Assembly (NCBI RefSeq): GCF_009938225.1
Contig: NZ_AP019658.1
Span: forward strand, 930,001-994,000
Direction of reading: 5' to 3'
DNA length: 64,000 nucleotides
Source: Vibrio ponticus
GTDB lineage: Bacteria > Pseudomonadota > Gammaproteobacteria > Enterobacterales > Vibrionaceae
Part shown: positions 1 through 64,000 of the stretch, piece by piece
How the letters are laid out: every line of letters starts with the position of its first letter
Position numbering within the stretch: the stretch's first letter is position 1
Translations under genes and position numbers: made by a program
The notes under the pieces: generated by a model
The model's database searches: none
What the model saw: only the letters and a program-made list of their open reading frames with translations
What the model was told of the DNA's origin: nothing

Positions 1-3000
1 CGAGATCAGCGTTATTGATACCCTCGCCATCACCGACCGCGATGGTGTCAACTGTGGCACTGTCTTGACCTTGGGCAGAGGTGTTGTCTGCTTGATCGGT
101 TTGCGTTGCAGTGACGGTGATGGTTTCACCTTCAGCAGGTTTAGTCTCAGTCCACGTGATGGTGCCCGTGGTTTTGTCGTAGCTGTAAGTAGTTTGTGCG
201 TCGCCATTACCCAGCACCAAGCCGTCTTTGGCGTCGTTAAGTATTAAGTCGACCTGTTCACCATTAATGGTCAGCGTAACATAGCCGCCGTTGGCTAATT
301 CAGCGTGGTTAACCTCTACCTGCACGTTGACGTTGTTTGCGCTGCCGACTTCACTCTCGTTCAGCCAACCGTCGTTATTCGTATCTGAGCTGATCAACAC
401 TTTAGGACCAAGATCGCTACCGTTGTTACCTTCACCCTCACCGATGGCGGTGGTGTCGACCGTGGCACTGTCTTGACCTTGGGCAGAGGTGTTGTCCGCT
501 TGATCGGTTTGTGTGGCCGTGACGGTGATGGTTGCACCTTCGCTAGGTTTGGTCTCAGTCCACGTGATGGTGCCTGTGGTGTTGTTGTAGCTGTAGGTCG
601 CTTGCGCGTCGCCATTACCCAACACTAAGCCGTCTTTGCCGTCGTTGAGTTTCAGCTCGACGTCTTGACCATTAATGGTCAGCGTAACATAGCCGCCGTT
701 GGCTAATTCAGCGTGGTTGACTTCAACCTGTACATTAACGCTGTCTGCGCTACCGACTTCACTCTCGTTCAGCCAGCCGTCGTTGTCAGTGTCTGAGCTG
801 ATTTCAACCTTAGGCGCGAGGTCCGGATTATTCTCGCCGACCGCGATGGTGTCGACCGTGGCACTGTCTTGACCTTGGGCAGAGGTGTTGTCTGCTTGAT
901 CGGTTTGCGTTGCAGTGACGGTGATCACTGCACCTTCAGCAGGTTTAGTCTCAGTCCACGTGATGGTGCCTGTGGTTTTATCGTAGCTGTAGGTAGTTTG
1001 CGCGTTGCCATTACCCAACACCAAGCCGTCTTTGGCGTCGTTGAGTTTCAGTTCGACCTGTTCACCATTGATGGTCAGCGTAACATAGCCGCCGTTAGCC
1101 AATTCATCATGGTTGACTTCAAGCTGTACATTAACACTGTCTGCGCTGCCGACTTCACTCTCGTTTAGCCAACCGTCGTTATTCGTGTCTGAGCTGATTT
1201 CAACCTTAGGAGCGAGATCCGGATTAATCTCGCCGATCGCTATGGTATCAACCGTGGCACTGTCTTGACCTTCGGCTGAGGTGTTGTCCGCTTGGTCGGT
1301 TTGCGTTGCAGTGACGGTGATCGTTTCACCTTCGGCAGGTTTGGTCTCAGTCCACGTGATGGTTCCTCTGGTGTTGTCGTAGCTGTATATCGCTTGTGCG
1401 TCGCCATTATTCAGCACTAAACCGTCTTTGGCGTCGTTGAGCTTAAGTTGAACCTCATCTCCGCCGTTGACGGTTAAGCTAACATAGCCGCCGTTCGCCA
1501 ATTCAGCGTGGTTGACTTCAACCTGCACGTTGACGTTGTCTGCGCTGCCCACTTCACTCTCGTTCAACCAACCGTCATTGTTGGTGTCTGAGCTGATTTC
1601 AACCTTAGGCGTGAGGTCAGGATTAATCTCGCCGACCGCGATAGTGTCGACCGTGGCACTGTCTTCAGTCTCTGCCGACACGTTACCAGCTTGGTCGGTT
1701 TGTGTGGCAGTAACGGTGATCGTTTCACCTTCAGCAGGTTTAGTCTCAGTCCATGTGATGGTGCCCGTGGTTTTGTCGTAGCTGTACGTCGCTTGCGCTT
1801 CGCCATTATTCAGCACTAAACCTTCTTTGGCATCGTTCAGCTTAAGTTGAACCTCATCGCCACCATTAACAGTAAGAGTGACATGACCGCCGTTGGCCAA
1901 TTCAGCGTGGTTAACCTCTACCTGCACCTTGACGTTGTCTGCGCTGCCTACTTCACTCTCGTTCAGCCAACCGTCGTTATTCGTATCTGAGCTGATTTCG
2001 ACCTTAGACGTGAGGTCCGGATTAATCTCGCCGACCGCGATGGTGTCGACCGTGGCACTGTCTTCAGTCTCTGCCGACACGTTACCAGCTTGGTCGGTTT
2101 GTGTCGCAGTAACAATGATCGTTTCACCTTCAGCAGGTTTAGTCTCAGTCCACGTGATGGTACCCGTAGTTTTATCGTAGCTGTACGTCGCTTGCGCTTC
2201 GCCATTATTCAGTACTAAACCGTCTTTGGCATCGTTCAGCTTAAGTTGAACCTCATCGCCACCATTGATGGTCAGCGTAACATAGCCGCCGTTGGCTAAT
2301 TCGTCATGGTTAACCTCAACCTTGACGTTAACGGTGTCTGCGCTGCCCACTTCACTCTCGTTCAGCCAACCATCGTTGTCAGTGTCTGAGGTGATTTCAA
2401 CGTTAGGTCCAAGATCAGCGTTATTGATGCCCTCGCCATCACCGACGGCGATGGTATCGACCGTCGCACTGTCTCGACCTTCAGCAGAAGCATTGCCGGC
2501 TTGATCGGTTTGCGTTGCAGTGACGGTGATTGTTTCACCTTCGGCAGGTTTGGACTCAGTCCACGTGATGGTTCCCGTGGTTTTGTCGTAGCTGTAAGTA
2601 GTTTGTGCGTCGCCATTTGCCAACACCAACGCATCATCGTCTTCGTTGAGTTTCAGTTCGACAGTTTCACCATTAATGGTCAGCGTAACATAGCCGCCGT
2701 TGGCTAATTCGTCATGGTTAACCTCAACCTTGACGTTAACGCTGTCTGCGCTGCCCACTTCACTCTCGTTCAGCCAGCCGTCGTTATTCGTGTCTGAGCT
2801 GATCAGCACTTTAGGACCAAGATCGCTACCGTTGTTACCTTCACCCTCACCGATGGCGGTGGTGTCAACCGTGGCACTGTCTTGACCTTGGGCAGAGGTG
2901 TTGTCTGCTTGATCGGTTTGTGTGGCAGTGACGGTGATCGTTTCACCTTCAGCAGGTTTAGTCTCAGTCCACGTGATGGTGCCCGTGGTTTTATCGTAGC

Positions 3001-6000
3001 TGTAGGTCGCTTGCGCTTCGCCATTACCCAACACCAACACATCGTCGCCTTCGTTGAGTTTTAGCTCGACGTCTTGACCATTGATGGTCAGCGTGACATA
3101 GCCGCCGTTGGCTAATTCAGCGTGGTTAACCTCTACCTGCACCTTGACGTTGTCTGCGCTGCCGACTTCACTCTCGTTCAGCCAACCGTCATTGTTGGTG
3201 TCTGAGCTGATTTCAACCTTAGGCGCGAGATTTGGATTAATCTCGCCGATCGCTATGGTATCAACCGTGGCACTGTCTTGACCTTCGGCTGAGGTGTTGT
3301 CCGCTTGGTCGGTTTGCGTTGCAGTGACGGTGATCGTTTCACCTTCGGCAGGTTTGGTCTCAGTCCACGTGATGGTTCCTCTGGTGTTGTCGTAGCTGTA
3401 TATCGCTTGTGCGTCGCCATTATTCAGCACTAAACCGTCTTTGGCGTCGTTGAGCTTAAGTTGAACCTCATCTCCGCCGTTGACGGTTAAGCTAACATAG
3501 CCGCCGTTCGCCAATTCAGCGTGGTTGACTTCAACCTGCACGTTGACGTTGTCTGCGCTGCCCACTTCACTCTCGTTCAACCAACCGTCATTGTTGGTGT
3601 CTGAGCTGATTTCAACCTTAGGCGTGAGGTCAGGATTAATCTCGCCGACCGCGATAGTGTCGACCGTGGCACTGTCTTCAGTCTCTGCCGACACGTTACC
3701 AGCTTGGTCGGTTTGTGTGGCAGTAACGGTGATCGTTTCACCTTCAGCAGGTTTGGTCTCAGTCCACGTGATGGTGCCCGTAGTTTTATCGTAGCTGTAG
3801 ATAGTTTGCGCGTCGCCATTACCCAACACCAAGCCGTCTTTGGCATCGTTGAGTTTTAGCTCAACGTCTTGACCATTGATGGTCAGCGTGACATAGCCGC
3901 CGTTGGCTAATTCGTCATGGTTAACCTCAACCTTGACGTTAACGCTGTCTGCGCTGCCCACTTCACTCTCGTTCAGCCAGCCGTCGTTATTCGTGTCTGA
4001 GCTGATCAGCACTTTAGGACCAAGATCGCTACCGTTGTTACCTTCACCCTCACCGATGGCGGTGGTGTCGACCGTTGCACTGTCAGTCACTGGTGCCGAT
4101 ACGTTACCGGCTTGGTCGGTTTGCGTAGCAGTGACGGTGATTGTTTCACCTTCAGCAGGTTTGGTCTCAGTCCATGTGATGGTGCCTGTGGTTTTATCGT
4201 AACTGTAGGTAGTTTGCGCGTTGCCATTACCCAACACCAAGCCGTCTTTGGCGTCGTTGAGTTTTAGCTCGACGTCTTGACCATTGATGGTCAGCGTGAC
4301 ATAGCCGCCGTTGGCTAATTCGTCATGGTTAACCTCAACCTTGACGTTAACGCTGTCTACGCTACCCACTTCACTCTCGTTTAGCCAACCGTCGTTGTTG
4401 GTGTCTGAGCTGATCAGCACTTTAGGACCAAGATCGCTATCGTTGTTACCTTCACCATCACCGATGGCGATGGTGTCGACCGTCGCACTGTCTTGACCTT
4501 GGGCAGAAGCGTTACCAGCTTGGTCGGTTTGCGTGGCAGTGACGGTGATTGTTTCACCTTCAGCAGGTTTAGTCTCAGTCCACGTGATAGTGCCCGTGGT
4601 TTTATCGTAATTATACGTCGCTTGCGCGTTGCCATTACCCAACACCAACGCATCATCGTCTTCGTTGAGTTTCAGTTCGACCGTTTCACCATTAATGGTC
4701 AGCGTAACATAGCCGCCGTTGGCTAATTCAGCGTGGTTAACCTCTACCTGCACGTTGACGTTGTCTGCGCTGCCGACTTCACTCTCGTTTAGCCAACCGT
4801 CATTGTTGGTGTCTGAACTGATTTCGACCTTAGGTCCAAGATCAGCGTTATTGATGCCCTCACCATCACCGACGGCGGTGGTGTCGACCGTGGCGCTGTC
4901 TTGACCTTCGGCAGAGGTGTTGTCCGCTTGGTCGGTTTGCGTCGCAGTGACGGTGATCGTTTCACCTTCGGCAGGCTTAGTCTCAGCCCACGTGATGGTA
5001 CCCGTGGTTTTATCGTAGCTGTACGTCGCTTGCGCGTCACCATTGCCCAACACCAAGCCGTCTTGGGCGTCGTTAAGTTTCAGTTCGACCTGTTCACCAT
5101 TCACTTTCAGCGTGACATAGCCGCCGTTGGCTAATTCAGCGTGGTTAACCTCTACCTGCACCTTGACGTTGTCTGCGCTGCCCACTTCACTCTCGTTCAG
5201 CCAGCCGTCGTTGTCAGTGTCTGAGCTGATTTCGACCTTAGGTCCGAGATCAGCGTTATTGATACCCTCGCCATCACCGACCGCGATGGTGTCAACTGTG
5301 GCACTGTCTTGACCTTGGGCAGAGGTGTTGTCTGCTTGATCGGTTTGTGTGGCAGTAACGGTGATGGTTTCACCTTCAGCTGGTTTAGTCTCAGTCCATG
5401 TGATGGTGCCCGTGGTTTTGTCGTAGCTGTACGTAGTTTGCGATTCGCCATTATTCAACACCAATCCGTCTTTGGCGTCGTTGAGTTTTAGCTCGACGTC
5501 TTGACCATTGATGTTCAGCGTGACATAGCCGCCGTTGGCTAATTCAGCATGGTTAACCTCTACCTTGACGTTGACGCTGTCTGCGCTACCCACTTCACTC
5601 TCGTTCAGCCATCCATCGTTGTCACTATCTGAGGTGATTTCGACCTTAGGTCCAAGATCAGCGTTATTGATACCCTCGCCATCACCGACAGCGGTGGTGT
5701 CGACCGTCGCACTGTCTTGACCTTCAGCAGAGGTGTTGTCCGCTTGGTCGGTTTGTGTCGCAGTGACGGTGATGGTTTCACCTTCAGCAGGTTTGGACTC
5801 AGTCCACGTGATGGTGCCCGTGGTTTTATCGTAGCTGTACGTCGCTTGCGCTTCACCATTATTCAGCACTAAACCGTCTTTGGCATCGTTCAGCTTAAGT
5901 TGAACCTCATCGCCACCATTAACAGTAAGAGTGACATGACCGCCGTTGGCCAATTCAGCGTGGTTGACTTCAACCTGCACATTAACGCTGTCTGCGCTAC

Positions 6001-7690
6001 CCACTTCAATCTCGTTCAGCCATCCATCGTTGTCACTATCTGAGGTGATTTCGACCTTAGGTCCGAGATCAGCGTTATTGATACCCTCGCCATCACCGAC
6101 CGCGATGGTGTCAACTGTGGCACTGTCTTGACCTTGGGCAGAGGTGTTGTCTGCTTGGTCGACCTGCGTTGCACTGACGGTGATGGTTTCACCTTCGGCA
6201 GGTTTGGTCTCAGTCCACGTGATGGTACCCGTAGTTTTGTCGTAGCTGTACGTCGCTTGCGCTTCGCCATTATTCAGCACTAAACCGTCTTTGGCGTCGT
6301 TCAGCTTAAGTTTAACCTCATCTCCGCCGTTGACGGTTAAGCTAACATAGCCTCCGTTGGCCAATTCAGCGTGGTTGACTTCAACCTGTACATTAACGCT
6401 GTCTGCGCTACCCACTTCACTCTCGTTCAGCCATCCATCGTTGTTGGTGTCTGAGCTGATTTCAACGTTAGGTCCAAGATCAGCGTTATTGGTGCCCTCG
6501 CCATCACCGACGGCGATGGTATCGACCGTCGCACTGTCTCGACCTTCGGCAGAAGCGTTGCCAGCTTGGTCGGTTTGTGTCGCAGTGACGGTGATCGTTT
6601 CACCTTCAGCAGGTTTAGTCTCAGTCCACGTGATAGTGCCCGTGGTTTTATCGTAGCTGTAGGTAGTTTGCGCGTTGCCATTACCCAACACCAAGCCGTC
6701 TTTGGCGTCGTTCAGCTTAAGTTGAACCTCATCGTCGCCATTAACGGTAAGAGTGACATAACCGCCGTTAGCCAATTCATCATGGTTGACTTCAACCTGA
6801 ACGTTGACGCTGTCTGCGCTGCCAACTTGACTCTCGTTTAACCAGCCATCGTTATTCGTGTCTGAGCTGATCAGCACTTTAGGACCAAGATCGTTACCGT
6901 TGTTACCTTCACTCTCACCGATGGCGGTGGTGTCGACCGTGGCACTGTCTTTACCTTGGACAGAAGCGTTACCAGCTTGGTCGGTTTGTGTGGCTGTGAC
7001 GGTGATCGTTTCACCTTCAGCAGGTTTAGTCTCTGTCCAAGTGATGGTGCCCGTGGTTTTGTCGTAGCTGTAAGTAGTTTGCGCTTCGCCATTATTCAGC
7101 ACTAAACCGTCTTTGGCGTCGTTGAGCTTAAGTTGAACCTCATCGCCACCATTAACGGTCAGCGTAACATAGCCGCCGTTGGCTAATTCGGCATGGTTAA
7201 CCTCAACCTGTACATTAACGCTGTCTGCGCTGCCCACTTCACTCTCGTTCAGCCAACCGTCGTTATCACTATCTGAGATAATTTTAACCTCAGGTCCAAT
7301 ATCGCTATCGTTCTCGCCTGCGCCGTCACCCGGCGCAACCGTATCGAGTTTTGCTGAATCACTGCCTTGCGCCGATTCATTACCCGCTTTATCCGTTTGA
7401 GTGGCAGTGACCTTGATCGTGCCACCTTCTGCCGGTGTACTTTCCGTCCAAGCGATAGTGCCGTTATCGTAGTGGTAAATTGTCGCTTCATCAGTCAGCG
7501 TCACCAACTTGCCATCTACCAGTTTAAGCTGAACCTCATCACCGCCATGCACCGTCAGTGTGACATGACCGCCGTTGGTCAATTCGTTGTGGTTGACGGA
7601 TACTTCGACCTGCACTTGGTCATCACCCAGCTCGTCTTTGCTGATCAAGCCGTCGTGATTGGTGTCATCTTTGATGTCGACCACAGGACC
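1..7690 (-). repeat. Tandem array of 19 Ig-like repeats with EF-hand loops
   Basis: A conserved anchor (the codons for GGYVTL) recurs at about 283, 691, 1087, 1486, 1885, 2284, 2692, 3100, 3499, 3895, 4303, 4711, 5119, 5527, 5938, 6349, 6760, 7171 and 7567, spaced 396, 399, 408 or 411 bp. Length changes are multiples of three and fall in the linker: a long form (GDGEGINNADLGP or GEGEGNNGSDLGP) against a short form (GEINPDLAP). Nearly every unit keeps a 12-residue loop such as DTNNDGWLNESE, which fits the EF-hand pattern DxDxDG(x5)E. The array continues past the left edge. Confidence 0.93.
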
Positions 7691-10564
7691 TAGATTAGCA
7701 CCTTGAAGACCTTCACCTTCACCCGGTGCCTTGATATCAACCACTGTGTTGTCATTGACGCTGCCTGTATTACCTGCTTGGTCGGTTACCGTCATATCAA
7801 CCGTTAGCTGACCGTCACCAAAGCCTTTAGCCGCTAGGTCAAGGTCTGTAATCGTCACCACGCCATTAACCAGCGTGTAATCACCATCTTGTAGCGTGTA
7901 GCTCTTATCGTTACCGTCGGTGTCTTCACCGCTGATGATGATCAACTCTAGCGTGCCGTTGGATTCAACTTTGCCGCTGAGGTCAACCGCGCTGAGCTCT
8001 TGCTCGTTAATCAAATCGTCTGCAAAGGCGATGCTGTTGGTATCGTTCGCAGGATCGCTGTCGCCATCGACGCCTTCGCCCGGTGCCGTGATATCAACCT
8101 GCGTACTGTCATTGACGCTACCTGTATTACCTGCTTGGTCGGTTACCGTCATATTAACCGTGAGCTGACCATCACCAAAGCCTTTAGCCGCTAGGTCAAG
8201 ATCATTGATGGTCACCACCCCATTAACCAGCGTGTAATCACCGTCTTGCAGCGTGTAGCTCTTATCGTTACCATTAGTGTCTTTACCGCTGATAACAATT
8301 GACTCTAGCGTGCCGTTTTCTTCAACTTTACCGCTAAGGTCAACTGCGCTGAGCTCTTGCTCATTAATCAGCTCGTCCGCAAAGCCGATGCTGTTGGTAT
8401 CGTTCGCTGGATCGCTGTCGCCATCGACGCCTTCACCCGGTGCCGTGATATCAACCTGCGTAGTGTCATTGACGCTACCTGTGTTACCAGCAAGGTCAGT
8501 CACCGTCATATCAACGGTCAACTGACCATCACCAAAGCCTTCAGCGGCTAGGTCAAGGTCATTGATGGTCACCACGCCGTTCTCGAGCGTGTAATCACCA
8601 TCTTGTAGCGTGTAGCTCTTATCATCACCATTGGTGTCTTTACCGCTGATGATGATCGACTCTAGCGTGCCGTTGGCTTCAACTTTACCGCTGAGGTCAA
8701 CCGCGCTGAGCTCTTGCTCGTTAATCAGCTCGTCTGCAAAGGCAATGCTGTTGGTATCGTTCGCTGGATCGCTGTCGCCATCGACACCATCACCCGGTGC
8801 CGTGATATCAACCTGCGTAGTGTCATTGACGCTACCTGTATTACCTGCTTGGTCGGTCACCGTCATATCGACGGTCAGCTCACCATCACCAAGGCCTTTA
8901 GCCGCTAGGTCAAGGTCATTGACGGTCACCACACCGTTCTCGAGCGTGTAGTCGTCAGTAGTTAGCGTGTAGCTTTTATGGTTACCGTCGGTGTCTTTAC
9001 CGCTGATGATGATCGACTCTAGCGTGCCGTTTTCTTCAACTTTACCGCTAAGATCAACCGCGCTGAGCTCTTGCTCATTGATGAGGTCATCTGCAAAGTC
9101 GACGCTGTTGGCATTATTAGCCGCATCACCTTCACCCGGAGCAGTAATATCGACCGTGGCATTGTCGGTAACGCTTCCCGTATTACCAGCCAAGTCAGTT
9201 GCCGTCATAGATACCGACAGTTCGCCATCACCAAAACCTTTTGCTTTTAAGTCAAGATCAGTAACGGTCACAACACCATTAACGAGAGTGTAGTCCTCGT
9301 CTAAAAGGGTATAACTCGTTTCTTTGCCATTGGTATCTTTACCAACGATAATAATCTCGTCTATTTTCCCTGTAGTCTCAACTTTACCTGTCAAGCTTAC
9401 GGCTTTAAGCTCAGTCTCGTTAATCAACCCGTCGATAAATTCTATATTGTTTAAATCATTATCTTTCGGCGTATCACTATCAACACCTTGGCCTGGTGCT
9501 AACGTATCAACAATAAAATCAACTTGGCTAGATACTGGGCCTTGGTTTCCCTGAGGGTCAGTAATTTGAGCTTCATACTGATGGCTACCATCTATGGGTT
9601 TTGTAACAGAAATCAGTATGGTTCCGTTATTTATATCTTCTTTTACAACCGTATGAGTCCCTACTACATTTCCATTATTTTCTCTAAGTTCTATCACATC
9701 ACCAACGCCAGTACCGCGCGGTAATTCAACCATAACGCCAAGGTTTGTGTTAGCCTCATCACTGTTTAGCATGGCATCATCTCCCAACTCTGGGATAAAA
9801 ATGACTGGGGTTTCATGCACGGGAGCTACGGTTACATCCACTGTGATGGTATCAATACCACCTCTTCCATCTGATACTTGCACTGTGAAGCTATCATCAC
9901 CGTTAAAATACTCGTTTGGCGTATAAATCCAGTTACCATTTGCATCTACAGTAATTTCACCATTTAGAGGTAGTTCTTGCGCGATGAATGTAAGTTGGTC
10001 AAAAGAATTTGCATCAGCAGCAATTAACTTACCGCTAACCTGGGTACCTTCATCAGTTGACACTACAAGATCTTGTCCTGTAGGCGAAAAATTAACAGAT
10101 TCAGCGTTGCCAATGACCGATTTCAACTGTGTAAATAGCGTATTGGTTTGTTGCTCAGTCAGACCTAATTGCGCAAAGCCAGTTGTTGTAAATGCGGTTT
10201 CTACTTTTGTTTCATTGAGGGTTCGTGTCACATTAACAGCATCAGTAATACTTGAGCTAAGTTCGGTGCCCGCTGCTGGCGAAAATGCATCATTTAGTTG
10301 TGTCGGGTCTTCTCCGCTCTCTAAACTCGAGATAACTTTTGCGACATCCGCACTGATGTCTCTACCATTGCCATCTGCATCAAACATGGACACTTCTAGT
10401 GAACTTGCCTTCTTTAGATCGGTTATTGCATGGTTGCTAACTATGATTTCGCCAGCTTTCGCAACTTCTCCGGGGATGAGTACACGTAGGTTGCCTAATC
10501 TATCGATCACCATAGATTGACCAAACACTAAATTCCCAAATGCATTCACTACTTCAATTCCCAT
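1..10564 (-). CDS. Giant LapA-like Ig-repeat surface adhesin (3' end outside window)
   Basis: The frame opens at ATG 10564 and stays open to the left edge, giving 3,521 codons; the C-terminus is not visible. Residues 1-90 form a small N-terminal domain. Residues 84-99 read as a Gly-Glu-Asp-Pro-Thr stretch followed by Pro-Ala-Ala-Gly, the layout of the LapG-cleaved retention module of LapA-type adhesins. Roughly residues 165-260 resemble a cadherin/VCBS-like domain (TPNEYFNGDDSFTVQVSDG). One Ig-like domain follows, then five 119-residue repeats, then nineteen Ig-like repeats of 132-137 residues. Such proteins leave by type I secretion, stay threaded in the outer membrane through the N-terminus, and mediate attachment and biofilm formation; that is family knowledge. 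No secretion genes for it are in view. The ribosome site is weak (GGATGG just upstream). The repeat array looks visibly richer in G and C than the N-terminal coding part. Confidence 0.9.
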   Translation of the reverse strand, partial: MGIEVVNAFGNLVFGQSMVIDRLGNLRVLIPGEVAKAGEIIVSNHAITDLKKASSLEVSMFDADGNGRDISADVAKVISSLESGEDPTQLNDAFSPAAGTELSSSITDAVNVTRTLNETKVETAFTTTGFAQLGLTEQQTNTLFTQLKSVIGNAESVNFSPTGQDLVVSTDEGTQVSGKLIAADANSFDQLTFIAQELPLNGEITVDANGNWIYTPNEYFNGDDSFTVQVSDGRGGIDTITVDVTVAPVHETPVIFIPELGDDAMLNSDEANTNLGVMVELPRGTGVGDVIELRENNGNVVGTHTVVKEDINNGTILISVTKPIDGSHQYEAQITDPQGNQGPVSSQVDFIVDTLAPGQGVDSDTPKDNDLNNIEFIDGLINETELKAVSLTGKVETTGKIDEIIIVGKDTNGKETSYTLLDEDYTLVNGVVTVTDLDLKAKGFGDGELSVSMTATDLAGNTGSVTDNATVDITAPGEGDAANNANSVDFADDLINEQELSAVDLSGKVEENGTLESIIISGKDTDGNHKSYTLTTDDYTLENGVVTVNDLDLAAKGLGDGELTVDMTVTDQAGNTGSVNDTTQVDITAPGDGVDGDSDPANDTNSIAFADELINEQELSAVDLSGKVEANGTLESIIISGKDTNGDDKSYTLQDGDYTLENGVVTINDLDLAAEGFGDGQLTVDMTVTDLAGNTGSVNDTTQVDITAPGEGVDGDSDPANDTNSIGFADELINEQELSAVDLSGKVEENGTLESIVISGKDTNGNDKSYTLQDGDYTLVNGVVTINDLDLAAKGFGDGQLTVNMTVTDQAGNTGSVNDSTQVDITAPGEGVDGDSDPANDTNSIAFADDLINEQELSAVDLSGKVESNGTLELIIISGEDTDGNDKSYTLQDGDYTLVNGVVTITDLDLAAKGFGDGQLTVDMTVTDQAGNTGSVNDNTVVDIKAPGEGEGLQGANLGPVVDIKDDTNHDGLISKDELGDDQVQVEVSVNHNELTNGGHVTLTVHGGDEVQLKLVDGKLVTLTDEATIYHYDNGTIAWTESTPAEGGTIKVTATQTDKAGNESAQGSDSAKLDTVAPGDGAGENDSDIGPEVKIISDSDNDGWLNESEVGSADSVNVQVEVNHAELANGGYVTLTVNGGDEVQLKLNDAKDGLVLNNGEAQTTYSYDKTTGTITWTETKPAEGETITVTATQTDQAGNASVQGKDSATVDTTAIGESEGNNGNDLGPKVLISSDTNNDGWLNESQVGSADSVNVQVEVNHDELANGGYVTLTVNGDDEVQLKLNDAKDGLVLGNGNAQTTYSYDKTTGTITWTETKPAEGETITVTATQTDQAGNASAEGRDSATVDTIAVGDGEGTNNADLGPNVEISSDTNNDGWLNESEVGSADSVNVQVEVNHAELANGGYVSLTVNGGDEVKLKLNDAKDGLVLNNGEAQATYSYDKTTGTITWTETKPAEGETITVSATQVDQADNTSAQGQDSATVDTIAVGDGEGINNADLGPKVEITSDSDNDGWLNEIEVGSADSVNVQVEVNHAELANGGHVTLTVNGGDEVQLKLNDAKDGLVLNNGEAQATYSYDKTTGTITWTESKPAEGETITVTATQTDQADNTSAEGQDSATVDTTAVGDGEGINNADLGPKVEITSDSDNDGWLNESEVGSADSVNVKVEVNHAELANGGYVTLNINGQDVELKLNDAKDGLVLNNGESQTTYSYDKTTGTITWTETKPAEGETITVTATQTDQADNTSAQGQDSATVDTIAVGDGEGINNADLGPKVEISSDTDNDGWLNESEVGSADNVKVQVEVNHAELANGGYVTLKVNGEQVELKLNDAQDGLVLGNGDAQATYSYDKTTGTITWAETKPAEGETITVTATQTDQADNTSAEGQDSATVDTTAVGDGEGINNADLGPKVEISSDTNNDGWLNESEVGSADNVNVQVEVNHAELANGGYVTLTINGETVELKLNEDDDALVLGNGNAQATYNYDKTTGTITWTETKPAEGETITVTATQTDQAGNASAQGQDSATVDTIAIGDGEGNNDSDLGPKVLISSDTNNDGWLNESEVGSVDSVNVKVEVNHDELANGGYVTLTINGQDVELKLNDAKDGLVLGNGNAQTTYSYDKTTGTITWTETKPAEGETITVTATQTDQAGNVSAPVTDSATVDTTAIGEGEGNNGSDLGPKVLISSDTNNDGWLNESEVGSADSVNVKVEVNHDELANGGYVTLTINGQDVELKLNDAKDGLVLGNGDAQTIYSYDKTTGTITWTETKPAEGETITVTATQTDQAGNVSAETEDSATVDTIAVGEINPDLTPKVEISSDTNNDGWLNESEVGSADNVNVQVEVNHAELANGGYVSLTVNGGDEVQLKLNDAKDGLVLNNGDAQAIYSYDNTRGTITWTETKPAEGETITVTATQTDQADNTSAEGQDSATVDTIAIGEINPNLAPKVEISSDTNNDGWLNESEVGSADNVKVQVEVNHAELANGGYVTLTINGQDVELKLNEGDDVLVLGNGEAQATYSYDKTTGTITWTETKPAEGETITVTATQTDQADNTSAQGQDSATVDTTAIGEGEGNNGSDLGPKVLISSDTNNDGWLNESEVGSADSVNVKVEVNHDELANGGYVTLTINGETVELKLNEDDDALVLANGDAQTTYSYDKTTGTITWTESKPAEGETITVTATQTDQAGNASAEGRDSATVDTIAVGDGEGINNADLGPNVEITSDTDNDGWLNESEVGSADTVNVKVEVNHDELANGGYVTLTINGGDEVQLKLNDAKDGLVLNNGEAQATYSYDKTTGTITWTETKPAEGETIIVTATQTDQAGNVSAETEDSATVDTIAVGEINPDLTSKVEISSDTNNDGWLNESEVGSADNVKVQVEVNHAELANGGHVTLTVNGGDEVQLKLNDAKEGLVLNNGEAQATYSYDKTTGTITWTETKPAEGETITVTATQTDQAGNVSAETEDSATVDTIAVGEINPDLTPKVEISSDTNNDGWLNESEVGSADNVNVQVEVNHAELANGGYVSLTVNGGDEVQLKLNDAKDGLVLNNGDAQAIYSYDNTRGTITWTETKPAEGETITVTATQTDQADNTSAEGQDSATVDTIAIGEINPDLAPKVEISSDTNNDGWLNESEVGSADSVNVQLEVNHDELANGGYVTLTINGEQVELKLNDAKDGLVLGNGNAQTTYSYDKTTGTITWTETKPAEGAVITVTATQTDQADNTSAQGQDSATVDTIAVGENNPDLAPKVEISSDTDNDGWLNESEVGSADSVNVQVEVNHAELANGGYVTLTINGQDVELKLNDGKDGLVLGNGDAQATYSYNNTTGTITWTETKPSEGATITVTATQTDQADNTSAQGQDSATVDTTAIGEGEGNNGSDLGPKVLISSDTNNDGWLNESEVGSANNVNVQVEVNHAELANGGYVTLTINGEQVDLILNDAKDGLVLGNGDAQTTYSYDKTTGTITWTETKPAEGETITVTATQTDQADNTSAQGQDSATVDTIAVGDGEGINNADL
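7700..9520 (-). repeat. Five 119-residue adhesin repeats
   Basis: The anchor GAGCTCTTGCTC (codons for EQELS) occurs at 7994, 8351, 8708 and 9065, each 357 bp apart, with a diverged fifth copy at 9407 (342 bp). Each unit reads roughly: FADELINEQELSAVDLSGKV, then an ISGKDT strand, then DYTLENGVVT, then a closing VTDQAGNTGS. The closing motif is the usual last strand of bacterial Ig-like domains. This family differs from the EF-hand repeats that follow it in the protein and lies between them and the N-terminal domains. Confidence 0.88.
10268..10279 (-). other. Putative LapG protease site (Pro-Ala-Ala-Gly)
   Basis: Residues 96-99 of the adhesin are P-A-A-G, ten residues after a D-P-T motif and followed by a Ser/Thr-rich stretch. 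LapG-family periplasmic proteases cut [T/P/A]AAG motifs between the two alanines, about 100 residues from the N-terminus in LapA. Position and context match; cleavage itself is inferred. Confidence 0.72.
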
Positions 10565-11119
10565 ATACAACCATCCGAATTAACTTACGCTCAAATAAAA
10601 ATGAACTAAAAGGCTATTAATTTTTCACTCAATTAATAATTTATCATTATCTTTAAACACCATTAACCCCGAACGTAAACATTAGATTTACAAAAACCAA
10701 ATATCACAACATGCCTCGCATTTTAATAAAATTATCAACTATGCATTTTCAGGTTTACTCTCTATCCTGTTGTATTTATAGACAATCAACAACGATCCTT
10801 TCAAATCATCATCGAGCCCATGTCAAGTATCTTTAACAAATAAATCTATATTTCTCAATTTTAGTAAGTAACAACATCTATTACTTAATTAAGGTTTGGT
10901 AAGCTAATTTATAGAATTCTTCCATTTTTTCTCCTATGTTTTTTGAGGTCAAAATATGATTTTTCTTTTGAATAAATATTGCTAATTTTTACTGTTCAAT
11001 ATTCATACAACCATACTCTCCACTAGTATCAGCGTTTAAGTGTGAATCTTGTTTTAAAAAGCATGATTTTCGGTAAAATCCCTCTCTTTGAAATATTAAG
11101 TTACATACTGAAGTGGTAA
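10565..11119. other. Divergent intergenic region, AT-rich
   Basis: This 555-bp gap separates the leftward adhesin gene from the rightward yddG gene and must hold both promoters. It is strongly AT-rich with many A and T runs. I found no convincing operator, RNA gene or small coding frame. AT-richness upstream of large adhesins often goes with H-NS silencing, but that is not shown here. Confidence 0.5.
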
Positions 11120-12046
11120 ATGGATAAAGAACAATTGCGCTTTACACTGTTTGGTTGTGTCGCCATTCTGTTTTGGAGTTGCCTCTTGGCGAGTGCGCGC
11201 GTAGTCACTGAGCAACTTGGACCTGTCGGCGGTAGTGCCATGCTTTATAGTATTGCGGCATTACTGTTAGTAATTTTTATTGGTATACCTAAACCATCAT
11301 TATTCTCACTGCGCTATCTTTTTTTAGGCGGTGCTTTATTTGTTTGCTATGAGATTTTCTTAACGTTGTCACTAGGCTATTCAAATAACCGTTCACAAGC
11401 GATTGAGGTATCTATCGTCAACTATCTATGGCCCGCATTAACTGTGCTATTTTCAGTCCTAGGCAGCAGCAAACGACCTAGCGTTTTTCTCTACCCTGCC
11501 ATTTTGTTGGCATTCGCCGGTGTTGCTATTACGGTAAGTGGTGATCAAGGGTTCTCTGTTATGAAGCTAGCGGCGAATATAAGTAGCAACTCTTTAGTCT
11601 ATATATTGTCTTTTACAGGTGCGATTCTTTGGGCAATCTACTGCAATCTCACTCGGCGTCAAAAATCAAAACACAACGCGATCACACTATTTTTTATTGC
11701 AACAGCAATTGCATTATGGATTAAGTATGCAATCTCAGACGAACCTGCTTTGATCTTTACATGGGAGTCGAGTTTCAACTTACTGATCACTGCATTTTTA
11801 ATGGCGGGTGGTTATGGTCTTTGGAATATTGCAATCATAGGCGGGAATATGGTGTTTCTGGCGACACTTTCGTACTTTACACCTGTCTTCTCAGCAATAT
11901 TTTCATCAATCATTTTGGGCGTTAGCTTGAGTCAAAACTTTTGGTCCGGTGTGGCATTAGTTACGATGGGATCACTAATATGTTGGTATGTGACGAGAGA
12001 AGCACCTAGTAAGTCTTTAGCTGAAAGTGAAAAATCAACTAGCTAA
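11120..12046 (+). CDS. yddG: Aromatic amino acid exporter, DMT family (YddG-like)
   Basis: The 308-residue protein has ten hydrophobic segments in two EamA halves, the usual drug/metabolite transporter fold. It matches remembered E. coli YddG through most of its length: LGPVGGSAMLYS, the YEI-LSLGYS segment, QAIEVSIVNYLWPALTVLF, and SYFTPVFSAI near the end. YddG exports aromatic amino acids and related compounds across the inner membrane. The start is ATG with a modest upstream AAGTGG. The gene stands alone and ends at a strong bidirectional terminator shared with the convergent DUF748 gene. A different amino acid or metabolite as substrate cannot be excluded. Confidence 0.9.
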   Translation: MDKEQLRFTLFGCVAILFWSCLLASARVVTEQLGPVGGSAMLYSIAALLLVIFIGIPKPSLFSLRYLFLGGALFVCYEIFLTLSLGYSNNRSQAIEVSIVNYLWPALTVLFSVLGSSKRPSVFLYPAILLAFAGVAITVSGDQGFSVMKLAANISSNSLVYILSFTGAILWAIYCNLTRRQKSKHNAITLFFIATAIALWIKYAISDEPALIFTWESSFNLLITAFLMAGGYGLWNIAIIGGNMVFLATLSYFTPVFSAIFSSIILGVSLSQNFWSGVALVTMGSLICWYVTREAPSKSLAESEKSTS

Positions 12047-12060
12047 TTTTTAGTAAAAAA

Positions 12061-12087
12061 AAAGAGAAGTACCGAGTACTTCTCTTT
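12061..12087. terminator. Bidirectional rho-independent terminator
   Basis: A perfect 12-bp stem (AAAGAGAAGTAC with GTACTTCTCTTT) and a 3-nt loop are flanked by an A run on the left and a T run on the right. It lies between the convergent yddG and DUF748 genes and suits both directions. Confidence 0.92.
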
Positions 12088-12115
12088 TTGATGCCTATAA
12101 CTAGATATTAATAAC

Positions 12116-15100
12116 CTAATTAACCTCCAGTGACAACGTCACCATACTCGCATCTTGATCGACATCGAAACGGCTATCTAATAAAAATACTCTTGACGCA
12201 TCGACTTTGGTTACATCCACAAGATACGCTTTAACCGCTTGTGCGCGTCTTTGCGCAAGTTGCCCTAACTCTGCAGGCGTTACTTGCTGCTTATTGAGCA
12301 CCAAATTATACAACGCAATATGCCAACGGCGATCGAGCTCTTCGTCAGTGTAATCCTGGTCTTTATTATCAAGCTCTTGTTCAATCGTATCTCGCACCGT
12401 ATCTGCTTCAACGCCAAACTCTTGCTGATACATAACCATCAGAGCCTCAGACAATGGTCCCTGTACCGGGATGCTGCTGGCACTTAAATCCTGTGGTAAT
12501 TGTTCAACTTGCATATTAGCCTGTGAAGCTAAAAGCTGATCAAACTTTGCCAGCGCCAATGCTTTACTGTCTTCAACCGCGTCAACCGAACCATCAACAG
12601 ATAACGTCAACATTGGACGTGTTTCCAGTGCCTCGCCCAGTTGTGCTAATTTCTCTTGTTGCTCTGCATTCAGCTGATCGACACCAAAGTCGAAACTCAC
12701 TTCATTGAGCTCATCATCTGCATCAGCAAGACCTGCAATAAACGAGAACGGCGCAGTGACAGCTTTAGTGATAATATTCGACAAGGTCTGCCAGATTACC
12801 GCACCAACACTAAAATCAGGATCATTAACATCACCTGATACATCCATACCTAAATCAATCACGCCATCACTATCTTGAAGCAGTGCAATCGCTAGCTTGA
12901 TTGGAAGATCGGTCGCTAAATCACTTTCACTCGCCTTACCGAGTTGAAGCTGGTCCACTACGACATGGTTTGAACCTTTTAGTTGATTGTTCTCCAATTT
13001 GTAGTTTAGCGCCAACGTCAACTGACCTTTATCAATGTAGTGACCTGCGTAGGTACCGGAATAAGGGTTAACCGTTGTGAGTTCAATGCTCTTGAACAAT
13101 ACGTCCAAATCCAGATACGGCTTAGCAATGAGCGGGTTAATCTCACCTTTCACCTTTACTGGCGCATAGCGATCAATGCTGCCACTGATATCAACTGAAG
13201 CTTTCGTTCCCGGAATGCTCGATATATCGCCAATGCTGCCGCGTAACTGTTCAATACCAGACGAGAAGTTTGGCGTGAGTGAGTTATCAGCAAAGAAGGC
13301 CGAACCGTCTTTAAACGATACCTTGCGCACTTTTAACGCGAATGCTTTGCTGTCGTTTGCTTTATTCGCTTTATTGGATTGGGTATTCGACTTAGCCGAT
13401 TTTGGCTGCTCGACAACCAAATCACCGATATTCGTCGAGCGATCTTTATTGATCACCACACGCGCATAAGGTTGACTCAAGCTAAGTGTATCGATATCCA
13501 ACTTTGATTTGTTTAAATCGAAAGCGAACTTATTTACCGCTAAAGATTGCCATTTAACAAATGGCTTCTTCAACTTATTATCACGCACCGAAAGGTGATT
13601 AACTGCAGCACTGCCGCTCGCAACAACTTTGCCTGTCGCATCGGCACTTAGCTTCGTATTAGTGGTAAACTCACCACTGGTTAATGTCGCGTTAAGTGCT
13701 GTTGCAATGTAAGGTTGGAACTGACCCAATTTTAGTTGCTTAACGGCAATATCAGCATCAACACTCTGCGCAATCGCGTCAGCTTGCCCTTTAACATTTA
13801 AGTCACCTTTACCGTTTATCGATGCAGTCACTTCAAAGTCAATTGGCTGTGACAAATCGCTAATGATCTGTTTAGTCGACAGATTGATAGGTGCAACTTG
13901 CCATTTATTCGGCTTTTTGGTTAATAGGCTTTCTTCAATATTTAGCGCGTACTCTTTAAGCTCAATCCCACCTAGTGTTACCAACCAAGGCTTATTTTCA
14001 CTAGGCTTATTTTCACTAGACTTGGTTTCGCGACTTGGCTTCTCAGTCGTTTTAGCGGACGCTTTCGCAGTTTCTTTGCTGTTGGCAGGTTGGGCTAAAG
14101 ATTTTGGCGTAAATATTGTCGCAAGATCCGCACCTTTAGAATCCACTTTCGCAGAGACGGCTAGACCTTTCGAGCTCACTGCGTCAATCTTAACCTGTTG
14201 GCTTTCTGTATCCGCCGCAATTCCCGCAACCACAAAATTTTTCAATGACACTACGGATCTACCATTAGCGTCAAAGTTCACTTGATTGACTGCTAGCTCG
14301 CCAGAATGCGTCGAAACCGTTAGCGTATCTTGCTCAGGAGTATCGCCAATGGTTTGAGTCACTTTATATTGTGATGCGAAGTTAAACTCGCCAGAGGTCA
14401 GTTTAGCTGCAAACTCATGGTCGGCAAAGCGCCAAAGCCTTGGTAATTGAATGTGTTCAATCTCAACATCACCCGATACACGCAGTGGCTTTAACTGAAC
14501 TTGACCGTTAAGTGCTAAGCGAGCTGAATCGCTATCAGTAATAACCACGCTATAGTGGTTCACTTTACCGTCTGCATCTAATAAATTTTGAGTTGCGAAC
14601 TCGCTTAACGTGACATTAATGTCTGGATACGCCAGTTCTGTATCGGTTACTGCATCGCGAAAGTAGGCTTCACCACCAGTAAGCGCTGTTTGCTTGATAT
14701 ACACCGGGAAAAGCGGAGCATTTCTGTCAATGACCTCTTCACTCGTTTGCTCACTTTCTTCAACCGCAGGACTATTTTTTTCTACTGCAGCAACAATGTC
14801 ACTAAAATTAAAAGTGGTTTGCGAAGAATCAGTGAGCCTTTCAATATTAACAAAAGGCTGGTCGAGCTTAATGTACTCTAACTCTAGGTGTCCGTTTAGA
14901 ATCGACTGCCAAAAGTTAACTTGCAACGCTGCTTGATTGAATTTAACAAAAGGCTTATCCCCTTCTAAGATCGCAAACTGTTCGAGACTCACTTGCAGTG
15001 TAAAAGGATTAATTGTCACTTTACCCAATTGAACTGGACGCTCAATCAAGTTTGAAAGCTGTTTAGGAACCTGTTGCTGTGCAATGTATGGCACCAAAGC

Positions 15101-15211
15101 GCCGACTAATGCTGCATAAGTTAGATATCCACCAGCGGAATACGTTGCCCAACGAACCGCACGGGGTAAAGCTCGAAACTTAGTCATCGCTTGACTGAAT
15201 TTGCTCGACAT
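12116..15211 (-). CDS. DUF748 family AsmA-like periplasmic protein
   Basis: The 1,031-residue protein has one N-terminal membrane segment (about residues 20-43), so the bulk is periplasmic. It resembles DUF748 proteins, distant relatives of the AsmA superfamily: it opens with repeated beta-rich AsmA-like segments (for example the LGKVTINPFTLQVSLEQF region) and has a Lys/Ser/Glu-rich low-complexity stretch around residues 375-405. The last 200 residues (from about DFGVDQLNAEQQEKL) include a portion resembling OmpA-like domains. AsmA relatives are implicated in lipid or outer-membrane homeostasis; the role of this family is not established. The start is ATG preceded by GAAGGAG and AGGAAG. It is a single-gene unit facing yddG. 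Confidence 0.82.
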   Translation of the reverse strand: MSSKFSQAMTKFRALPRAVRWATYSAGGYLTYAALVGALVPYIAQQQVPKQLSNLIERPVQLGKVTINPFTLQVSLEQFAILEGDKPFVKFNQAALQVNFWQSILNGHLELEYIKLDQPFVNIERLTDSSQTTFNFSDIVAAVEKNSPAVEESEQTSEEVIDRNAPLFPVYIKQTALTGGEAYFRDAVTDTELAYPDINVTLSEFATQNLLDADGKVNHYSVVITDSDSARLALNGQVQLKPLRVSGDVEIEHIQLPRLWRFADHEFAAKLTSGEFNFASQYKVTQTIGDTPEQDTLTVSTHSGELAVNQVNFDANGRSVVSLKNFVVAGIAADTESQQVKIDAVSSKGLAVSAKVDSKGADLATIFTPKSLAQPANSKETAKASAKTTEKPSRETKSSENKPSENKPWLVTLGGIELKEYALNIEESLLTKKPNKWQVAPINLSTKQIISDLSQPIDFEVTASINGKGDLNVKGQADAIAQSVDADIAVKQLKLGQFQPYIATALNATLTSGEFTTNTKLSADATGKVVASGSAAVNHLSVRDNKLKKPFVKWQSLAVNKFAFDLNKSKLDIDTLSLSQPYARVVINKDRSTNIGDLVVEQPKSAKSNTQSNKANKANDSKAFALKVRKVSFKDGSAFFADNSLTPNFSSGIEQLRGSIGDISSIPGTKASVDISGSIDRYAPVKVKGEINPLIAKPYLDLDVLFKSIELTTVNPYSGTYAGHYIDKGQLTLALNYKLENNQLKGSNHVVVDQLQLGKASESDLATDLPIKLAIALLQDSDGVIDLGMDVSGDVNDPDFSVGAVIWQTLSNIITKAVTAPFSFIAGLADADDELNEVSFDFGVDQLNAEQQEKLAQLGEALETRPMLTLSVDGSVDAVEDSKALALAKFDQLLASQANMQVEQLPQDLSASSIPVQGPLSEALMVMYQQEFGVEADTVRDTIEQELDNKDQDYTDEELDRRWHIALYNLVLNKQQVTPAELGQLAQRRAQAVKAYLVDVTKVDASRVFLLDSRFDVDQDASMVTLSLEVN

Positions 15212-15351
15212 TATGACTTCCTACTCCTTCGCCTATATCGAATATTATGCGCATTATACGCGGAACTAATGGCTCGTTTTGTCAGAACAATCTAATTTCA
15301 AATGCTTAGAGCAAACTGAATGTGATCTGTTTCTAGAGAACTATTTATACG

Positions 15352-15395
15352 AAAGGTCGTTGAGAGAAACGCGAGAATCTCATGCAACGACCTTT
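15352..15395. terminator. Hairpin downstream of DUF2999 gene
   Basis: An 11-bp perfect stem (AAAGGTCGTTG with CAACGACCTTT) encloses a 22-nt loop that can pair again internally (GAGA with TCTC). It lies just past the stop of the leftward DUF2999 gene. The following T tract is weak in both directions, so it may be a terminator or an mRNA-stabilising 3' hairpin. Confidence 0.6.
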
Positions 15396-15424
15396 TGCGG
15401 GTAACTTGATAAAGTTTTGTTAGC

Positions 15425-15676
15425 TTATTTTTGTAGTTGCTCTTTAGCGGCTTCTACTTTCGCAAAATCAAGACCAAGCTCATCAACTGCTTCTTTGATT
15501 AATGCTGGATTTTGCATAACTTGCGCCATCAACATTTGCAGTTTGTCTTGTGGCAAACCTAGCTGTGCGATTGTCGCCATCGCAGCTAGTGGGTTTTGTG
15601 TCAGCGTTTCAAAAATTGCGCTGATTTGCTCGTCACTGATATTGTTTTCTTTAAGTAACGCAATAATAGGGTTCAT
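15425..15676 (-). CDS. DUF2999 family small protein
   Basis: This 83-residue, probably all-helical cytosolic protein begins MNPIIALLKENNISDEQIS and has repeated amphipathic helices. It resembles the DUF2999 family, which I know chiefly from Vibrio and relatives; no function is known. It has no signal peptide or membrane segment. It lies between the DUF748 and Nudix genes, all on the minus strand but separated by gaps that suggest independent transcription. A hairpin follows its stop codon. Confidence 0.75.
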   Translation of the reverse strand: MNPIIALLKENNISDEQISAIFETLTQNPLAAMATIAQLGLPQDKLQMLMAQVMQNPALIKEAVDELGLDFAKVEAAKEQLQK

Positions 15677-15812
15677 CTAAATACCTTTGAATACGATTAA
15701 CAACTCTTGTCGCCATTTTACCATCAACTTGTCCCCTGTCTAACAGCAATACAAAGCTCGCCACCTGGTTGGACACTAGTTAAACGATAATGCTTAATGG
15801 TGACAATATTGA

Positions 15813-16214
15813 CTAGTTAATTAGTTGTTGTTCAACAAGAGAATCTAATACAACCAACGCCGCTAAAGAACACACCGCTTTGTCTTGGCTATCAATAAAA
15901 CGAAGCTCTTCGATTTCAGCGTCTGCCGCTAAGTCACCATTGAAATCAGCAAAATAACAAGTCAATTGCACTGTTACACCACTTGCTTTGCCGTCTGCTT
16001 GCGCACTATATGTGCCCGCATACTTGATAGAGTCCAACTCTAAGTCAACCGATAGCTCTTCTTTGATTTCACGAACTAAAGCTTGTTCATCACTTTCACC
16101 TTGCTCGCGTTTACCACCTGGTAAGTAAAAAAGCTCTTTTCCTTTTGAACGTACAGCAAGAAACTTACCATCGCGAATGCTAATCCAAGCGAGTTTATCA
16201 ATGATTTTATCCAT
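15813..16214 (-). CDS. Nudix hydrolase
   Basis: The 133-residue protein has one Nudix domain. The Nudix box spans residues 33-55 and reads GGKREQGESDEQALVREIKE followed by ELS; it matches Gx5Ex7REUxEExGU except that the final Gly is Ser. The metal-binding RE..EE residues are present, so it is probably an active pyrophosphohydrolase on a nucleoside diphosphate-X substrate. The substrate cannot be read from sequence. The start is ATG at 16214. It is transcribed alone, away from the ToxR-like gene. Confidence 0.88.
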   Translation of the reverse strand: MDKIIDKLAWISIRDGKFLAVRSKGKELFYLPGGKREQGESDEQALVREIKEELSVDLELDSIKYAGTYSAQADGKASGVTVQLTCYFADFNGDLAADAEIEELRFIDSQDKAVCSLAALVVLDSLVEQQLIN

Positions 16215-16528
16215 TTATGTGCCTAGTCATTTCTATTATGTCGCGCAATTATATTCGATTTGCCAAACAACTAGATAGTCCTTCATCTGACTTAACGTGC
16301 GCTACCCCATATGATTTCAATGACTGCTTCCTCAAACCACATGTTTATCGATTCACCTGTTTCAATTCTAAATTGATGAACGCCTGAGACACAAAGGAGA
16401 AAGGAGAAAGGTTGAAAAAATATTCAGAAAAGCAATGTTAAAAGACACTGATAAATCGATGTCGATCAAAGCTGACTTTCACAAATATGAGCTCATAACA
16501 CTCTATTTTTATTCATAAATATTAATAT

Positions 16529-16556
16529 TTGCAAGTTTCATACTCAACTGTATACT
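16529..16556 (+). promoter_or_regulatory. Candidate promoter of the ToxR-like gene
   Basis: TTGCAA (16529-16534) and TATACT (16551-16556) are spaced 16 bp apart and sit about 60 bp before the GTG start. A perfect 14-bp palindrome, AAATATTAATATTT (16517-16530), overlaps the -35 box and could be an operator. The rest of the 400-bp gap (16215-16614) is AT-rich. A tandem AAAGGAG repeat at 16393-16411 precedes only a very short frame. Confidence 0.4.
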
Positions 16557-16614
16557 TGTCCGCCAACTTTATTATCACCCCATAAGAAAACAGAATTTTG
16601 ACAACGGTAGCCAA

Positions 16615-17283
16615 GTGAATAACAACTATTTAGTACTAGGTAATTTATATTGGCGAAGGGATTCCAAAACACTATTTAAACCATTAGATGATGGCAGTCT
16701 AAAAGAAGAGAATGTTCTAACCCAAAAACAGTACGATTTAATTTGTTGTCTTCTGGATGCCTCACCGAAAACCCTTTCCAAAGAGGACATCATTGAAAAA
16801 GTTTGGGATAGTCGACATATCTCTCCTGAGAGTCTGCCACAATTGATTATCCGAACCAGACAAGCACTGGGTGATAGCAAAAAGACCGTATTGATAAATG
16901 AACCCGGTATCGGCTATAAACTCAACTTTTCTACTCGTGGTAAGCAAAGTCGAGATGACAATTCAGCCGTTGGCGTAACGACACCAATAAGTTCTCATTT
17001 GCAAACAAGCCATCTGAGTAAAAATGCGGTACTAACGCCAGAGCAAAGCACTAGAAAACTCAACTTTGTTAAACTGTTAGTCATAGCAATCCTACTGATC
17101 GCTGTTATTTTCCAATGCTTGTATTTATTGAGCGCCGTTCGTTATAAAAATGAATTCAAGAGTATTGGGCACAACACTCCTTACCCATTTGTACAAACTA
17201 AAGATGAACAAACAATCGTAACTATTGATAATTATGAATGTATATATCAAAAAGATCGAAAACTACTTAGTTGCCAAAAGTAA
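16615..17283 (+). CDS. ToxR/CadC-like membrane-bound transcriptional regulator
   Basis: The 222-residue protein uses a GTG start. Residues 1-107 form an OmpR-type winged helix (EEN-LT-KQYDLICCLLDAS, then the recognition region LPQLIIRTRQALGDS and the wing GIGYKLNF). A Ser/Thr-rich linker leads to one membrane segment at 151-174. Only about 48 residues are periplasmic, with two cysteines (209 and 220) that could form a disulfide. This is the layout of ToxR, TcpP and VtrA, which bind DNA from the inner membrane in response to periplasmic signals such as bile. The periplasmic part is short and not recognisably ToxR itself, so it is a paralogue of unknown regulon. It overlaps the next gene by 50 nt, as in vtrA/vtrC. 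Confidence 0.85.
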   Translation: MNNNYLVLGNLYWRRDSKTLFKPLDDGSLKEENVLTQKQYDLICCLLDASPKTLSKEDIIEKVWDSRHISPESLPQLIIRTRQALGDSKKTVLINEPGIGYKLNFSTRGKQSRDDNSAVGVTTPISSHLQTSHLSKNAVLTPEQSTRKLNFVKLLVIAILLIAVIFQCLYLLSAVRYKNEFKSIGHNTPYPFVQTKDEQTIVTIDNYECIYQKDRKLLSCQK

Positions 17284-17647
17284 ATTTCTTGTTGCAACAT
17301 TGGTAATTGTCAATTTGTCGCTATTTTTCTTTATATCTCAACAAAAAACAGAATGGGTCGGATCAATTGAAACACCTATCTATCATTGGTCGACGTTCAC
17401 TCAGCAACGAATGAATACTATTGATATGAGTGTGACCTATACAGAGCATGGTATCGAGAAAGGTTTTTCCAACAGCTTTGATTATGAACACATCGCGAGT
17501 AATGAATACATCTCATACAATTCAGACATGAAGATTAAGTTCTACCGTCAACGAGTCTATGCGCTTGATGATGAATGCTATTTGGTTTTTAGAGGTAGGA
17601 CATTAATGCAAATTCACAATGTTTCTATGCGCTGTTTGTTGCTTTAA
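17234..17647 (+). CDS. Small membrane partner of the ToxR-like regulator (ToxS/VtrC-like)
   Basis: The 137-residue protein has a short cytoplasmic N-terminus, one membrane segment (about residues 18-36) and a periplasmic domain of roughly 100 residues. I do not recognise its sequence. Its role is inferred from layout: it starts inside the upstream membrane regulator gene (50-nt overlap) and has the topology of ToxS, TcpH and VtrC, which bind and stabilise the periplasmic domain of their regulator or form a joint ligand pocket. I chose ATG 17234; an in-frame TTG nine bases upstream is possible. Two cysteines near the C-terminus could form a disulfide. Translation is probably coupled to the upstream gene. 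Confidence 0.68.
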   Translation: MNVYIKKIENYLVAKSKFLVATLVIVNLSLFFFISQQKTEWVGSIETPIYHWSTFTQQRMNTIDMSVTYTEHGIEKGFSNSFDYEHIASNEYISYNSDMKIKFYRQRVYALDDECYLVFRGRTLMQIHNVSMRCLLL

Positions 17648-17829
17648 CTTTTATCAATCAACCAGCTCAAGTGGTGTAATAGCTGAGAATGTAATTTATA
17701 TAATTGATTTTTTTCTCAGTTAAATCAGCTATATCGGCATTTACAACACGATATAAGTGAGATGTAAGTCGCAAAACTTACTCGATACATTCATCATAGC
17801 GTCACCAAACAGTTCGTCACTGCATAGCC

Positions 17830-17862
17830 GACGTTTGGTTGTTAAATTTTGCTAACAACGTC
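17830..17862. other. Intergenic stem-loop 1
   Basis: GACG and TTGTTA on the left pair with TAACAA and CGTC on the right, with a 5-nt bulge and an 8-nt loop. It is the first of three stem-loops in the 518-bp gap between the ToxS-like gene and the EamA gene. Confidence 0.4.
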
Positions 17863-17872
17863 AAGTTAGGCT

Positions 17873-17916
17873 GCTTTACGCCTACTGGCTCTAAGTCAGT
17901 AAGCTGAAGCGTTTTT
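17873..17916 (+). terminator. Candidate terminator, stem-loop 2
   Basis: GCTTTA pairs with TGAAGC (one wobble), then an internal loop, then TACTG pairs with CAGTA, followed directly by GTTTTT. It could end the ToxR/ToxS-like operon or a small RNA. Confidence 0.45.
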
Positions 17917-17935
17917 CATAATAAAGCGACACTTT

Positions 17936-18008
17936 GATCTGGTTTTGTTTTAGTCACCTATATTTCCGGCTTAGGTGGATGTCACTAAAACAACGCCAGA
18001 TCCTTTTT
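17936..18008 (+). terminator. Long hairpin followed by T run, candidate terminator or sRNA end
   Basis: The left arm 17936-17960 (GATCTGG ... TTTTAGTCACCTA) pairs with the right arm 17972-18002 (TAGGTG ... ACTAAAACAA ... CCAGATC). There is a 2-bp mismatch and a 6-nt bulge, and CTTTTTT follows. A stem this long is more than a terminator needs, so it may also be a mobile inverted repeat remnant or the 3' end of a small RNA. The remainder of 17648-18165 shows no coding frame. Confidence 0.6.
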
Positions 18009-18165
18009 TCTCATCAGATTTCTCGCGACTTTCCCCTTCTCCATCAAACTTGAGTAACGCCACTCACAAAATCTACCTTACGAGCTATATTCTCGTATTC
18101 ATTGGCATATAGTTCGGCAATCATCGTACGTAAACACCTTATCAGGTTGATCTTGGAGTAAACCT

Positions 18166-19059
18166 TTGCAGTACTTCGGAGAATTTGCCGCACTGTCTGC
18201 AGCAGCAGTTTGGGCAATCGCAACATGGATTTATGGGCAATTTAGCCATCATTTTTCTGCCTTACAGCTAAATATCGTTAAGGGCGTCATTGCTTCAGTG
18301 ATGATGGTTTTGGTAATGCCCGTTGCCGTTACCTTTCCTGATAGTATCGATAGCACCCACCTACTTATACTCGCCATATCCGGTGTGATTGGAATTGCGA
18401 TTGGCGACAGTGCTTATTTCGCCTCTCTTAAACGGATTGGAGCGAATAAAACGTTGTTACTTGAATCTCTTGCTCCGCCGCTTTCCGGCGTATTAGCACT
18501 TGTTCTATTGGGGAGTGTATTACCGCTACAAAGCTGGCTAGGTGTCGTTATTACAACCGTGGCAGTAACATTTGTCATAATGCAGCCAAGTGGCGGGGAA
18601 GTAAAAACGATCAACTGGTCCGGTATCGGTTTTGGTTTACTAGCAAGTACCTGCCAGGCTTCGGGGGTGGTTATTTCTCACTATGCTTTGGTTGCTGGTG
18701 ACTTACCGCCTCTACTCGGCGCAATTATTCGCCTAACTGTTGGTGTACTTGCCGTTACAGCTATCATTATTTTTGTTGAAAAACGTCCTTTCTCTCAAAT
18801 CAGAGATCATTTTACGCAGCTGACTCAAAAAGCCTTCTTGACCTTACTTCTCGCTATTTTCGTCGGTACCTTCTTGGCACTTTGGCTTCAGCAAGCCGCA
18901 CTGAAATATGCGAACCCTGCGGTTGCACAAACCATTATCGCGACTAGCCCACTGTTTATGCTGGTGATAAGTGCGGTTAAAGGTGAAAAACCAACGATCA
19001 AGAGCGTACTAGGCACGCTTGCTGCCGTTGGGGGAATTTCGCTCTTCTTCCTCGAATAA
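18166..19059 (+). CDS. EamA/DMT family transporter
   Basis: The 297-residue inner membrane protein has about ten hydrophobic segments in two EamA repeats. The start is TTG at 18166, supported by GGAG seven bases upstream and by the protein opening directly into the first helix (FGEFAALSAAAVWAIATWIY). Conserved features include GVIGIAIGDSAYFASLKRIG and the second-half ending TSPLFMLVISAVKGEKPT. It belongs to the drug/metabolite transporter superfamily, but the substrate is unknown. It is transcribed alone, after the structured intergenic region, and converges on the secretion operon with an inverted repeat between them. Confidence 0.85.
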   Translation: MQYFGEFAALSAAAVWAIATWIYGQFSHHFSALQLNIVKGVIASVMMVLVMPVAVTFPDSIDSTHLLILAISGVIGIAIGDSAYFASLKRIGANKTLLLESLAPPLSGVLALVLLGSVLPLQSWLGVVITTVAVTFVIMQPSGGEVKTINWSGIGFGLLASTCQASGVVISHYALVAGDLPPLLGAIIRLTVGVLAVTAIIIFVEKRPFSQIRDHFTQLTQKAFLTLLLAIFVGTFLALWLQQAALKYANPAVAQTIIATSPLFMLVISAVKGEKPTIKSVLGTLAAVGGISLFFLE

Positions 19060-19118
19060 TGTAATTACATTTGATGTACAGAGACTTTAACTCTTTACCT
19101 CAAATGTCAGTCTTATTG

Positions 19119-19156
19119 TCGACTACTAAATCAACCATCTGAGATTTAGTGGTCGA
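19119..19156. terminator. Inverted repeat between convergent genes
   Basis: TCGACTACTAAATC and GATTTAGTGGTCGA form a 14-bp stem with one wobble and a 10-nt loop between the EamA gene and the ABC exporter gene. There is no clear T run, so termination by this hairpin alone is uncertain. Confidence 0.5.
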
Positions 19157-19174
19157 GATACAGAAGCTCGCAAA

Positions 19175-21115
19175 TTAAAGCCGCACTGTCGCGGTTTTAG
19201 TCTGCTCTACTCGCTTGTCCTTTACCTCATACACATTTTTAATCTGCCCGAGAATATTGCGATCGTGCGTGACAACTAAAACAATCGCATCTTTAAGTTC
19301 ATTGCGTATATATTTGAGCATCGAAACGACATCGCCCACAGAAAGATTAATAAAGGCTTCATCAAGCACAACTAAACGTTTATGTTGATCGAGTGACATG
19401 TAAAGTAACAGCTTACGCTTCTGACCCGTCGACATCTCAATTGTCGAGATATCTCTTTGAAAAATAAACTCATAATCCAGCGGTATATCTACGAATATTT
19501 GTGAGCAAATTTGTGCAATTCTGTTCGGGTCTCGAATACCACGGATATAGAAATTGGAATAAATGGACCCGCGAATGAAGTCACTGCTTGGATCAAGATA
19601 TGCGACAAAGCGTGAGAATACACTCCGGTCTAAATCGATACCATTGTAGAAATCATTGAACTGAACATTACCTGTGTATTCCGTGTGGTTCTGCAATATC
19701 GTCGCCATTAAAGTCGATTTACCGCTACCAATATTGCCACAGAAAGCGTAAATATTGCCTTTTGTTAAAGTTAAATTTACCCCTTCTAACAGCAGTCGTT
19801 CTTCCACCGAAACATTGACGTTCTTTAACTCGATTCTTGAGATGGTATCGATAGAAAGCCCTTTTTTCATCAAACGCGCTTCAAGTTTATCGAACACATC
19901 TTTAAATGCTGTATTCAAATGGTAAGTAGAAGTCAAAATAAAGAACGTTTTGGTAACCATGCTAATCATGCTTTGGGCTGCGCGACCATTAAGGATCAGC
20001 AAAGCTATCAAAACATTAAATATCGCCGCATCGGCTTTCGATGCAAAAAAGATGGTAGAAAACAATACAAAGCTTGCTAGAAACGAACTAAGGCGAACAA
20101 ACTCATCCCAATTAAAGTTAAAACTTGCGATGCCATGATCACTCTCAAACGACTTTTTACACACTAATTCAAAGTTGTTTAGCGTCGCATCCGTATCCAA
20201 GAATCGCAGCTGTTTATTGTTTCTATAGTAAGAAATACGCTCGTTAAGCAAATCCTGTTGGGCGGATTCATGTTCAATGTACAGGGTGTAATTTCGATAA
20301 CGTAGATACACTGAAATTGCGATGATAGTGAGGTAGAAAACCAGTAACAACAACGCATATTGACCAATAAAGACAAACAGTAAGGCAACGACTAGAGAAA
20401 AGTTTACAAAATCAATGATGAGTGAGGAAAGATTATCCCAAATAACCTTGCGGTTTGATTCAACCATTCTGACTTTGGTCAACACATCTTTGTGACGAAA
20501 GAATGGTAATACACTCAATATGTAACGCTCAATCTTTAGTGCATTTTTATCAACCGCGCTCAAGTGCTTCAATTTGACGAAATGTTTGAGCGAATATTCT
20601 ATCCCCCACAACAAAATGAATGCGGTAGTAACATAAAACAGCGTTGTAATCAGCTCATTAAAGATCAGGCGAGTATTGAACAGGTTGGCGTAAAATGCCG
20701 GGATCAAAATAAATGGCACTGCCGCCACCAGCAAAAAATTAATCCGGGGGTAGAGCGAGAAAATCGTTTCTATAAATTCACGACTGCTCAGTTTTTTGGG
20801 GTACTCGCCGACATGGGCGATTTCTTTTCCTACTAGCTCCGCAGTATCTATCTGCTTTTTATCCTCGCCAACAAATGCATTGCCAACACGATGAATAAAG
20901 TTCGGTTCCCCCTCAAGCGTAACAAAAGAATCTGGCAAGTCATTAAAGTCCGCGACCGTAACGCGCTCAATATGATAGTCAAACAAAGTGTCTTGAAACA
21001 ATGCATCAAGATGAGATAGAAACGAATCTAGGTTTTCGTATTCCAGCCGTTCAAAAGCCTTCCAATCAAAATTTGCTTTCGAGTTTACGATCAATTTTTT
21101 TACCGTCGCTTTCAT
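19175..21115 (-). CDS. Type I secretion ABC exporter (SiiF-like)
   Basis: The 646-residue protein has a cytosolic N-terminal region (1-120) without the Cys/His pattern of a C39 peptidase. About six membrane segments lie between 126 and 380, and a nucleotide-binding domain occupies about 428-640. Walker A is GNIGSGKST (460-468), Walker B is LVVLDEA with Glu586, and the H-loop His is 617. Two motifs are unusual: the signature is MSTGQ (561-565) rather than LSGGQ, and the Q-loop region reads AYLDPSSDF with no Gln. It would energise export of the giant adhesin with the HlyD- and TolC-like proteins encoded upstream, the role of SiiF in SPI4. It is the last gene of the cluster, 171 bp after the EAL gene, a gap containing a hairpin, so it may be separately tuned. 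Confidence 0.88.
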   Translation of the reverse strand: MKATVKKLIVNSKANFDWKAFERLEYENLDSFLSHLDALFQDTLFDYHIERVTVADFNDLPDSFVTLEGEPNFIHRVGNAFVGEDKKQIDTAELVGKEIAHVGEYPKKLSSREFIETIFSLYPRINFLLVAAVPFILIPAFYANLFNTRLIFNELITTLFYVTTAFILLWGIEYSLKHFVKLKHLSAVDKNALKIERYILSVLPFFRHKDVLTKVRMVESNRKVIWDNLSSLIIDFVNFSLVVALLFVFIGQYALLLLVFYLTIIAISVYLRYRNYTLYIEHESAQQDLLNERISYYRNNKQLRFLDTDATLNNFELVCKKSFESDHGIASFNFNWDEFVRLSSFLASFVLFSTIFFASKADAAIFNVLIALLILNGRAAQSMISMVTKTFFILTSTYHLNTAFKDVFDKLEARLMKKGLSIDTISRIELKNVNVSVEERLLLEGVNLTLTKGNIYAFCGNIGSGKSTLMATILQNHTEYTGNVQFNDFYNGIDLDRSVFSRFVAYLDPSSDFIRGSIYSNFYIRGIRDPNRIAQICSQIFVDIPLDYEFIFQRDISTIEMSTGQKRKLLLYMSLDQHKRLVVLDEAFINLSVGDVVSMLKYIRNELKDAIVLVVTHDRNILGQIKNVYEVKDKRVEQTKTATVRL

Positions 21116-21241
21116 CTACTTCTCACTGCGCAGTTTAGTCAGTTTGACTGATAAGAAATGGTGGGAATGATTGAAATCACTAATTCTTGGGGTTGCCACT
21201 CCTAAAAATGACACGGCTTGAGGCGAGCACAACACGCGACA

Positions 21242-21268
21242 AAGGTTAGACGAACCCTGCCTAACCTT
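21242..21268 (-). other. Intercistronic hairpin before the ABC gene
   Basis: AAGGTTAG and CTAACCTT form an 8-bp perfect stem with an 11-nt loop in the 171-bp gap between the EAL and ABC genes. No T run follows in the direction of transcription. It may protect the upstream mRNA or attenuate readthrough. Confidence 0.4.
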
Positions 21269-21286
21269 CATCGCACCTATTGGTAA

Positions 21287-23158
21287 TTACGCCTGTTCTA
21301 GTGCTTCTACCTTTAAGTATTCAACCTCAAAGTCGTCCGATGCCACTGGCTTACCAAAATGGTAACCTTGGAACAGCTTGCAACCTACTTCGATTAGTTT
21401 CTCAACTTGGTCTTGGTTTTCAACACCTTCAGCTTGCACTTGGATATTAAGTTGCTCTGCCATCATCATCACTGATTTCACTAGGCTGTAGCTTGCTTCA
21501 TCGCCTTCAGCAATGCCTTTAATAATGTCGCGATCCACTTTAAGTCGGTCGATTTCGAAATCTCGCAGGTTAACTAGAGAGGTATATCCCGTACCAAAAT
21601 CATCAATGAAGGTTTTGAGACCTAGATTATGCAGCTGACGTACTTTATCGCGAGCCGCTTCAGAGTTGGCAGAAATGGTATCTTCTGTAATCTCAATCGC
21701 AATAGAGCCAGGGGTCACACCAGACTGCTCAAGCGTCGTTTCGATATCATTGATAAAACCAGGTGAAAGAAGAAGGTCACTTGTTGCATTGATTGATGCC
21801 ACCCACTCACGATCCCATACTCCTTGTTTCTGCCACTTAGAAACTTGGCGAATCGTTGAATGAACGACCCAAAGTTCGAGATCGACCGACAGCCCTTCTT
21901 GCTTGGCTAACTTGAACAGCTCGAAGTTAGAAATCGGTCCACGAACAGGATCAACCCAACGTATAAACGACTCTGCGCCAATCAAACTGCCATCTGCATT
22001 AGTCTGCGGTTGATACACCAAAGAAAAACCACCTTCATGAATCGCATTCTTCAATGATTCAGCAATTGGCAGTGCAGTAGCCACTCGAATGTCGTGAAGA
22101 ATCTCAGCGACTTTGTTTAATTCATGATTAGTTTGTTCAATCACATTAGTGGTCATCTCTTGTGAACGTACAATGTCTTGCGACATTTCAACCACGCGCC
22201 CAGCCATCCCATCAACCGCATCAGTGACCTGAATAGCATCACGGCTCATTCTTTCCGCGTGCACTGATAAGATCTGCTCCATGTTTTGGTTAGCGATCGC
22301 CATCGACTCCATGCGCGAAGACATACTACTCAAGGTTTGCGCAGCTTCAGTCACTAATGTATTCATGTTTTCCGAATAACTAGAAAGGATCAGTTCCATC
22401 TTCTGATTGGTGCGTAACTGCTCTTCTCGCATCAAATCAATCTGCTCGGCTTGGTTTACTGCAATGCGATTGCTCTGCTCCAAACTTTGAGTAAATTGTT
22501 TCACTACCGTTGAACCTGAATTTGACTCAAGTAAGGTATGAAGATCCGTCCAGACTTTCTCTTTCGTTTGAACTAATTGCAAAGTGTCTTGCAAAGAGCC
22601 ATGTACACGCTCAAAGTTTTGATTGATGATCTCATGATCGCTTTCGATGATTTCGTTCGCGCGAACCAATTGTGCATCATCCGTCGCATGAACATCAAAA
22701 AACGAGTTGAGGTAGTTAGCAGCAAAAAGGATAGAAACTGAAGTACCAACACCTAAGATCGAAGTCAGAAACGCCAGTGACATGGAGTCTAGCGCCAAGC
22801 CAATTGATTCAAGTAGCAGAGCCATTCGTTCAGCGAAGTCACCTTCAGCCGCCAAGCCGGATGCAATACCCGAGATCATATTGGCAAGACCAACGAAAGT
22901 ACCAATTAGACCAAACGATACCGCCAGTGAAGAGGCAAGTGTTACCTGTGTACGAAAGTACTCGATATTGGCAAACCGATGGTGACGGAAAAAGAAAGCC
23001 ACACAAAATACTGTAATTGGATAAATATAACTAATCGCAATTAAGGCGGTTATCTCAGGAGACAACTCAAAACACTGGACGATAAAACTTCTTGGTCCTT
23101 CAAAATAGTACGCCAATGCTGGAATAGTTATATACACCAACAAACCAAAGATATACAT
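21287..23158 (-). CDS. MotA/TolQ-like proton channel fused to an EAL c-di-GMP phosphodiesterase
   Basis: The 623-residue protein has four membrane segments at about 3-19, 35-57, 72-98 and 124-150. The third carries SFGLIGTFVGLANMI, typical of the MotA/TolQ/ExbB channel family. Residues 160-360 are hydrophilic and helical (coiled-coil-like tail). Residues 365-612 are an EAL domain. Its catalytic set appears complete: E396 (ESF in place of EAL), N457, E489 and E492 (EITED), D519-D520 (DDFGTGYTSL), K540, E577 (EGVE) and Q597 (FQGY). It probably hydrolyses c-di-GMP. Its start overlaps the stop of the ExbD/MotB-like gene by one base (TAATG), so the two are co-translated. By position it corresponds to SiiB of SPI4, which as I recall has no EAL domain. 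I infer that it couples proton flow and c-di-GMP to adhesin secretion or release. An alternative is a c-di-GMP enzyme merely anchored by the channel. Confidence 0.88.
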   Translation of the reverse strand: MYIFGLLVYITIPALAYYFEGPRSFIVQCFELSPEITALIAISYIYPITVFCVAFFFRHHRFANIEYFRTQVTLASSLAVSFGLIGTFVGLANMISGIASGLAAEGDFAERMALLLESIGLALDSMSLAFLTSILGVGTSVSILFAANYLNSFFDVHATDDAQLVRANEIIESDHEIINQNFERVHGSLQDTLQLVQTKEKVWTDLHTLLESNSGSTVVKQFTQSLEQSNRIAVNQAEQIDLMREEQLRTNQKMELILSSYSENMNTLVTEAAQTLSSMSSRMESMAIANQNMEQILSVHAERMSRDAIQVTDAVDGMAGRVVEMSQDIVRSQEMTTNVIEQTNHELNKVAEILHDIRVATALPIAESLKNAIHEGGFSLVYQPQTNADGSLIGAESFIRWVDPVRGPISNFELFKLAKQEGLSVDLELWVVHSTIRQVSKWQKQGVWDREWVASINATSDLLLSPGFINDIETTLEQSGVTPGSIAIEITEDTISANSEAARDKVRQLHNLGLKTFIDDFGTGYTSLVNLRDFEIDRLKVDRDIIKGIAEGDEASYSLVKSVMMMAEQLNIQVQAEGVENQDQVEKLIEVGCKLFQGYHFGKPVASDDFEVEYLKVEALEQA

Positions 23159-23601
23159 TAATTAGTCTCCCACCTAACTTTTGATATTACTGATTTACTT
23201 TCTACAATTTCTGTCGTTATTTTCATTGCTTCTGGAAGGTCCAGAATAGCTAAGAACCTCATGATATTAACCGCACTTTTCCTCTCCGAATCACGGCTTT
23301 CTATAATTACTTTTACGTTTTCAACGTCGTTTAATTGTGCTCTTATCTGTTCGACAAGTTGTGGCTCTAACTTGAAGTTCACCACATATTTAATCTCTTT
23401 ATTCTCTAAGTCAGAACCAAATATTTCTCGATACACTATTGGGGTATAGGCTTGGTCTTCTACTTCGACTACCGCTTCCATTTTTGCAGCAGATGTAATA
23501 GCAGCAGACGTCTGAATCAAAAAGAAAATACACACTAAAACCATCACAATGAGTGATGATGCCAATGCATCAACAAACGGGGCGAGAGAGTCATCATTCA
23601 T
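23158..23601 (-). CDS. ExbD/MotB-like single-TM stator subunit with channel Asp
   Basis: The 147-residue protein has one N-terminal membrane segment at about 12-31 immediately preceded by Asp11 (PFVDALASSLIVMVLVCIFF). This is the position of the proton-carrying Asp of MotB, ExbD and TolR. The rest is periplasmic and I do not recognise a peptidoglycan-binding motif. I chose ATG 23601 rather than an upstream in-frame ATG (23685) because it puts the membrane segment and Asp at the usual distance from the N-terminus and overlaps the previous gene by just 8 nt (ATGAATGA). It should pair with the following MotA/TolQ-like EAL fusion protein. It is probably the functional counterpart of SiiA in SPI4. 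Confidence 0.72.
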   Translation of the reverse strand: MNDDSLAPFVDALASSLIVMVLVCIFFLIQTSAAITSAAKMEAVVEVEDQAYTPIVYREIFGSDLENKEIKYVVNFKLEPQLVEQIRAQLNDVENVKVIIESRDSERKSAVNIMRFLAILDLPEAMKITTEIVESKSVISKVRWETN

Positions 23602-24040
23602 TATCAGTCTCCTGTATTGTTTCGCTAACCAAAGGCGATAAGTTGATGTCGATAAAGCAGGTATTAAACATTTCTGACTCTTCAATGGTGAACATCGGGG
23701 CTACAGGTACAGAGTCTGCAAAATACTGGGTCATCTTGATGTAGTTAAATGTGCCAACCTCTTCCATTTGGCGCTGCGTTGAATTGAAGCCGTAGTTACA
23801 GCCATTCTGATAAGAGATAACCCTCTGATCGATATCAATAACTTCGGATTGCATTATGACTTCGCGAATTAGATTCGCATCCACATAACTACTTTCCATT
23901 ACATAGCGATATTTCTCATCATTGATTTTCACTAAACCGGTCTCTGGCATAATTGCCTGAACAAATGCAATCAACGTAGCAATTACCACCAAAACGATAA
24001 CCGCTAAGGCTGATGAAATAGCAGAAACAAATCCAATCAT
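23594..24040 (-). CDS. Second single-TM periplasmic protein of the secretion cluster
   Basis: The 148-residue protein has one membrane segment at about 10-30 and a periplasmic domain of about 115 residues containing two cysteines (81 and 128) that could bond. Unlike the next gene product, its membrane segment (ALAVIVLVVIATLIAFVQAI) has no acidic residue, so it is unlikely to carry protons itself. I do not recognise its family. It begins directly after the HlyD-like gene's stop and overlaps the ExbD-like gene by 8 nt, so it is surely part of the same operon. It may be a divergent MotB/ExbD-type or SiiA-type partner, a sensor, or a lid of the channel. Confidence 0.65.
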   Translation of the reverse strand: MIGFVSAISSALAVIVLVVIATLIAFVQAIMPETGLVKINDEKYRYVMESSYVDANLIREVIMQSEVIDIDQRVISYQNGCNYGFNSTQRQMEEVGTFNYIKMTQYFADSVPVAPMFTIEESEMFNTCFIDINLSPLVSETIQETDNE

Positions 24041-25279
24041 CTACCACACCTCAAACTTAATATCATTTGGTAATACACTTAAGATAAACTCCATTACGTT
24101 AATTTGATCATCAATAACGAAGACTTGTACATCGATGCCCAAATTGAGGGACAAGTCTAGAAATTCTTGGTCCGGTTTTATGGTGACACGATAATAACGT
24201 TTACCATTTTTATTTTGTTCATCGTAGGCAATTGAGTCAGAACTTAATTCAACTATGGTACCGTTAAATATCTCATTAAAACCGGGAGAATTGATTTTTA
24301 GTTTCACTTCGCGACCGATACTTAAAAAATGACGATATCGAGAGTCAAACTTTGCGGTGACCTCCTGAGATGCGCCCTCTTTTTTAAGTACGAACATCTG
24401 CGCCGCCTCTTGGACGAAAGTACCAACCGCCAAACCATCCGTAAGCTCTAATATACTGCCGTTTATTGGTGACCGGATGACTGACTTTTTCTTTTTCTCA
24501 GCCAGGAGCTGCTTCTGGTAGCTCTTTTCTGTAATTTCTGACTCTAACGACGTTATTTTCTCATCCAATGTGAGTAGTCGCTCTGAGCGACGCATTTGAA
24601 ATACCATCAGTTTGTCGTCGAGGTTTTTTTTCGCTTCAAGCTCAGACATCTTGAATGAAACTAACTCGCTATTTAGATCTGAAATTTCGGTTTCTAGATC
24701 ATAAAAGCGAATTGTCTCGCCTTTTCCTCGGCGTAGTGCGCCTTTTTTCTTGGTGAGAATTTTGCGTTTTTTCAGCAGCTCATCGGCTTTCTTTTTGCGC
24801 TCCAATGCCAAATCAACCAGGTATTTCTGCTCTTGTAAGTAGTCTTCATAAAAACTCAGGATATAAAGACCACCAGCCCCTGCTGCATGAGATTCTTGAT
24901 CACAACCGTAGTCAGAATGAGCAATTGGCGAAGCTGAAAAACGGTCACTGACTAAAAAACAGCGTTCGTCTTTATGTTGCGTAAGCAATCTAGAATTCTG
25001 CTCAAGCTCAACGGAGATTTGCTGCAATTGGTACTCATCAACCAAGTTTCGATAGCGCAGCATTGCCTGCCCAACTTGAACTTTGTCGCCTTGAGAAACC
25101 ATTAAATCAACAATGTAGCTACTTGAGGGCGCTTTAAGAGAAACGTTACTCTCTTTGATCCCAGTTAGACCAGAGCCTGGGGCAACCACTTCAACTTGTT
25201 TGAACAACAAGATATAGCCTAAAAGACAGGCAATCAGAGCACCGACCGCCAGCTTGTGTCTCTTTTGAATTAGTATCAT
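24041..25279 (-). CDS. HlyD-like periplasmic adaptor of the type I system (SiiD-like)
   Basis: The 412-residue protein has a short cytosolic N-terminus and one membrane segment (about 9-27). The first lipoyl half-motif lies around 49-77 (APSSSYIVDLMVSQGDKVQV), a long charged coiled coil covers about 150-275, and the second half-motif covers about 277-312 (VIRSPINGSILELTDGLAVG). A beta-barrel region follows. This is the membrane fusion protein layout, bridging the ABC exporter and TolC-like channel. An insert near residues 105-135 holds two cysteines. It starts three bases after the TolC-like gene's stop and abuts the next small gene, indicating one operon. Confidence 0.87.
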   Translation of the reverse strand: MILIQKRHKLAVGALIACLLGYILLFKQVEVVAPGSGLTGIKESNVSLKAPSSSYIVDLMVSQGDKVQVGQAMLRYRNLVDEYQLQQISVELEQNSRLLTQHKDERCFLVSDRFSASPIAHSDYGCDQESHAAGAGGLYILSFYEDYLQEQKYLVDLALERKKKADELLKKRKILTKKKGALRRGKGETIRFYDLETEISDLNSELVSFKMSELEAKKNLDDKLMVFQMRRSERLLTLDEKITSLESEITEKSYQKQLLAEKKKKSVIRSPINGSILELTDGLAVGTFVQEAAQMFVLKKEGASQEVTAKFDSRYRHFLSIGREVKLKINSPGFNEIFNGTIVELSSDSIAYDEQNKNGKRYYRVTIKPDQEFLDLSLNLGIDVQVFVIDDQINVMEFILSVLPNDIKFEVW

Positions 25280-25282
25280 GTT

Positions 25283-26650
25283 TTAGTAAATCTTTTGTGA
25301 CTTGAGCTCCATTAGTGAGTAGAGCTGGTCATAAAGGTTTAACTCCATGTTGAGTAGTGCAATTTCAGACTGATTGAGGGAAGAAATACTTTCCGCAATA
25401 TCAAGGTAGGTCACTTTGTCAGTGAAGATTTCATTCTTCTGGTTTTCAATAAGTTCTCGGTTGATACGTAGTTGCTCGACCAGATTGTCGCGCTTCGCTA
25501 GGGTATTTTCATAGTCCAGTGTCATCGCTTCGATCTTTGCCAGCAACTTTTGCACATCATTGTCATAGCGTTCTTTCTGCGCTTTAAACAGTTTTACTGA
25601 CGCTTCTTGATCCGCGGCAGTTGCGTGGTTGTAGAGATCAACCGTGACCGTAACTCCAACATAAGACTCATTGGTATCGCCAGGCAAAAATGAATCTTCC
25701 CCGCCATATAAAGCAACGCGGGTCTCGTTAACCAAGTCGACTTTAACGCGCTCTCGTTGCGCTTTAGCACTCTTTAAAGCTGCCTTAACTAAATAGTCCG
25801 TAGAACGCAGTGAATAGTTGTCTTGAACTAATGTATCGCTTTCAAACTGAGTCACATCTGCATCAAGAACCGAGAGTACTTTGTTATAGTCAAGACCGAT
25901 TTTTTCAGTTTGCTCTTTGCTGTCAAACACCACACCGGTCTCTACTCGTAGATCACGAAAATACTTATCAATGTTGGAGACCACCGCAAATACTTGTTCT
26001 TCAAAGCGAGACTTTGTTAGCTCCACTTCCATCGCGTCTGACTGGGTTGAGACCCCTTCTTTCGTCGCATTCAACTGTTTCTTATAGAAGCTTTCTAATT
26101 CAATGCGAATGAGGTCTGATTGACGTTCGAAATGACGGGTTAATTCAATGCGAGTTAAGTACCTCAGTACGGTGTAGTAAATCTCTAACTCTTTACTTTT
26201 AAGGTTCATTTCTCCTGACAAACGATTGTTCTCACTCGCGTCAATACGTTCACCGACACTGGAACCCCACACTTTAGTACTGAGTTTAAAAATACCTTCC
26301 CCCGTCCCATCAGGGTCTGGGCGAGGATCGCCGTAGTACTCTTTAAGTTCAGAAGAAAGTGTCGCACTGGGGTAATAAAACTTCTCTTCCTTGTCTTGCA
26401 AAATTTCGCTCGATTCGAGCTCAAATTGCAGTGCTTTATACTCATGAGATACCGCTAGTGCTTGATCTAAGATCTCGACAAAGCCTAAATCATAGGGTCG
26501 AACTTGCGAAGGCGTTCCACTCTGAGAAGCGGAAGCTTTAGTATTGACTGGTAGTGTATCGACCAGCTCATCTGCGAACACAGAAAGTGGCATTAGAGAG
26601 AGTGTCGCCGACATTGCCACGACAAGTTTTGTCTTCTGAAAAAAGTTCAT
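25283..26650 (-). CDS. TolC-like outer membrane channel of the type I system (SiiC-like)
   Basis: The protein is 455 residues from ATG 26650. That start gives a proper signal peptide (MNFFQKTKLVVAMSATLSLM ending near Ala-Asp-Glu), whereas the longer in-frame start at 26761 would overlap the adhesin's 3' end and bury the signal. The mature part has two related long helical halves of the outer membrane efflux protein family, ending in the helical stretch TYLDIAESISSLNQSEIALL. It should form the trimeric outer-membrane duct for the giant adhesin. It lies 67 bp after the adhesin's stop and 3 bp before the HlyD-like gene. Confidence 0.86.
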   Translation of the reverse strand: MNFFQKTKLVVAMSATLSLMPLSVFADELVDTLPVNTKASASQSGTPSQVRPYDLGFVEILDQALAVSHEYKALQFELESSEILQDKEEKFYYPSATLSSELKEYYGDPRPDPDGTGEGIFKLSTKVWGSSVGERIDASENNRLSGEMNLKSKELEIYYTVLRYLTRIELTRHFERQSDLIRIELESFYKKQLNATKEGVSTQSDAMEVELTKSRFEEQVFAVVSNIDKYFRDLRVETGVVFDSKEQTEKIGLDYNKVLSVLDADVTQFESDTLVQDNYSLRSTDYLVKAALKSAKAQRERVKVDLVNETRVALYGGEDSFLPGDTNESYVGVTVTVDLYNHATAADQEASVKLFKAQKERYDNDVQKLLAKIEAMTLDYENTLAKRDNLVEQLRINRELIENQKNEIFTDKVTYLDIAESISSLNQSEIALLNMELNLYDQLYSLMELKSQKIY

Positions 26651-26717
26651 AGTGTTTCTTATCAATCCTTGAGTAAAACTAGCGAGCGTGTCACCGCTCG
26701 CTACCTCGATCAGAAAT

Positions 26718-29700
26718 TTAGATAGTGAAGTCGTCCACTTTCGTTTCGTTGCCCGCAACATCGGATATAACGATGTCTACCGTTTGCCCACCCGTTATGT
26801 CGCTAACCGACCAACTACCGTCGGCAACCGTCGCTTCGCCCAACTCATTGCCTTGCTGGTCAAATATTTCAACGATATCTCCATCGTCTGTCGCTAGACC
26901 AGACAACGTTGTATCACTGTAACCAATACTATCGGGTATAATAGTTGGAGCTTGAGTATCTAGGTGGATAGTTCCTGAGTCGTTGCGTGTCACTTCACCA
27001 TTTTGACTTTCGGTTAATGTGTAGTCGTTATCTCCTTCTGCCAAGGTCAGCAATTCACCGTTCTCAGCACTATCTTTGGATAAATCGATTTTCCACTCAC
27101 CGTAGGAATCGACCTGCGTAGAAATCTTGTCTCCTGCAATCTCAAGAGTGATCTCTGAATAGGGTTCAGCTCGACCTTCGAAAGTTGGCTGTTCCTCACT
27201 AGTGACACCGTCTGTTCTATACTCGCCTGTATCGGTTGAACGCGTTAGCTCATTATTAATAAATGGCATTTGTTCGCGTGAGTCGTAAGTTAACTCGAAC
27301 TCTTTGTCAGATGAGTTTCCTGCTTCATCTGTCGCCGTAAGTTTGACATCTACCGTCTCACCATCGACTAATTCATCCGTGAAGTTGAACTCCCATCGAC
27401 CGTTGCTATCAACAGTGACATCAATAGCATCAGCGTCACCAATTTGAATGGTTAGTGAAACATCTCTATCGTTAAGCACTCCAGACAACTTGCCACTCTC
27501 GGTATTCCACAGAACATCATCGGTAAGGTAGTCGATATCACCTTCGATTTTTTCCATCGCGATAACAGGGGCGAAGGTATCGATTAGCATATCTTCTTCA
27601 TAGTGGGTATCATTGCCCCACTTATCTTTGATAATCACATCGATTTCATATAAACCATCATCAAACGTCCGATCAGGGTTAAAAGTCCACGTTCCATCAT
27701 CGGTAACTTCCACTGTCTCAATAATGCTTGGATTTAATCCGTTGCCAGATATGATAATAGTCACTTGAGCACCAACCTCTGCACCAAACCCCGAAATAAC
27801 CGGTTTACTTTGACCGATATGTACCTTGTTATCCTCTGTATAGGTAACGCCAGTATCTAGGTCTGTCACTACAAACTCTGTAGTTAAATGAGTGCCTGTA
27901 GCAGTCGTTTTTTCATTAACGCTGACGATAAATTCAGTTTTAATATCATTGCCTGCATCATCAGTCGGGGTGTTACCTGCTTTATCCTTGTAAACGAGCT
28001 CTATTTTATACTGACTTGCGACACCATCAGTGTGAGGGAGTAGATCTCTGAGCTTAATTTCAAACACATCACCACTCTTAAGTTCATCAGTGCTATAGTT
28101 TTTGCTCCACGTCCCATCTAAGCTGGAAATCTTGACATAGAACGCACGTATTCCCTCTCCATCTTGACTGTTTTTATCCACTCGAACTGAGAAATTTGGA
28201 TCATTGGTATAGAAAATTTCTAAGTCAGTATCCTCATGCTTGTCGTCGCTCTTATTGCGATAGGAAACAACCCCATTTTCATAGATGCTTATTTGTGGGT
28301 CTGGCATTTTGTCGAGCTTAGTATCAACAGTAAACTTAACGACTCTGTCATCCGCTGTGTTCCCCGCTTTATCACTCGCTTTGATAGTCATCTCATAGCT
28401 ACCGTCAGCGTAGATATGCCCCTCATCACGCACATAGGTAAAAGCAGTACTTTCTGCATAGAAGGTTTCCGTATGCGTGTAGCCGTCTGGCCCCGTGATA
28501 GTTATTTCAATTAAGTTATCTTTCTCGGTATAGATCTTAACCTCAGGATTTGGATTACTAGTATTGTGAGTCCAATGCCAGCCATCTTCCTCGATAAAGT
28601 CAGCTGTTAACGTAATACCCGAATCAAAAATTACCGTCGAATTTTCCGTAACGACATGCCCCACATCATCAAGTGCCTGAATCATAAATGGATATTCAAG
28701 ATCTGGCATAGGGTCGGTAGTAATCGACCACGTACCATCTTGTTCAACAATCGTCTTATATTCCACACCATGAATCGTAATGCGAATGGTATCGCCAGCT
28801 GTAGCTCCCTCACCTTGGAAATAAATCTCTTTGGCGTCATTGGCATCATTGACTACATAAATTGGATTGCCATTTTCATCTACACCGGTTTGTTCAACAG
28901 TGTTGTCTTTATCTGTCTTAGCAAGAATCTTCCAAGTACCAATTTCTGGTTCGGAGGTTCTGATGCTTAAGTCCATCTCTATTGGGTCACCAGACAGATT
29001 ACCGGCTTTATCTTGTGAGGTTACTGCGACGATAAAGGTACCATCAGCTTGGTCGCCTAATAGTTGACCCGGTTCTGGTCGGTAACTCCATGATCCGCTA
29101 TCACTGACCTGAGTCGACACAACGATAAAGGCATTGCCGCTCTTCTCATATTTTCCACTCGTTTGGTTATAGACAGACTGGTAAACCTTCAAATAGATAT
29201 CTGCACCCGGTTCACCTTCACCCGTTATAACAGGATTCGCTTCCATGGTTTTGTTATCGGTCGCCACTGCATCATCAAACACTTCAATATCACCAGTGTC
29301 TGACGCACCATCCAATCCGATAGTGACCGTCGGTGGTGTTTTGTCGTAAACAATTTCTTGAGTCACTTTCTGATCGTCCGTACTCAAGTGGTTACCCGCT
29401 TCATCAGTTACGGTAAACTCAACCGTATATTTACCTTCTAGATACCCTCCATTTGGGTCAACGGGTAACAAGAAGGAGATATTGCTGCTGTTGGTTTGGT
29501 CCACCTCCACGTCCAGCGGTCCGCCAACAATATTCCCCTCTTCATCGTAGAGCGTTGCGGTAATCGTGTTATCTGCTTCGGTTAGGCATTTAAAGGTTAA
29601 GTAACCTTCTTCACCATCGACTGAGGTGAGATCTTTAGTAACAAAGTCGGTGGATTCCCCACTATCGTTTTCCAAGCTAACTTGGAAGTTGATTGCGGTT

Positions 29701-32700
29701 TTCACACGCATTACACCTTCAAACGAATCTTCGTTTCCTGCCACGTCGTTGGTGACTAAATCGAAGTTGTAAGTGCCATCTTCTTGATGAGGTAAAGTGT
29801 ACGACCAATCCCATACGTCGGTTTCACCAGTACGCTCCACCAGAGTAATTACACCACCGTCAACCGCGATAGCTTTTTCACCACCTTGTGCAATGTAGAA
29901 TTTTTGACTGCCGTTCAGCAAAATATAAGCGTCATTAAAGTCGCCTGTTAACGTTCCTTTAAAGGTCGGCGAATCATCACGGGTAATATAGTGCGCCGTT
30001 TCTACTGCATCATCTGGTCCCGGAGTAATATTGTTAGCATCTGCAACAACACCGCCCTCAATTTCTGGTGTGACACGGTCAATAATGATTTGACCAACAC
30101 TACCACTCGGATATTTATTTGGCTCTTCTGGATTGAAGCCTGTCATATTGCCAGCTTCGTCGACACTTGTGATCCAGTAAGTGTACTCAACACCATCTTC
30201 TAAGTCGCTCGCAGCAACGGTAAAGCCACCGCTACTGTTGGCTGTATAAGATAAGTCTAATGCATCATCAGAGTCGTAACTTTCTCCTTTCTTGGTGAGA
30301 ATAACTCTGACTTCTGCTCCGGGATCAGTCTTACCACTAATGTTGAGAGTTTGGCTGTTGGTTAAACCATCTTCACTACCTTCAACTTGAACGTTAGTAA
30401 GCGTATTTTGCGTATCGATTTCTAATCCGTTCAAGCTATTTGATGTGTAACTGTCATCTTTAAAGTCAACACCATCCTTACTTACGTTAACTTCAATATC
30501 GTACTTACCGTCTGGAAGGTAATAGTTGCCCGTCGCGAGTTGCTCATCTGTTACTGAAGCATCAATTGGTTTAAATTCACCCGCTGAATCACTGTTGTAA
30601 GTGCCAAAATCACCACTACCAAATTGCAGCTCCCATGTACCATCGATTTCTGCTGTGGTGGTAAACGTCACTTTCTGTCCGTTAACCATTAAACTGACTG
30701 AAACCGTTGAGTAAGGTGTTGCTTCACCGTAGATTTTCGGGTTGGTAATATTGGTTAAGGTATCTTCTAACGTAGACGAGTTCGCGTCATCATCGAGGAA
30801 TACAGTCACCGGCAATTGATTTGGACGTATAGTAATTTGCTCTTGAATGACGGTTTCGTTACCCGCTTTATCCGTCGATACTAAGAAGATATCGTGGATA
30901 CCGTAAGGCATTTCATCGGTCGTAATAGTGTACTTACCAGTACTGATGTTAACTATATCCGATTTGAGCAAGTTATCTGCTGATATAGAACCGACATAAA
31001 TTGATATAGTCGCTTGGATGCTTTCTCCATGGAGATTCAATGCTTCTGATTGACCTGTGAAGGTCAACGTTCTGTCACTGGTGATAATTTCTTGGTCTTC
31101 ACCAAGTATGAAATTGCGTGCAACCGTTTCCCCATCTTCAGTTACCAACAGTTTCTGCAAGTCATCGTTAAAGACTGGTGCCTCAGTATCGACAAAGAAG
31201 TCGCCAGTCACTTTGTCACTATCTGTTGTCGCGTTACCTAAATGGTCTACCGCGCTAATTTCATAGCTGTACTTACCGTCCGGGAACGGAATTGGATTAT
31301 TCGGATCTTTGTTACTTGGATTGGTCGCAGTAATTGTCCAATTACCCTGTTCGGTAGCATTGGTCGACTCTTTCCAAACTTCCTTACCGTCTTTGTCAAA
31401 GATAGTGACGGTTATTACTGCATTTTCATCACTGGTACCGGTGAATTCTGGTTGTGGATTAAACGTCCAACCATCCTCTGGGTTTGCGGTATCTGACGTA
31501 AATTTGGCTTCCAGTTCAACGCTTCGGTCGATTTCTAGTACTGTTTCAAAAGCGTCTGATTCATTGCCTGCCTTATCAATTGCAACAATTTTTATCTCAT
31601 GGTTGCCTTCGGTTAAGGACTTCGACAAGTCGCCCAACACGAAACTAAAGTCGCCATTGCTGTTCTGGTCTAGTACATCTTCAATATTTAAGCTGATCGC
31701 TGCCGTTGACTTGCCATCAATATAGAGATTAATCACCCCACCGTAGATTTCAGAAGGATCGATCTTACCGGTAATGGTTAACTCATCTTTGACGGCGTTA
31801 GTGAGCCACTTGTCGTCCGTTAGATCGAGCCCATTAGCGTCACCCGATGAGACCAGTGTAATATCGCTAATTTCAGGTGGCGTAGTATCAATACGGAACT
31901 CACCTTCAGCGGAGGTGCTGATATTGCCCACTTTATCGGTAGAAGTGACATAGTAATTGTACTTACCATCGTCACCAAACCAGTTTTCGTTACCAACAGT
32001 CATTCGCCACTGACCATCACTGCCGACAAGGTCTACCGCCGAGTATTCAAATACATTGCCCTTACTATCCTCTATGAACAGTTTAATTTGTGAACCTTCT
32101 TCCGCTGTCCCCTTGAAGTTCGGCGTCGTGTCACTCACTAAGTCGAGACCAGTAATACCATCATAATGATCAACCCCAGAATTGAGCTCAACCGTTGGCT
32201 CAACGGGCGCGGTAGTATCAATCTCAAATTCAAAGTTCTGAGTGGTCTGGTTGCCCGCTGTATCTTCTGCCATAACAGTCACTGTCCAATGACCATCTGC
32301 AAGTTGATCTATGCCATGATTGGCATCACTTAAATCGAGGAACCAAGTACCATCAGCATTCTTAGTCACTTCTAGATCCGTGTATACCGTGCCTTCACCA
32401 TTCGAAAGCTCTACAGAAATTTGGTTAACATCGAGGTCGGTTGTACCTTCTATGGTTGGCGTCGCAACACGAATTATGTTGTCAGTCGGGTTGATGTCAC
32501 TTTCGGTCAAACTGCCATCAACGCCGCTCTGGTGGTCAACTTTATCTTCTTCGGCAAGTTGAACGGTTAAATTAATCGTCGAGTCATTGGTTACCTGTTG
32601 TACAAACGATTCTTCGTTTTTGTTGCCTGCTTTGTCATACACGTCAACCGTAAACTGATAGGTTGAGTCTGCATCCATAATGCTGTTAGCACCTTCACCA

Positions 32701-35700
32701 AACTGGAAGTGCCATTCATCACTATCTGCTGTTGTGTACTTGGTGTAAGTTTCGGCATCGAAATCAGGATCAATCTGCGGCTTGCCTTCACCATCAAGTA
32801 TCGGCTTGCCGTCTTCATCAAGCAGAAGTTTATGCACGGTAATGACCACGGTTGCTTCGTGTTCCGCCTTACCTGAAATTACCGGATCATTTTCTTTGGT
32901 CTTCCAGTCCCCAACATCACCGGTATCGTTGACCGCATCATTATCACCCCAAGTCGCTGGCATGGTGACTTCTGTGACCGTGTTAGGTAGTACTTTATCC
33001 ACCACGACTTTAACATCGTCGCCAGAAATTTCGCTGTGGTTACCCTCAATATCCCACGCTTCAATTTTGTAAGGAACGTCTGACACACCGGTTAAACCGA
33101 GACTGTCGAACGACACCTCCCAGCTCCCATCATCATTCACGGTAACAATTAGTGACTGCTCCTGAGCATTATCACCAGGATACAGGGTCACTTTGACTCG
33201 ACTGCCGGCATCATTGTCTGTCACTGTACCTGAGAATTTAAGTACGTCATTGTTGGTATAGCCATCATCACTGCTGCTACCGGAATCACTTTCTGCCGCA
33301 AGTTGTCCTTCTACAACCACTTGTGTATCTATCTCAAACACACTCTTGTCTGTAATGGTCACGTTGCCCGCTACGTCCGTTGCTTTGACATAGTATTGGT
33401 AATTACCTTGAGCCAGCAGGTTAATGTTGTCACTTGTCAACTCCCAGCGATTTTCACTGCTGTTCCATGTGATTTCATTGTCTGTAGAGCTGTAGCTTTG
33501 GATTAGGTTATCGTTTTCATCCAAGATAAAGAATTCAACCGCGGCATCACTTTCGTTCAAGTCGATATTGAACTGTGGTTTAGTCACGCTGGTCTTGTCA
33601 TCAGAACCAAAACCTAGGTCTGTACCGCTCACTGCAAGATCCATGGAACTATCTGAGCCGAGATCTAAAGTGACATCTGCAATCGACAAACTTGGTGCTG
33701 TATCATCGATCACCAAGGTTTTCTCAAACGAGTCTTTGTTTCCATAGTCGTTACTTGCTTCAACTTTGTAGGTGTATGCACCTTCTGGCAGCGCTACATC
33801 ACTTAACGTCCAAGAGCCCAAGTTGGTTCCATTGTCTGTGATAACTACACTGCCTTCAGTATCGGAATCGAACTGTTTGTAAACAACGCCATCTTTATAG
33901 AAGGTCACAGTCACGGTAAACTGCGCATCATCAGGGGTGGCAATTTGACCTGTAAAATCAGGCGTTAGATTATTGGTGATGCCATCACTTTGATTCAGAC
34001 CTGTATCATTTTCCGTATCGGACTTCAGGCCGTCACTATCGTCAAGTGCTGGATCTTTAAACTTGATGTCGAGGTTGTTGTTGTCGGCATTACTGTCATA
34101 AACCGCAGTGTTCCCCGCAATATCGGTAACGGTTACTTTGTATTGATAAATATCACTGAAAGTATCGTTTGCTTCACTAATAAGACCATCAGCGGTGATT
34201 GACCAGTTGCCATCTTCATCCGCGATGACATAGTACTTACCGTCATGCAATTCTATTCCATCGCCCGCTGCATTCGGGAAACGTAGAACCGTTCCTCGGT
34301 CAAATTCTATATAGATACGCGAACCAGGCTCTGCATCACTACCTTCAATGACAGGAGCAATAACACTAGTTTTGTTATCGTCGTTGTTGGGACCGAGATC
34401 GCTACTTGCAGCAAGATCAGCAATGATTGAAGTTTCAGTGTCAATGGTGACTTTGCCATCATTCAGCACCGTTACATTACCTGCTACATCGACCGCCGTA
34501 ATGATGTAAGGCTTATCAACTTGGTCAGTTAGTGTGACATTGTCACGTGAAATAACTGATTGTGAATTTGTACCAAAACCAATCACTTCTTGTAGCGGCT
34601 GCGACAGGTCAATCTCCCAATCACCATTTGACGCTGAAGCTTTAAAGGTTCTACCGTCAATGGTTAGGTAAATTTCAACACTCTCATCACTATCAGCGAT
34701 AGCAGCATTGATACCACTGTATTCGCCACTGAATGTTGGTTGGTTATTGTTGGTAATACCATCATCAGCAGCAAAACCCGTATCGTTGGCACTGTCACCT
34801 GTGACAAAACCGCCGTCGACCTCTGGAGCGCTGTTATCTACCGTGAAAGCGCCTGTACTGCTATCACTGTTACCGGCGATATCAGTACTGTTCACCACGT
34901 AGCTGTATTCACCTTCAACAAACGTTGGCGCAGTTCCAGTTGGTTTGAGTAGATTGCCATCTGATAGATCGATTTCCCAATCCACTTGAGTATCAATCTG
35001 ATCTGCTGTTGGGTATGGAAGCGTTAGTTCATAATCATACTCGACACCGTTATGCGTAACGGTAATCGTAATCACCGAACCCGCTTCCGCCTTACCAGAA
35101 ATAATCGGATTATTATCACCGTTAGTATTGGTTAGATTGTCATCATTATCTGCACCAAGATCTGTTGAGCTGTCTAAGTCAGCGGTGACTGTGGTTGCAC
35201 TATCGAATACAAACTCGCCGATATGCTCATCTGGGTTACCCGCAATATCTGTGACCGTGACTTTATATTCGTAGCTGGCTCCTTGCACTGGCGCGAAGGC
35301 AGTTAGACCATCGCCTTCACCCACGGTTAATTGCCAGCTCTGGTTGAGTTGCGATTGATCACCATCTAGCTTTTTGTTGGCAACTTTAACAAACTCTCCA
35401 TCAACTTTGATGTAAATGTCTACCGTTGCACCGCCTTCGGCTTTACCACTGAATTGAGCGACATTAGCAGAAGTGATTTCAATCGCGCTGTCACCTGCAG
35501 CTTCATGACGATCACCAGTCACATTTGCCAATTTAACATCTGTCAAATCAACATAAGTATCGACGACCAAACTGCCCGAATCAGTTTTACTATTGCCCGC
35601 TGGATCAACCGCGATAATTTCATAGCGGTAGTCACTTCCTTGATTATCAGGATTTAGTTTCAAATCTGGGAAACTCGTTGTAAATTGGCCAGATGGAACA

Positions 35701-38700
35701 ACCTGCTCACTTTCTACCAGTAACTGATCGCCTTTATAAAGTTTAAAAGTGACTTTACTGTTTTCTTCTACATCAACATTAAATGAAGGCGTTAGAACAT
35801 TAGTGATTGCATCACTGTTGCTTTCACCGGAGTCACTATCGTCGGTTAACGTCACCTCAGCCTTACTCACTGAGTTATCATAGGTAAAGCTGTCACTAAA
35901 CTGCTCTTTATGACCAGCTGCGTCCTCAACTTCAATTCGATAATGGAATTCACCTTCATTTGTTAACTTATCGACGTCGGCTAACTGAAGTGAGAAACTG
36001 CCATCATCACTTTCTACCTTGAAGTCATCGCCGGATTGGACGTAATTGCCGTCTCCATCGCGGATAAACAGTTTCACTATAGCGTTCTTTTCTGCCGTAC
36101 CGACAAAGACAGGTAGTTCAGCCGAAGTGATTTTATCTTTATAGAAGCTACTATCTCGCCCCGTATCGCCTTGTTCACCCGCTTTCAGACCGACATTTTC
36201 AAGTCGCGCACTGGTATCTATGGTAAGCGTTTGGTCTTCGATAGCATTAACGTTACCTGCCGCATCTTCCGCTTCAATGCTATAGGTGTACTCAACGCCA
36301 TCTGGATTGCTATTGTCGCGACCTGACAGGTCAATATCGATGTCCCAAGTACCATCAGCTGTAGTACCTGAGTCCACGGTATAAGTTTGGCTCCAACCAT
36401 CGCTACCTTTAATCGTGATGCGTACCTTCGCTTCCGCTTCACCGTCCGTCGGTACTTCGACTGTACCTGTTAGCTTGATGTTTTCCGTATTAAATAACGG
36501 ACTACCAGTAACAGCATGGTCAACTGTGGTATCGGCTACAGACGGATCGATCCTGTCAACTTTAAACTCCAGCGATTCTACGTCATTGTTACCCGCAAGG
36601 TCTGTCGACTTGATGTACAGTTTGTAGCTGCCATCTTTGTCCAGTGAGTCATTGACCGATAAACTCTCTAGCGCAGCGCTCCAACTGCCATCCACTGAAG
36701 CAACCACCTCTTGATAGCCCGACACTTCAACTTCTACGCCGTTAACCAGCTTCACCAATTTATATTCAATCGTCGCACCTTGCTCGGCGCTGCCAGAGGT
36801 GCCCGTAAAGACGAGGTGGGTTTCTCCATTAAAGTTGGTCAGCATATCCCCTTTATCAGATGAGTTGCTGCCATCACTCATATCGACAGAATTAATGTCG
36901 AGCGTGGTTTTTTGGTCGAGTGTATAGTGAATTTGCGTTTCGTCACTCTTGTTACCAGCATCATCTTTGACATACAGGGTGACACTTCTATCTATGCCTT
37001 GCTCCAACGATGCATCGCCTACATCTGGCAAAGGTATTGACCACACACCAGTGACATTGTCGGCATCCGCACTATAGGTTTGACCATTGAATTCAAGATA
37101 GACGCGCGCGCCCTTCTCTGCGGTACCACTAAAGACTGGATTCGCTTCACCGGTAATATAGTGATCATCCACGAATGCCAGATCACCAAGTAGCTGCTCC
37201 GATATCTTCGTCACTTCAACTGGAGCCGGAGCGTCGCTGTCAATGGTAAAGCTGCTTGTTTCACTGTCTGTGTTACCAGCGCGATCTACTGTGCTCACGG
37301 TATAGTTATACGTACCGCTTGCCAACTCTTTCGTTGTCACTGACCAATAACCATCGACATTGGTGATTGGGTCAAGAGTGTAAGGGCTGTTGCTGTCACC
37401 CTCAATGGTGACGGTAACGATTGAACCCACTTCCGCTTTACCTTCAATGGTTGGCGTGTTTAGTGAGGTTTTCTGATCGCTTAACGTTGCTTGTTTATCA
37501 TTATCCGTGAGCCCCGTATCACTCGCTTGGTCGAGCTTAATGCTATCGTCGACTAGATCAGTGGTGCTATCAACGGTGAAATCCCCCGTTAATTGAAGTT
37601 CATCACCTTCGGCATTGGTGGTGTTCCCTGCAATATCAGTAACGGTGATCGTGTATTCATAGTCAGCACCCTCAACCAAAGAGACATTTTCTAATGCCAA
37701 GTCTATGCTCCAATCCCCCGAAGCATTCGCTTCCACAGTAATGGGTTCAGGGTTTAATACGCCTGATGTGCTACTCGTCAGAACCAATTTGATGGTGGCA
37801 TTTGCATCGGATTGACCGCTAAAGGTTGGCGTTTTACCTGCGTAGTTTTGGTCATTAACATCACTACGGTTAGTGATTTCCAAAGCGCCATCGTCATAAT
37901 CGTTGCCACTGGCGGTTAATTTTGCCACGGTATCCACAGTCAAAGTTTGGTCTTTAATCGTGGTATTAACGTTACCTGCCGCATCTTCCGCTTCAATGCT
38001 ATAGGTGTACTCAACGCCATCTGGATTGCTATTGTCGCGACCTGACAGGTCAATATCGATGTCCCAAGTACCATCAGCTGTAGTACCTGAGTCCACGGTA
38101 TAAGTTTGGCTCCAACCATCGCTACCTTTAATCGTGATGCGTACCTTCGCTTCCGCTTCACCGTCCGTCGGTACTTCGACTGTACCTGTTAGCTTGATGT
38201 TTTCCGTATTAAATAACGGACTACCAGTAACAGCATGGTCAACTGTGGTATCGGCTACAGACGGATCGATCCTGTCAACTTTAAACTCCAGCGATTCTAC
38301 GTCATTGTTACCCGCAAGGTCTGTCGACTTGATGTACAGTTTGTAGCTGCCATCTTTGTCCAGTGAGTCATTGACCGATAAACTCTCTAGCGCAGCGCTC
38401 CAACTGCCATCCACTGAAGCAACCACCTCTTGATAGCCCGACACTTCAACTTCTACGCCGTTAACCAGCTTCACCAATTTATATTCAATCGTCGCACCTT
38501 GCTCGGCGCTGCCAGAGGTGCCTGTAAAGACGAGGTGGGTTTCTCCGTTAAAGTTGGTCAGCATATCCCCTTTATCAGATGAGTTGCTGCCATCACTCAT
38601 ATCGACAGAATTAATGTCGAGCGTGGTTTTTTGGTCGAGTGTATAGTGAATTTGCGTTTCGTCACTCTTGTTACCAGCATCATCTTTGACATACAGGGTG

Positions 38701-41700
38701 ACACTTCTATCTATGCCTTGCTCCAACGATGCATCGCCTACATCTGGCAAAGGTATTGACCACACACCAGTGACATTGTCGGCATCCGCACTATAGGTTT
38801 GACCATTGAATTCAAGATAGACGCGCGCGCCCTTCTCTGCGGTACCACTAAAGACTGGATTCGCTTCACCGGTAATATAGTGATCATCCACGAATGCCAG
38901 ATCACCAAGTAGCTGCTCCGATATCTTCGTCACTTCAACTGGAGCCGGAGCGTCGCTGTCAATGGTAAAGCTGCTTGTTTCACTGTCTGTGTTACCAGCG
39001 CGATCTACTGTGCTCACGGTATAGTTATACGTACCGCTTGCCAACTCTTTCGTTGTCACTGACCAATAACCATCGACATTGGTGATTGGGTCAAGAGTGT
39101 AAGGGCTGTTGCTGTCACCCTCAATGGTGACGGTAACGATTGAACCCACTTCCGCTTTACCTTCAATGGTTGGCGTGTTTAGTGAGGTTTTCTGATCGCT
39201 TAACGTTGCTTGTTTATCATTATCCGTGAGCCCCGTATCACTCGCTTGGTCGAGCTTAATGCTATCGTCGACTAGATCAGTGGTGCTATCAACGGTGAAA
39301 TCCCCCGTTAATTGAAGTTCATCACCTTCGGCATTGGTGGTGTTCCCTGCAATATCAGTAACGGTGATCGTGTATTCATAGTCAGCACCCTCAACCAAAG
39401 AGACATTTTCTAATGCCAAGTCTATGCTCCAATCCCCCGAAGCATTCGCTTCCACAGTAATGGGTTCAGGGTTTAATACGCCTGATGTGCTACTCGTCAG
39501 AACCAATTTGATGGTGGCATTTGCATCGGATTGACCGCTAAAGGTTGGCGTTTTACCTGCGTAGTTTTGGTCATTAACATCACTACGGTTAGTGATTTCC
39601 AAAGCGCCATCGTCATAATCGTTGCCACTGGCGGTTAATTTTGCCACGGTATCCACAGTCAAAGTTTGGTCTTTAATCGTGGTATTAACGTTACCTGCCG
39701 CATCTTCCGCTTCAATGCTATAGGTGTACTCAACGCCATCTGGATTGCTATTGTCGCGACCTGACAGGTCAATATCGATGTCCCAAGTACCATCAGCTGT
39801 AGTACCTGAGTCCACGGTATAAGTTTGGCTCCAACCATCGCTACCTTTAATCGTGATGCGTACCTTCGCTTCCGCTTCACCGTCCGTCGGTACTTCGACT
39901 GTACCTGTTAGCTTGATGTTTTCCGTATTAAATAACGGACTACCAGTAACAGCATGGTCAACTGTGGTATCGGCTACAGACGGATCGATCCTGTCAACTT
40001 TAAACTCCAGCGATTCTACGTCATTGTTACCCGCAAGGTCTGTCGACTTGATGTACAGTTTGTAGCTGCCATCTTTGTCCAGTGAGTCATTGACCGATAA
40101 ACTCTCTAGCGCAGCGCTCCAACTGCCATCCACTGAAGCAACCACCTCTTGATAGCCCGACACTTCAACTTCTACGCCGTTAACCAGCTTCACCAATTTA
40201 TATTCAATCGTCGCACCTTGCTCGGCGCTGCCAGAGGTGCCTGTAAAGACGAGGTGGGTTTCTCCGTTAAAGTTGGTCAGCATATCCCCTTTATCAGACG
40301 AGTTGCTGCCATCACTCATATCGACAGAATTAATGTCGAGCGTGGTTTTTTCATCAAGAGTATATTTACCCTCCACAGCACTACTTGCATTACCAGCACT
40401 GTCGACAACTTTAATCGTATAATCGCGCTCAATTCCCGAGTCTAATTGGTTACCAATATCATCAACTTTGACACTCCAATCGCCATTTTCATCGACATTA
40501 GCGGTGAAAACATCTAAACCTTCAACTTCAATATAAACACGCGAATGAGGTTCAGCTTTACCTGCAAATACTGGGTTTTCTTGGTTGGTCAGATTGCCGT
40601 CTGAATCGAACGCTTCACCATGGATAGTTAAATTGGAAACACTGTCTGGCTTACTAGTATCAATAGTAAATTGCAAATCACCACTTTCTAATGTATTACC
40701 CGCTTTATCTACAGTAGTCACATTGTAGGTATACTCTTGGTCCTCAAGGTTGTTTTTATCAATCTCAATACTCCAGCTACCATCTTGATTTTCAACCTCG
40801 GTACTGTAGCTAACTCCATCAATCACCAAGGTTATTTTTGCCCCGAACTCAGCTTTACCAACAATGGTAGGAGTGCGATCTGAAGTGACTTGGTCCGAAC
40901 GCGACGCTTCCGCTATATCATCATCACCCTCTAAGCCTGTATCACTATCCGTCGCTAAGCCAATGTCGGATAAGTGCGTTGACGGATCGACAGTAAAATG
41001 AGAGTTGATTACAAGCTCATTGCCATCCGAATCTTTGGTATTACCAGCCAGATCTTTCACCGTAATTTGATAGCTATAGTCACCCGCTGTAAGTTGCGAG
41101 CCAACTTCAACACTCCACTCGGCAAGTCCATTATCTGGATTAAGGTTTGCGACGGCTTCAATTGGATTGGGAGAAATGTTCAGCTTCGCGCGATTATCAT
41201 CAAACAGTGTGATGTAAACCGTCGAGCCTTCATCTGCGGTACCGCTAAATACTGGCGTTTGATCGCTGGTGTAATTTTGGTCGGTTACATCAGTGCGGTT
41301 AGTTGTCTCCAAGCCACCTGTTAGGCTGGCTTGGGTATCAATAACAAGCGCTTCTGATGACTCGATTTCGGTTTTGTTACCTGCCTTGTCAGTCGCAATT
41401 ATGGTGTACTTACCATAATCACCGTCTGCTAGTTCAATCGACTCAATCTGCCACTTTCCATCAACGACGGTAACTGGACCGAGGGTCGTTTCACCAAATT
41501 TAATCGTTACTGTTGTACCTTCTTCACCCGTACCTGCAAATTCTGGGGTGTTGTCATAGGTAATGCCATCAACAATGCCGGTATCCGATTCTTCGGTGAG
41601 TTTACCCGTTACCTCGGGCGCAATGTTATCAATCGTTACTTGTTGCCTTTCGACTATAGAGGTATTACCGGCTAAATCGGTGGCAATGATGTCATATTCG

Positions 41701-44700
41701 TACGTCTGATTGGCATCAAGTGTTACATCATTCACTACCCAGGTAGTGACAGTGTCACCATTAACAAAGCTGCTTACCGTGGCATCTATCGTATCGACAA
41801 TAACACCGTTTAAGCGAATCACAAGTTGAACGGTCATTCCTTCTTGCGCTTCAACTTGACCATTGAAGTTCAATGTCGTGTTCTTCGTTTCACCAAACCC
41901 ATTACTGGTATCACTCGCTAGGCTCAAACCGCCAGAAAGATTGAGTGGGTCTTGATTATCGATTACTAGCTTGTTGCCCGTATTTTCTTTGGTGTTACCA
42001 GCGATATCTTCTACCTTGACGCTATAGGTATATTCTCCGTCGGCTAGTTCTTCTGGCACTACAAATTTCCAATCGCCATCTGAATTTGCCTTAAAGCTAG
42101 CGTAACTGTTTTCAAAGCCATCAAACTTAATCGTTACAATTGCGTCAGCTTCAGTCTTACCGACTAATATAGGATTACGTACCTGAGTCACATCATCTGT
42201 CTGACTTGCACCAGTGTTATTCTCTTTGGTTTGTTCCAGACCAGCCGTCGGTTCCGCCAGTGTGCGATCAACGACTAAGTTTTGCTCAGGAAGTTGAGTA
42301 TTGTTACCAGCTTTATCCGTTACTTCAACCACATAGGTATATTCACCTTCCGGTAATTGACTATCATGCTGATAAGTCCAACTCGCTCCATATTGAGAGT
42401 CATCGCTCGATACTGAGGCGGAAACCACGGTCGTATTATCGTTTTGATCTTTAAACGTAATTTTTACCTGAGAATCAGGCTCTACACTTCCAGAGAAGAT
42501 TGGGCGCTCGGCTTTGGTTATGCCATCTTGTGTTGATATACCTGTATCTGACGTAGAATCATGTTCCAAACCACCATTGATGAACGCTGTATCGTCAATT
42601 GTAATTGAATAATCACTGTCTTGACCGACACCAAGCGTGGTGGTGTTACCCGCTAAGTCCTTCGCTTCAACGGTGTAGAAGTAAGTTTCGCCATGTACCA
42701 AGTCAGCCAATGCGCCGCTTGTGGGCGCATCACTTGAGAGATCGACCGACCACTTACCGTTTATAACCGTTGTTTGGTATTGCGCGCCGTTGATATCTAG
42801 CGTGATCGTATCACCCTCATCGCCAGTACCAGAGATGATCGGCTGCTTCACGTTAGTGATGGTATCGCTATTTGAACTCGCATCAAAGTCAACGCCACTA
42901 TCAGACGCTGTGTCTAGTCCTGCTGTCACTGATATCGCGGTGTCTACAGTTAGATCTATCTTGTGCTCTAACTCATCTAACGTGGTGACGTTGCCAACAC
43001 TGTCTATCGCACTAACTTCTACTGTGTAACTACCATCTGCAAGCACAGTATTGGTTTCAATCAACCATGTACCATCCTCTACATCAACTTGATACTCATC
43101 TCGATAGGTTCCGTCATTACTTGTGATAACGAGCGTAACCGTCGAACCAGCCTCGCTGGTACCTTCGAATTTTGGAGCCTGGCTCGTACTTGACTCTTGC
43201 AAGTTAGTGATGTTATCGCCATCGATATTACTATCGCTTTCTGCCGCTAGGTTTATAGTCAAGCCTTGGGGTGGAGTGCGGTCAACGACTAGCGTTTGTT
43301 CATTAGTCGAGGCGGGGTTGCCAGCTTCATCGGTTGCATGAATGATGTAATTAAACTCACCTTCAAAATCAAAGCCCGCTAGATCCGCGCTCCAATTACT
43401 GGTGCCGGCATCAAATACACCGTCCAAGGTAAGATCATCGCCCATTAATGCCTTAAGTTTCGCATCTAGATCAGCGTTACCCGTCGATGCAAAGACAATC
43501 TTGACTTGTGAACCTTGCTCAGCAGTGCCAGAGAAGGAAAACTCCTTCTTCGATGTTGCTTCTTTTTGTGTACCAGTCTGATCGACCAGGCTCAAGCCAC
43601 CAGCAACAAAGGTTTTCGTATCAACAACAAACGAACCGCTTGTTTCACTGGTGTTGCCGGCATCATCAGTCGATACAACTTCATATGTATACTCTTGCCC
43701 ATCCCAGTCATTGGCTTCGCCACTGTATAGGTCATCAGTTGGCTGCCATGCAGCTAAACCACCCTCTAACTGTACGCTCTCTACTTTTACGCCATCTCGA
43801 TAGATGACGAGTTCGACGCTGGTACCTGATTCCGAATCGATGGCAAAATCTGGCTTGGTATCATTGGTTAACTGATCGATACTCACCACCGGTACTTTAG
43901 GATCGGTTCTATCGATAGTGAATGAATTGGTCACCTCACCTGAAGTATTGCCAGCCTTGTCCGATGCTTCGATTGAGTAAGAATATGACTCTCCATCTTC
44001 GAATTTACTCAGTGCGTCTGGTATCGTAACCGTCCAGTTATTCCCATCCAGCACCAAATAGTCACTGTAATCCACACCGGCAATGATAAAGGTCAATTGG
44101 TCAAGGTTAGCATCGGATACCGTACCTTTGAAAACCAGCTCATTTTCTTCGTTGGTTAGCTGATCGCCTTTAATCCCACTATCACTTTCTTTGGCTAAAT
44201 CGCCACCAGTAATAACAGGCTTGGATGTGTCAATCTCCAACGTTTTATCGAGTTTTGTGGTATTGCCAGCTTCGTCCGTAGCAATGATTGCATAGTCAAG
44301 ATTAATATCGTTGTCGAAAGTAATGCCTGGGGCTGCCGTCCAACTGCCATCGTCATTAACAATGGCGTGATAGGTCTGATTATCAATAACGACTTTAACC
44401 GTTGCACCCGGCTCAACCGTTCCGCTGAAGATTGGCGATTGTTCGTTAGTTAAGATTCCATCTTTTTCGCCCGAGTCGCTGCCATCATCCAGACCACCAG
44501 TGACTGTTGGCGGTGTCGTGTCGACATAAATATGACCGCTCACCGATGTTTGGTTATCTGCGTAATCGACAGCAGTGATTTTATAAGTATAACCTGGCAG
44601 CTCTTTCGACTCTGGCAGTTTCATGCTTTCAGGCAAGGTAAATGACCAAGCACCAGACTCATCATTGACGACAAAAGGTTCTACTTGAAACTCTTGCCAC

Positions 44701-47700
44701 TTACCGTCTTTATCGTAACCTGCAATAACAATCTTAATCTGCGATTTGTGTTCTGCGACACCACTAAAAGTAGGTGTTTGATTGTTCGTTACTTCAAGAT
44801 CATTCTGGAGACCTTGTGTCAATTCAAGGTCGGAAACCTTATCGTAAACAATAGTGATGGTTTGCGGCGTTGACGTGACATTACCCGCTTTATCGGTTGC
44901 TGTTACACTGAATTCGTAGCTTCCCTGAAGTACCACATAATCGCCAAGATCTAGACCATCGAAATCGTTGGTACTCCATTTACCATCACCATCCAAGTCA
45001 TAGATATCGAAGCTCTTTTCACCTTTGATACTAAATGTAACCTTACCACCCGGTTCAACCGTGCCTTCAAATACTGGCGTCTTATTGGTGACCAAATCTG
45101 ATTCACCAGCCAGTTCATATCCAGAATCATACCCGTCAGCGAGATCAATTGAGAGATCATCCGGAGCTGTGGTATCGATGACTAAGCTTTCTTGCTCAAG
45201 CTTCATATCATTACCAAGTGCATCGGTTATCGACACTTGATACAGGTAGTTGTCGTCTGCAGCGTTATCATCCAGACCTGGAATCGTAATACTCCAGTTT
45301 CCTTCCGGATTACCTGTGCTCGGAATTGTATGCGATTTTGACTTAACTACCGTCAAACCATCACTCGCATAGATGGTTACCGTGACTGTGGCACCAGCTT
45401 CACCTCGACCATTAAACGTCGGTGTATTGTCCTTGGTAATACCGTCATCATTTTCAAAGCCTGTATCTGATAGTGCACTTAACCCACCCGACACAGATGT
45501 TTCTACGTCTATTTTAAGCTCACCTGACAAGGTGTCCGATTGATTACCCGCTTTATCAATCGAATAAACTTGGTATGCGTATGGTGTTTCACTATGCGCG
45601 ATATCATTTGGCATAGTGACGCTCCAACGTCCTTGATCATCAACGAGAACCGAACGTGTTTGCCCTGAGATACTAACGATAACCGCAGTTCCTGGCTCTC
45701 CAGTGCCGCTAAAAGTGGGGGTTTTATCTGCAACAGCCGGAACACCATCCATCAAAACATCAGATAATTGATCAAGAGCGACCGTTGGCTTAGTGGTGTC
45801 AATGGTCACGGTCTGTGAAAGCGTCGCTTCATTGCCCGCCTCATCAACAGCTTTGATAGTATAAGTATTATTACCTTCAGGCAGTGGCTTAGTCAGCACA
45901 GCTGTCCAGCTGCCGTCACTTTCAACCACCGCTGCGACCGTTTGGTTGGAGAAATAGAGGGTCACTGTCGCACCTGATTCAGCCATCCCCGAGAATGTGG
46001 GTTGCTCTTTTGAGGTGTAGTTGTCGCTATTACTACCAAATTTCTCGCCATCAACAATGAGGTTTGGTGCGGTATCTTCACCCGCTTTCAGCCCACCGCT
46101 TACGTGGGTTTTGTTATCAAAAATAAAGCTACCGCTAACGACATCACTTTCATTGCCAGCAACATCTGTCGCGACCGCTTCATAATCAATCTTAATGCCA
46201 TCATAGTTAATTGCATCATCGTTACTTAAAAATTGGCTACCAAACAGCGCATCACCGTCGATTTGCCAATTGCCTGCTTCAATGTTGTTTAGTGTGTAAG
46301 AGATACCATCAATGGTCACCGTTATCGTCGCAACATCCTCGGTAACAGTACCACTAACGTCAGGGCGTATCTCATTGGTTAGTGCCGGTATATTTACCAC
46401 AACATCGGCTGGCGTGTTGTCGATAGTTAACTTACCACTGTCAGTCTGAATATTACCCGCCAAGTCGATTGATTTAAGCGTGTACTCAATATCCTTGCCT
46501 TCATCGATACGCTCCGTAACGATTAATTCCCAGTTGCCATCACTATCTGCGACTGATTTATATATATCATCACCAATAAGCAATTGGATTTCTGCATTCG
46601 CTTCAGCAGTACCGTTAAATTTAAGCTCATCTTTACCAAGTTTTGCGTAAGAGGTGATGCCGTCACTACTCGAATCCCCAACATCATCACCACTGCTTAA
46701 GCCACCGTTAATCGCTTCGGTAGTGGTATCGATGACCAGCTGTTCCTGTTCAAGCGTCGTCACATTGCCCGCTTTATCGACTGCTTTTAAAGTGTAGTTG
46801 TAAGTTCCATCCGGCAAAGTCGTTGGCACTGTGATCTGCCAATCACTGTCTGTTACTTTTATCGTATAATCTTGACCCGCAATAGTCAGTGTTACAAAGT
46901 GCGGATCTTGCTCAGATGCCCCCGTTAATGTACCCGCAAACGTTGGCGACTGGACCGAGGTAATATCATCACTGTCTTTCGCATCTGCTACGCCGTCATC
47001 ACGATAATCATCTTCTGCGCTGAGCTTTCCAGTAAAGCCTGTTGGATGTTGCGCATCAACCGTAATACTTCCCGATGTAGCGGCGCTATTACCAGCAGCA
47101 TCCTCAGCATTGATCGTAAAGTCATGGTTGACGACTTCGCCATCATTGGCGAGCGCCTCGGTGACTTGAATTTGCCAAATACCCGAGTCCAAAACGATTG
47201 TGCTATACGTTTTACCACCAATCGATAGAGTTACCGTTGCGCCTGGTTCACCATTACCCTCAAACTTTGGTTTAGTCTCACTGGTATAGTTATCTGAATA
47301 GGTGCCCTCTTCGCCTGCATAAGGCACACCGGTATCGTCGGAAGAAGCAAGGTCACCGGACACTTCTGTTTTAGGGTCAACCGTAATCTTGCCAGTATCG
47401 CTGTCATGGTTACCCGCTTTATCAGTGACATCTATGGTGTAGTCAAAAGAGACGGATTCGTCAGAGTTTGGTTCCAGAAGGTTCTGAGTTACCTTTAGAC
47501 TCCAATTACCATTGTCATCCGCTTTAGTGGTGTAAACCTGATTATTAATCGTAATGACTATTTTCGCATCTTTTTCCGCAGTGCCTGATAAGGTAGGCTG
47601 AACATGCTTAGTCAAACTATCGCCGCTGACACCAGAATCCCCTAACAACGGGTCTGAACTTAAACCATGAGTATAAGATTCAAGAATTGTGTCGATTGTG

Positions 47701-50700
47701 ACGCTATCAGACTTAACCAGCTTGTTACCCGCAAGATCTTCTGCTGTAAGAACGTAGGTATAAGTGCCATTGGCTAATTCATCGGTGATTTGAACACGCC
47801 AACCACCTAATGGGTCGACCTCTGCTGAATACTCTTTACCATCAATTAGCAGGGTAACCGTCGCTTGAGGATCAGTTTCACCACTGAACCAAGGGTCACG
47901 AATGTTGGTATAACCATCAAGCTCACCTTTATCACTGTCTGCATCCAATCCACCAGTGAGCTTTCCAGGCACTTGGTTATCAACCTCAAGTTGCCCTTCA
48001 TACTTCGCTTTGTTGCCCGCAATGTCGACCAAAGTAATTTGATAACTGTAAAGGTTGTCTTGCAAAGAGACACCTTCTTGTGCCAAATCAATACTCCAAT
48101 TACCCTCTTGATCAACCGTTGTGGTGATGTCACCAATGCCGTTACCCAAGCTTAATGTAACCGTCGCACCAAGATCGCCCTTACCAGCAAAGGTAGGGTT
48201 ACGAGTTTGAGTGATACCATCACTGTCATAGGCACCCGTGTCATCTTCACTGGCTAACGAACCCGTTACCGATGCTTCATTGTCCACCACTAAAGTGCTG
48301 TTGATAGGCGTTGTGTTACCAGCTCCATCTGTCGCGATTATTGTGTATGGATATTCACCATCTTCAAACTCGTTAGTATTGGTAAGTTCAATGGTCCAAT
48401 TACCATCAGGATCAACCGTGGTCGCGTAAGTCTGTCCATTTAGTGAAAGCTCAACCTTGTGCCCTACTTCACCTTTACCTGAAAACTTAGGTAAGCGTGT
48501 TTGTGTTATGCCATCAGTGGTAATGTTTGTATCACTTGATGCAGCAACCCCACCGCTAAACACCGGGTCTTGAGTATCAACAGTGACAACGCCAGACTCA
48601 GAATCTGCGACACCAGCTAAGTCTTGGGCAACAACTTGGTAGCTCCATTCACCATCGCCAAGATCATCCTCAACTTGCTTAAACCACGTACCGTTTTCCG
48701 CTACTTTAGTGGTGTAAACTTTGGTTTCTCTGTCTGAGCCTTCGCCTTTGGTTAACGTAATAGTAATGATCGCATCAACTTCACCTGTACCGACAAATTC
48801 CGGTTTAGTTAGATTAGTATGAGTGTCATCCCAACCTGTTTTGGTCGCACTCGAAAGCGCGGCGGTTACCTCGGTTACGGTATCAAGCTCAATTTGACCT
48901 TCAATTGGGTCAAATTGGTTGGTGTTACCTGCCTTGTCTTGCGTTGTGATGGTGTAATCATAGCTACCATCATTTTTTAATTCGTTAGTAACATCAATTG
49001 ACCATTCAACATCAGTATCAATGACGCCATCACCATTGTCTGCGACTTCCACACTGTATTCTTTACCATCGATGGTTACAGTAACGGTTGAACCTTCTTC
49101 CGCTGTACCACTAAAAGTTGGTGTCGTATCGCGTGTGTAGTCGTCATTATCAAAGCGCCCCGTATCACTACTTGCATCTAAGCCGCCTTGCAAATTAACT
49201 TCTGTATCTATGGTAATGCTACCCTGTTTGACCACTGGGTTACCCGCATCGTCCTTCGCTGTTAACGTATATGCTTGGTCTCCATCCGCTAATTGATCGG
49301 TCACCGTAACCGACCAAATACCTGACGCATCAACGTTCGCATCATATTCAACACCACCAATCAACAAGGTTACGTGTGAGCCAGGTTCTACCTCGCCACT
49401 AAACGTCGGTAAATTATCAGAGGTGTAGTTGTCATCATCCGAAGTACCTGTGTCACTAACATTCTCTAGACCACCTTTGAACAACTGAGGAGGTAAGGTA
49501 TCGACATGGATTTGCGCCGTTGGTAATGAAGCGTCGTTGCCTGCCAGATCAGTGGTTTTCAACGAATAATCATAAGTGCGGTCTTCTAACTCAACATTGT
49601 GATCCGCAAGAGAAATCGACCAAACCCCGTTAACAACCGTCGCTTCAAGAGTGGTCTCCGGCGAGGTATTGAGCGTCAGATAGACCGTTGCCCCTTCTTC
49701 ACCTGTCCCTGAAAACGTAGGTTGATTAAATTTAGTTAAATTGTCTGTATTTGAAATACCGGTATCAAACTCAGCGTCCAATCCACCAGTGAAAGTCACC
49801 ACTTCCGTATCAATTGTGATGCTCTGATCGATGATCGCCGTTTTGTTACCCGCCAAATCATAAGCATTTAAATGGTAGTTATGGGTACCTTGGCTAAGAG
49901 GCTGATCAACGGTGATAGTCCAATTACCACTTGTATCAACTGTAGTTTGGAACGTCTTACCGTCGATAACTAACTCAACAATCGCATCCAACTCAGCAAC
50001 GCCAGCGAACGTTGGCATGGTATTTTTGGTGATTTTGTCACTGTCACTTACCCCTGTATCTACCAGCGAGTTTTCAACCATGTCACCGCTAAATGGGCTT
50101 GGTGGCGTAAGATCTATCGTCAACTGACCGGTTTCATTCGATGTATTACCCGCGTAGTCTGTCGCAGAGACCTGATACTCGTATTCGCCATGAGGAAGTG
50201 CATCATCGACACGAACAGCCCAGTTACCCGAAGCATCCGCTTGAGTGGTGTAAGTGTTGCCGTTTATCTCGACACTAATAAAGCTGTTTGCTTCGGTAAC
50301 ACCAGAAATGTACGGGTTCTGTTTATTCGTATACTGGTCGCTATCTGAACGCCCGGTATCACTTGAAGCATCTAATTGCCAAGAGTCTTGCGTCGGTGCA
50401 ACGCTATCTATGACAAACTGATTTTCAATTTCTTTAACGTTGCCTGCCGCATCTTCGGCAACAATCTTGTATTGATAAGTCCCGTCATCTAAATTCGCCA
50501 GGACATCATCGTAAAGTTGGTGACTGCTATCTAAAGTCCAACTACCGTCACTGGCGACATCTACCTCTAGCGCGCTAGTTGAACCATTAAAATAAAATTT
50601 TACTGTCGCATCAGCGTCAACCTTACCGGTAAATTCTGGTGACTTATGCTTGGTGATCGCGTCAGTCTGAGAGTAGCCCGTATCAATATCATCGGTTTGC

Positions 50701-51986
50701 TTCAAACTCCCAGTGAGTAACAGTGTTGTATCAATCTCAACGCTATCGGTTGTCTTATCAGACTTGTTACCTGCGGCATCAATGGCAATAACTTCAAACT
50801 CTTGAACACCATCAGCAACCTTCGTCGTCGCAGTCAGGCTCCAATTACCTTCTTTATCGGCTTGAGTTTCATAAGTTCGACCATCGATGGTCAATTGAAT
50901 GGTGGCGAATGCTTCTGCTTCACCGTTAAAAGTAGGCTTGTCGTCTGAAGTTAGTTTATCACTGTTTGATACACCTAAATCGCTTTCTGCAGCAAGTGAT
51001 ACTGTTGGCGCTTCAGGAGGTGTGGTATCGATCGTCAGGGTTTTGTTTATTGTCGCTTCAGAGCCTGTCGGGCTCACCGCCGTGACTTGAATATCGAATT
51101 CGCCTTCAACAAAGCTCTCGTCTACATCGACTTTGAACGCCCCCGTTGAATCAGCAGTCACAATATAAGTTGACGAATTGATGACCAAAGTTACTGCCGC
51201 ACCAGCTGTAGTGACACCATTAAAAGTCAAATCAGAGGTGACGTTGGTAACAAAATCGCCACTTTTACCGCTATCGTCACCCTTATCAAGAGTCAGTGTT
51301 ACTTGGATTATTTCTTCTGGCTCTTCTTCTTGTTCACCATCTTGTGTTGGACGACTAGACGATGATGAACTTCCCGTTGGAGCAATCGGTTGAGCTTCTG
51401 GAACAAGTTGAACTTTTTTGTCTGGGTTCTCACTCTCACCTTCAAACTCAAATTCAGATACTTCAACGTCTGTTACTTGTTCTTGTACTTCAATAACGAA
51501 ATCTTCGGCATCTGAAGGTCCATCGGGTTTCGGCGCTTCAGACTCATCAACGATCTCTTCTTGCTCTTTATCGAGTAATTCTTTCTCTTTTTCTGCTAGC
51601 TCTTGCTCTGCTTCTTCTAATTGTTCTTTAAGCTCTTCTAACCGTTCTAATTCTGCTTCTAATTCTTGCTGGCGCTGTTCTTGTAACTCTTTCTGTTCTT
51701 CAAGCTCTTGCTGAACTTCATTTTCTTCTTCAAATGGTGCACTTTGCTCTGAGGACAATACATTTTCAAGAAATACGTTTTCCAGCGATTCAAGGTTGAC
51801 CTTAGTCGACTTAACCAGTTCTTGCATCGAAATGACTTTATCGCCTTGCATCACTTCTAGAGTGCCTTTAGCGATATCAATCAGCGCATCTTTAATTATC
51901 TGTACTTCGCCTGTCTCCGTTTTTAAGTGGAGATCGAAGCCAAAAACTCTTACGTCATCTAAAGAACTGATATTAACTTGTGCCAT
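26718..51986 (-). CDS. Giant SiiE/BapA-like Ig-repeat adhesin, 8,422 residues
   Basis: The start is ATG 51986, with AAGGAAGG nine bases upstream; the longer frame from 52031 lacks such a site. Residues 1-75 form a small domain. Residues 83-150 are a Glu/Gln/Leu-rich coiled coil, followed by an acidic linker and a Ser run (about 208-216). From about 235 to the end the protein is a chain of Ig-like domains of about 95-120 residues, some 75-85 by length. Most open with an SDTG/SDSG-type acidic linker (likely calcium-binding) and close with DxAGN. No GGxGxD RTX repeats or Pro/Thr-Ala-Ala-Gly site were seen. A coiled coil before Ig repeats is the SiiE layout, in which the coil controls retention. 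It should be exported by the downstream type I genes and act in adhesion to cells or surfaces. Only one cysteine was noticed (FKCLTE). It contains a recent 1,719-bp tandem amplification. Confidence 0.93.
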   Translation of the reverse strand: MAQVNISSLDDVRVFGFDLHLKTETGEVQIIKDALIDIAKGTLEVMQGDKVISMQELVKSTKVNLESLENVFLENVLSSEQSAPFEEENEVQQELEEQKELQEQRQQELEAELERLEELKEQLEEAEQELAEKEKELLDKEQEEIVDESEAPKPDGPSDAEDFVIEVQEQVTDVEVSEFEFEGESENPDKKVQLVPEAQPIAPTGSSSSSSRPTQDGEQEEEPEEIIQVTLTLDKGDDSGKSGDFVTNVTSDLTFNGVTTAGAAVTLVINSSTYIVTADSTGAFKVDVDESFVEGEFDIQVTAVSPTGSEATINKTLTIDTTPPEAPTVSLAAESDLGVSNSDKLTSDDKPTFNGEAEAFATIQLTIDGRTYETQADKEGNWSLTATTKVADGVQEFEVIAIDAAGNKSDKTTDSVEIDTTLLLTGSLKQTDDIDTGYSQTDAITKHKSPEFTGKVDADATVKFYFNGSTSALEVDVASDGSWTLDSSHQLYDDVLANLDDGTYQYKIVAEDAAGNVKEIENQFVIDSVAPTQDSWQLDASSDTGRSDSDQYTNKQNPYISGVTEANSFISVEINGNTYTTQADASGNWAVRVDDALPHGEYEYQVSATDYAGNTSNETGQLTIDLTPPSPFSGDMVENSLVDTGVSDSDKITKNTMPTFAGVAELDAIVELVIDGKTFQTTVDTSGNWTITVDQPLSQGTHNYHLNAYDLAGNKTAIIDQSITIDTEVVTFTGGLDAEFDTGISNTDNLTKFNQPTFSGTGEEGATVYLTLNTSPETTLEATVVNGVWSISLADHNVELEDRTYDYSLKTTDLAGNDASLPTAQIHVDTLPPQLFKGGLENVSDTGTSDDDNYTSDNLPTFSGEVEPGSHVTLLIGGVEYDANVDASGIWSVTVTDQLADGDQAYTLTAKDDAGNPVVKQGSITIDTEVNLQGGLDASSDTGRFDNDDYTRDTTPTFSGTAEEGSTVTVTIDGKEYSVEVADNGDGVIDTDVEWSIDVTNELKNDGSYDYTITTQDKAGNTNQFDPIEGQIELDTVTEVTAALSSATKTGWDDTHTNLTKPEFVGTGEVDAIITITLTKGEGSDRETKVYTTKVAENGTWFKQVEDDLGDGEWSYQVVAQDLAGVADSESGVVTVDTQDPVFSGGVAASSDTNITTDGITQTRLPKFSGKGEVGHKVELSLNGQTYATTVDPDGNWTIELTNTNEFEDGEYPYTIIATDGAGNTTPINSTLVVDNEASVTGSLASEDDTGAYDSDGITQTRNPTFAGKGDLGATVTLSLGNGIGDITTTVDQEGNWSIDLAQEGVSLQDNLYSYQITLVDIAGNKAKYEGQLEVDNQVPGKLTGGLDADSDKGELDGYTNIRDPWFSGETDPQATVTLLIDGKEYSAEVDPLGGWRVQITDELANGTYTYVLTAEDLAGNKLVKSDSVTIDTILESYTHGLSSDPLLGDSGVSGDSLTKHVQPTLSGTAEKDAKIVITINNQVYTTKADDNGNWSLKVTQNLLEPNSDESVSFDYTIDVTDKAGNHDSDTGKITVDPKTEVSGDLASSDDTGVPYAGEEGTYSDNYTSETKPKFEGNGEPGATVTLSIGGKTYSTIVLDSGIWQIQVTEALANDGEVVNHDFTINAEDAAGNSAATSGSITVDAQHPTGFTGKLSAEDDYRDDGVADAKDSDDITSVQSPTFAGTLTGASEQDPHFVTLTIAGQDYTIKVTDSDWQITVPTTLPDGTYNYTLKAVDKAGNVTTLEQEQLVIDTTTEAINGGLSSGDDVGDSSSDGITSYAKLGKDELKFNGTAEANAEIQLLIGDDIYKSVADSDGNWELIVTERIDEGKDIEYTLKSIDLAGNIQTDSGKLTIDNTPADVVVNIPALTNEIRPDVSGTVTEDVATITVTIDGISYTLNNIEAGNWQIDGDALFGSQFLSNDDAINYDGIKIDYEAVATDVAGNESDVVSGSFIFDNKTHVSGGLKAGEDTAPNLIVDGEKFGSNSDNYTSKEQPTFSGMAESGATVTLYFSNQTVAAVVESDGSWTAVLTKPLPEGNNTYTIKAVDEAGNEATLSQTVTIDTTKPTVALDQLSDVLMDGVPAVADKTPTFSGTGEPGTAVIVSISGQTRSVLVDDQGRWSVTMPNDIAHSETPYAYQVYSIDKAGNQSDTLSGELKIDVETSVSGGLSALSDTGFENDDGITKDNTPTFNGRGEAGATVTVTIYASDGLTVVKSKSHTIPSTGNPEGNWSITIPGLDDNAADDNYLYQVSITDALGNDMKLEQESLVIDTTAPDDLSIDLADGYDSGYELAGESDLVTNKTPVFEGTVEPGGKVTFSIKGEKSFDIYDLDGDGKWSTNDFDGLDLGDYVVLQGSYEFSVTATDKAGNVTSTPQTITIVYDKVSDLELTQGLQNDLEVTNNQTPTFSGVAEHKSQIKIVIAGYDKDGKWQEFQVEPFVVNDESGAWSFTLPESMKLPESKELPGYTYKITAVDYADNQTSVSGHIYVDTTPPTVTGGLDDGSDSGEKDGILTNEQSPIFSGTVEPGATVKVVIDNQTYHAIVNDDGSWTAAPGITFDNDINLDYAIIATDEAGNTTKLDKTLEIDTSKPVITGGDLAKESDSGIKGDQLTNEENELVFKGTVSDANLDQLTFIIAGVDYSDYLVLDGNNWTVTIPDALSKFEDGESYSYSIEASDKAGNTSGEVTNSFTIDRTDPKVPVVSIDQLTNDTKPDFAIDSESGTSVELVIYRDGVKVESVQLEGGLAAWQPTDDLYSGEANDWDGQEYTYEVVSTDDAGNTSETSGSFVVDTKTFVAGGLSLVDQTGTQKEATSKKEFSFSGTAEQGSQVKIVFASTGNADLDAKLKALMGDDLTLDGVFDAGTSNWSADLAGFDFEGEFNYIIHATDEAGNPASTNEQTLVVDRTPPQGLTINLAAESDSNIDGDNITNLQESSTSQAPKFEGTSEAGSTVTLVITSNDGTYRDEYQVDVEDGTWLIETNTVLADGSYTVEVSAIDSVGNVTTLDELEHKIDLTVDTAISVTAGLDTASDSGVDFDASSNSDTITNVKQPIISGTGDEGDTITLDINGAQYQTTVINGKWSVDLSSDAPTSGALADLVHGETYFYTVEAKDLAGNTTTLGVGQDSDYSITIDDTAFINGGLEHDSTSDTGISTQDGITKAERPIFSGSVEPDSQVKITFKDQNDNTTVVSASVSSDDSQYGASWTYQHDSQLPEGEYTYVVEVTDKAGNNTQLPEQNLVVDRTLAEPTAGLEQTKENNTGASQTDDVTQVRNPILVGKTEADAIVTIKFDGFENSYASFKANSDGDWKFVVPEELADGEYTYSVKVEDIAGNTKENTGNKLVIDNQDPLNLSGGLSLASDTSNGFGETKNTTLNFNGQVEAQEGMTVQLVIRLNGVIVDTIDATVSSFVNGDTVTTWVVNDVTLDANQTYEYDIIATDLAGNTSIVERQQVTIDNIAPEVTGKLTEESDTGIVDGITYDNTPEFAGTGEEGTTVTIKFGETTLGPVTVVDGKWQIESIELADGDYGKYTIIATDKAGNKTEIESSEALVIDTQASLTGGLETTNRTDVTDQNYTSDQTPVFSGTADEGSTVYITLFDDNRAKLNISPNPIEAVANLNPDNGLAEWSVEVGSQLTAGDYSYQITVKDLAGNTKDSDGNELVINSHFTVDPSTHLSDIGLATDSDTGLEGDDDIAEASRSDQVTSDRTPTIVGKAEFGAKITLVIDGVSYSTEVENQDGSWSIEIDKNNLEDQEYTYNVTTVDKAGNTLESGDLQFTIDTSKPDSVSNLTIHGEAFDSDGNLTNQENPVFAGKAEPHSRVYIEVEGLDVFTANVDENGDWSVKVDDIGNQLDSGIERDYTIKVVDSAGNASSAVEGKYTLDEKTTLDINSVDMSDGSNSSDKGDMLTNFNGETHLVFTGTSGSAEQGATIEYKLVKLVNGVEVEVSGYQEVVASVDGSWSAALESLSVNDSLDKDGSYKLYIKSTDLAGNNDVESLEFKVDRIDPSVADTTVDHAVTGSPLFNTENIKLTGTVEVPTDGEAEAKVRITIKGSDGWSQTYTVDSGTTADGTWDIDIDLSGRDNSNPDGVEYTYSIEAEDAAGNVNTTIKDQTLTVDTVAKLTASGNDYDDGALEITNRSDVNDQNYAGKTPTFSGQSDANATIKLVLTSSTSGVLNPEPITVEANASGDWSIDLALENVSLVEGADYEYTITVTDIAGNTTNAEGDELQLTGDFTVDSTTDLVDDSIKLDQASDTGLTDNDKQATLSDQKTSLNTPTIEGKAEVGSIVTVTIEGDSNSPYTLDPITNVDGYWSVTTKELASGTYNYTVSTVDRAGNTDSETSSFTIDSDAPAPVEVTKISEQLLGDLAFVDDHYITGEANPVFSGTAEKGARVYLEFNGQTYSADADNVTGVWSIPLPDVGDASLEQGIDRSVTLYVKDDAGNKSDETQIHYTLDQKTTLDINSVDMSDGSNSSDKGDMLTNFNGETHLVFTGTSGSAEQGATIEYKLVKLVNGVEVEVSGYQEVVASVDGSWSAALESLSVNDSLDKDGSYKLYIKSTDLAGNNDVESLEFKVDRIDPSVADTTVDHAVTGSPLFNTENIKLTGTVEVPTDGEAEAKVRITIKGSDGWSQTYTVDSGTTADGTWDIDIDLSGRDNSNPDGVEYTYSIEAEDAAGNVNTTIKDQTLTVDTVAKLTASGNDYDDGALEITNRSDVNDQNYAGKTPTFSGQSDANATIKLVLTSSTSGVLNPEPITVEANASGDWSIDLALENVSLVEGADYEYTITVTDIAGNTTNAEGDELQLTGDFTVDSTTDLVDDSIKLDQASDTGLTDNDKQATLSDQKTSLNTPTIEGKAEVGSIVTVTIEGDSNSPYTLDPITNVDGYWSVTTKELASGTYNYTVSTVDRAGNTDSETSSFTIDSDAPAPVEVTKISEQLLGDLAFVDDHYITGEANPVFSGTAEKGARVYLEFNGQTYSADADNVTGVWSIPLPDVGDASLEQGIDRSVTLYVKDDAGNKSDETQIHYTLDQKTTLDINSVDMSDGSNSSDKGDMLTNFNGETHLVFTGTSGSAEQGATIEYKLVKLVNGVEVEVSGYQEVVASVDGSWSAALESLSVNDSLDKDGSYKLYIKSTDLAGNNDVESLEFKVDRIDPSVADTTVDHAVTGSPLFNTENIKLTGTVEVPTDGEAEAKVRITIKGSDGWSQTYTVDSGTTADGTWDIDIDLSGRDNSNPDGVEYTYSIEAEDAAGNVNAIEDQTLTIDTSARLENVGLKAGEQGDTGRDSSFYKDKITSAELPVFVGTAEKNAIVKLFIRDGDGNYVQSGDDFKVESDDGSFSLQLADVDKLTNEGEFHYRIEVEDAAGHKEQFSDSFTYDNSVSKAEVTLTDDSDSGESNSDAITNVLTPSFNVDVEENSKVTFKLYKGDQLLVESEQVVPSGQFTTSFPDLKLNPDNQGSDYRYEIIAVDPAGNSKTDSGSLVVDTYVDLTDVKLANVTGDRHEAAGDSAIEITSANVAQFSGKAEGGATVDIYIKVDGEFVKVANKKLDGDQSQLNQSWQLTVGEGDGLTAFAPVQGASYEYKVTVTDIAGNPDEHIGEFVFDSATTVTADLDSSTDLGADNDDNLTNTNGDNNPIISGKAEAGSVITITVTHNGVEYDYELTLPYPTADQIDTQVDWEIDLSDGNLLKPTGTAPTFVEGEYSYVVNSTDIAGNSDSSTGAFTVDNSAPEVDGGFVTGDSANDTGFAADDGITNNNQPTFSGEYSGINAAIADSDESVEIYLTIDGRTFKASASNGDWEIDLSQPLQEVIGFGTNSQSVISRDNVTLTDQVDKPYIITAVDVAGNVTVLNDGKVTIDTETSIIADLAASSDLGPNNDDNKTSVIAPVIEGSDAEPGSRIYIEFDRGTVLRFPNAAGDGIELHDGKYYVIADEDGNWSITADGLISEANDTFSDIYQYKVTVTDIAGNTAVYDSNADNNNLDIKFKDPALDDSDGLKSDTENDTGLNQSDGITNNLTPDFTGQIATPDDAQFTVTVTFYKDGVVYKQFDSDTEGSVVITDNGTNLGSWTLSDVALPEGAYTYKVEASNDYGNKDSFEKTLVIDDTAPSLSIADVTLDLGSDSSMDLAVSGTDLGFGSDDKTSVTKPQFNIDLNESDAAVEFFILDENDNLIQSYSSTDNEITWNSSENRWELTSDNINLLAQGNYQYYVKATDVAGNVTITDKSVFEIDTQVVVEGQLAAESDSGSSSDDGYTNNDVLKFSGTVTDNDAGSRVKVTLYPGDNAQEQSLIVTVNDDGSWEVSFDSLGLTGVSDVPYKIEAWDIEGNHSEISGDDVKVVVDKVLPNTVTEVTMPATWGDNDAVNDTGDVGDWKTKENDPVISGKAEHEATVVITVHKLLLDEDGKPILDGEGKPQIDPDFDAETYTKYTTADSDEWHFQFGEGANSIMDADSTYQFTVDVYDKAGNKNEESFVQQVTNDSTINLTVQLAEEDKVDHQSGVDGSLTESDINPTDNIIRVATPTIEGTTDLDVNQISVELSNGEGTVYTDLEVTKNADGTWFLDLSDANHGIDQLADGHWTVTVMAEDTAGNQTTQNFEFEIDTTAPVEPTVELNSGVDHYDGITGLDLVSDTTPNFKGTAEEGSQIKLFIEDSKGNVFEYSAVDLVGSDGQWRMTVGNENWFGDDGKYNYYVTSTDKVGNISTSAEGEFRIDTTPPEISDITLVSSGDANGLDLTDDKWLTNAVKDELTITGKIDPSEIYGGVINLYIDGKSTAAISLNIEDVLDQNSNGDFSFVLGDLSKSLTEGNHEIKIVAIDKAGNESDAFETVLEIDRSVELEAKFTSDTANPEDGWTFNPQPEFTGTSDENAVITVTIFDKDGKEVWKESTNATEQGNWTITATNPSNKDPNNPIPFPDGKYSYEISAVDHLGNATTDSDKVTGDFFVDTEAPVFNDDLQKLLVTEDGETVARNFILGEDQEIITSDRTLTFTGQSEALNLHGESIQATISIYVGSISADNLLKSDIVNISTGKYTITTDEMPYGIHDIFLVSTDKAGNETVIQEQITIRPNQLPVTVFLDDDANSSTLEDTLTNITNPKIYGEATPYSTVSVSLMVNGQKVTFTTTAEIDGTWELQFGSGDFGTYNSDSAGEFKPIDASVTDEQLATGNYYLPDGKYDIEVNVSKDGVDFKDDSYTSNSLNGLEIDTQNTLTNVQVEGSEDGLTNSQTLNISGKTDPGAEVRVILTKKGESYDSDDALDLSYTANSSGGFTVAASDLEDGVEYTYWITSVDEAGNMTGFNPEEPNKYPSGSVGQIIIDRVTPEIEGGVVADANNITPGPDDAVETAHYITRDDSPTFKGTLTGDFNDAYILLNGSQKFYIAQGGEKAIAVDGGVITLVERTGETDVWDWSYTLPHQEDGTYNFDLVTNDVAGNEDSFEGVMRVKTAINFQVSLENDSGESTDFVTKDLTSVDGEEGYLTFKCLTEADNTITATLYDEEGNIVGGPLDVEVDQTNSSNISFLLPVDPNGGYLEGKYTVEFTVTDEAGNHLSTDDQKVTQEIVYDKTPPTVTIGLDGASDTGDIEVFDDAVATDNKTMEANPVITGEGEPGADIYLKVYQSVYNQTSGKYEKSGNAFIVVSTQVSDSGSWSYRPEPGQLLGDQADGTFIVAVTSQDKAGNLSGDPIEMDLSIRTSEPEIGTWKILAKTDKDNTVEQTGVDENGNPIYVVNDANDAKEIYFQGEGATAGDTIRITIHGVEYKTIVEQDGTWSITTDPMPDLEYPFMIQALDDVGHVVTENSTVIFDSGITLTADFIEEDGWHWTHNTSNPNPEVKIYTEKDNLIEITITGPDGYTHTETFYAESTAFTYVRDEGHIYADGSYEMTIKASDKAGNTADDRVVKFTVDTKLDKMPDPQISIYENGVVSYRNKSDDKHEDTDLEIFYTNDPNFSVRVDKNSQDGEGIRAFYVKISSLDGTWSKNYSTDELKSGDVFEIKLRDLLPHTDGVASQYKIELVYKDKAGNTPTDDAGNDIKTEFIVSVNEKTTATGTHLTTEFVVTDLDTGVTYTEDNKVHIGQSKPVISGFGAEVGAQVTIIISGNGLNPSIIETVEVTDDGTWTFNPDRTFDDGLYEIDVIIKDKWGNDTHYEEDMLIDTFAPVIAMEKIEGDIDYLTDDVLWNTESGKLSGVLNDRDVSLTIQIGDADAIDVTVDSNGRWEFNFTDELVDGETVDVKLTATDEAGNSSDKEFELTYDSREQMPFINNELTRSTDTGEYRTDGVTSEEQPTFEGRAEPYSEITLEIAGDKISTQVDSYGEWKIDLSKDSAENGELLTLAEGDNDYTLTESQNGEVTRNDSGTIHLDTQAPTIIPDSIGYSDTTLSGLATDDGDIVEIFDQQGNELGEATVADGSWSVSDITGGQTVDIVISDVAGNETKVDDFTI
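36246..40351 (-). repeat. 1,719-bp tandem repeat, about 2.4 near-identical copies
   Basis: Copies are at 36246-37964, 37965-39683 and 39684-40351 (partial, 668 bp). Each full unit is 573 codons and encodes five Ig-like domains beginning with TTLDINSVDMSDGSN. By eye the copies differ at only a few bases: near 36793 C/T, near 36829 A/G, and one T/C near 40299. The unit length is a multiple of three, so the frame is kept. Confidence 0.95.
40352..41340 (-). repeat. Diverged ancestral copy of three of the five amplified domains
   Basis: Three domains, starting DTQASLTGGLE, then STHLSDIGLATDSDTG, then KPDSVSNLTIHGE, match domains 3-5 of the 573-residue unit in order and motif (for example NRTDVTDQNY against NRSDVNDQNY) but are clearly diverged. 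They precede the first amplified copy in the protein. Confidence 0.7.
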
Positions 51987-52783
51987 GAATCTAAGCCTTC
52001 CTTGCCAATCTTTGTCGTTAGAGTTCTCCACAACAAGTAAGAGAACGTAAACTGCGCGTTATTTCGGAAATAAAACACTCTAAGTATTAGATTTCACTAT
52101 GTGCGTGATAAATATCTATTTTTTTCGCAGTTGAAACATACTACCAACAAAGAGTTCAAGTACTAAAAACACTTAAAGCCCAATATTCAGGCTTTCGAGT
52201 CGTATCACATATAATACCAATTGAAATGCAATTCTCATTTTTGATATTTACGGAAAATTATTTTAATTGCAATTGACAAGTAATCAAATTACATAAAACG
52301 AGCTAACATTTTATTATTGATAAAAGTGCAATTAGGAAACGCAAGAATAATTAAAATATTGATTTAAATATCATATTTATAAAATAATCCAGTAAAGGCG
52401 ATAGTTCAGGTAAGCTGCTCTTATTTCAATAAGTTTCAGGAACGAAATGGACGGGTAAATTTTTTAAAATAATAACTTACACAAATGTCAATTGTGGCTG
52501 AGAGACAATTTGGCTTTTACATCAAATTACAGGAAGGCATGCTAATTAAAGATTTCATTAATCGCTAATACAAGGGTTCTATTTTTATTTGAGACCGGGT
52601 CTGTAAGATAGTTTCGTGGAGATAAAAGTTAGCATTGCAATATACTTAGCCGAGAGTTACCTATTCTGGTTAAAGATGCTCACTAACCAAACACGAATAG
52701 CAGGTAACCCTCATGATCCACATTGGAAATTAGTCTCTCGTCGACTCGGTACGGAGGCGATTTTTCTTACTCATGTTGTTCAC
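51987..52783. promoter_or_regulatory. Upstream region of the giant adhesin operon
   Basis: This 797-bp gap lies between the adhesin start and the end of the valine/isoleucine operon and should hold the adhesin promoter. It is very AT-rich, especially 52200-52420. An AAGGAAGG ribosome site lies at 51996-52003. A small inverted repeat (AAAGCC with GGCTTT) lies near 52177. I could not choose a promoter with confidence and see no credible gene. No strong terminator was found for the SDR gene entering from the right. Confidence 0.5.
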
Positions 52784-53542
52784 TCACATTTTCATCCCGC
52801 CATCAATTTCTAAAACCCGCCCTGTGACAAAATCATTTTCCAGCACGAATTGAATGGTTGAGGCTATCTCTTGAGCATACCCTAAACGCCCTACGGGAAT
52901 CATCGAGACCAAGCGCTCCATTGCTTGCGGTTTGATTTGATCAGTCATCGCTGTCTTAATAACACCAGGAGCTATCGCTACCGAACGGATCCCATAGCGC
53001 CCTAACTCTTTTGCCCACACTGATGCCATAGTGGCCACCGCCGCTTTAGACGCAGAATAATTGGTCTGTCCGATATTACCTGCTCGCGCGACACTAGATA
53101 TATTGATCACTACACCTTTACTATCCGTGTTAAGCATCACTTTGACCGCTTCACGACCACAAAGAAATGTGCCCGTCACATTCACGTCCATGACCGATTG
53201 AAACTGCTCAAGGGACATGGAAGTCAGATCACCCTCTTTTAATCGAACAAACATGCCATCACGCATAATACCCGCGTTATTGACCACACCATTGAGCTGA
53301 TTAAAGTCCGTCTCGATTTGAGTAAACGCGCCTACCACCTGAGTTTCGTCTGTAACATTCGCTTGGTAAGTTCGCACTGTCACATCGTACTGCTGGCATT
53401 TTTGCTTCGTTTCAGCCAACGGCTCCTGATTTAAATCGATGAGCGCAAGATTGACGCCACGCTTAGCTAAGGACAGCGCAATCTCTCTTCCTAATCCCTG
53501 CCCGGCACCTGTAATTGCGATAACTTTATTATCTAACTCCAT
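52784..53542 (-). CDS. SDR-family dehydrogenase, probable 2-methyl-3-hydroxybutyryl-CoA dehydrogenase
   Basis: The 252-residue short-chain dehydrogenase has TGAGQGLG cofactor motif (residues 11-18), NNAG, the catalytic Ser in INISS, and YSASK (Tyr and Lys). FabG-like proteins look the same, so the substrate comes from context. As the last gene of a valine/isoleucine degradation operon that also encodes a thiolase, it would oxidise 2-methyl-3-hydroxybutyryl-CoA in isoleucine breakdown. It starts nine bases downstream of mmsB's stop. A general 3-oxoacyl reductase role remains possible. Confidence 0.75.
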   Translation of the reverse strand: MELDNKVIAITGAGQGLGREIALSLAKRGVNLALIDLNQEPLAETKQKCQQYDVTVRTYQANVTDETQVVGAFTQIETDFNQLNGVVNNAGIMRDGMFVRLKEGDLTSMSLEQFQSVMDVNVTGTFLCGREAVKVMLNTDSKGVVINISSVARAGNIGQTNYSASKAAVATMASVWAKELGRYGIRSVAIAPGVIKTAMTDQIKPQAMERLVSMIPVGRLGYAQEIASTIQFVLENDFVTGRVLEIDGGMKM

Positions 53543-53551
53543 AAGCGCCCC

Positions 53552-54448
53552 TTAACGGTTTGATTGCTTCTGATAAAACTCAAACAGACTCGAGAAGTCC
53601 TTTTCTCCATTGCCATGCGCGGTATGAAGATTAAATAAATTGCGCGCCACGCTGCCCATTGGGGTAGAAGATTGACTTGCCACTGCGGCTTCCATTGCTA
53701 AGCCGAGATCTTTTGCCATCAGTTGGCTCATGAAACCGCCTTGGTAGTCTTTGCTCGCTGGTGCATTTTCCATTACTCCCGGGCAAGGGTTGTAGAGCTC
53801 CAACGCCCAGTTACGTCCTGAGCTTTGCAACATAATGTCAGATAACACTTTCGGGTCTAAGCCATTGTCGATGCCCAAGTTGAGCGCTTCACACGTTCCG
53901 CTCATTAAGATACCTAACATCATGTTATTGCAGATTTTAGCCACTTGGCCCGCACCAGCTTCTCCCGCATGGAAGATATTCTTACCCATGTGTTGCAAGA
54001 TATTTTTAGCTTCGGCAAAACTCTCCTCGCTCCCACCGACGATAAAGGTTAGCGTTCCCGCAGCTGCTCCAGCAACGCCGCCTGATACGGGCGCATCAAC
54101 AAAAGATAACCCTTTTGCGCTGGCTTGAGCGGCGACTTGACGCGCAGTCCCGGGATCAATAGTGGATGAATCAATTAATAATGTTCCCGGGTTTACGCTG
54201 TTCAGCACCCCATCTTCAGCGAGATAGACACTTTGCACATGTGTACCTGCTGGTAACATAGTAACAACAACACTGGCACCCGATACTGCTTGAGTTAAAG
54301 AATCTGCACTGGTGGCACCTAAGGCCGTCAGTTCCGCAACCGCATTGGGGTTTAAATCAAAGACTTCGACGCTTAAACCCGCGCTTAACAGGTTTTTGGC
54401 CATCGGTGCGCCCATGTTTCCTAAGCCGATAAATGTAATCTTGCTCAT
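53552..54448 (-). CDS. mmsB: 3-hydroxyisobutyrate dehydrogenase
   Basis: The 298-residue protein opens with a Rossmann motif GLGNMGAPMAKNL (residues 7-19), has the substrate loop DAPVSGGVAGA, and the catalytic Lys in GQVAKICNNM (about residue 173). This is the beta-hydroxyacid dehydrogenase family, with the length and motifs of MmsB. It oxidises 3-hydroxyisobutyrate to methylmalonate semialdehyde with NAD+ in valine degradation. It lies nine bases after the 3-hydroxyisobutyryl-CoA hydrolase gene, which supplies its substrate. Confidence 0.92.
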   Translation of the reverse strand: MSKITFIGLGNMGAPMAKNLLSAGLSVEVFDLNPNAVAELTALGATSADSLTQAVSGASVVVTMLPAGTHVQSVYLAEDGVLNSVNPGTLLIDSSTIDPGTARQVAAQASAKGLSFVDAPVSGGVAGAAAGTLTFIVGGSEESFAEAKNILQHMGKNIFHAGEAGAGQVAKICNNMMLGILMSGTCEALNLGIDNGLDPKVLSDIMLQSSGRNWALELYNPCPGVMENAPASKDYQGGFMSQLMAKDLGLAMEAAVASQSSTPMGSVARNLFNLHTAHGNGEKDFSSLFEFYQKQSNR

Positions 54449-54457
54449 GCTATTTCC

Positions 54458-55603
54458 TTATAAAATTGCGCTAACACTTTTCGCGACGACCAATGAATCC
54501 TCTGCCAGAGGATATTCGCTCGAATCTAAAGGCGAGAAGAAACGTGTCAGCTCTTGAGTGGTTACTTGATAAACATCGCTATGCATCCAATGCGGTTGAT
54601 GAGTTTTATCGATCAATAGTGCTCTAACGCCTTCACGGAAGTCCCCTTCTAACCCACAACGAAGAGTTAGACCGAACTCCATTTCAAAACACTCCTTGAG
54701 GGTAAGTTGGTGATATTGCGTTAACTGCTGGTAGCATAAATGGAGCGACAATGGACTGGCATAAGCCGTAGTTTTCTTAGCGTTTGATAACCATTTATCA
54801 TCGCTGTCTAACTGTGCAATCGACTCAACCATTTGCGGTAACGATCCTTGGCAGGTCGTTTCAATCAAATCAGCGTGAGCTAATAACAACCCTTGTTCAT
54901 CAGGGCTTTGATGATGAGCGTTTAAAACTTGGTTGATAGCAACATCCACATCTTGGCTGTTTTGCCACTCGATTTGTGCAAGTTGATCAAGGACACCCTG
55001 TTTCTCACTCGCATTAACCACCCACTCACTCAGCCCTAAGCCTTGCATGTCAGTGGCATTCACTTGGCAGGCAGTAAGCGCAATAAATAGAGCGTAATGC
55101 TGGGGAATTTGGCTAAGGAAATAGGTTCCGCCAACATCAGGGTACAAGCCAATCTTAACCTCTGGCATGGCGAATCGGATATTTGCATCAACGACTCGAT
55201 GGCTTGCCCCCATAAATAATCCAACGCCACCACCCATTAGGTAGCCGTGTCCCCATGCGATGATCGGTTTACGGTAAGTATGAATTAAAAAGTCACAACG
55301 ATATTCTAGGCGAAAGAAATCAGCTGTGTTCTGAAATGCACTCTCAAAATCATTTTCTTTATTTTCCAGTACCCGATACATCGCCTGAACATCACCGCCA
55401 GCGCAAAACGCCCTCTCACCGTGACCGTGTAACATTACTGCCACGACATTGTCGTCCTCTTGCCATAACAGCAATTGATGATAAAGCTGCTCTATCATGT
55501 GATGAGTGAGCGCATTCAGCGAAGTGGGATTATCCAGCTCCGCGATCGCAATGATCGAACCATCACTACAAGTTTGATAAGAGAAGTTGACCTTACCTGT
55601 CAT
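54458..55603 (-). CDS. 3-hydroxyisobutyryl-CoA hydrolase (enoyl-CoA hydratase family)
   Basis: The protein is 381 residues from ATG 55603, chosen for the strong AAAGGAGA just upstream (55608-55615); an in-frame ATG at 55678 lies inside the previous gene. It is a crotonase-fold protein with HGHGERAFCAGGDVQAMY and GYLMGGGVGLFMG oxyanion-hole segments and an EVKIGLYPDVGGTYFLS region typical of the HIBCH branch, longer than hydratases by about 120 residues. It releases CoA from 3-hydroxyisobutyryl-CoA in valine degradation. It starts ten bases after the hydratase gene. Confidence 0.88.
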   Translation of the reverse strand: MTGKVNFSYQTCSDGSIIAIAELDNPTSLNALTHHMIEQLYHQLLLWQEDDNVVAVMLHGHGERAFCAGGDVQAMYRVLENKENDFESAFQNTADFFRLEYRCDFLIHTYRKPIIAWGHGYLMGGGVGLFMGASHRVVDANIRFAMPEVKIGLYPDVGGTYFLSQIPQHYALFIALTACQVNATDMQGLGLSEWVVNASEKQGVLDQLAQIEWQNSQDVDVAINQVLNAHHQSPDEQGLLLAHADLIETTCQGSLPQMVESIAQLDSDDKWLSNAKKTTAYASPLSLHLCYQQLTQYHQLTLKECFEMEFGLTLRCGLEGDFREGVRALLIDKTHQPHWMHSDVYQVTTQELTRFFSPLDSSEYPLAEDSLVVAKSVSAIL

Positions 55604-55613
55604 AGTATCTCCT

Positions 55614-56390
55614 TTAACTGTTTGTCCAGTTTGCCGCACGTTTTTGCAAGAATGCGTTAACGCCCTCTCGCTGATCATTGGTATTAAACAGCTGCATAAA
55701 GAGCTCTCGCTCTAACACTAATCCTGCAGCGTGAGTTGCAGTGCGGCGATTTTGAATCAGGGTTTTGCACGCAGAGACAGAACTTGGCGATTGCCCTGCA
55801 ACGCGCTTGGCTAAAGTCATCGCTTTATTTAGCGCCTCTCCAGATTCTACTACTTCTTCAACTAAACCAATCCGTTCCGCTCTTTCAGCACCGACTCGCT
55901 CACCACATAAAATCATGCGTTTTGCCCAGCCTTCACCGACGAGCGCAGTCAGGTTTTGTGTCCCCCCTGCGCATGGCAGCAAACCAACGGATGCTTCCGG
56001 CAAAGCCATCTGCGCTTGTTGCTCAGCGATGCGGATATCACACGCCAATGCCACTTCTAAACCGCCGCCCATTGCATAGCCATTAATGGCGGCTATCGTG
56101 ACACCATCAAACGCCGACAGCGCTTCAAATGCTTCACCAAATGCATACGCCATATCTAATGCCTCGCCTTTGTCTCCGGAAGCAAAGGTGTTTAAATCTG
56201 CGCCCGCAGAAAAAAACTTCTCCCCTTCACCGGTTATCACTAGTGCATAGATAGAGCGATCGAGGCTAAGCTCAACGGCCAATTGTTTTAACTGTTTAAG
56301 AGAGTCCAATGTCCAGGTATTGGCTGGCGGGTTACAAATCGTCACCTTGGCAATATGGTTGACTCTTTCTAGCTTTAACTGTTCTGTCAT
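55614..56390 (-). CDS. Enoyl-CoA hydratase (valine/isoleucine pathway)
   Basis: The 258-residue crotonase-family protein has an oxyanion-hole region GEGEKFFSAGADLNTF, then GYAMGGGLEVALACD, and LPEASVGLLPCAGGTQ with the first catalytic Glu. The usual second catalytic Glu of hydratases is less clear here, so isomerase-like side activity cannot be excluded. In context it hydrates methacrylyl-CoA and tiglyl-CoA. It lies 20 bases after the acyl-CoA dehydrogenase gene and ten before the hydrolase gene. Confidence 0.85.
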   Translation of the reverse strand: MTEQLKLERVNHIAKVTICNPPANTWTLDSLKQLKQLAVELSLDRSIYALVITGEGEKFFSAGADLNTFASGDKGEALDMAYAFGEAFEALSAFDGVTIAAINGYAMGGGLEVALACDIRIAEQQAQMALPEASVGLLPCAGGTQNLTALVGEGWAKRMILCGERVGAERAERIGLVEEVVESGEALNKAMTLAKRVAGQSPSSVSACKTLIQNRRTATHAAGLVLERELFMQLFNTNDQREGVNAFLQKRAANWTNS

Positions 56391-56410
56391 TATCGAATCC
56401 TTATGCTGAC

Positions 56411-57565
56411 TTATAGCAGCTCAACGCCTTCCGTGAGTAAGCGTCTTGCAACGATTAAACGCATGATTTCATTGGTGCCTTCGAGGATCTGATGAACGCG
56501 GACATCTCGAAAATGCCTCTCAACCGGATACTCTTTGATGTAACCGTAGCCGCCGTGAATCTGCAATGCTTGGTCACAAACCTGAAAACCCACGTCGGTG
56601 GCAAAACGCTTCGCCATTGCACAATACGCCGCTTTTTCTACATGCCCAGCATCCAGTTTAGCCGCAGCCAAGCGCACCATTTGACGCGCCGCAACCAAAT
56701 CGGTGGTCATATCCGCCAATTTAAATTGCAGTGCTTGAAATTGAGCCAGAGTTCGACCAAATTGCTTGCGTTCATTCATATACTGCTTGGCTTCATTCAA
56801 CGCTTGCTGCGCTGTACCTACCGAGCAGGTCGCGATATTGATCCGCCCACCATCTAACCCTTGCATGGCAAATTTAAAGCCTTCACCTTCTTCACCTAAC
56901 AAGTAGTCCGCTGGGATACGGACATTTTCAAACGTAATCATGCGCGTTGGTTGGCAATTCCACCCCATCTTGGCTTCTTTCTTACCGTAGCTAACCCCGA
57001 CACTATTGGCCGGAACGATAAACGCAGAAATGCCCCCCGCGCCTTCCCCACATGAACGCGCCATTACCACCAGCACCTCGGTATCTCCTGCACCAGAGAT
57101 GAACACTTTCGAGCCGTTCAAAACAAACTCATCACCCTCTCGAACGGCACTCGTGGTTAATGAAGCGGCATCAGAACCTGCGTTTGGCTCAGTTAGGCAA
57201 TAGGATGCCAACTGCTCACCTGTCACAAGCTGCTCGCTAAACTTCGCGGCAACGTCTGGCTTAGCAAATGAGGTAATCATCCAAGTCGCCATGTTGTGTA
57301 TGGTCATAAAGGCCGTCGTCGCGGTGCACCCCATCGCAAGGTGCTCAAAAATAATCGCAGCGTCTAACCGAGAAAGGCCTAAACCACCATGTTCTTCCTC
57401 GGTATAAATACTAAGAAAACCTAACTCACCGGCTTGGCGCAGAATTTCTTTAGGAAAATAGGCGCTCTCATCCCACTCTGCCGCGTTTGGCGCCAACATT
57501 TGCTCTGCGAATTGCTTCGCCGCTTCGGCAAATGCCACCTGGTCTTCGTTTAACTCAAAATCCAT
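56411..57565 (-). CDS. Isobutyryl-CoA/2-methyl-branched acyl-CoA dehydrogenase
   Basis: The 384-residue FAD enzyme has the acyl-CoA dehydrogenase signatures CLTEPNAGSDAASL and QIHGGYGYIKEYPVERHFRD. The catalytic Glu is in ILEGTNEIM near residue 368. Placement in the valine/isoleucine operon points to isobutyryl-CoA and 2-methylbutyryl-CoA as substrates, distinct from the isovaleryl-CoA enzyme at 61099. The start is ATG 57565. A hairpin precedes it in the 78-bp gap after mmsA. Confidence 0.88.
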   Translation of the reverse strand: MDFELNEDQVAFAEAAKQFAEQMLAPNAAEWDESAYFPKEILRQAGELGFLSIYTEEEHGGLGLSRLDAAIIFEHLAMGCTATTAFMTIHNMATWMITSFAKPDVAAKFSEQLVTGEQLASYCLTEPNAGSDAASLTTSAVREGDEFVLNGSKVFISGAGDTEVLVVMARSCGEGAGGISAFIVPANSVGVSYGKKEAKMGWNCQPTRMITFENVRIPADYLLGEEGEGFKFAMQGLDGGRINIATCSVGTAQQALNEAKQYMNERKQFGRTLAQFQALQFKLADMTTDLVAARQMVRLAAAKLDAGHVEKAAYCAMAKRFATDVGFQVCDQALQIHGGYGYIKEYPVERHFRDVRVHQILEGTNEIMRLIVARRLLTEGVELL

Positions 57566-57598
57566 CTTGAAACCTCGACTTAGTTGTCGCTATTGTAT

Positions 57599-57634
57599 GG
57601 TAAGCCAGACGTTTCTCTGCTCGCCTGACTTACC
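57599..57634 (-). other. Intercistronic inverted repeat between mmsA and acyl-CoA dehydrogenase genes
   Basis: GGTAAGCCAG and CTGACTTACC form a 10-bp stem with one mismatch and a 16-nt loop. There is no T run. It may be an mRNA processing or stability element within the operon. Confidence 0.4.
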
Positions 57635-57643
57635 TTAAGAACA

Positions 57644-59137
57644 CTATTTCAGTTGAATCGTCATGTTTGGACCGCTTGGGATGTCATCATCAAACCAACG
57701 TGCCGTGACGGTTTTGGTTTCGGTAAAGAAGCGTACCGCCTGCTTACCATAGGCATGGAGGTCGCCGTAGAAACTGCCTTTCCAGCCAGTAAATGAAAAG
57801 AATGGTAGCGGTACTGGAATAGGAACGTTAATCCCAACATTGCCCACTTCGATATTATGTTGATACTTACGCGCAGCTGCACCATTGGCAGTAAAAATTG
57901 ATGTACCGTTACCAAATGGGCTGGCATTAATCAGGCTGATTGCCTCATCGAGATCGTCAACTTCCATCGTAAGTAGTACCGGACCAAAAATCTCTTCCGT
58001 GTAAATAGACATATCGGTGGTCACATTGGTAAACAGAGTCGGCCCTACCCAGTTGCCATTAGGATGTCCAGCGACCTGGCAGTTTGAGCCATCCAGCACA
58101 CAGTTGGCTCCGGCTGCTTTACCCTCATTAATCAAATTAACGACTCGTTGCTTCGCTTGTGGACTGATAAGTGGTCCATAACCCGCGAGTTCATCATCCC
58201 ATGCGCCCGGCTGCACTTGCGCTAACGCCTCCTTAAGCTCTGGAATCCACTCTTTTGTTTCACCAACAAACACCGCCACAGAGATCGCCATACAACGTTG
58301 ACCCGCAGCGCCAACAGAGGCTCCGACCAAATTATTAATCACTTGTTGCTTGTTGGCATCAGGCATGATCACCATATGATTTTTTGCCCCAGCAAATGAC
58401 TGAACGCGCTTGAGATTGTCAGTGCCAGTTTTATAGATGTACTCACCAACAGAAACCGAGCCAACAAATGAAATCGTACGAACTCGAGGGTCAGTAAGAA
58501 TATGGTCAACTTGCTCTTTCTTGCCATGAACAATTTGCAACACACCTTTAGGCGCGCCCGCTTTTTCAAATAGTTCAGCCAGCAACATTGCGGTTAAAGG
58601 CACCTGCTCGGAAGGTTTCAAAACAAAGGTGTTACCGCAGGCAATCGCCATTGGGAACATCCATAACGGTATCATGGCCGGAAAGTTAAATGGTGTAATA
58701 CCAGCACAAACCCCAAGCGGTTGCACATAGGAGTAACCATCAATACCCGTTGCCACATTTTCGACCGTTTCGCCCATCATAGAGCTGCAGATGTTCGCCG
58801 CTTGTTCAACAACTTCAATTCCGCGCCACACATCCCCTTTCGCGTCAGGTAATGTTTTACCCGTTTCACTGGATAAAAGAATCGCGATATTGTCATGATT
58901 CTCCTTAAGGATATGCTGATAGCGCAGCATCAAGCGTGCGCGCTCTGGTGCTGCAACTTCTTTCCACGTTCTAAATACTTCCTCAGCACTAGCAATCGCG
59001 GCATTCATCTCAGCTTCCGTTGCACACGGCACTTGAGCAATCACTTCATTGTTAGCAGGGTTGGTCACATCAACCCACTGCTCTGTTTGCGAGTTTGCAA
59101 ACTCACCGCCGATATACTGTTTCACTTTTTCTGTCAT
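57644..59137 (-). CDS. mmsA: Methylmalonate-semialdehyde dehydrogenase (CoA-acylating)
   Basis: The 497-residue protein of the aldehyde dehydrogenase superfamily has the catalytic Cys in [10 protein letters not shown] and [11 protein letters not shown] near the cofactor site. In place of the usual ELGGK general-base motif it has FAGAKNH, the hallmark of the CoA-dependent MmsA branch. It converts methylmalonate semialdehyde to propionyl-CoA, the last valine step. The start is ATG 59137. It is second in the operon, 137 bp after the thiolase gene, a gap in which I see nothing certain. Confidence 0.94.
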
Positions 59138-59274
59138 GCTGACGTCCTTGTATCTATCAAGTTATCACTGGAGACTGACCTGCTTGCACACAATGGTTTT
59201 TACACAATAGCTTTTGCACAAAGGCATAAACATCGTGGCTTACACGTACAGTTTTCCTGTTTAGTAAAAGCCGA

Positions 59275-60453
59275 TTAGCAGATCTCAATGGCAATTGCCG
59301 TTGCTTCACCGCCACCAATACATAAAGAAGCGATGCCTCGCTTACCACCGGTCTGCTTGAGAGCATGTATTAAGCTGACCAAAATTCGGTTGCCACTTGC
59401 ACCAATTGGGTGACCCAACGCACACGCACCACCGCGAATGTTTACTTTCGCATCGTCAAGCTCAAGCGTTTTCACTGCGTATTGAGTAACCACGGCAAAT
59501 GCCTCGTTAATCTCCCACAGATCCACATCTGATTTAGTCCAATTAAGCTTATCTAGTAACTTTTCAATCGCAAATACAGGAGCAATCGTGAATTCTTCTG
59601 GCACCCTTGCATGAGTCGCGTGGGCTAAAACTCTCGCTAATGGTTGCAGATTGTGGTGTTTACCATATTCACTACTCACCAAAACCATTGCCGATGCACC
59701 ATCGGAAATGGAACTGGAATTCGCCGCGGTGACCGACCCGTCTTTGGCAAACGCGGGTCTTAAGGTAGGAATTTTTGTCTCATCTAACTGATGGGGTTGC
59801 TGGTCATCTTCACAAGTCACGTTAGTTCGTTTTTGTTTGATGGTGACGGGTGTAATTTCCGCTTTAAATAAGCCTTGTTCGATCGCTTGCTTAGCTCGAT
59901 GTAACGACTGCGTTGCCCACGCATCCATACTTTCACGGCTAAATTGAAAACGCTGCGCTGTTTGCTCAGCAAAGACACCCATCAACTCTCCTTGATAAGC
60001 ATCTTGTAATCCATCGTAAAACATATGATCGATAACCTGATCATGCCCAAGACGAAAGCCCTCACGTGCATTCGGTAATAAATAAGGAGAAGCCGACATA
60101 TTCTCCATACCGCCAGCCACGACAGCATTAGCACTGCCCGCTTGAATCAAATCATGCGCCAACATGACGGTTTTCATCCCTGAACCACAGACCTTGTTTA
60201 ACGTTGTACATCCCACACTTTGCGGTATCTCAGCTTTCAAACTCGCTTGACGCGCCGGCGCTTGTCCAACTCCAGCAGGCAGTACACACCCCATATAAAC
60301 TTCATCGATAGCATCGGCTGGAACTTGACTTTGTACTAGAGCAGCACGTATGGCGTTAGCGCCTAGCTCAGTAACATCAGTATGAGCAAACTGACCTTGG
60401 AATGCGCCGATTGGCGTTCTCTTCGCTCCAACAATCCATGTTTGATGATTCAT
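59275..60453 (-). CDS. Acetyl-CoA acetyltransferase / thiolase
   Basis: The 392-residue thiolase has the nucleophilic Cys in LNKVCGSGMKT (about residue 89), NEAFAV, the His in ALGHPIGASG, and the second Cys in CIGGGEA near the C-terminus, so the active site is complete. As first gene of the operon it would cleave 2-methylacetoacetyl-CoA in isoleucine breakdown; AtoB-type acetoacetyl-CoA activity is also plausible. It is transcribed divergently from liuR, and its promoter region contains the ACGT palindromes. Confidence 0.88.
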   Translation of the reverse strand: MNHQTWIVGAKRTPIGAFQGQFAHTDVTELGANAIRAALVQSQVPADAIDEVYMGCVLPAGVGQAPARQASLKAEIPQSVGCTTLNKVCGSGMKTVMLAHDLIQAGSANAVVAGGMENMSASPYLLPNAREGFRLGHDQVIDHMFYDGLQDAYQGELMGVFAEQTAQRFQFSRESMDAWATQSLHRAKQAIEQGLFKAEITPVTIKQKRTNVTCEDDQQPHQLDETKIPTLRPAFAKDGSVTAANSSSISDGASAMVLVSSEYGKHHNLQPLARVLAHATHARVPEEFTIAPVFAIEKLLDKLNWTKSDVDLWEINEAFAVVTQYAVKTLELDDAKVNIRGGACALGHPIGASGNRILVSLIHALKQTGGKRGIASLCIGGGEATAIAIEIC

Positions 60454-60468
60454 TTCATTAACCTTTTG

Positions 60469-60483
60469 TTGACGTTCACGTAA
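60469..60483. promoter_or_regulatory. Putative LiuR operator 1
   Basis: TTGACGTTCACGTAA lies 16 bp upstream of the thiolase start. It resembles operator 2 read on the opposite strand, with two ACGT-type half-sites. Confidence 0.6.
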
Positions 60484-60497
60484 TAACTATACTAACA

Positions 60498-60513
60498 TTT
60501 ACGTTAACGTCAA
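60498..60513. promoter_or_regulatory. Putative LiuR operator 2
   Basis: TTTACGTTAACGTCAA is a near-perfect palindrome centred on GTTAAC in the divergent promoter region. MerR-family LiuR sites in gammaproteobacteria are of this ACGT-repeat type, from general knowledge. Confidence 0.68.
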
Positions 60514-60601
60514 GTTATGAGGTTATTGTCTATTCGTTTGACGATGTGGATTGCAATAAAAGGCTGTAATTTCAAGGCTCCCGAGATACTGCAATTTATT
60601 T

Positions 60602-60619
60602 ACTTTAACGTTAACGAGT
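60602..60619. promoter_or_regulatory. Putative LiuR operator 3
   Basis: ACTTTAACGTTAACGAGT, with core AACGTTAACG, lies about 47 bp upstream of the liuR start and suggests autoregulation. It is less symmetric than operator 2. Confidence 0.55.
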
Positions 60620-60665
60620 TGTATATTCTTATGAAAGGTTATACGAAAGTCGCAAGGGTTAAGGG

Positions 60666-61052
60666 ATGAATACATTTAAGATCAGTGAGCTTGCTAAAGA
60701 GTTTGATATTACAACCCGCAGTATCCGTTTTTACGAAGATTTGGGTTTGATTACTCCTCAACGTAAAGGCAGTACGCGAATTTACAATGGTCGCGACCGA
60801 ATCAGACTAAAACTGATTCTGCGTGGAAAACGCTTAGGCTTTTCACTCGCAGACATCAAAGAGTTATTTGAACTCTACGATACCGATCAAAGTACTGAGC
60901 AGTTAACTTACATGATCAGGCTTATCGAAGAGAAAAAGGCGACATTGCAACAACAAGCAAATGACATCAACGCGGTAATGATGGAGCTCAATGCGGCGAA
61001 GTTGCGATGTGAAAACACACTTAAATCGATGAAAGGTGATAGCGTCATCTAA
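60666..61052 (+). CDS. liuR: MerR-family regulator of branched-chain amino acid catabolism
   Basis: The 128-residue protein has an N-terminal MerR helix-turn-helix (FKISELAKEFDITTRSIRFY, then EDLGLI and the R-R-Y wing) and a C-terminal dimerisation coiled coil. It has no metal-binding Cys cluster. It heads the leucine operon and is divergent from the valine/isoleucine operon, the classic LiuR setting. LiuR is thought to respond to pathway CoA intermediates. The start is ATG 60666 with AAGGG upstream. The name rests on family and context. Confidence 0.88.
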   Translation: MNTFKISELAKEFDITTRSIRFYEDLGLITPQRKGSTRIYNGRDRIRLKLILRGKRLGFSLADIKELFELYDTDQSTEQLTYMIRLIEEKKATLQQQANDINAVMMELNAAKLRCENTLKSMKGDSVI

Positions 61053-61098
61053 CCACAGAACTTGGGGATGTAGGTGGCGCAATTGGCAAGGATAAGCA

Positions 61099-62268
61099 AT
61101 GAAATCGACCTACTCTTCCCTAAATTTCGTCTACGACGAAAATACCGATTTGCTCCGCGAGCAGATTAATAGCTTTGCAGCCAGCGAAATCGCACCGCTT
61201 GCACAATCTATAGACCAATCTAACGAATTCCCCAGCCATCTTTGGTCTAAAATGGGTGATATGGGCTTACTAGGCGTGACCATCGACGAACAGTTCGGTG
61301 GTGCAGGCATGGGCTACTTAGCGCACGTCATCGCCATGGAAGAAATTAGCCGAGCATCTGCCTCTGTGGGCTTAAGTTATGGTGCCCACTCAAACCTTTG
61401 TGTCAATCAAATCCACCGCAACGGCACACAAGCACAAAAAGAGAAGTATCTACCAAAGCTGGTGTCTGGTGAGCATGTTGGTGCACTCGCCATGAGTGAA
61501 CCGGGCGCAGGTTCAGACGTCGTCGCGATGCAACTCAAAGCTGAGCGCAAAGGCGATCATTTCATTCTCAATGGCAACAAAATGTGGATCACCAATGGTC
61601 CTGATGCCCACACTTATGTGGTGTATGCCAAAACCGATCCTACTGCGGACGCTAAAGGCATCACCGCATTCATTATTGAGCGTGGCTTCCCCGGCTTTTC
61701 TCAAGCGCAGAAGCTCGACAAATTAGGCATGCGCGGCTCGAACACTTGCGAACTGGTGTTTGAGAATTGCGAAGTGCCAGTAGAGAACATCCTTGGAGAA
61801 GAAAACCACGGCGTCAAAGTGTTGATGAGCGGTTTGGATTATGAACGTGTCGTACTCGCAGGTGGTCCACTTGGTATCATGCAGGCGTGTATGGATATTG
61901 TGGTGCCATATATCCATGACCGTAAGCAATTTGGCAAATCCATTGGTGAATTCCAACTGGTTCAAGCCAAAGTCGCCGATATGTATACTCAAATGAATGC
62001 CGCCAAAGCCTATGTTTATGCGGTGGCTTCTGCCTGTGATCGTGGCGAAACCAGCCGAAAAGATGCCGCAGGCGCGATCCTATTTAGCGCAGAACTTGCT
62101 ACAAAAATGGCACTAGATGCGATTCAGCTACTTGGCGGCAACGGCTATATCAACGAGTTTGATACCGGTCGCCTACTCCGTGATGCCAAGCTGTATGAAA
62201 TTGGCGCAGGCACCTCGGAAATACGCCGCATGCTTATCGGCCGAGAATTGTTTAACGAAAGTGCCTAG
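61099..62268 (+). CDS. liuA: Isovaleryl-CoA dehydrogenase
   Basis: The 389-residue acyl-CoA dehydrogenase has [14 protein letters not shown] and [17 protein letters not shown]. Its catalytic Glu is in [14 protein letters not shown] (about residue 250), the position used by isovaleryl-CoA dehydrogenases; the usual Glu near the C-terminus is replaced (AGTSEIRRM). This separates it from the enzyme at 56411. It makes 3-methylcrotonyl-CoA in leucine degradation. It follows liuR by 46 bp and precedes liuB. Confidence 0.94.
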
Positions 62269-62286
62269 TGCACACCTTTAATACGC

Positions 62287-62318
62287 AGCTTTTCTGTATC
62301 AATAAACGCAGAAAAGCT
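62287..62318 (+). other. Intercistronic hairpin between liuA and liuB
   Basis: AGCTTTTCTG and CAGAAAAGCT form a perfect 10-bp stem with a 12-nt loop in the gap between the genes. No T run follows. It could lower liuB expression or stabilise the liuA message. Confidence 0.5.
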
Positions 62319-62343
62319 TGTTCACTTAATGGAGAAGCAGTTC

Positions 62344-63951
62344 ATGGCACACATTATTAGCAAAATAAATTCGCAATCCGAGCAATATCAGCAAAACTAC
62401 CATTCAATGACGCACTTAGTCGATGAGCTCTACACCGTAGTCAACCAAATTGAAGATGGCGGTGGTGAAACGGCGCGTGAACATCAACGTAAAAAAGGCA
62501 AAATCGCAGTTCGCGAGCGTATTCTTGCCCTCCTCGACTCGGGCTCATCTTTCCTAGAAATAGGTCAATTTGCCGCCTGGGATGTCTACCCAGACTATGT
62601 GCCCTGTGGCGGTGTCGTGGCAGGAATTGGCGTGATCAATGGCACCGAATGCATGATCGTCGCCAATGACGTCACAGTAAAAGGTGGCAGTTACTACCCG
62701 CTAACCGTTAAAAAACACCTTAGAGCACAAGAGATCGCGCTCAAATGTCGATTGCCGTGCGTCTACTTAGTCGACTCTGGCGGCGCTAACCTACCAAGGC
62801 AAGATGAAGTCTTCCCCGACAAAGAGCACTTTGGTCGTATTTTCTATAACCAAGCTCGCATGTCTGCGCAAGGAATTGGGCAAATCGCTGTTGTTATGGG
62901 GCTATGTACTGCGGGCGGTGCGTATGTTCCCGCGATGTGTGACGTTTCAATCATTGTTAAACAACAAGGCACCATATTCCTCGCGGGACCTCCTCTGGTT
63001 AAAGCGGCGACCGGTGAAGAAGTGAGTGCCGAAGAGCTTGGCGGTGCCGATGTCCACTGCAAAACCTCAGGGGTCGCGGACTACAGCGCAGATAACGATC
63101 ATCACGCCTTGGAGCTGGCACGTCGAGCTGTTGGACAACTCAACGTCCTCAAACCTACCCAGCTTAAACTCAAGCCAGTACTCTCTCCACGTTACCCCGC
63201 CGAAGAGCTTTACGGCATTGTGGGTAGCGATCTCAAAAAGCCGTTTGACGTCAAAGAAGTGATTGCTCGTATCGTCGATGCCTCTCAATTCGATGAGTTT
63301 AAAGCCCAATTCGGTGAAACGCTGGTCTGTGGTTTTGCGCATATCCATGGCATGCCTATCGGCATTGTCGCCAACAATGGCATTCTATTTTCCGAATCGG
63401 CACAAAAAGGCGCTCACTTTATTGAGCTTTGCGCGCAACGAAAAATACCTTTGCTGTTTTTGCAGAACATCACTGGCTTTATGGTGGGACAAAAGTACGA
63501 AGCCGAAGGGATTGCCAAGCACGGCGCCAAAATGGTGATGGCGGTCTCTTGCGCCGATGTACCTAAATTTACCGTGATCATTGGTGGCTCATACGGTGCT
63601 GGTAACTACGGCATGTGTGGTCGCGCTTATGACCCTACCATGATGTGGATGTGGCCCAATGCTCGCATTTCAGTTATGGGCGGTGACCAAGCAGCCAATG
63701 TTATGGCGCAAGTCACGCGAGATATCAAAGCACGTAAGGGAGAAAACTGGAGTGACGAGCAAGAGCAACAGTTCAAACAGCCGATCATCGACCAATACCA
63801 AACCCAGAGTCACGCCTATTACGCCAGTGCTCGCTTGTGGGATGACGGCATTATTGATCCGGTCAAAACCCGCGATGTGGTTGGCATAGCATTATCAGCT
63901 GCGTTAAATGCACCGATTCCAGAGAGCAAATTCGGTATCTTCCGCATGTAA
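62344..63951 (+). CDS. liuB: Methylcrotonyl-CoA carboxylase carboxyltransferase subunit
   Basis: The protein is 535 residues from ATG 62344. An in-frame ATG at 62329 is possible, but GGAG at 62331-62334 is ideally placed for the second ATG. It has the two crotonase-like halves of biotin-dependent carboxyltransferases: [10 protein letters not shown] and [20 protein letters not shown] in the first, and [20 protein letters not shown] and [20 protein letters not shown] in the second. It transfers carboxyl from biotin to 3-methylcrotonyl-CoA in leucine breakdown. The biotin-carrying subunit should be encoded beyond the right edge. Confidence 0.94.
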
Positions 63952-64000
63952 ATAACATATTGATCTTTATCTACTAAAATTAAAAAGACAAAGGTTCAAC

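Follow-up and report, generated by a model that had tools for sequence, protein, structure and literature searches.

The window (the whole 64-kb stretch of DNA that was analysed) contains, on its minus strand, a type I secretion operon for a giant Ig-repeat adhesin in which a MotA/ZorA/ExbB-like channel protein continues through a long helical tail into an EAL domain. The same fusion was found in nine genomes, and its EAL domain is under purifying selection, as constrained as the channel. On balance, we slightly favour the view that this is a type I system for a giant Ig-repeat adhesin whose SiiB-like channel acquired an EAL domain once, and that c-di-GMP and proton motive force set adhesin retention.

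According to PMC12607715 (excerpt), it is unclear how SiiAB-type motors hold or release giant adhesins. A protein in which nature has joined such a motor to a c-di-GMP domain hints at what the motor may obey, and the signal may decide whether the giant adhesin is held or released. If this is true, c-di-GMP would be coupled directly to an ion-driven motor by covalent fusion. Open-licence papers in PubMed Central were searched for SiiA/SiiB or MotA/ExbB/TolQ in combination with EAL, and none on such a fusion was found. The main text of a study of MotAB and its relatives (PMC12505986) mentions neither EAL, fusion, c-di-GMP nor type I secretion. The lack of reports in the open-licence literature is weak evidence of absence.

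Architecture of the fusion protein and its operon

The fusion gene (21287..23158, minus strand) encodes 623 residues without an internal stop. The join of channel module, tail and EAL domain in one frame, proposed in the preliminary description, was confirmed by the open reading frame, Pfam, PADLOC, hydropathy and AlphaFold2, the last using a model built from a 22-row alignment. The channel module (residues 1–160; 22679..23158) has four hydrophobic stretches within residues 1–151 and was modelled as a confident helical module (block pLDDT 72–92). It carries the motifs GLIGTFxGL and MSxAFLTSxxGV, and 22 of its columns are invariant among 21 sequences, including V80, S81, G83, L84, G86, T87, F88, G90 and L91. 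The Pfam search gave no MotA_ExbB match for the fusion protein. PADLOC matched ZorA to residues 39–332 (E 3.9e-4), and a 21-row channel profile matched the solved ZorA 8vvn_C (E 3.2e-5); this second match lies partly in the tail, and the weaker matches of the same search were unrelated coiled coils.

The tail (residues 161–362; 22073..22678) was modelled as helical with low confidence (block pLDDT 40–63 for 171–362). Two stretches in it are conserved specifically in the fusions: 9 of 25 columns (201–225) and 8 of 34 columns (331–364) are invariant in all nine, against 3 of 105 between them. Judged from its position, the second stretch may run directly into the EAL domain in the manner of a signalling helix. 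Six periods were tried for the hydrophobic periodicity of residues 224–362. The peak lay at 3.6, reached by 0.35% of 2000 shuffles, rather than at 3.5 (7.5%), and a classical heptad coiled coil was rejected. The EAL domain (residues 365–612; 21323..22066) was matched by Pfam at residues 367–604 (E 6.1e-62) and its barrel was modelled with confidence (blocks 371–610, pLDDT 70–97). ZorA and MotA chains were absent among the 50 VIA structure matches listed for the full-length model, which span residues 359–620 only.

All genes of the operon lie on the minus strand and are transcribed in the order adhesin, TolC, HlyD, 148-residue protein, 147-residue protein, fusion and, after 171 nt, ABC transporter. 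The giant Ig-repeat adhesin (26718..52031; 8437 residues) begins with a short folded-looking module, followed by a charged coiled-coil stretch, a Ser-rich linker and Big_13/Big_6 repeats. The N-terminal module was seen by eye, unscored, in all nine relatives whose start lies inside the stretch (13 compared). The TolC-type outer membrane protein (25283..26761; OEP, E 1.1e-16; SiiC-like role) probably starts at 26650, ahead of a signal-peptide-like stretch. The HlyD-type membrane fusion protein (24041..25279; 412 residues; TIGR01843, E 6.3e-24) would have the SiiD-like role and the type I ABC transporter (19175..21115; 646 residues; ABC_tran, E 2.9e-14; TIGR03375, E 8.8e-17) the SiiF-like role. 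The start of the 148-residue gene abuts the HlyD stop, the 148- and 147-residue genes overlap by 8 nt and the stop of the latter overlaps the fusion start by 1 nt; these genes are therefore probably translated together.

A single-TM accessory protein of 148 residues (23594..24040) with two invariant cysteines, C81 and C128, stands between HlyD and the motor genes. It accompanies the 147-residue partner in 21 of 21 aligned loci, and had no PDB sequence match at E ≤ 1 and no Pfam match at E ≤ 0.01. On the upstream side of the ABC gene, an ORF on the plus strand (16615–17283) combines a Trans_reg_C DNA-binding domain with a TM stretch, a ToxR-like layout, and is overlapped by a small ORF (17225–17647). 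No c-di-GMP riboswitch was found in the window at Rfam gathering scores.

The partner of the channel (23158..23601; 147 residues) is SiiA/MotB-like, with a single TM helix that carries D11, as had been described. This aspartate is invariant in 20 of 20 aligned partners. The best structural match of the predicted periplasmic domain was solved SiiA, above MotB- and OmpA-like domains. The locus thus has channel motifs, a one-TM partner with Asp and a predicted periplasmic fold of SiiA type, and the proposed kinship with SiiA/SiiB is upheld by this fold together with the adhesin and type I context.

Distribution and origin of the fusion

Residues 1–360 of the fusion were used as the query for 329 Vibrionaceae genomes (E ≤ 1e-5). 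Matches were obtained in 17 genomes: eight fusions (the window, V. rhodolitus L009/L011 and L027–L032), eight EAL-less channels (L033–L040) and a ZorA-like protein without such an operon (G141). Among 394 genomes drawn across the order, nine matched: four that had been found before, four weak ones and a ninth fusion (G472, locus L051) from a family other than Vibrionaceae; the other eight genomes of that family had no match. The weak matches (G376, G543, G604 and G661) had no EAL within the fetched stretch, and HlyD-like genes adjoin three of them. Draws at the class (369 genomes) and phylum (398 genomes) levels each added a single weak match without EAL. By eye, these two and G141 are long ZorA-like proteins without EAL; they had no match to the reference set. 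With so few matches in the family, order, class and phylum draws, the fusion is rare, and within the sampled genomes it occurs in a single order. Three weak MotA-like relatives of about 416–483 residues from other families of the order (L052, L054 and L055) lie a few kilobases from HlyD-like genes and an ORF of 1090–1287 residues.

A search for relatives among viral contigs gave 22 pattern matches, none of which was confirmed. Plasmids contained no DNA-level relative of the fusion; 57 plasmid records matched the channel part at the protein level. The four of these loci that were examined carry the channel, a SiiA-like gene, TolC or its place, HlyD, a gene of the 148-residue type and ABC. Three of them have an Ig-like adhesin directly adjacent, and in the remaining one it lies about 6 kb upstream. 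An EAL-only protein of 287 residues (L057:6413–7273) is encoded on an E. fergusonii IncX1 plasmid, in the neighbourhood of a SiiAB-like type I locus and an ORF for an Ig-like adhesin. It is possibly a separate link of c-di-GMP to such loci.

All nine fusions lie beside genes for TolC, HlyD, the 148-residue protein, a SiiA-like protein and an Ig-repeat ORF, which was confirmed by Pfam in L027 and L051. The ABC gene is also linked in every case; it is adjacent to the fusion in five loci and 22–35 kb off on the adhesin side in four, where the adhesin presumably fills the gap. The claim that the fusion belongs to an adhesin/type I operon therefore held at nine of nine loci, and the search that had been proposed for it found no fusion scattered elsewhere. 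A chance join and an assembly or frame artefact are excluded because the same fusion occurs in nine genomes of two families.

This context also bears on a possible role in phage defence. The weak ZorA profile matches given above and the long tail, as in ZorA (PMC11890865, excerpt), would fit a ZorA-like defence motor with a c-di-GMP effector that stands beside an adhesin by chance. An adhesin and type I genes are, however, present at all nine fusions, and an adhesin was found on the stretch in seven of eight EAL-less Vibrionaceae loci (the eighth is on a contig of 4.8 kb). The partner resembles SiiA above the MotB- and OmpA-like domains, and EAL is absent from the three long ZorA-like proteins that the searches brought up. 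The operon products (adhesin, TolC, HlyD, ABC and two small membrane proteins) include no defence gene, and the partner, searched with a 28-residue N-terminal extension, had no PADLOC match at E ≤ 0.1. A defence system is thus very improbable and was ruled out on gene context. The resemblance to ZorA that had been pointed out may hold for the layout of channel plus tail; gene context and partner are SiiAB-like.

A gene tree was calculated from 1412 columns of five shared proteins, with gaps for HlyD of L029 and L031 (two frames each), for L034 at TolC and HlyD and for L037 at the SiiA-like gene. The HlyD frames in question span 11966–12912 in L029 and 7769–9003 in L031, and may reflect sequencing error or decay. 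The nine fusions grouped on one side of a long branch (support 100). In a tree of EAL domains, the nine fused EALs were split from 31 others, again with support 100. The simplest reading of these trees would be a single gain of the EAL by an older motor that lacked one.

The EAL active site

The domain had been called an intact-looking EAL phosphodiesterase. The residues on which this was based (E396, N457, E489, E492, D519, D520, K540, E577 and Q597) were all found at these numbers. In PA3825, the M2 ligands are the second Asp of DDFGTG (Asp161) and Asp183 (PMC5301497, excerpt); the equivalents in the fusion are D520 and D542, likewise spaced by 22. The window, V. rhodolitus and L051 retain both of these residues. 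In six of the nine fusions the two are lost together, as N520 and A542 in L027–L030 and as N520 and S542 in L031 and L032, and L027–L030 also have D at 577 (E577D). These six keep E396, R400, N457, E489, E492, D519, K540 and Q597. L051 retains the DD pair but has R400S and E492D; the former, in the ExLxR motif, may impair c-di-GMP binding there. The signature itself reads E-S-F in the window, not E-A-L, and all nine fusions have F or Y at position 398. Apart from this position, the complete catalytic and metal-binding set is present in two of nine only, the window and V. rhodolitus; the earlier description applies to these two alone.

For comparison, a control set was assembled from EAL matches in three fusion-bearing genomes, of which the 30 with the highest scores out of 78 were taken, and two chosen receptors, which left 31 after the self match had been dropped. 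In this set, which leans to canonical EALs by construction, 29 of 31 were canonical at all 12 positions; the exceptions were L073 and the LapD-like protein described below. N in the DD motif is also found in the MorA entry 4rnf, titled 'mutant phosphodiesterase'. Hydrolysis of c-di-GMP is thus likely in two fusions, uncertain in one and doubtful in six. Since six of nine have lost both M2 ligands and a further one has two other signature changes, it is unlikely to be the conserved job of the fused EALs. The window's own EAL, with its full catalytic set, is one in which hydrolysis has to be reckoned with.

Constraint on the EAL was compared with that on the channel in four pairs. Values of pN (nonsynonymous differences per site) for EAL and channel were 0.102 and 0.097 (window/V. 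rhodolitus), 0.075 and 0.075 (L031/L032), 0.121 and 0.127 (L027/L028) and 0.100 and 0.118 (L028/L029), and those of the tail were 0.126–0.250. No dN/dS ratio is given because synonymous sites were saturated (pS 0.73–0.93). The last three pairs lack the M2 ligands and are constrained nonetheless, and selection there therefore guards something other than hydrolysis. The poorly conserved tail (pN 0.250 for window/V. rhodolitus) might suggest an EAL carried along as a neutral passenger, or an artefactual join, a notion to which we give next to no credence; it is refuted by the recurrence of the join in nine genomes and by the strong constraint on the EAL. We favour c-di-GMP binding as the conserved role, with hydrolysis optional.

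The signal might also run in reverse, with the state of the motor or adhesin switching an active EAL phosphodiesterase, so that c-di-GMP near the membrane falls on adhesin engagement or release. We regard this as unlikely as a general rule. Both M2 ligands are gone in six of the nine fusions, four of the six also carry E577D, and D-to-N changes of this motif are present in the MorA mutant entry. Four of the M2-less fusions form one well supported clade in the gene tree. For the window's own protein, with its intact residues, an enzyme-first signal may still apply. The number of losses may be two independent events, and this count is uncertain because the placement of the clades within the fusion group has supports of 74–89. 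With its M2-intact and M2-less members, the series of nine genomes offers a natural means of telling binding from hydrolysis.

An EAL that ignores c-di-GMP and serves as a protein-contact domain, through which the motor is tethered to another protein such as the ABC transporter, appears improbable. It would account for F/Y at 398 in all nine fusions and other signature changes in seven, in a domain that is conserved nonetheless; a contact surface alone would also keep the EAL constrained, and SiiB does interact with SiiF (PMC12607715, excerpt). Eight of nine fusions nevertheless keep E396, R400, N457, E489, D519, K540 and Q597, which a mere scaffold does not need. Loci without EAL secrete the same kind of adhesin, and an EAL contact is therefore not essential.

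Adhesin control and comparison with known systems

Control of the adhesin had been proposed to operate without LapD/LapG. No [TPA]AAG site was found in the 8437 residues of the adhesin (26718..52031), but LapG is present in all nine fusion genomes, and the proposal is qualified to that extent. In the window genome it lies beside a LapD-like gene about 0.7 Mb from the locus on the same contig (best match 292 bits, below the family cut-off). The EAL of this LapD-like protein (L072; G000:C2:224377–226284) has N520, A at R400 and S at E577, and D542 is kept. Control of the 8437-residue adhesin by LapD/LapG is accordingly not favoured. A second giant Ig/cadherin-repeat ORF (2–10570, minus strand; at least 3523 residues) runs off the left edge of the window and has a PAAG LapG-type site at residue 98; in V. 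cholerae, PAAG and AAAG sites were shown to be cut (PMC6890996, excerpt). With such a site in the second adhesin and none in the first, the genome seems to control its two adhesins in different ways.

For c-di-GMP binding, gating, stoichiometry and signal direction, we infer the following. Five channel and two partner subunits would form a 5:2 motor in which an EAL terminates each of the five tails, and the partner would dock on peptidoglycan, for which SiiA uses arginines 162 and 167. The adhesin would be stalled by its N-terminal module, and proton flow or its arrest would decide whether it is kept in the TolC conduit or released. Binding of c-di-GMP at the tail end would alter EAL packing and, by way of the tail, the state of the motor, which would in this manner read c-di-GMP jointly with proton motive force. 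By analogy to Lap systems, high c-di-GMP may be expected to favour retention. EAL activity depends on dimerisation (PMC5301497, excerpt); five EALs cannot all pair, and pairs would therefore form between motors, or one EAL would stay single. The EALs of the window and V. rhodolitus may in addition hydrolyse c-di-GMP and reset the switch, and those of the six M2-less relatives most likely bind it only. We hold it nearly an even matter, if slightly on the doubtful side, that up to five stator-tail EALs bind c-di-GMP, gate proton flow and lock or release the adhesin without LapG, after a single fusion and a later drift that turned the enzyme into a receptor in probably two lineages, or one at the least.

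The tail layout recalls Zorya ZorA/ZorB, in which a MotA-like channel also bears a long cytoplasmic helical tail and five ZorA tails bundle into one rod (PMC11890865, excerpt), although the profile matches are weak and in part to the tail. The fusion differs in the EAL at the tail end, the SiiA-like partner and the adhesin secretion context.

With LapD/LapG/LapA the locus would share a c-di-GMP-binding EAL that governs giant-adhesin retention, and N at 520 in the LapD-like EAL of the window genome is also found in the M2-less fusions. The fusion has no HAMP, GGDEF or LapD output domain and no LapD-type periplasmic architecture; Pfam found EAL only, and the LapD model aligned only with the EAL end, where it scored 42.7 bits (cut-off 1020). 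Where the Lap system acts through a protease, the fusion would act through an ion motor.

The closest likeness in gene context is to SiiA–SiiF of SPI4, which also combines type I genes, a pair of Mot/Exb/Tol type and a giant adhesin with Ig repeats and a coiled coil at its N terminus. There, SiiA and SiiB form a proton channel required for SiiE retention, which falls when proton motive force collapses (PMC6272769, excerpt). The window partner has the SiiA-like predicted periplasmic fold and the membrane aspartate, but is shorter (147 residues against 210 in SiiA; PMC12607715, excerpt). Gene order differs and the 148-residue membrane protein is extra. The channel subunit, likened to SiiB through gene context and partner, carries an EAL; excerpts of open-licence SiiAB reviews make no mention of one on SiiB. 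The EAL-less Vibrionaceae loci and the plasmid loci of Escherichia, Salmonella, Enterobacter and Photobacterium share with the window the channel, SiiA-like partner, 148-residue-type protein, TolC and HlyD and, in most of those examined, ABC and an Ig-like adhesin, but their channel protein ends after about 265–365 residues, with no EAL.
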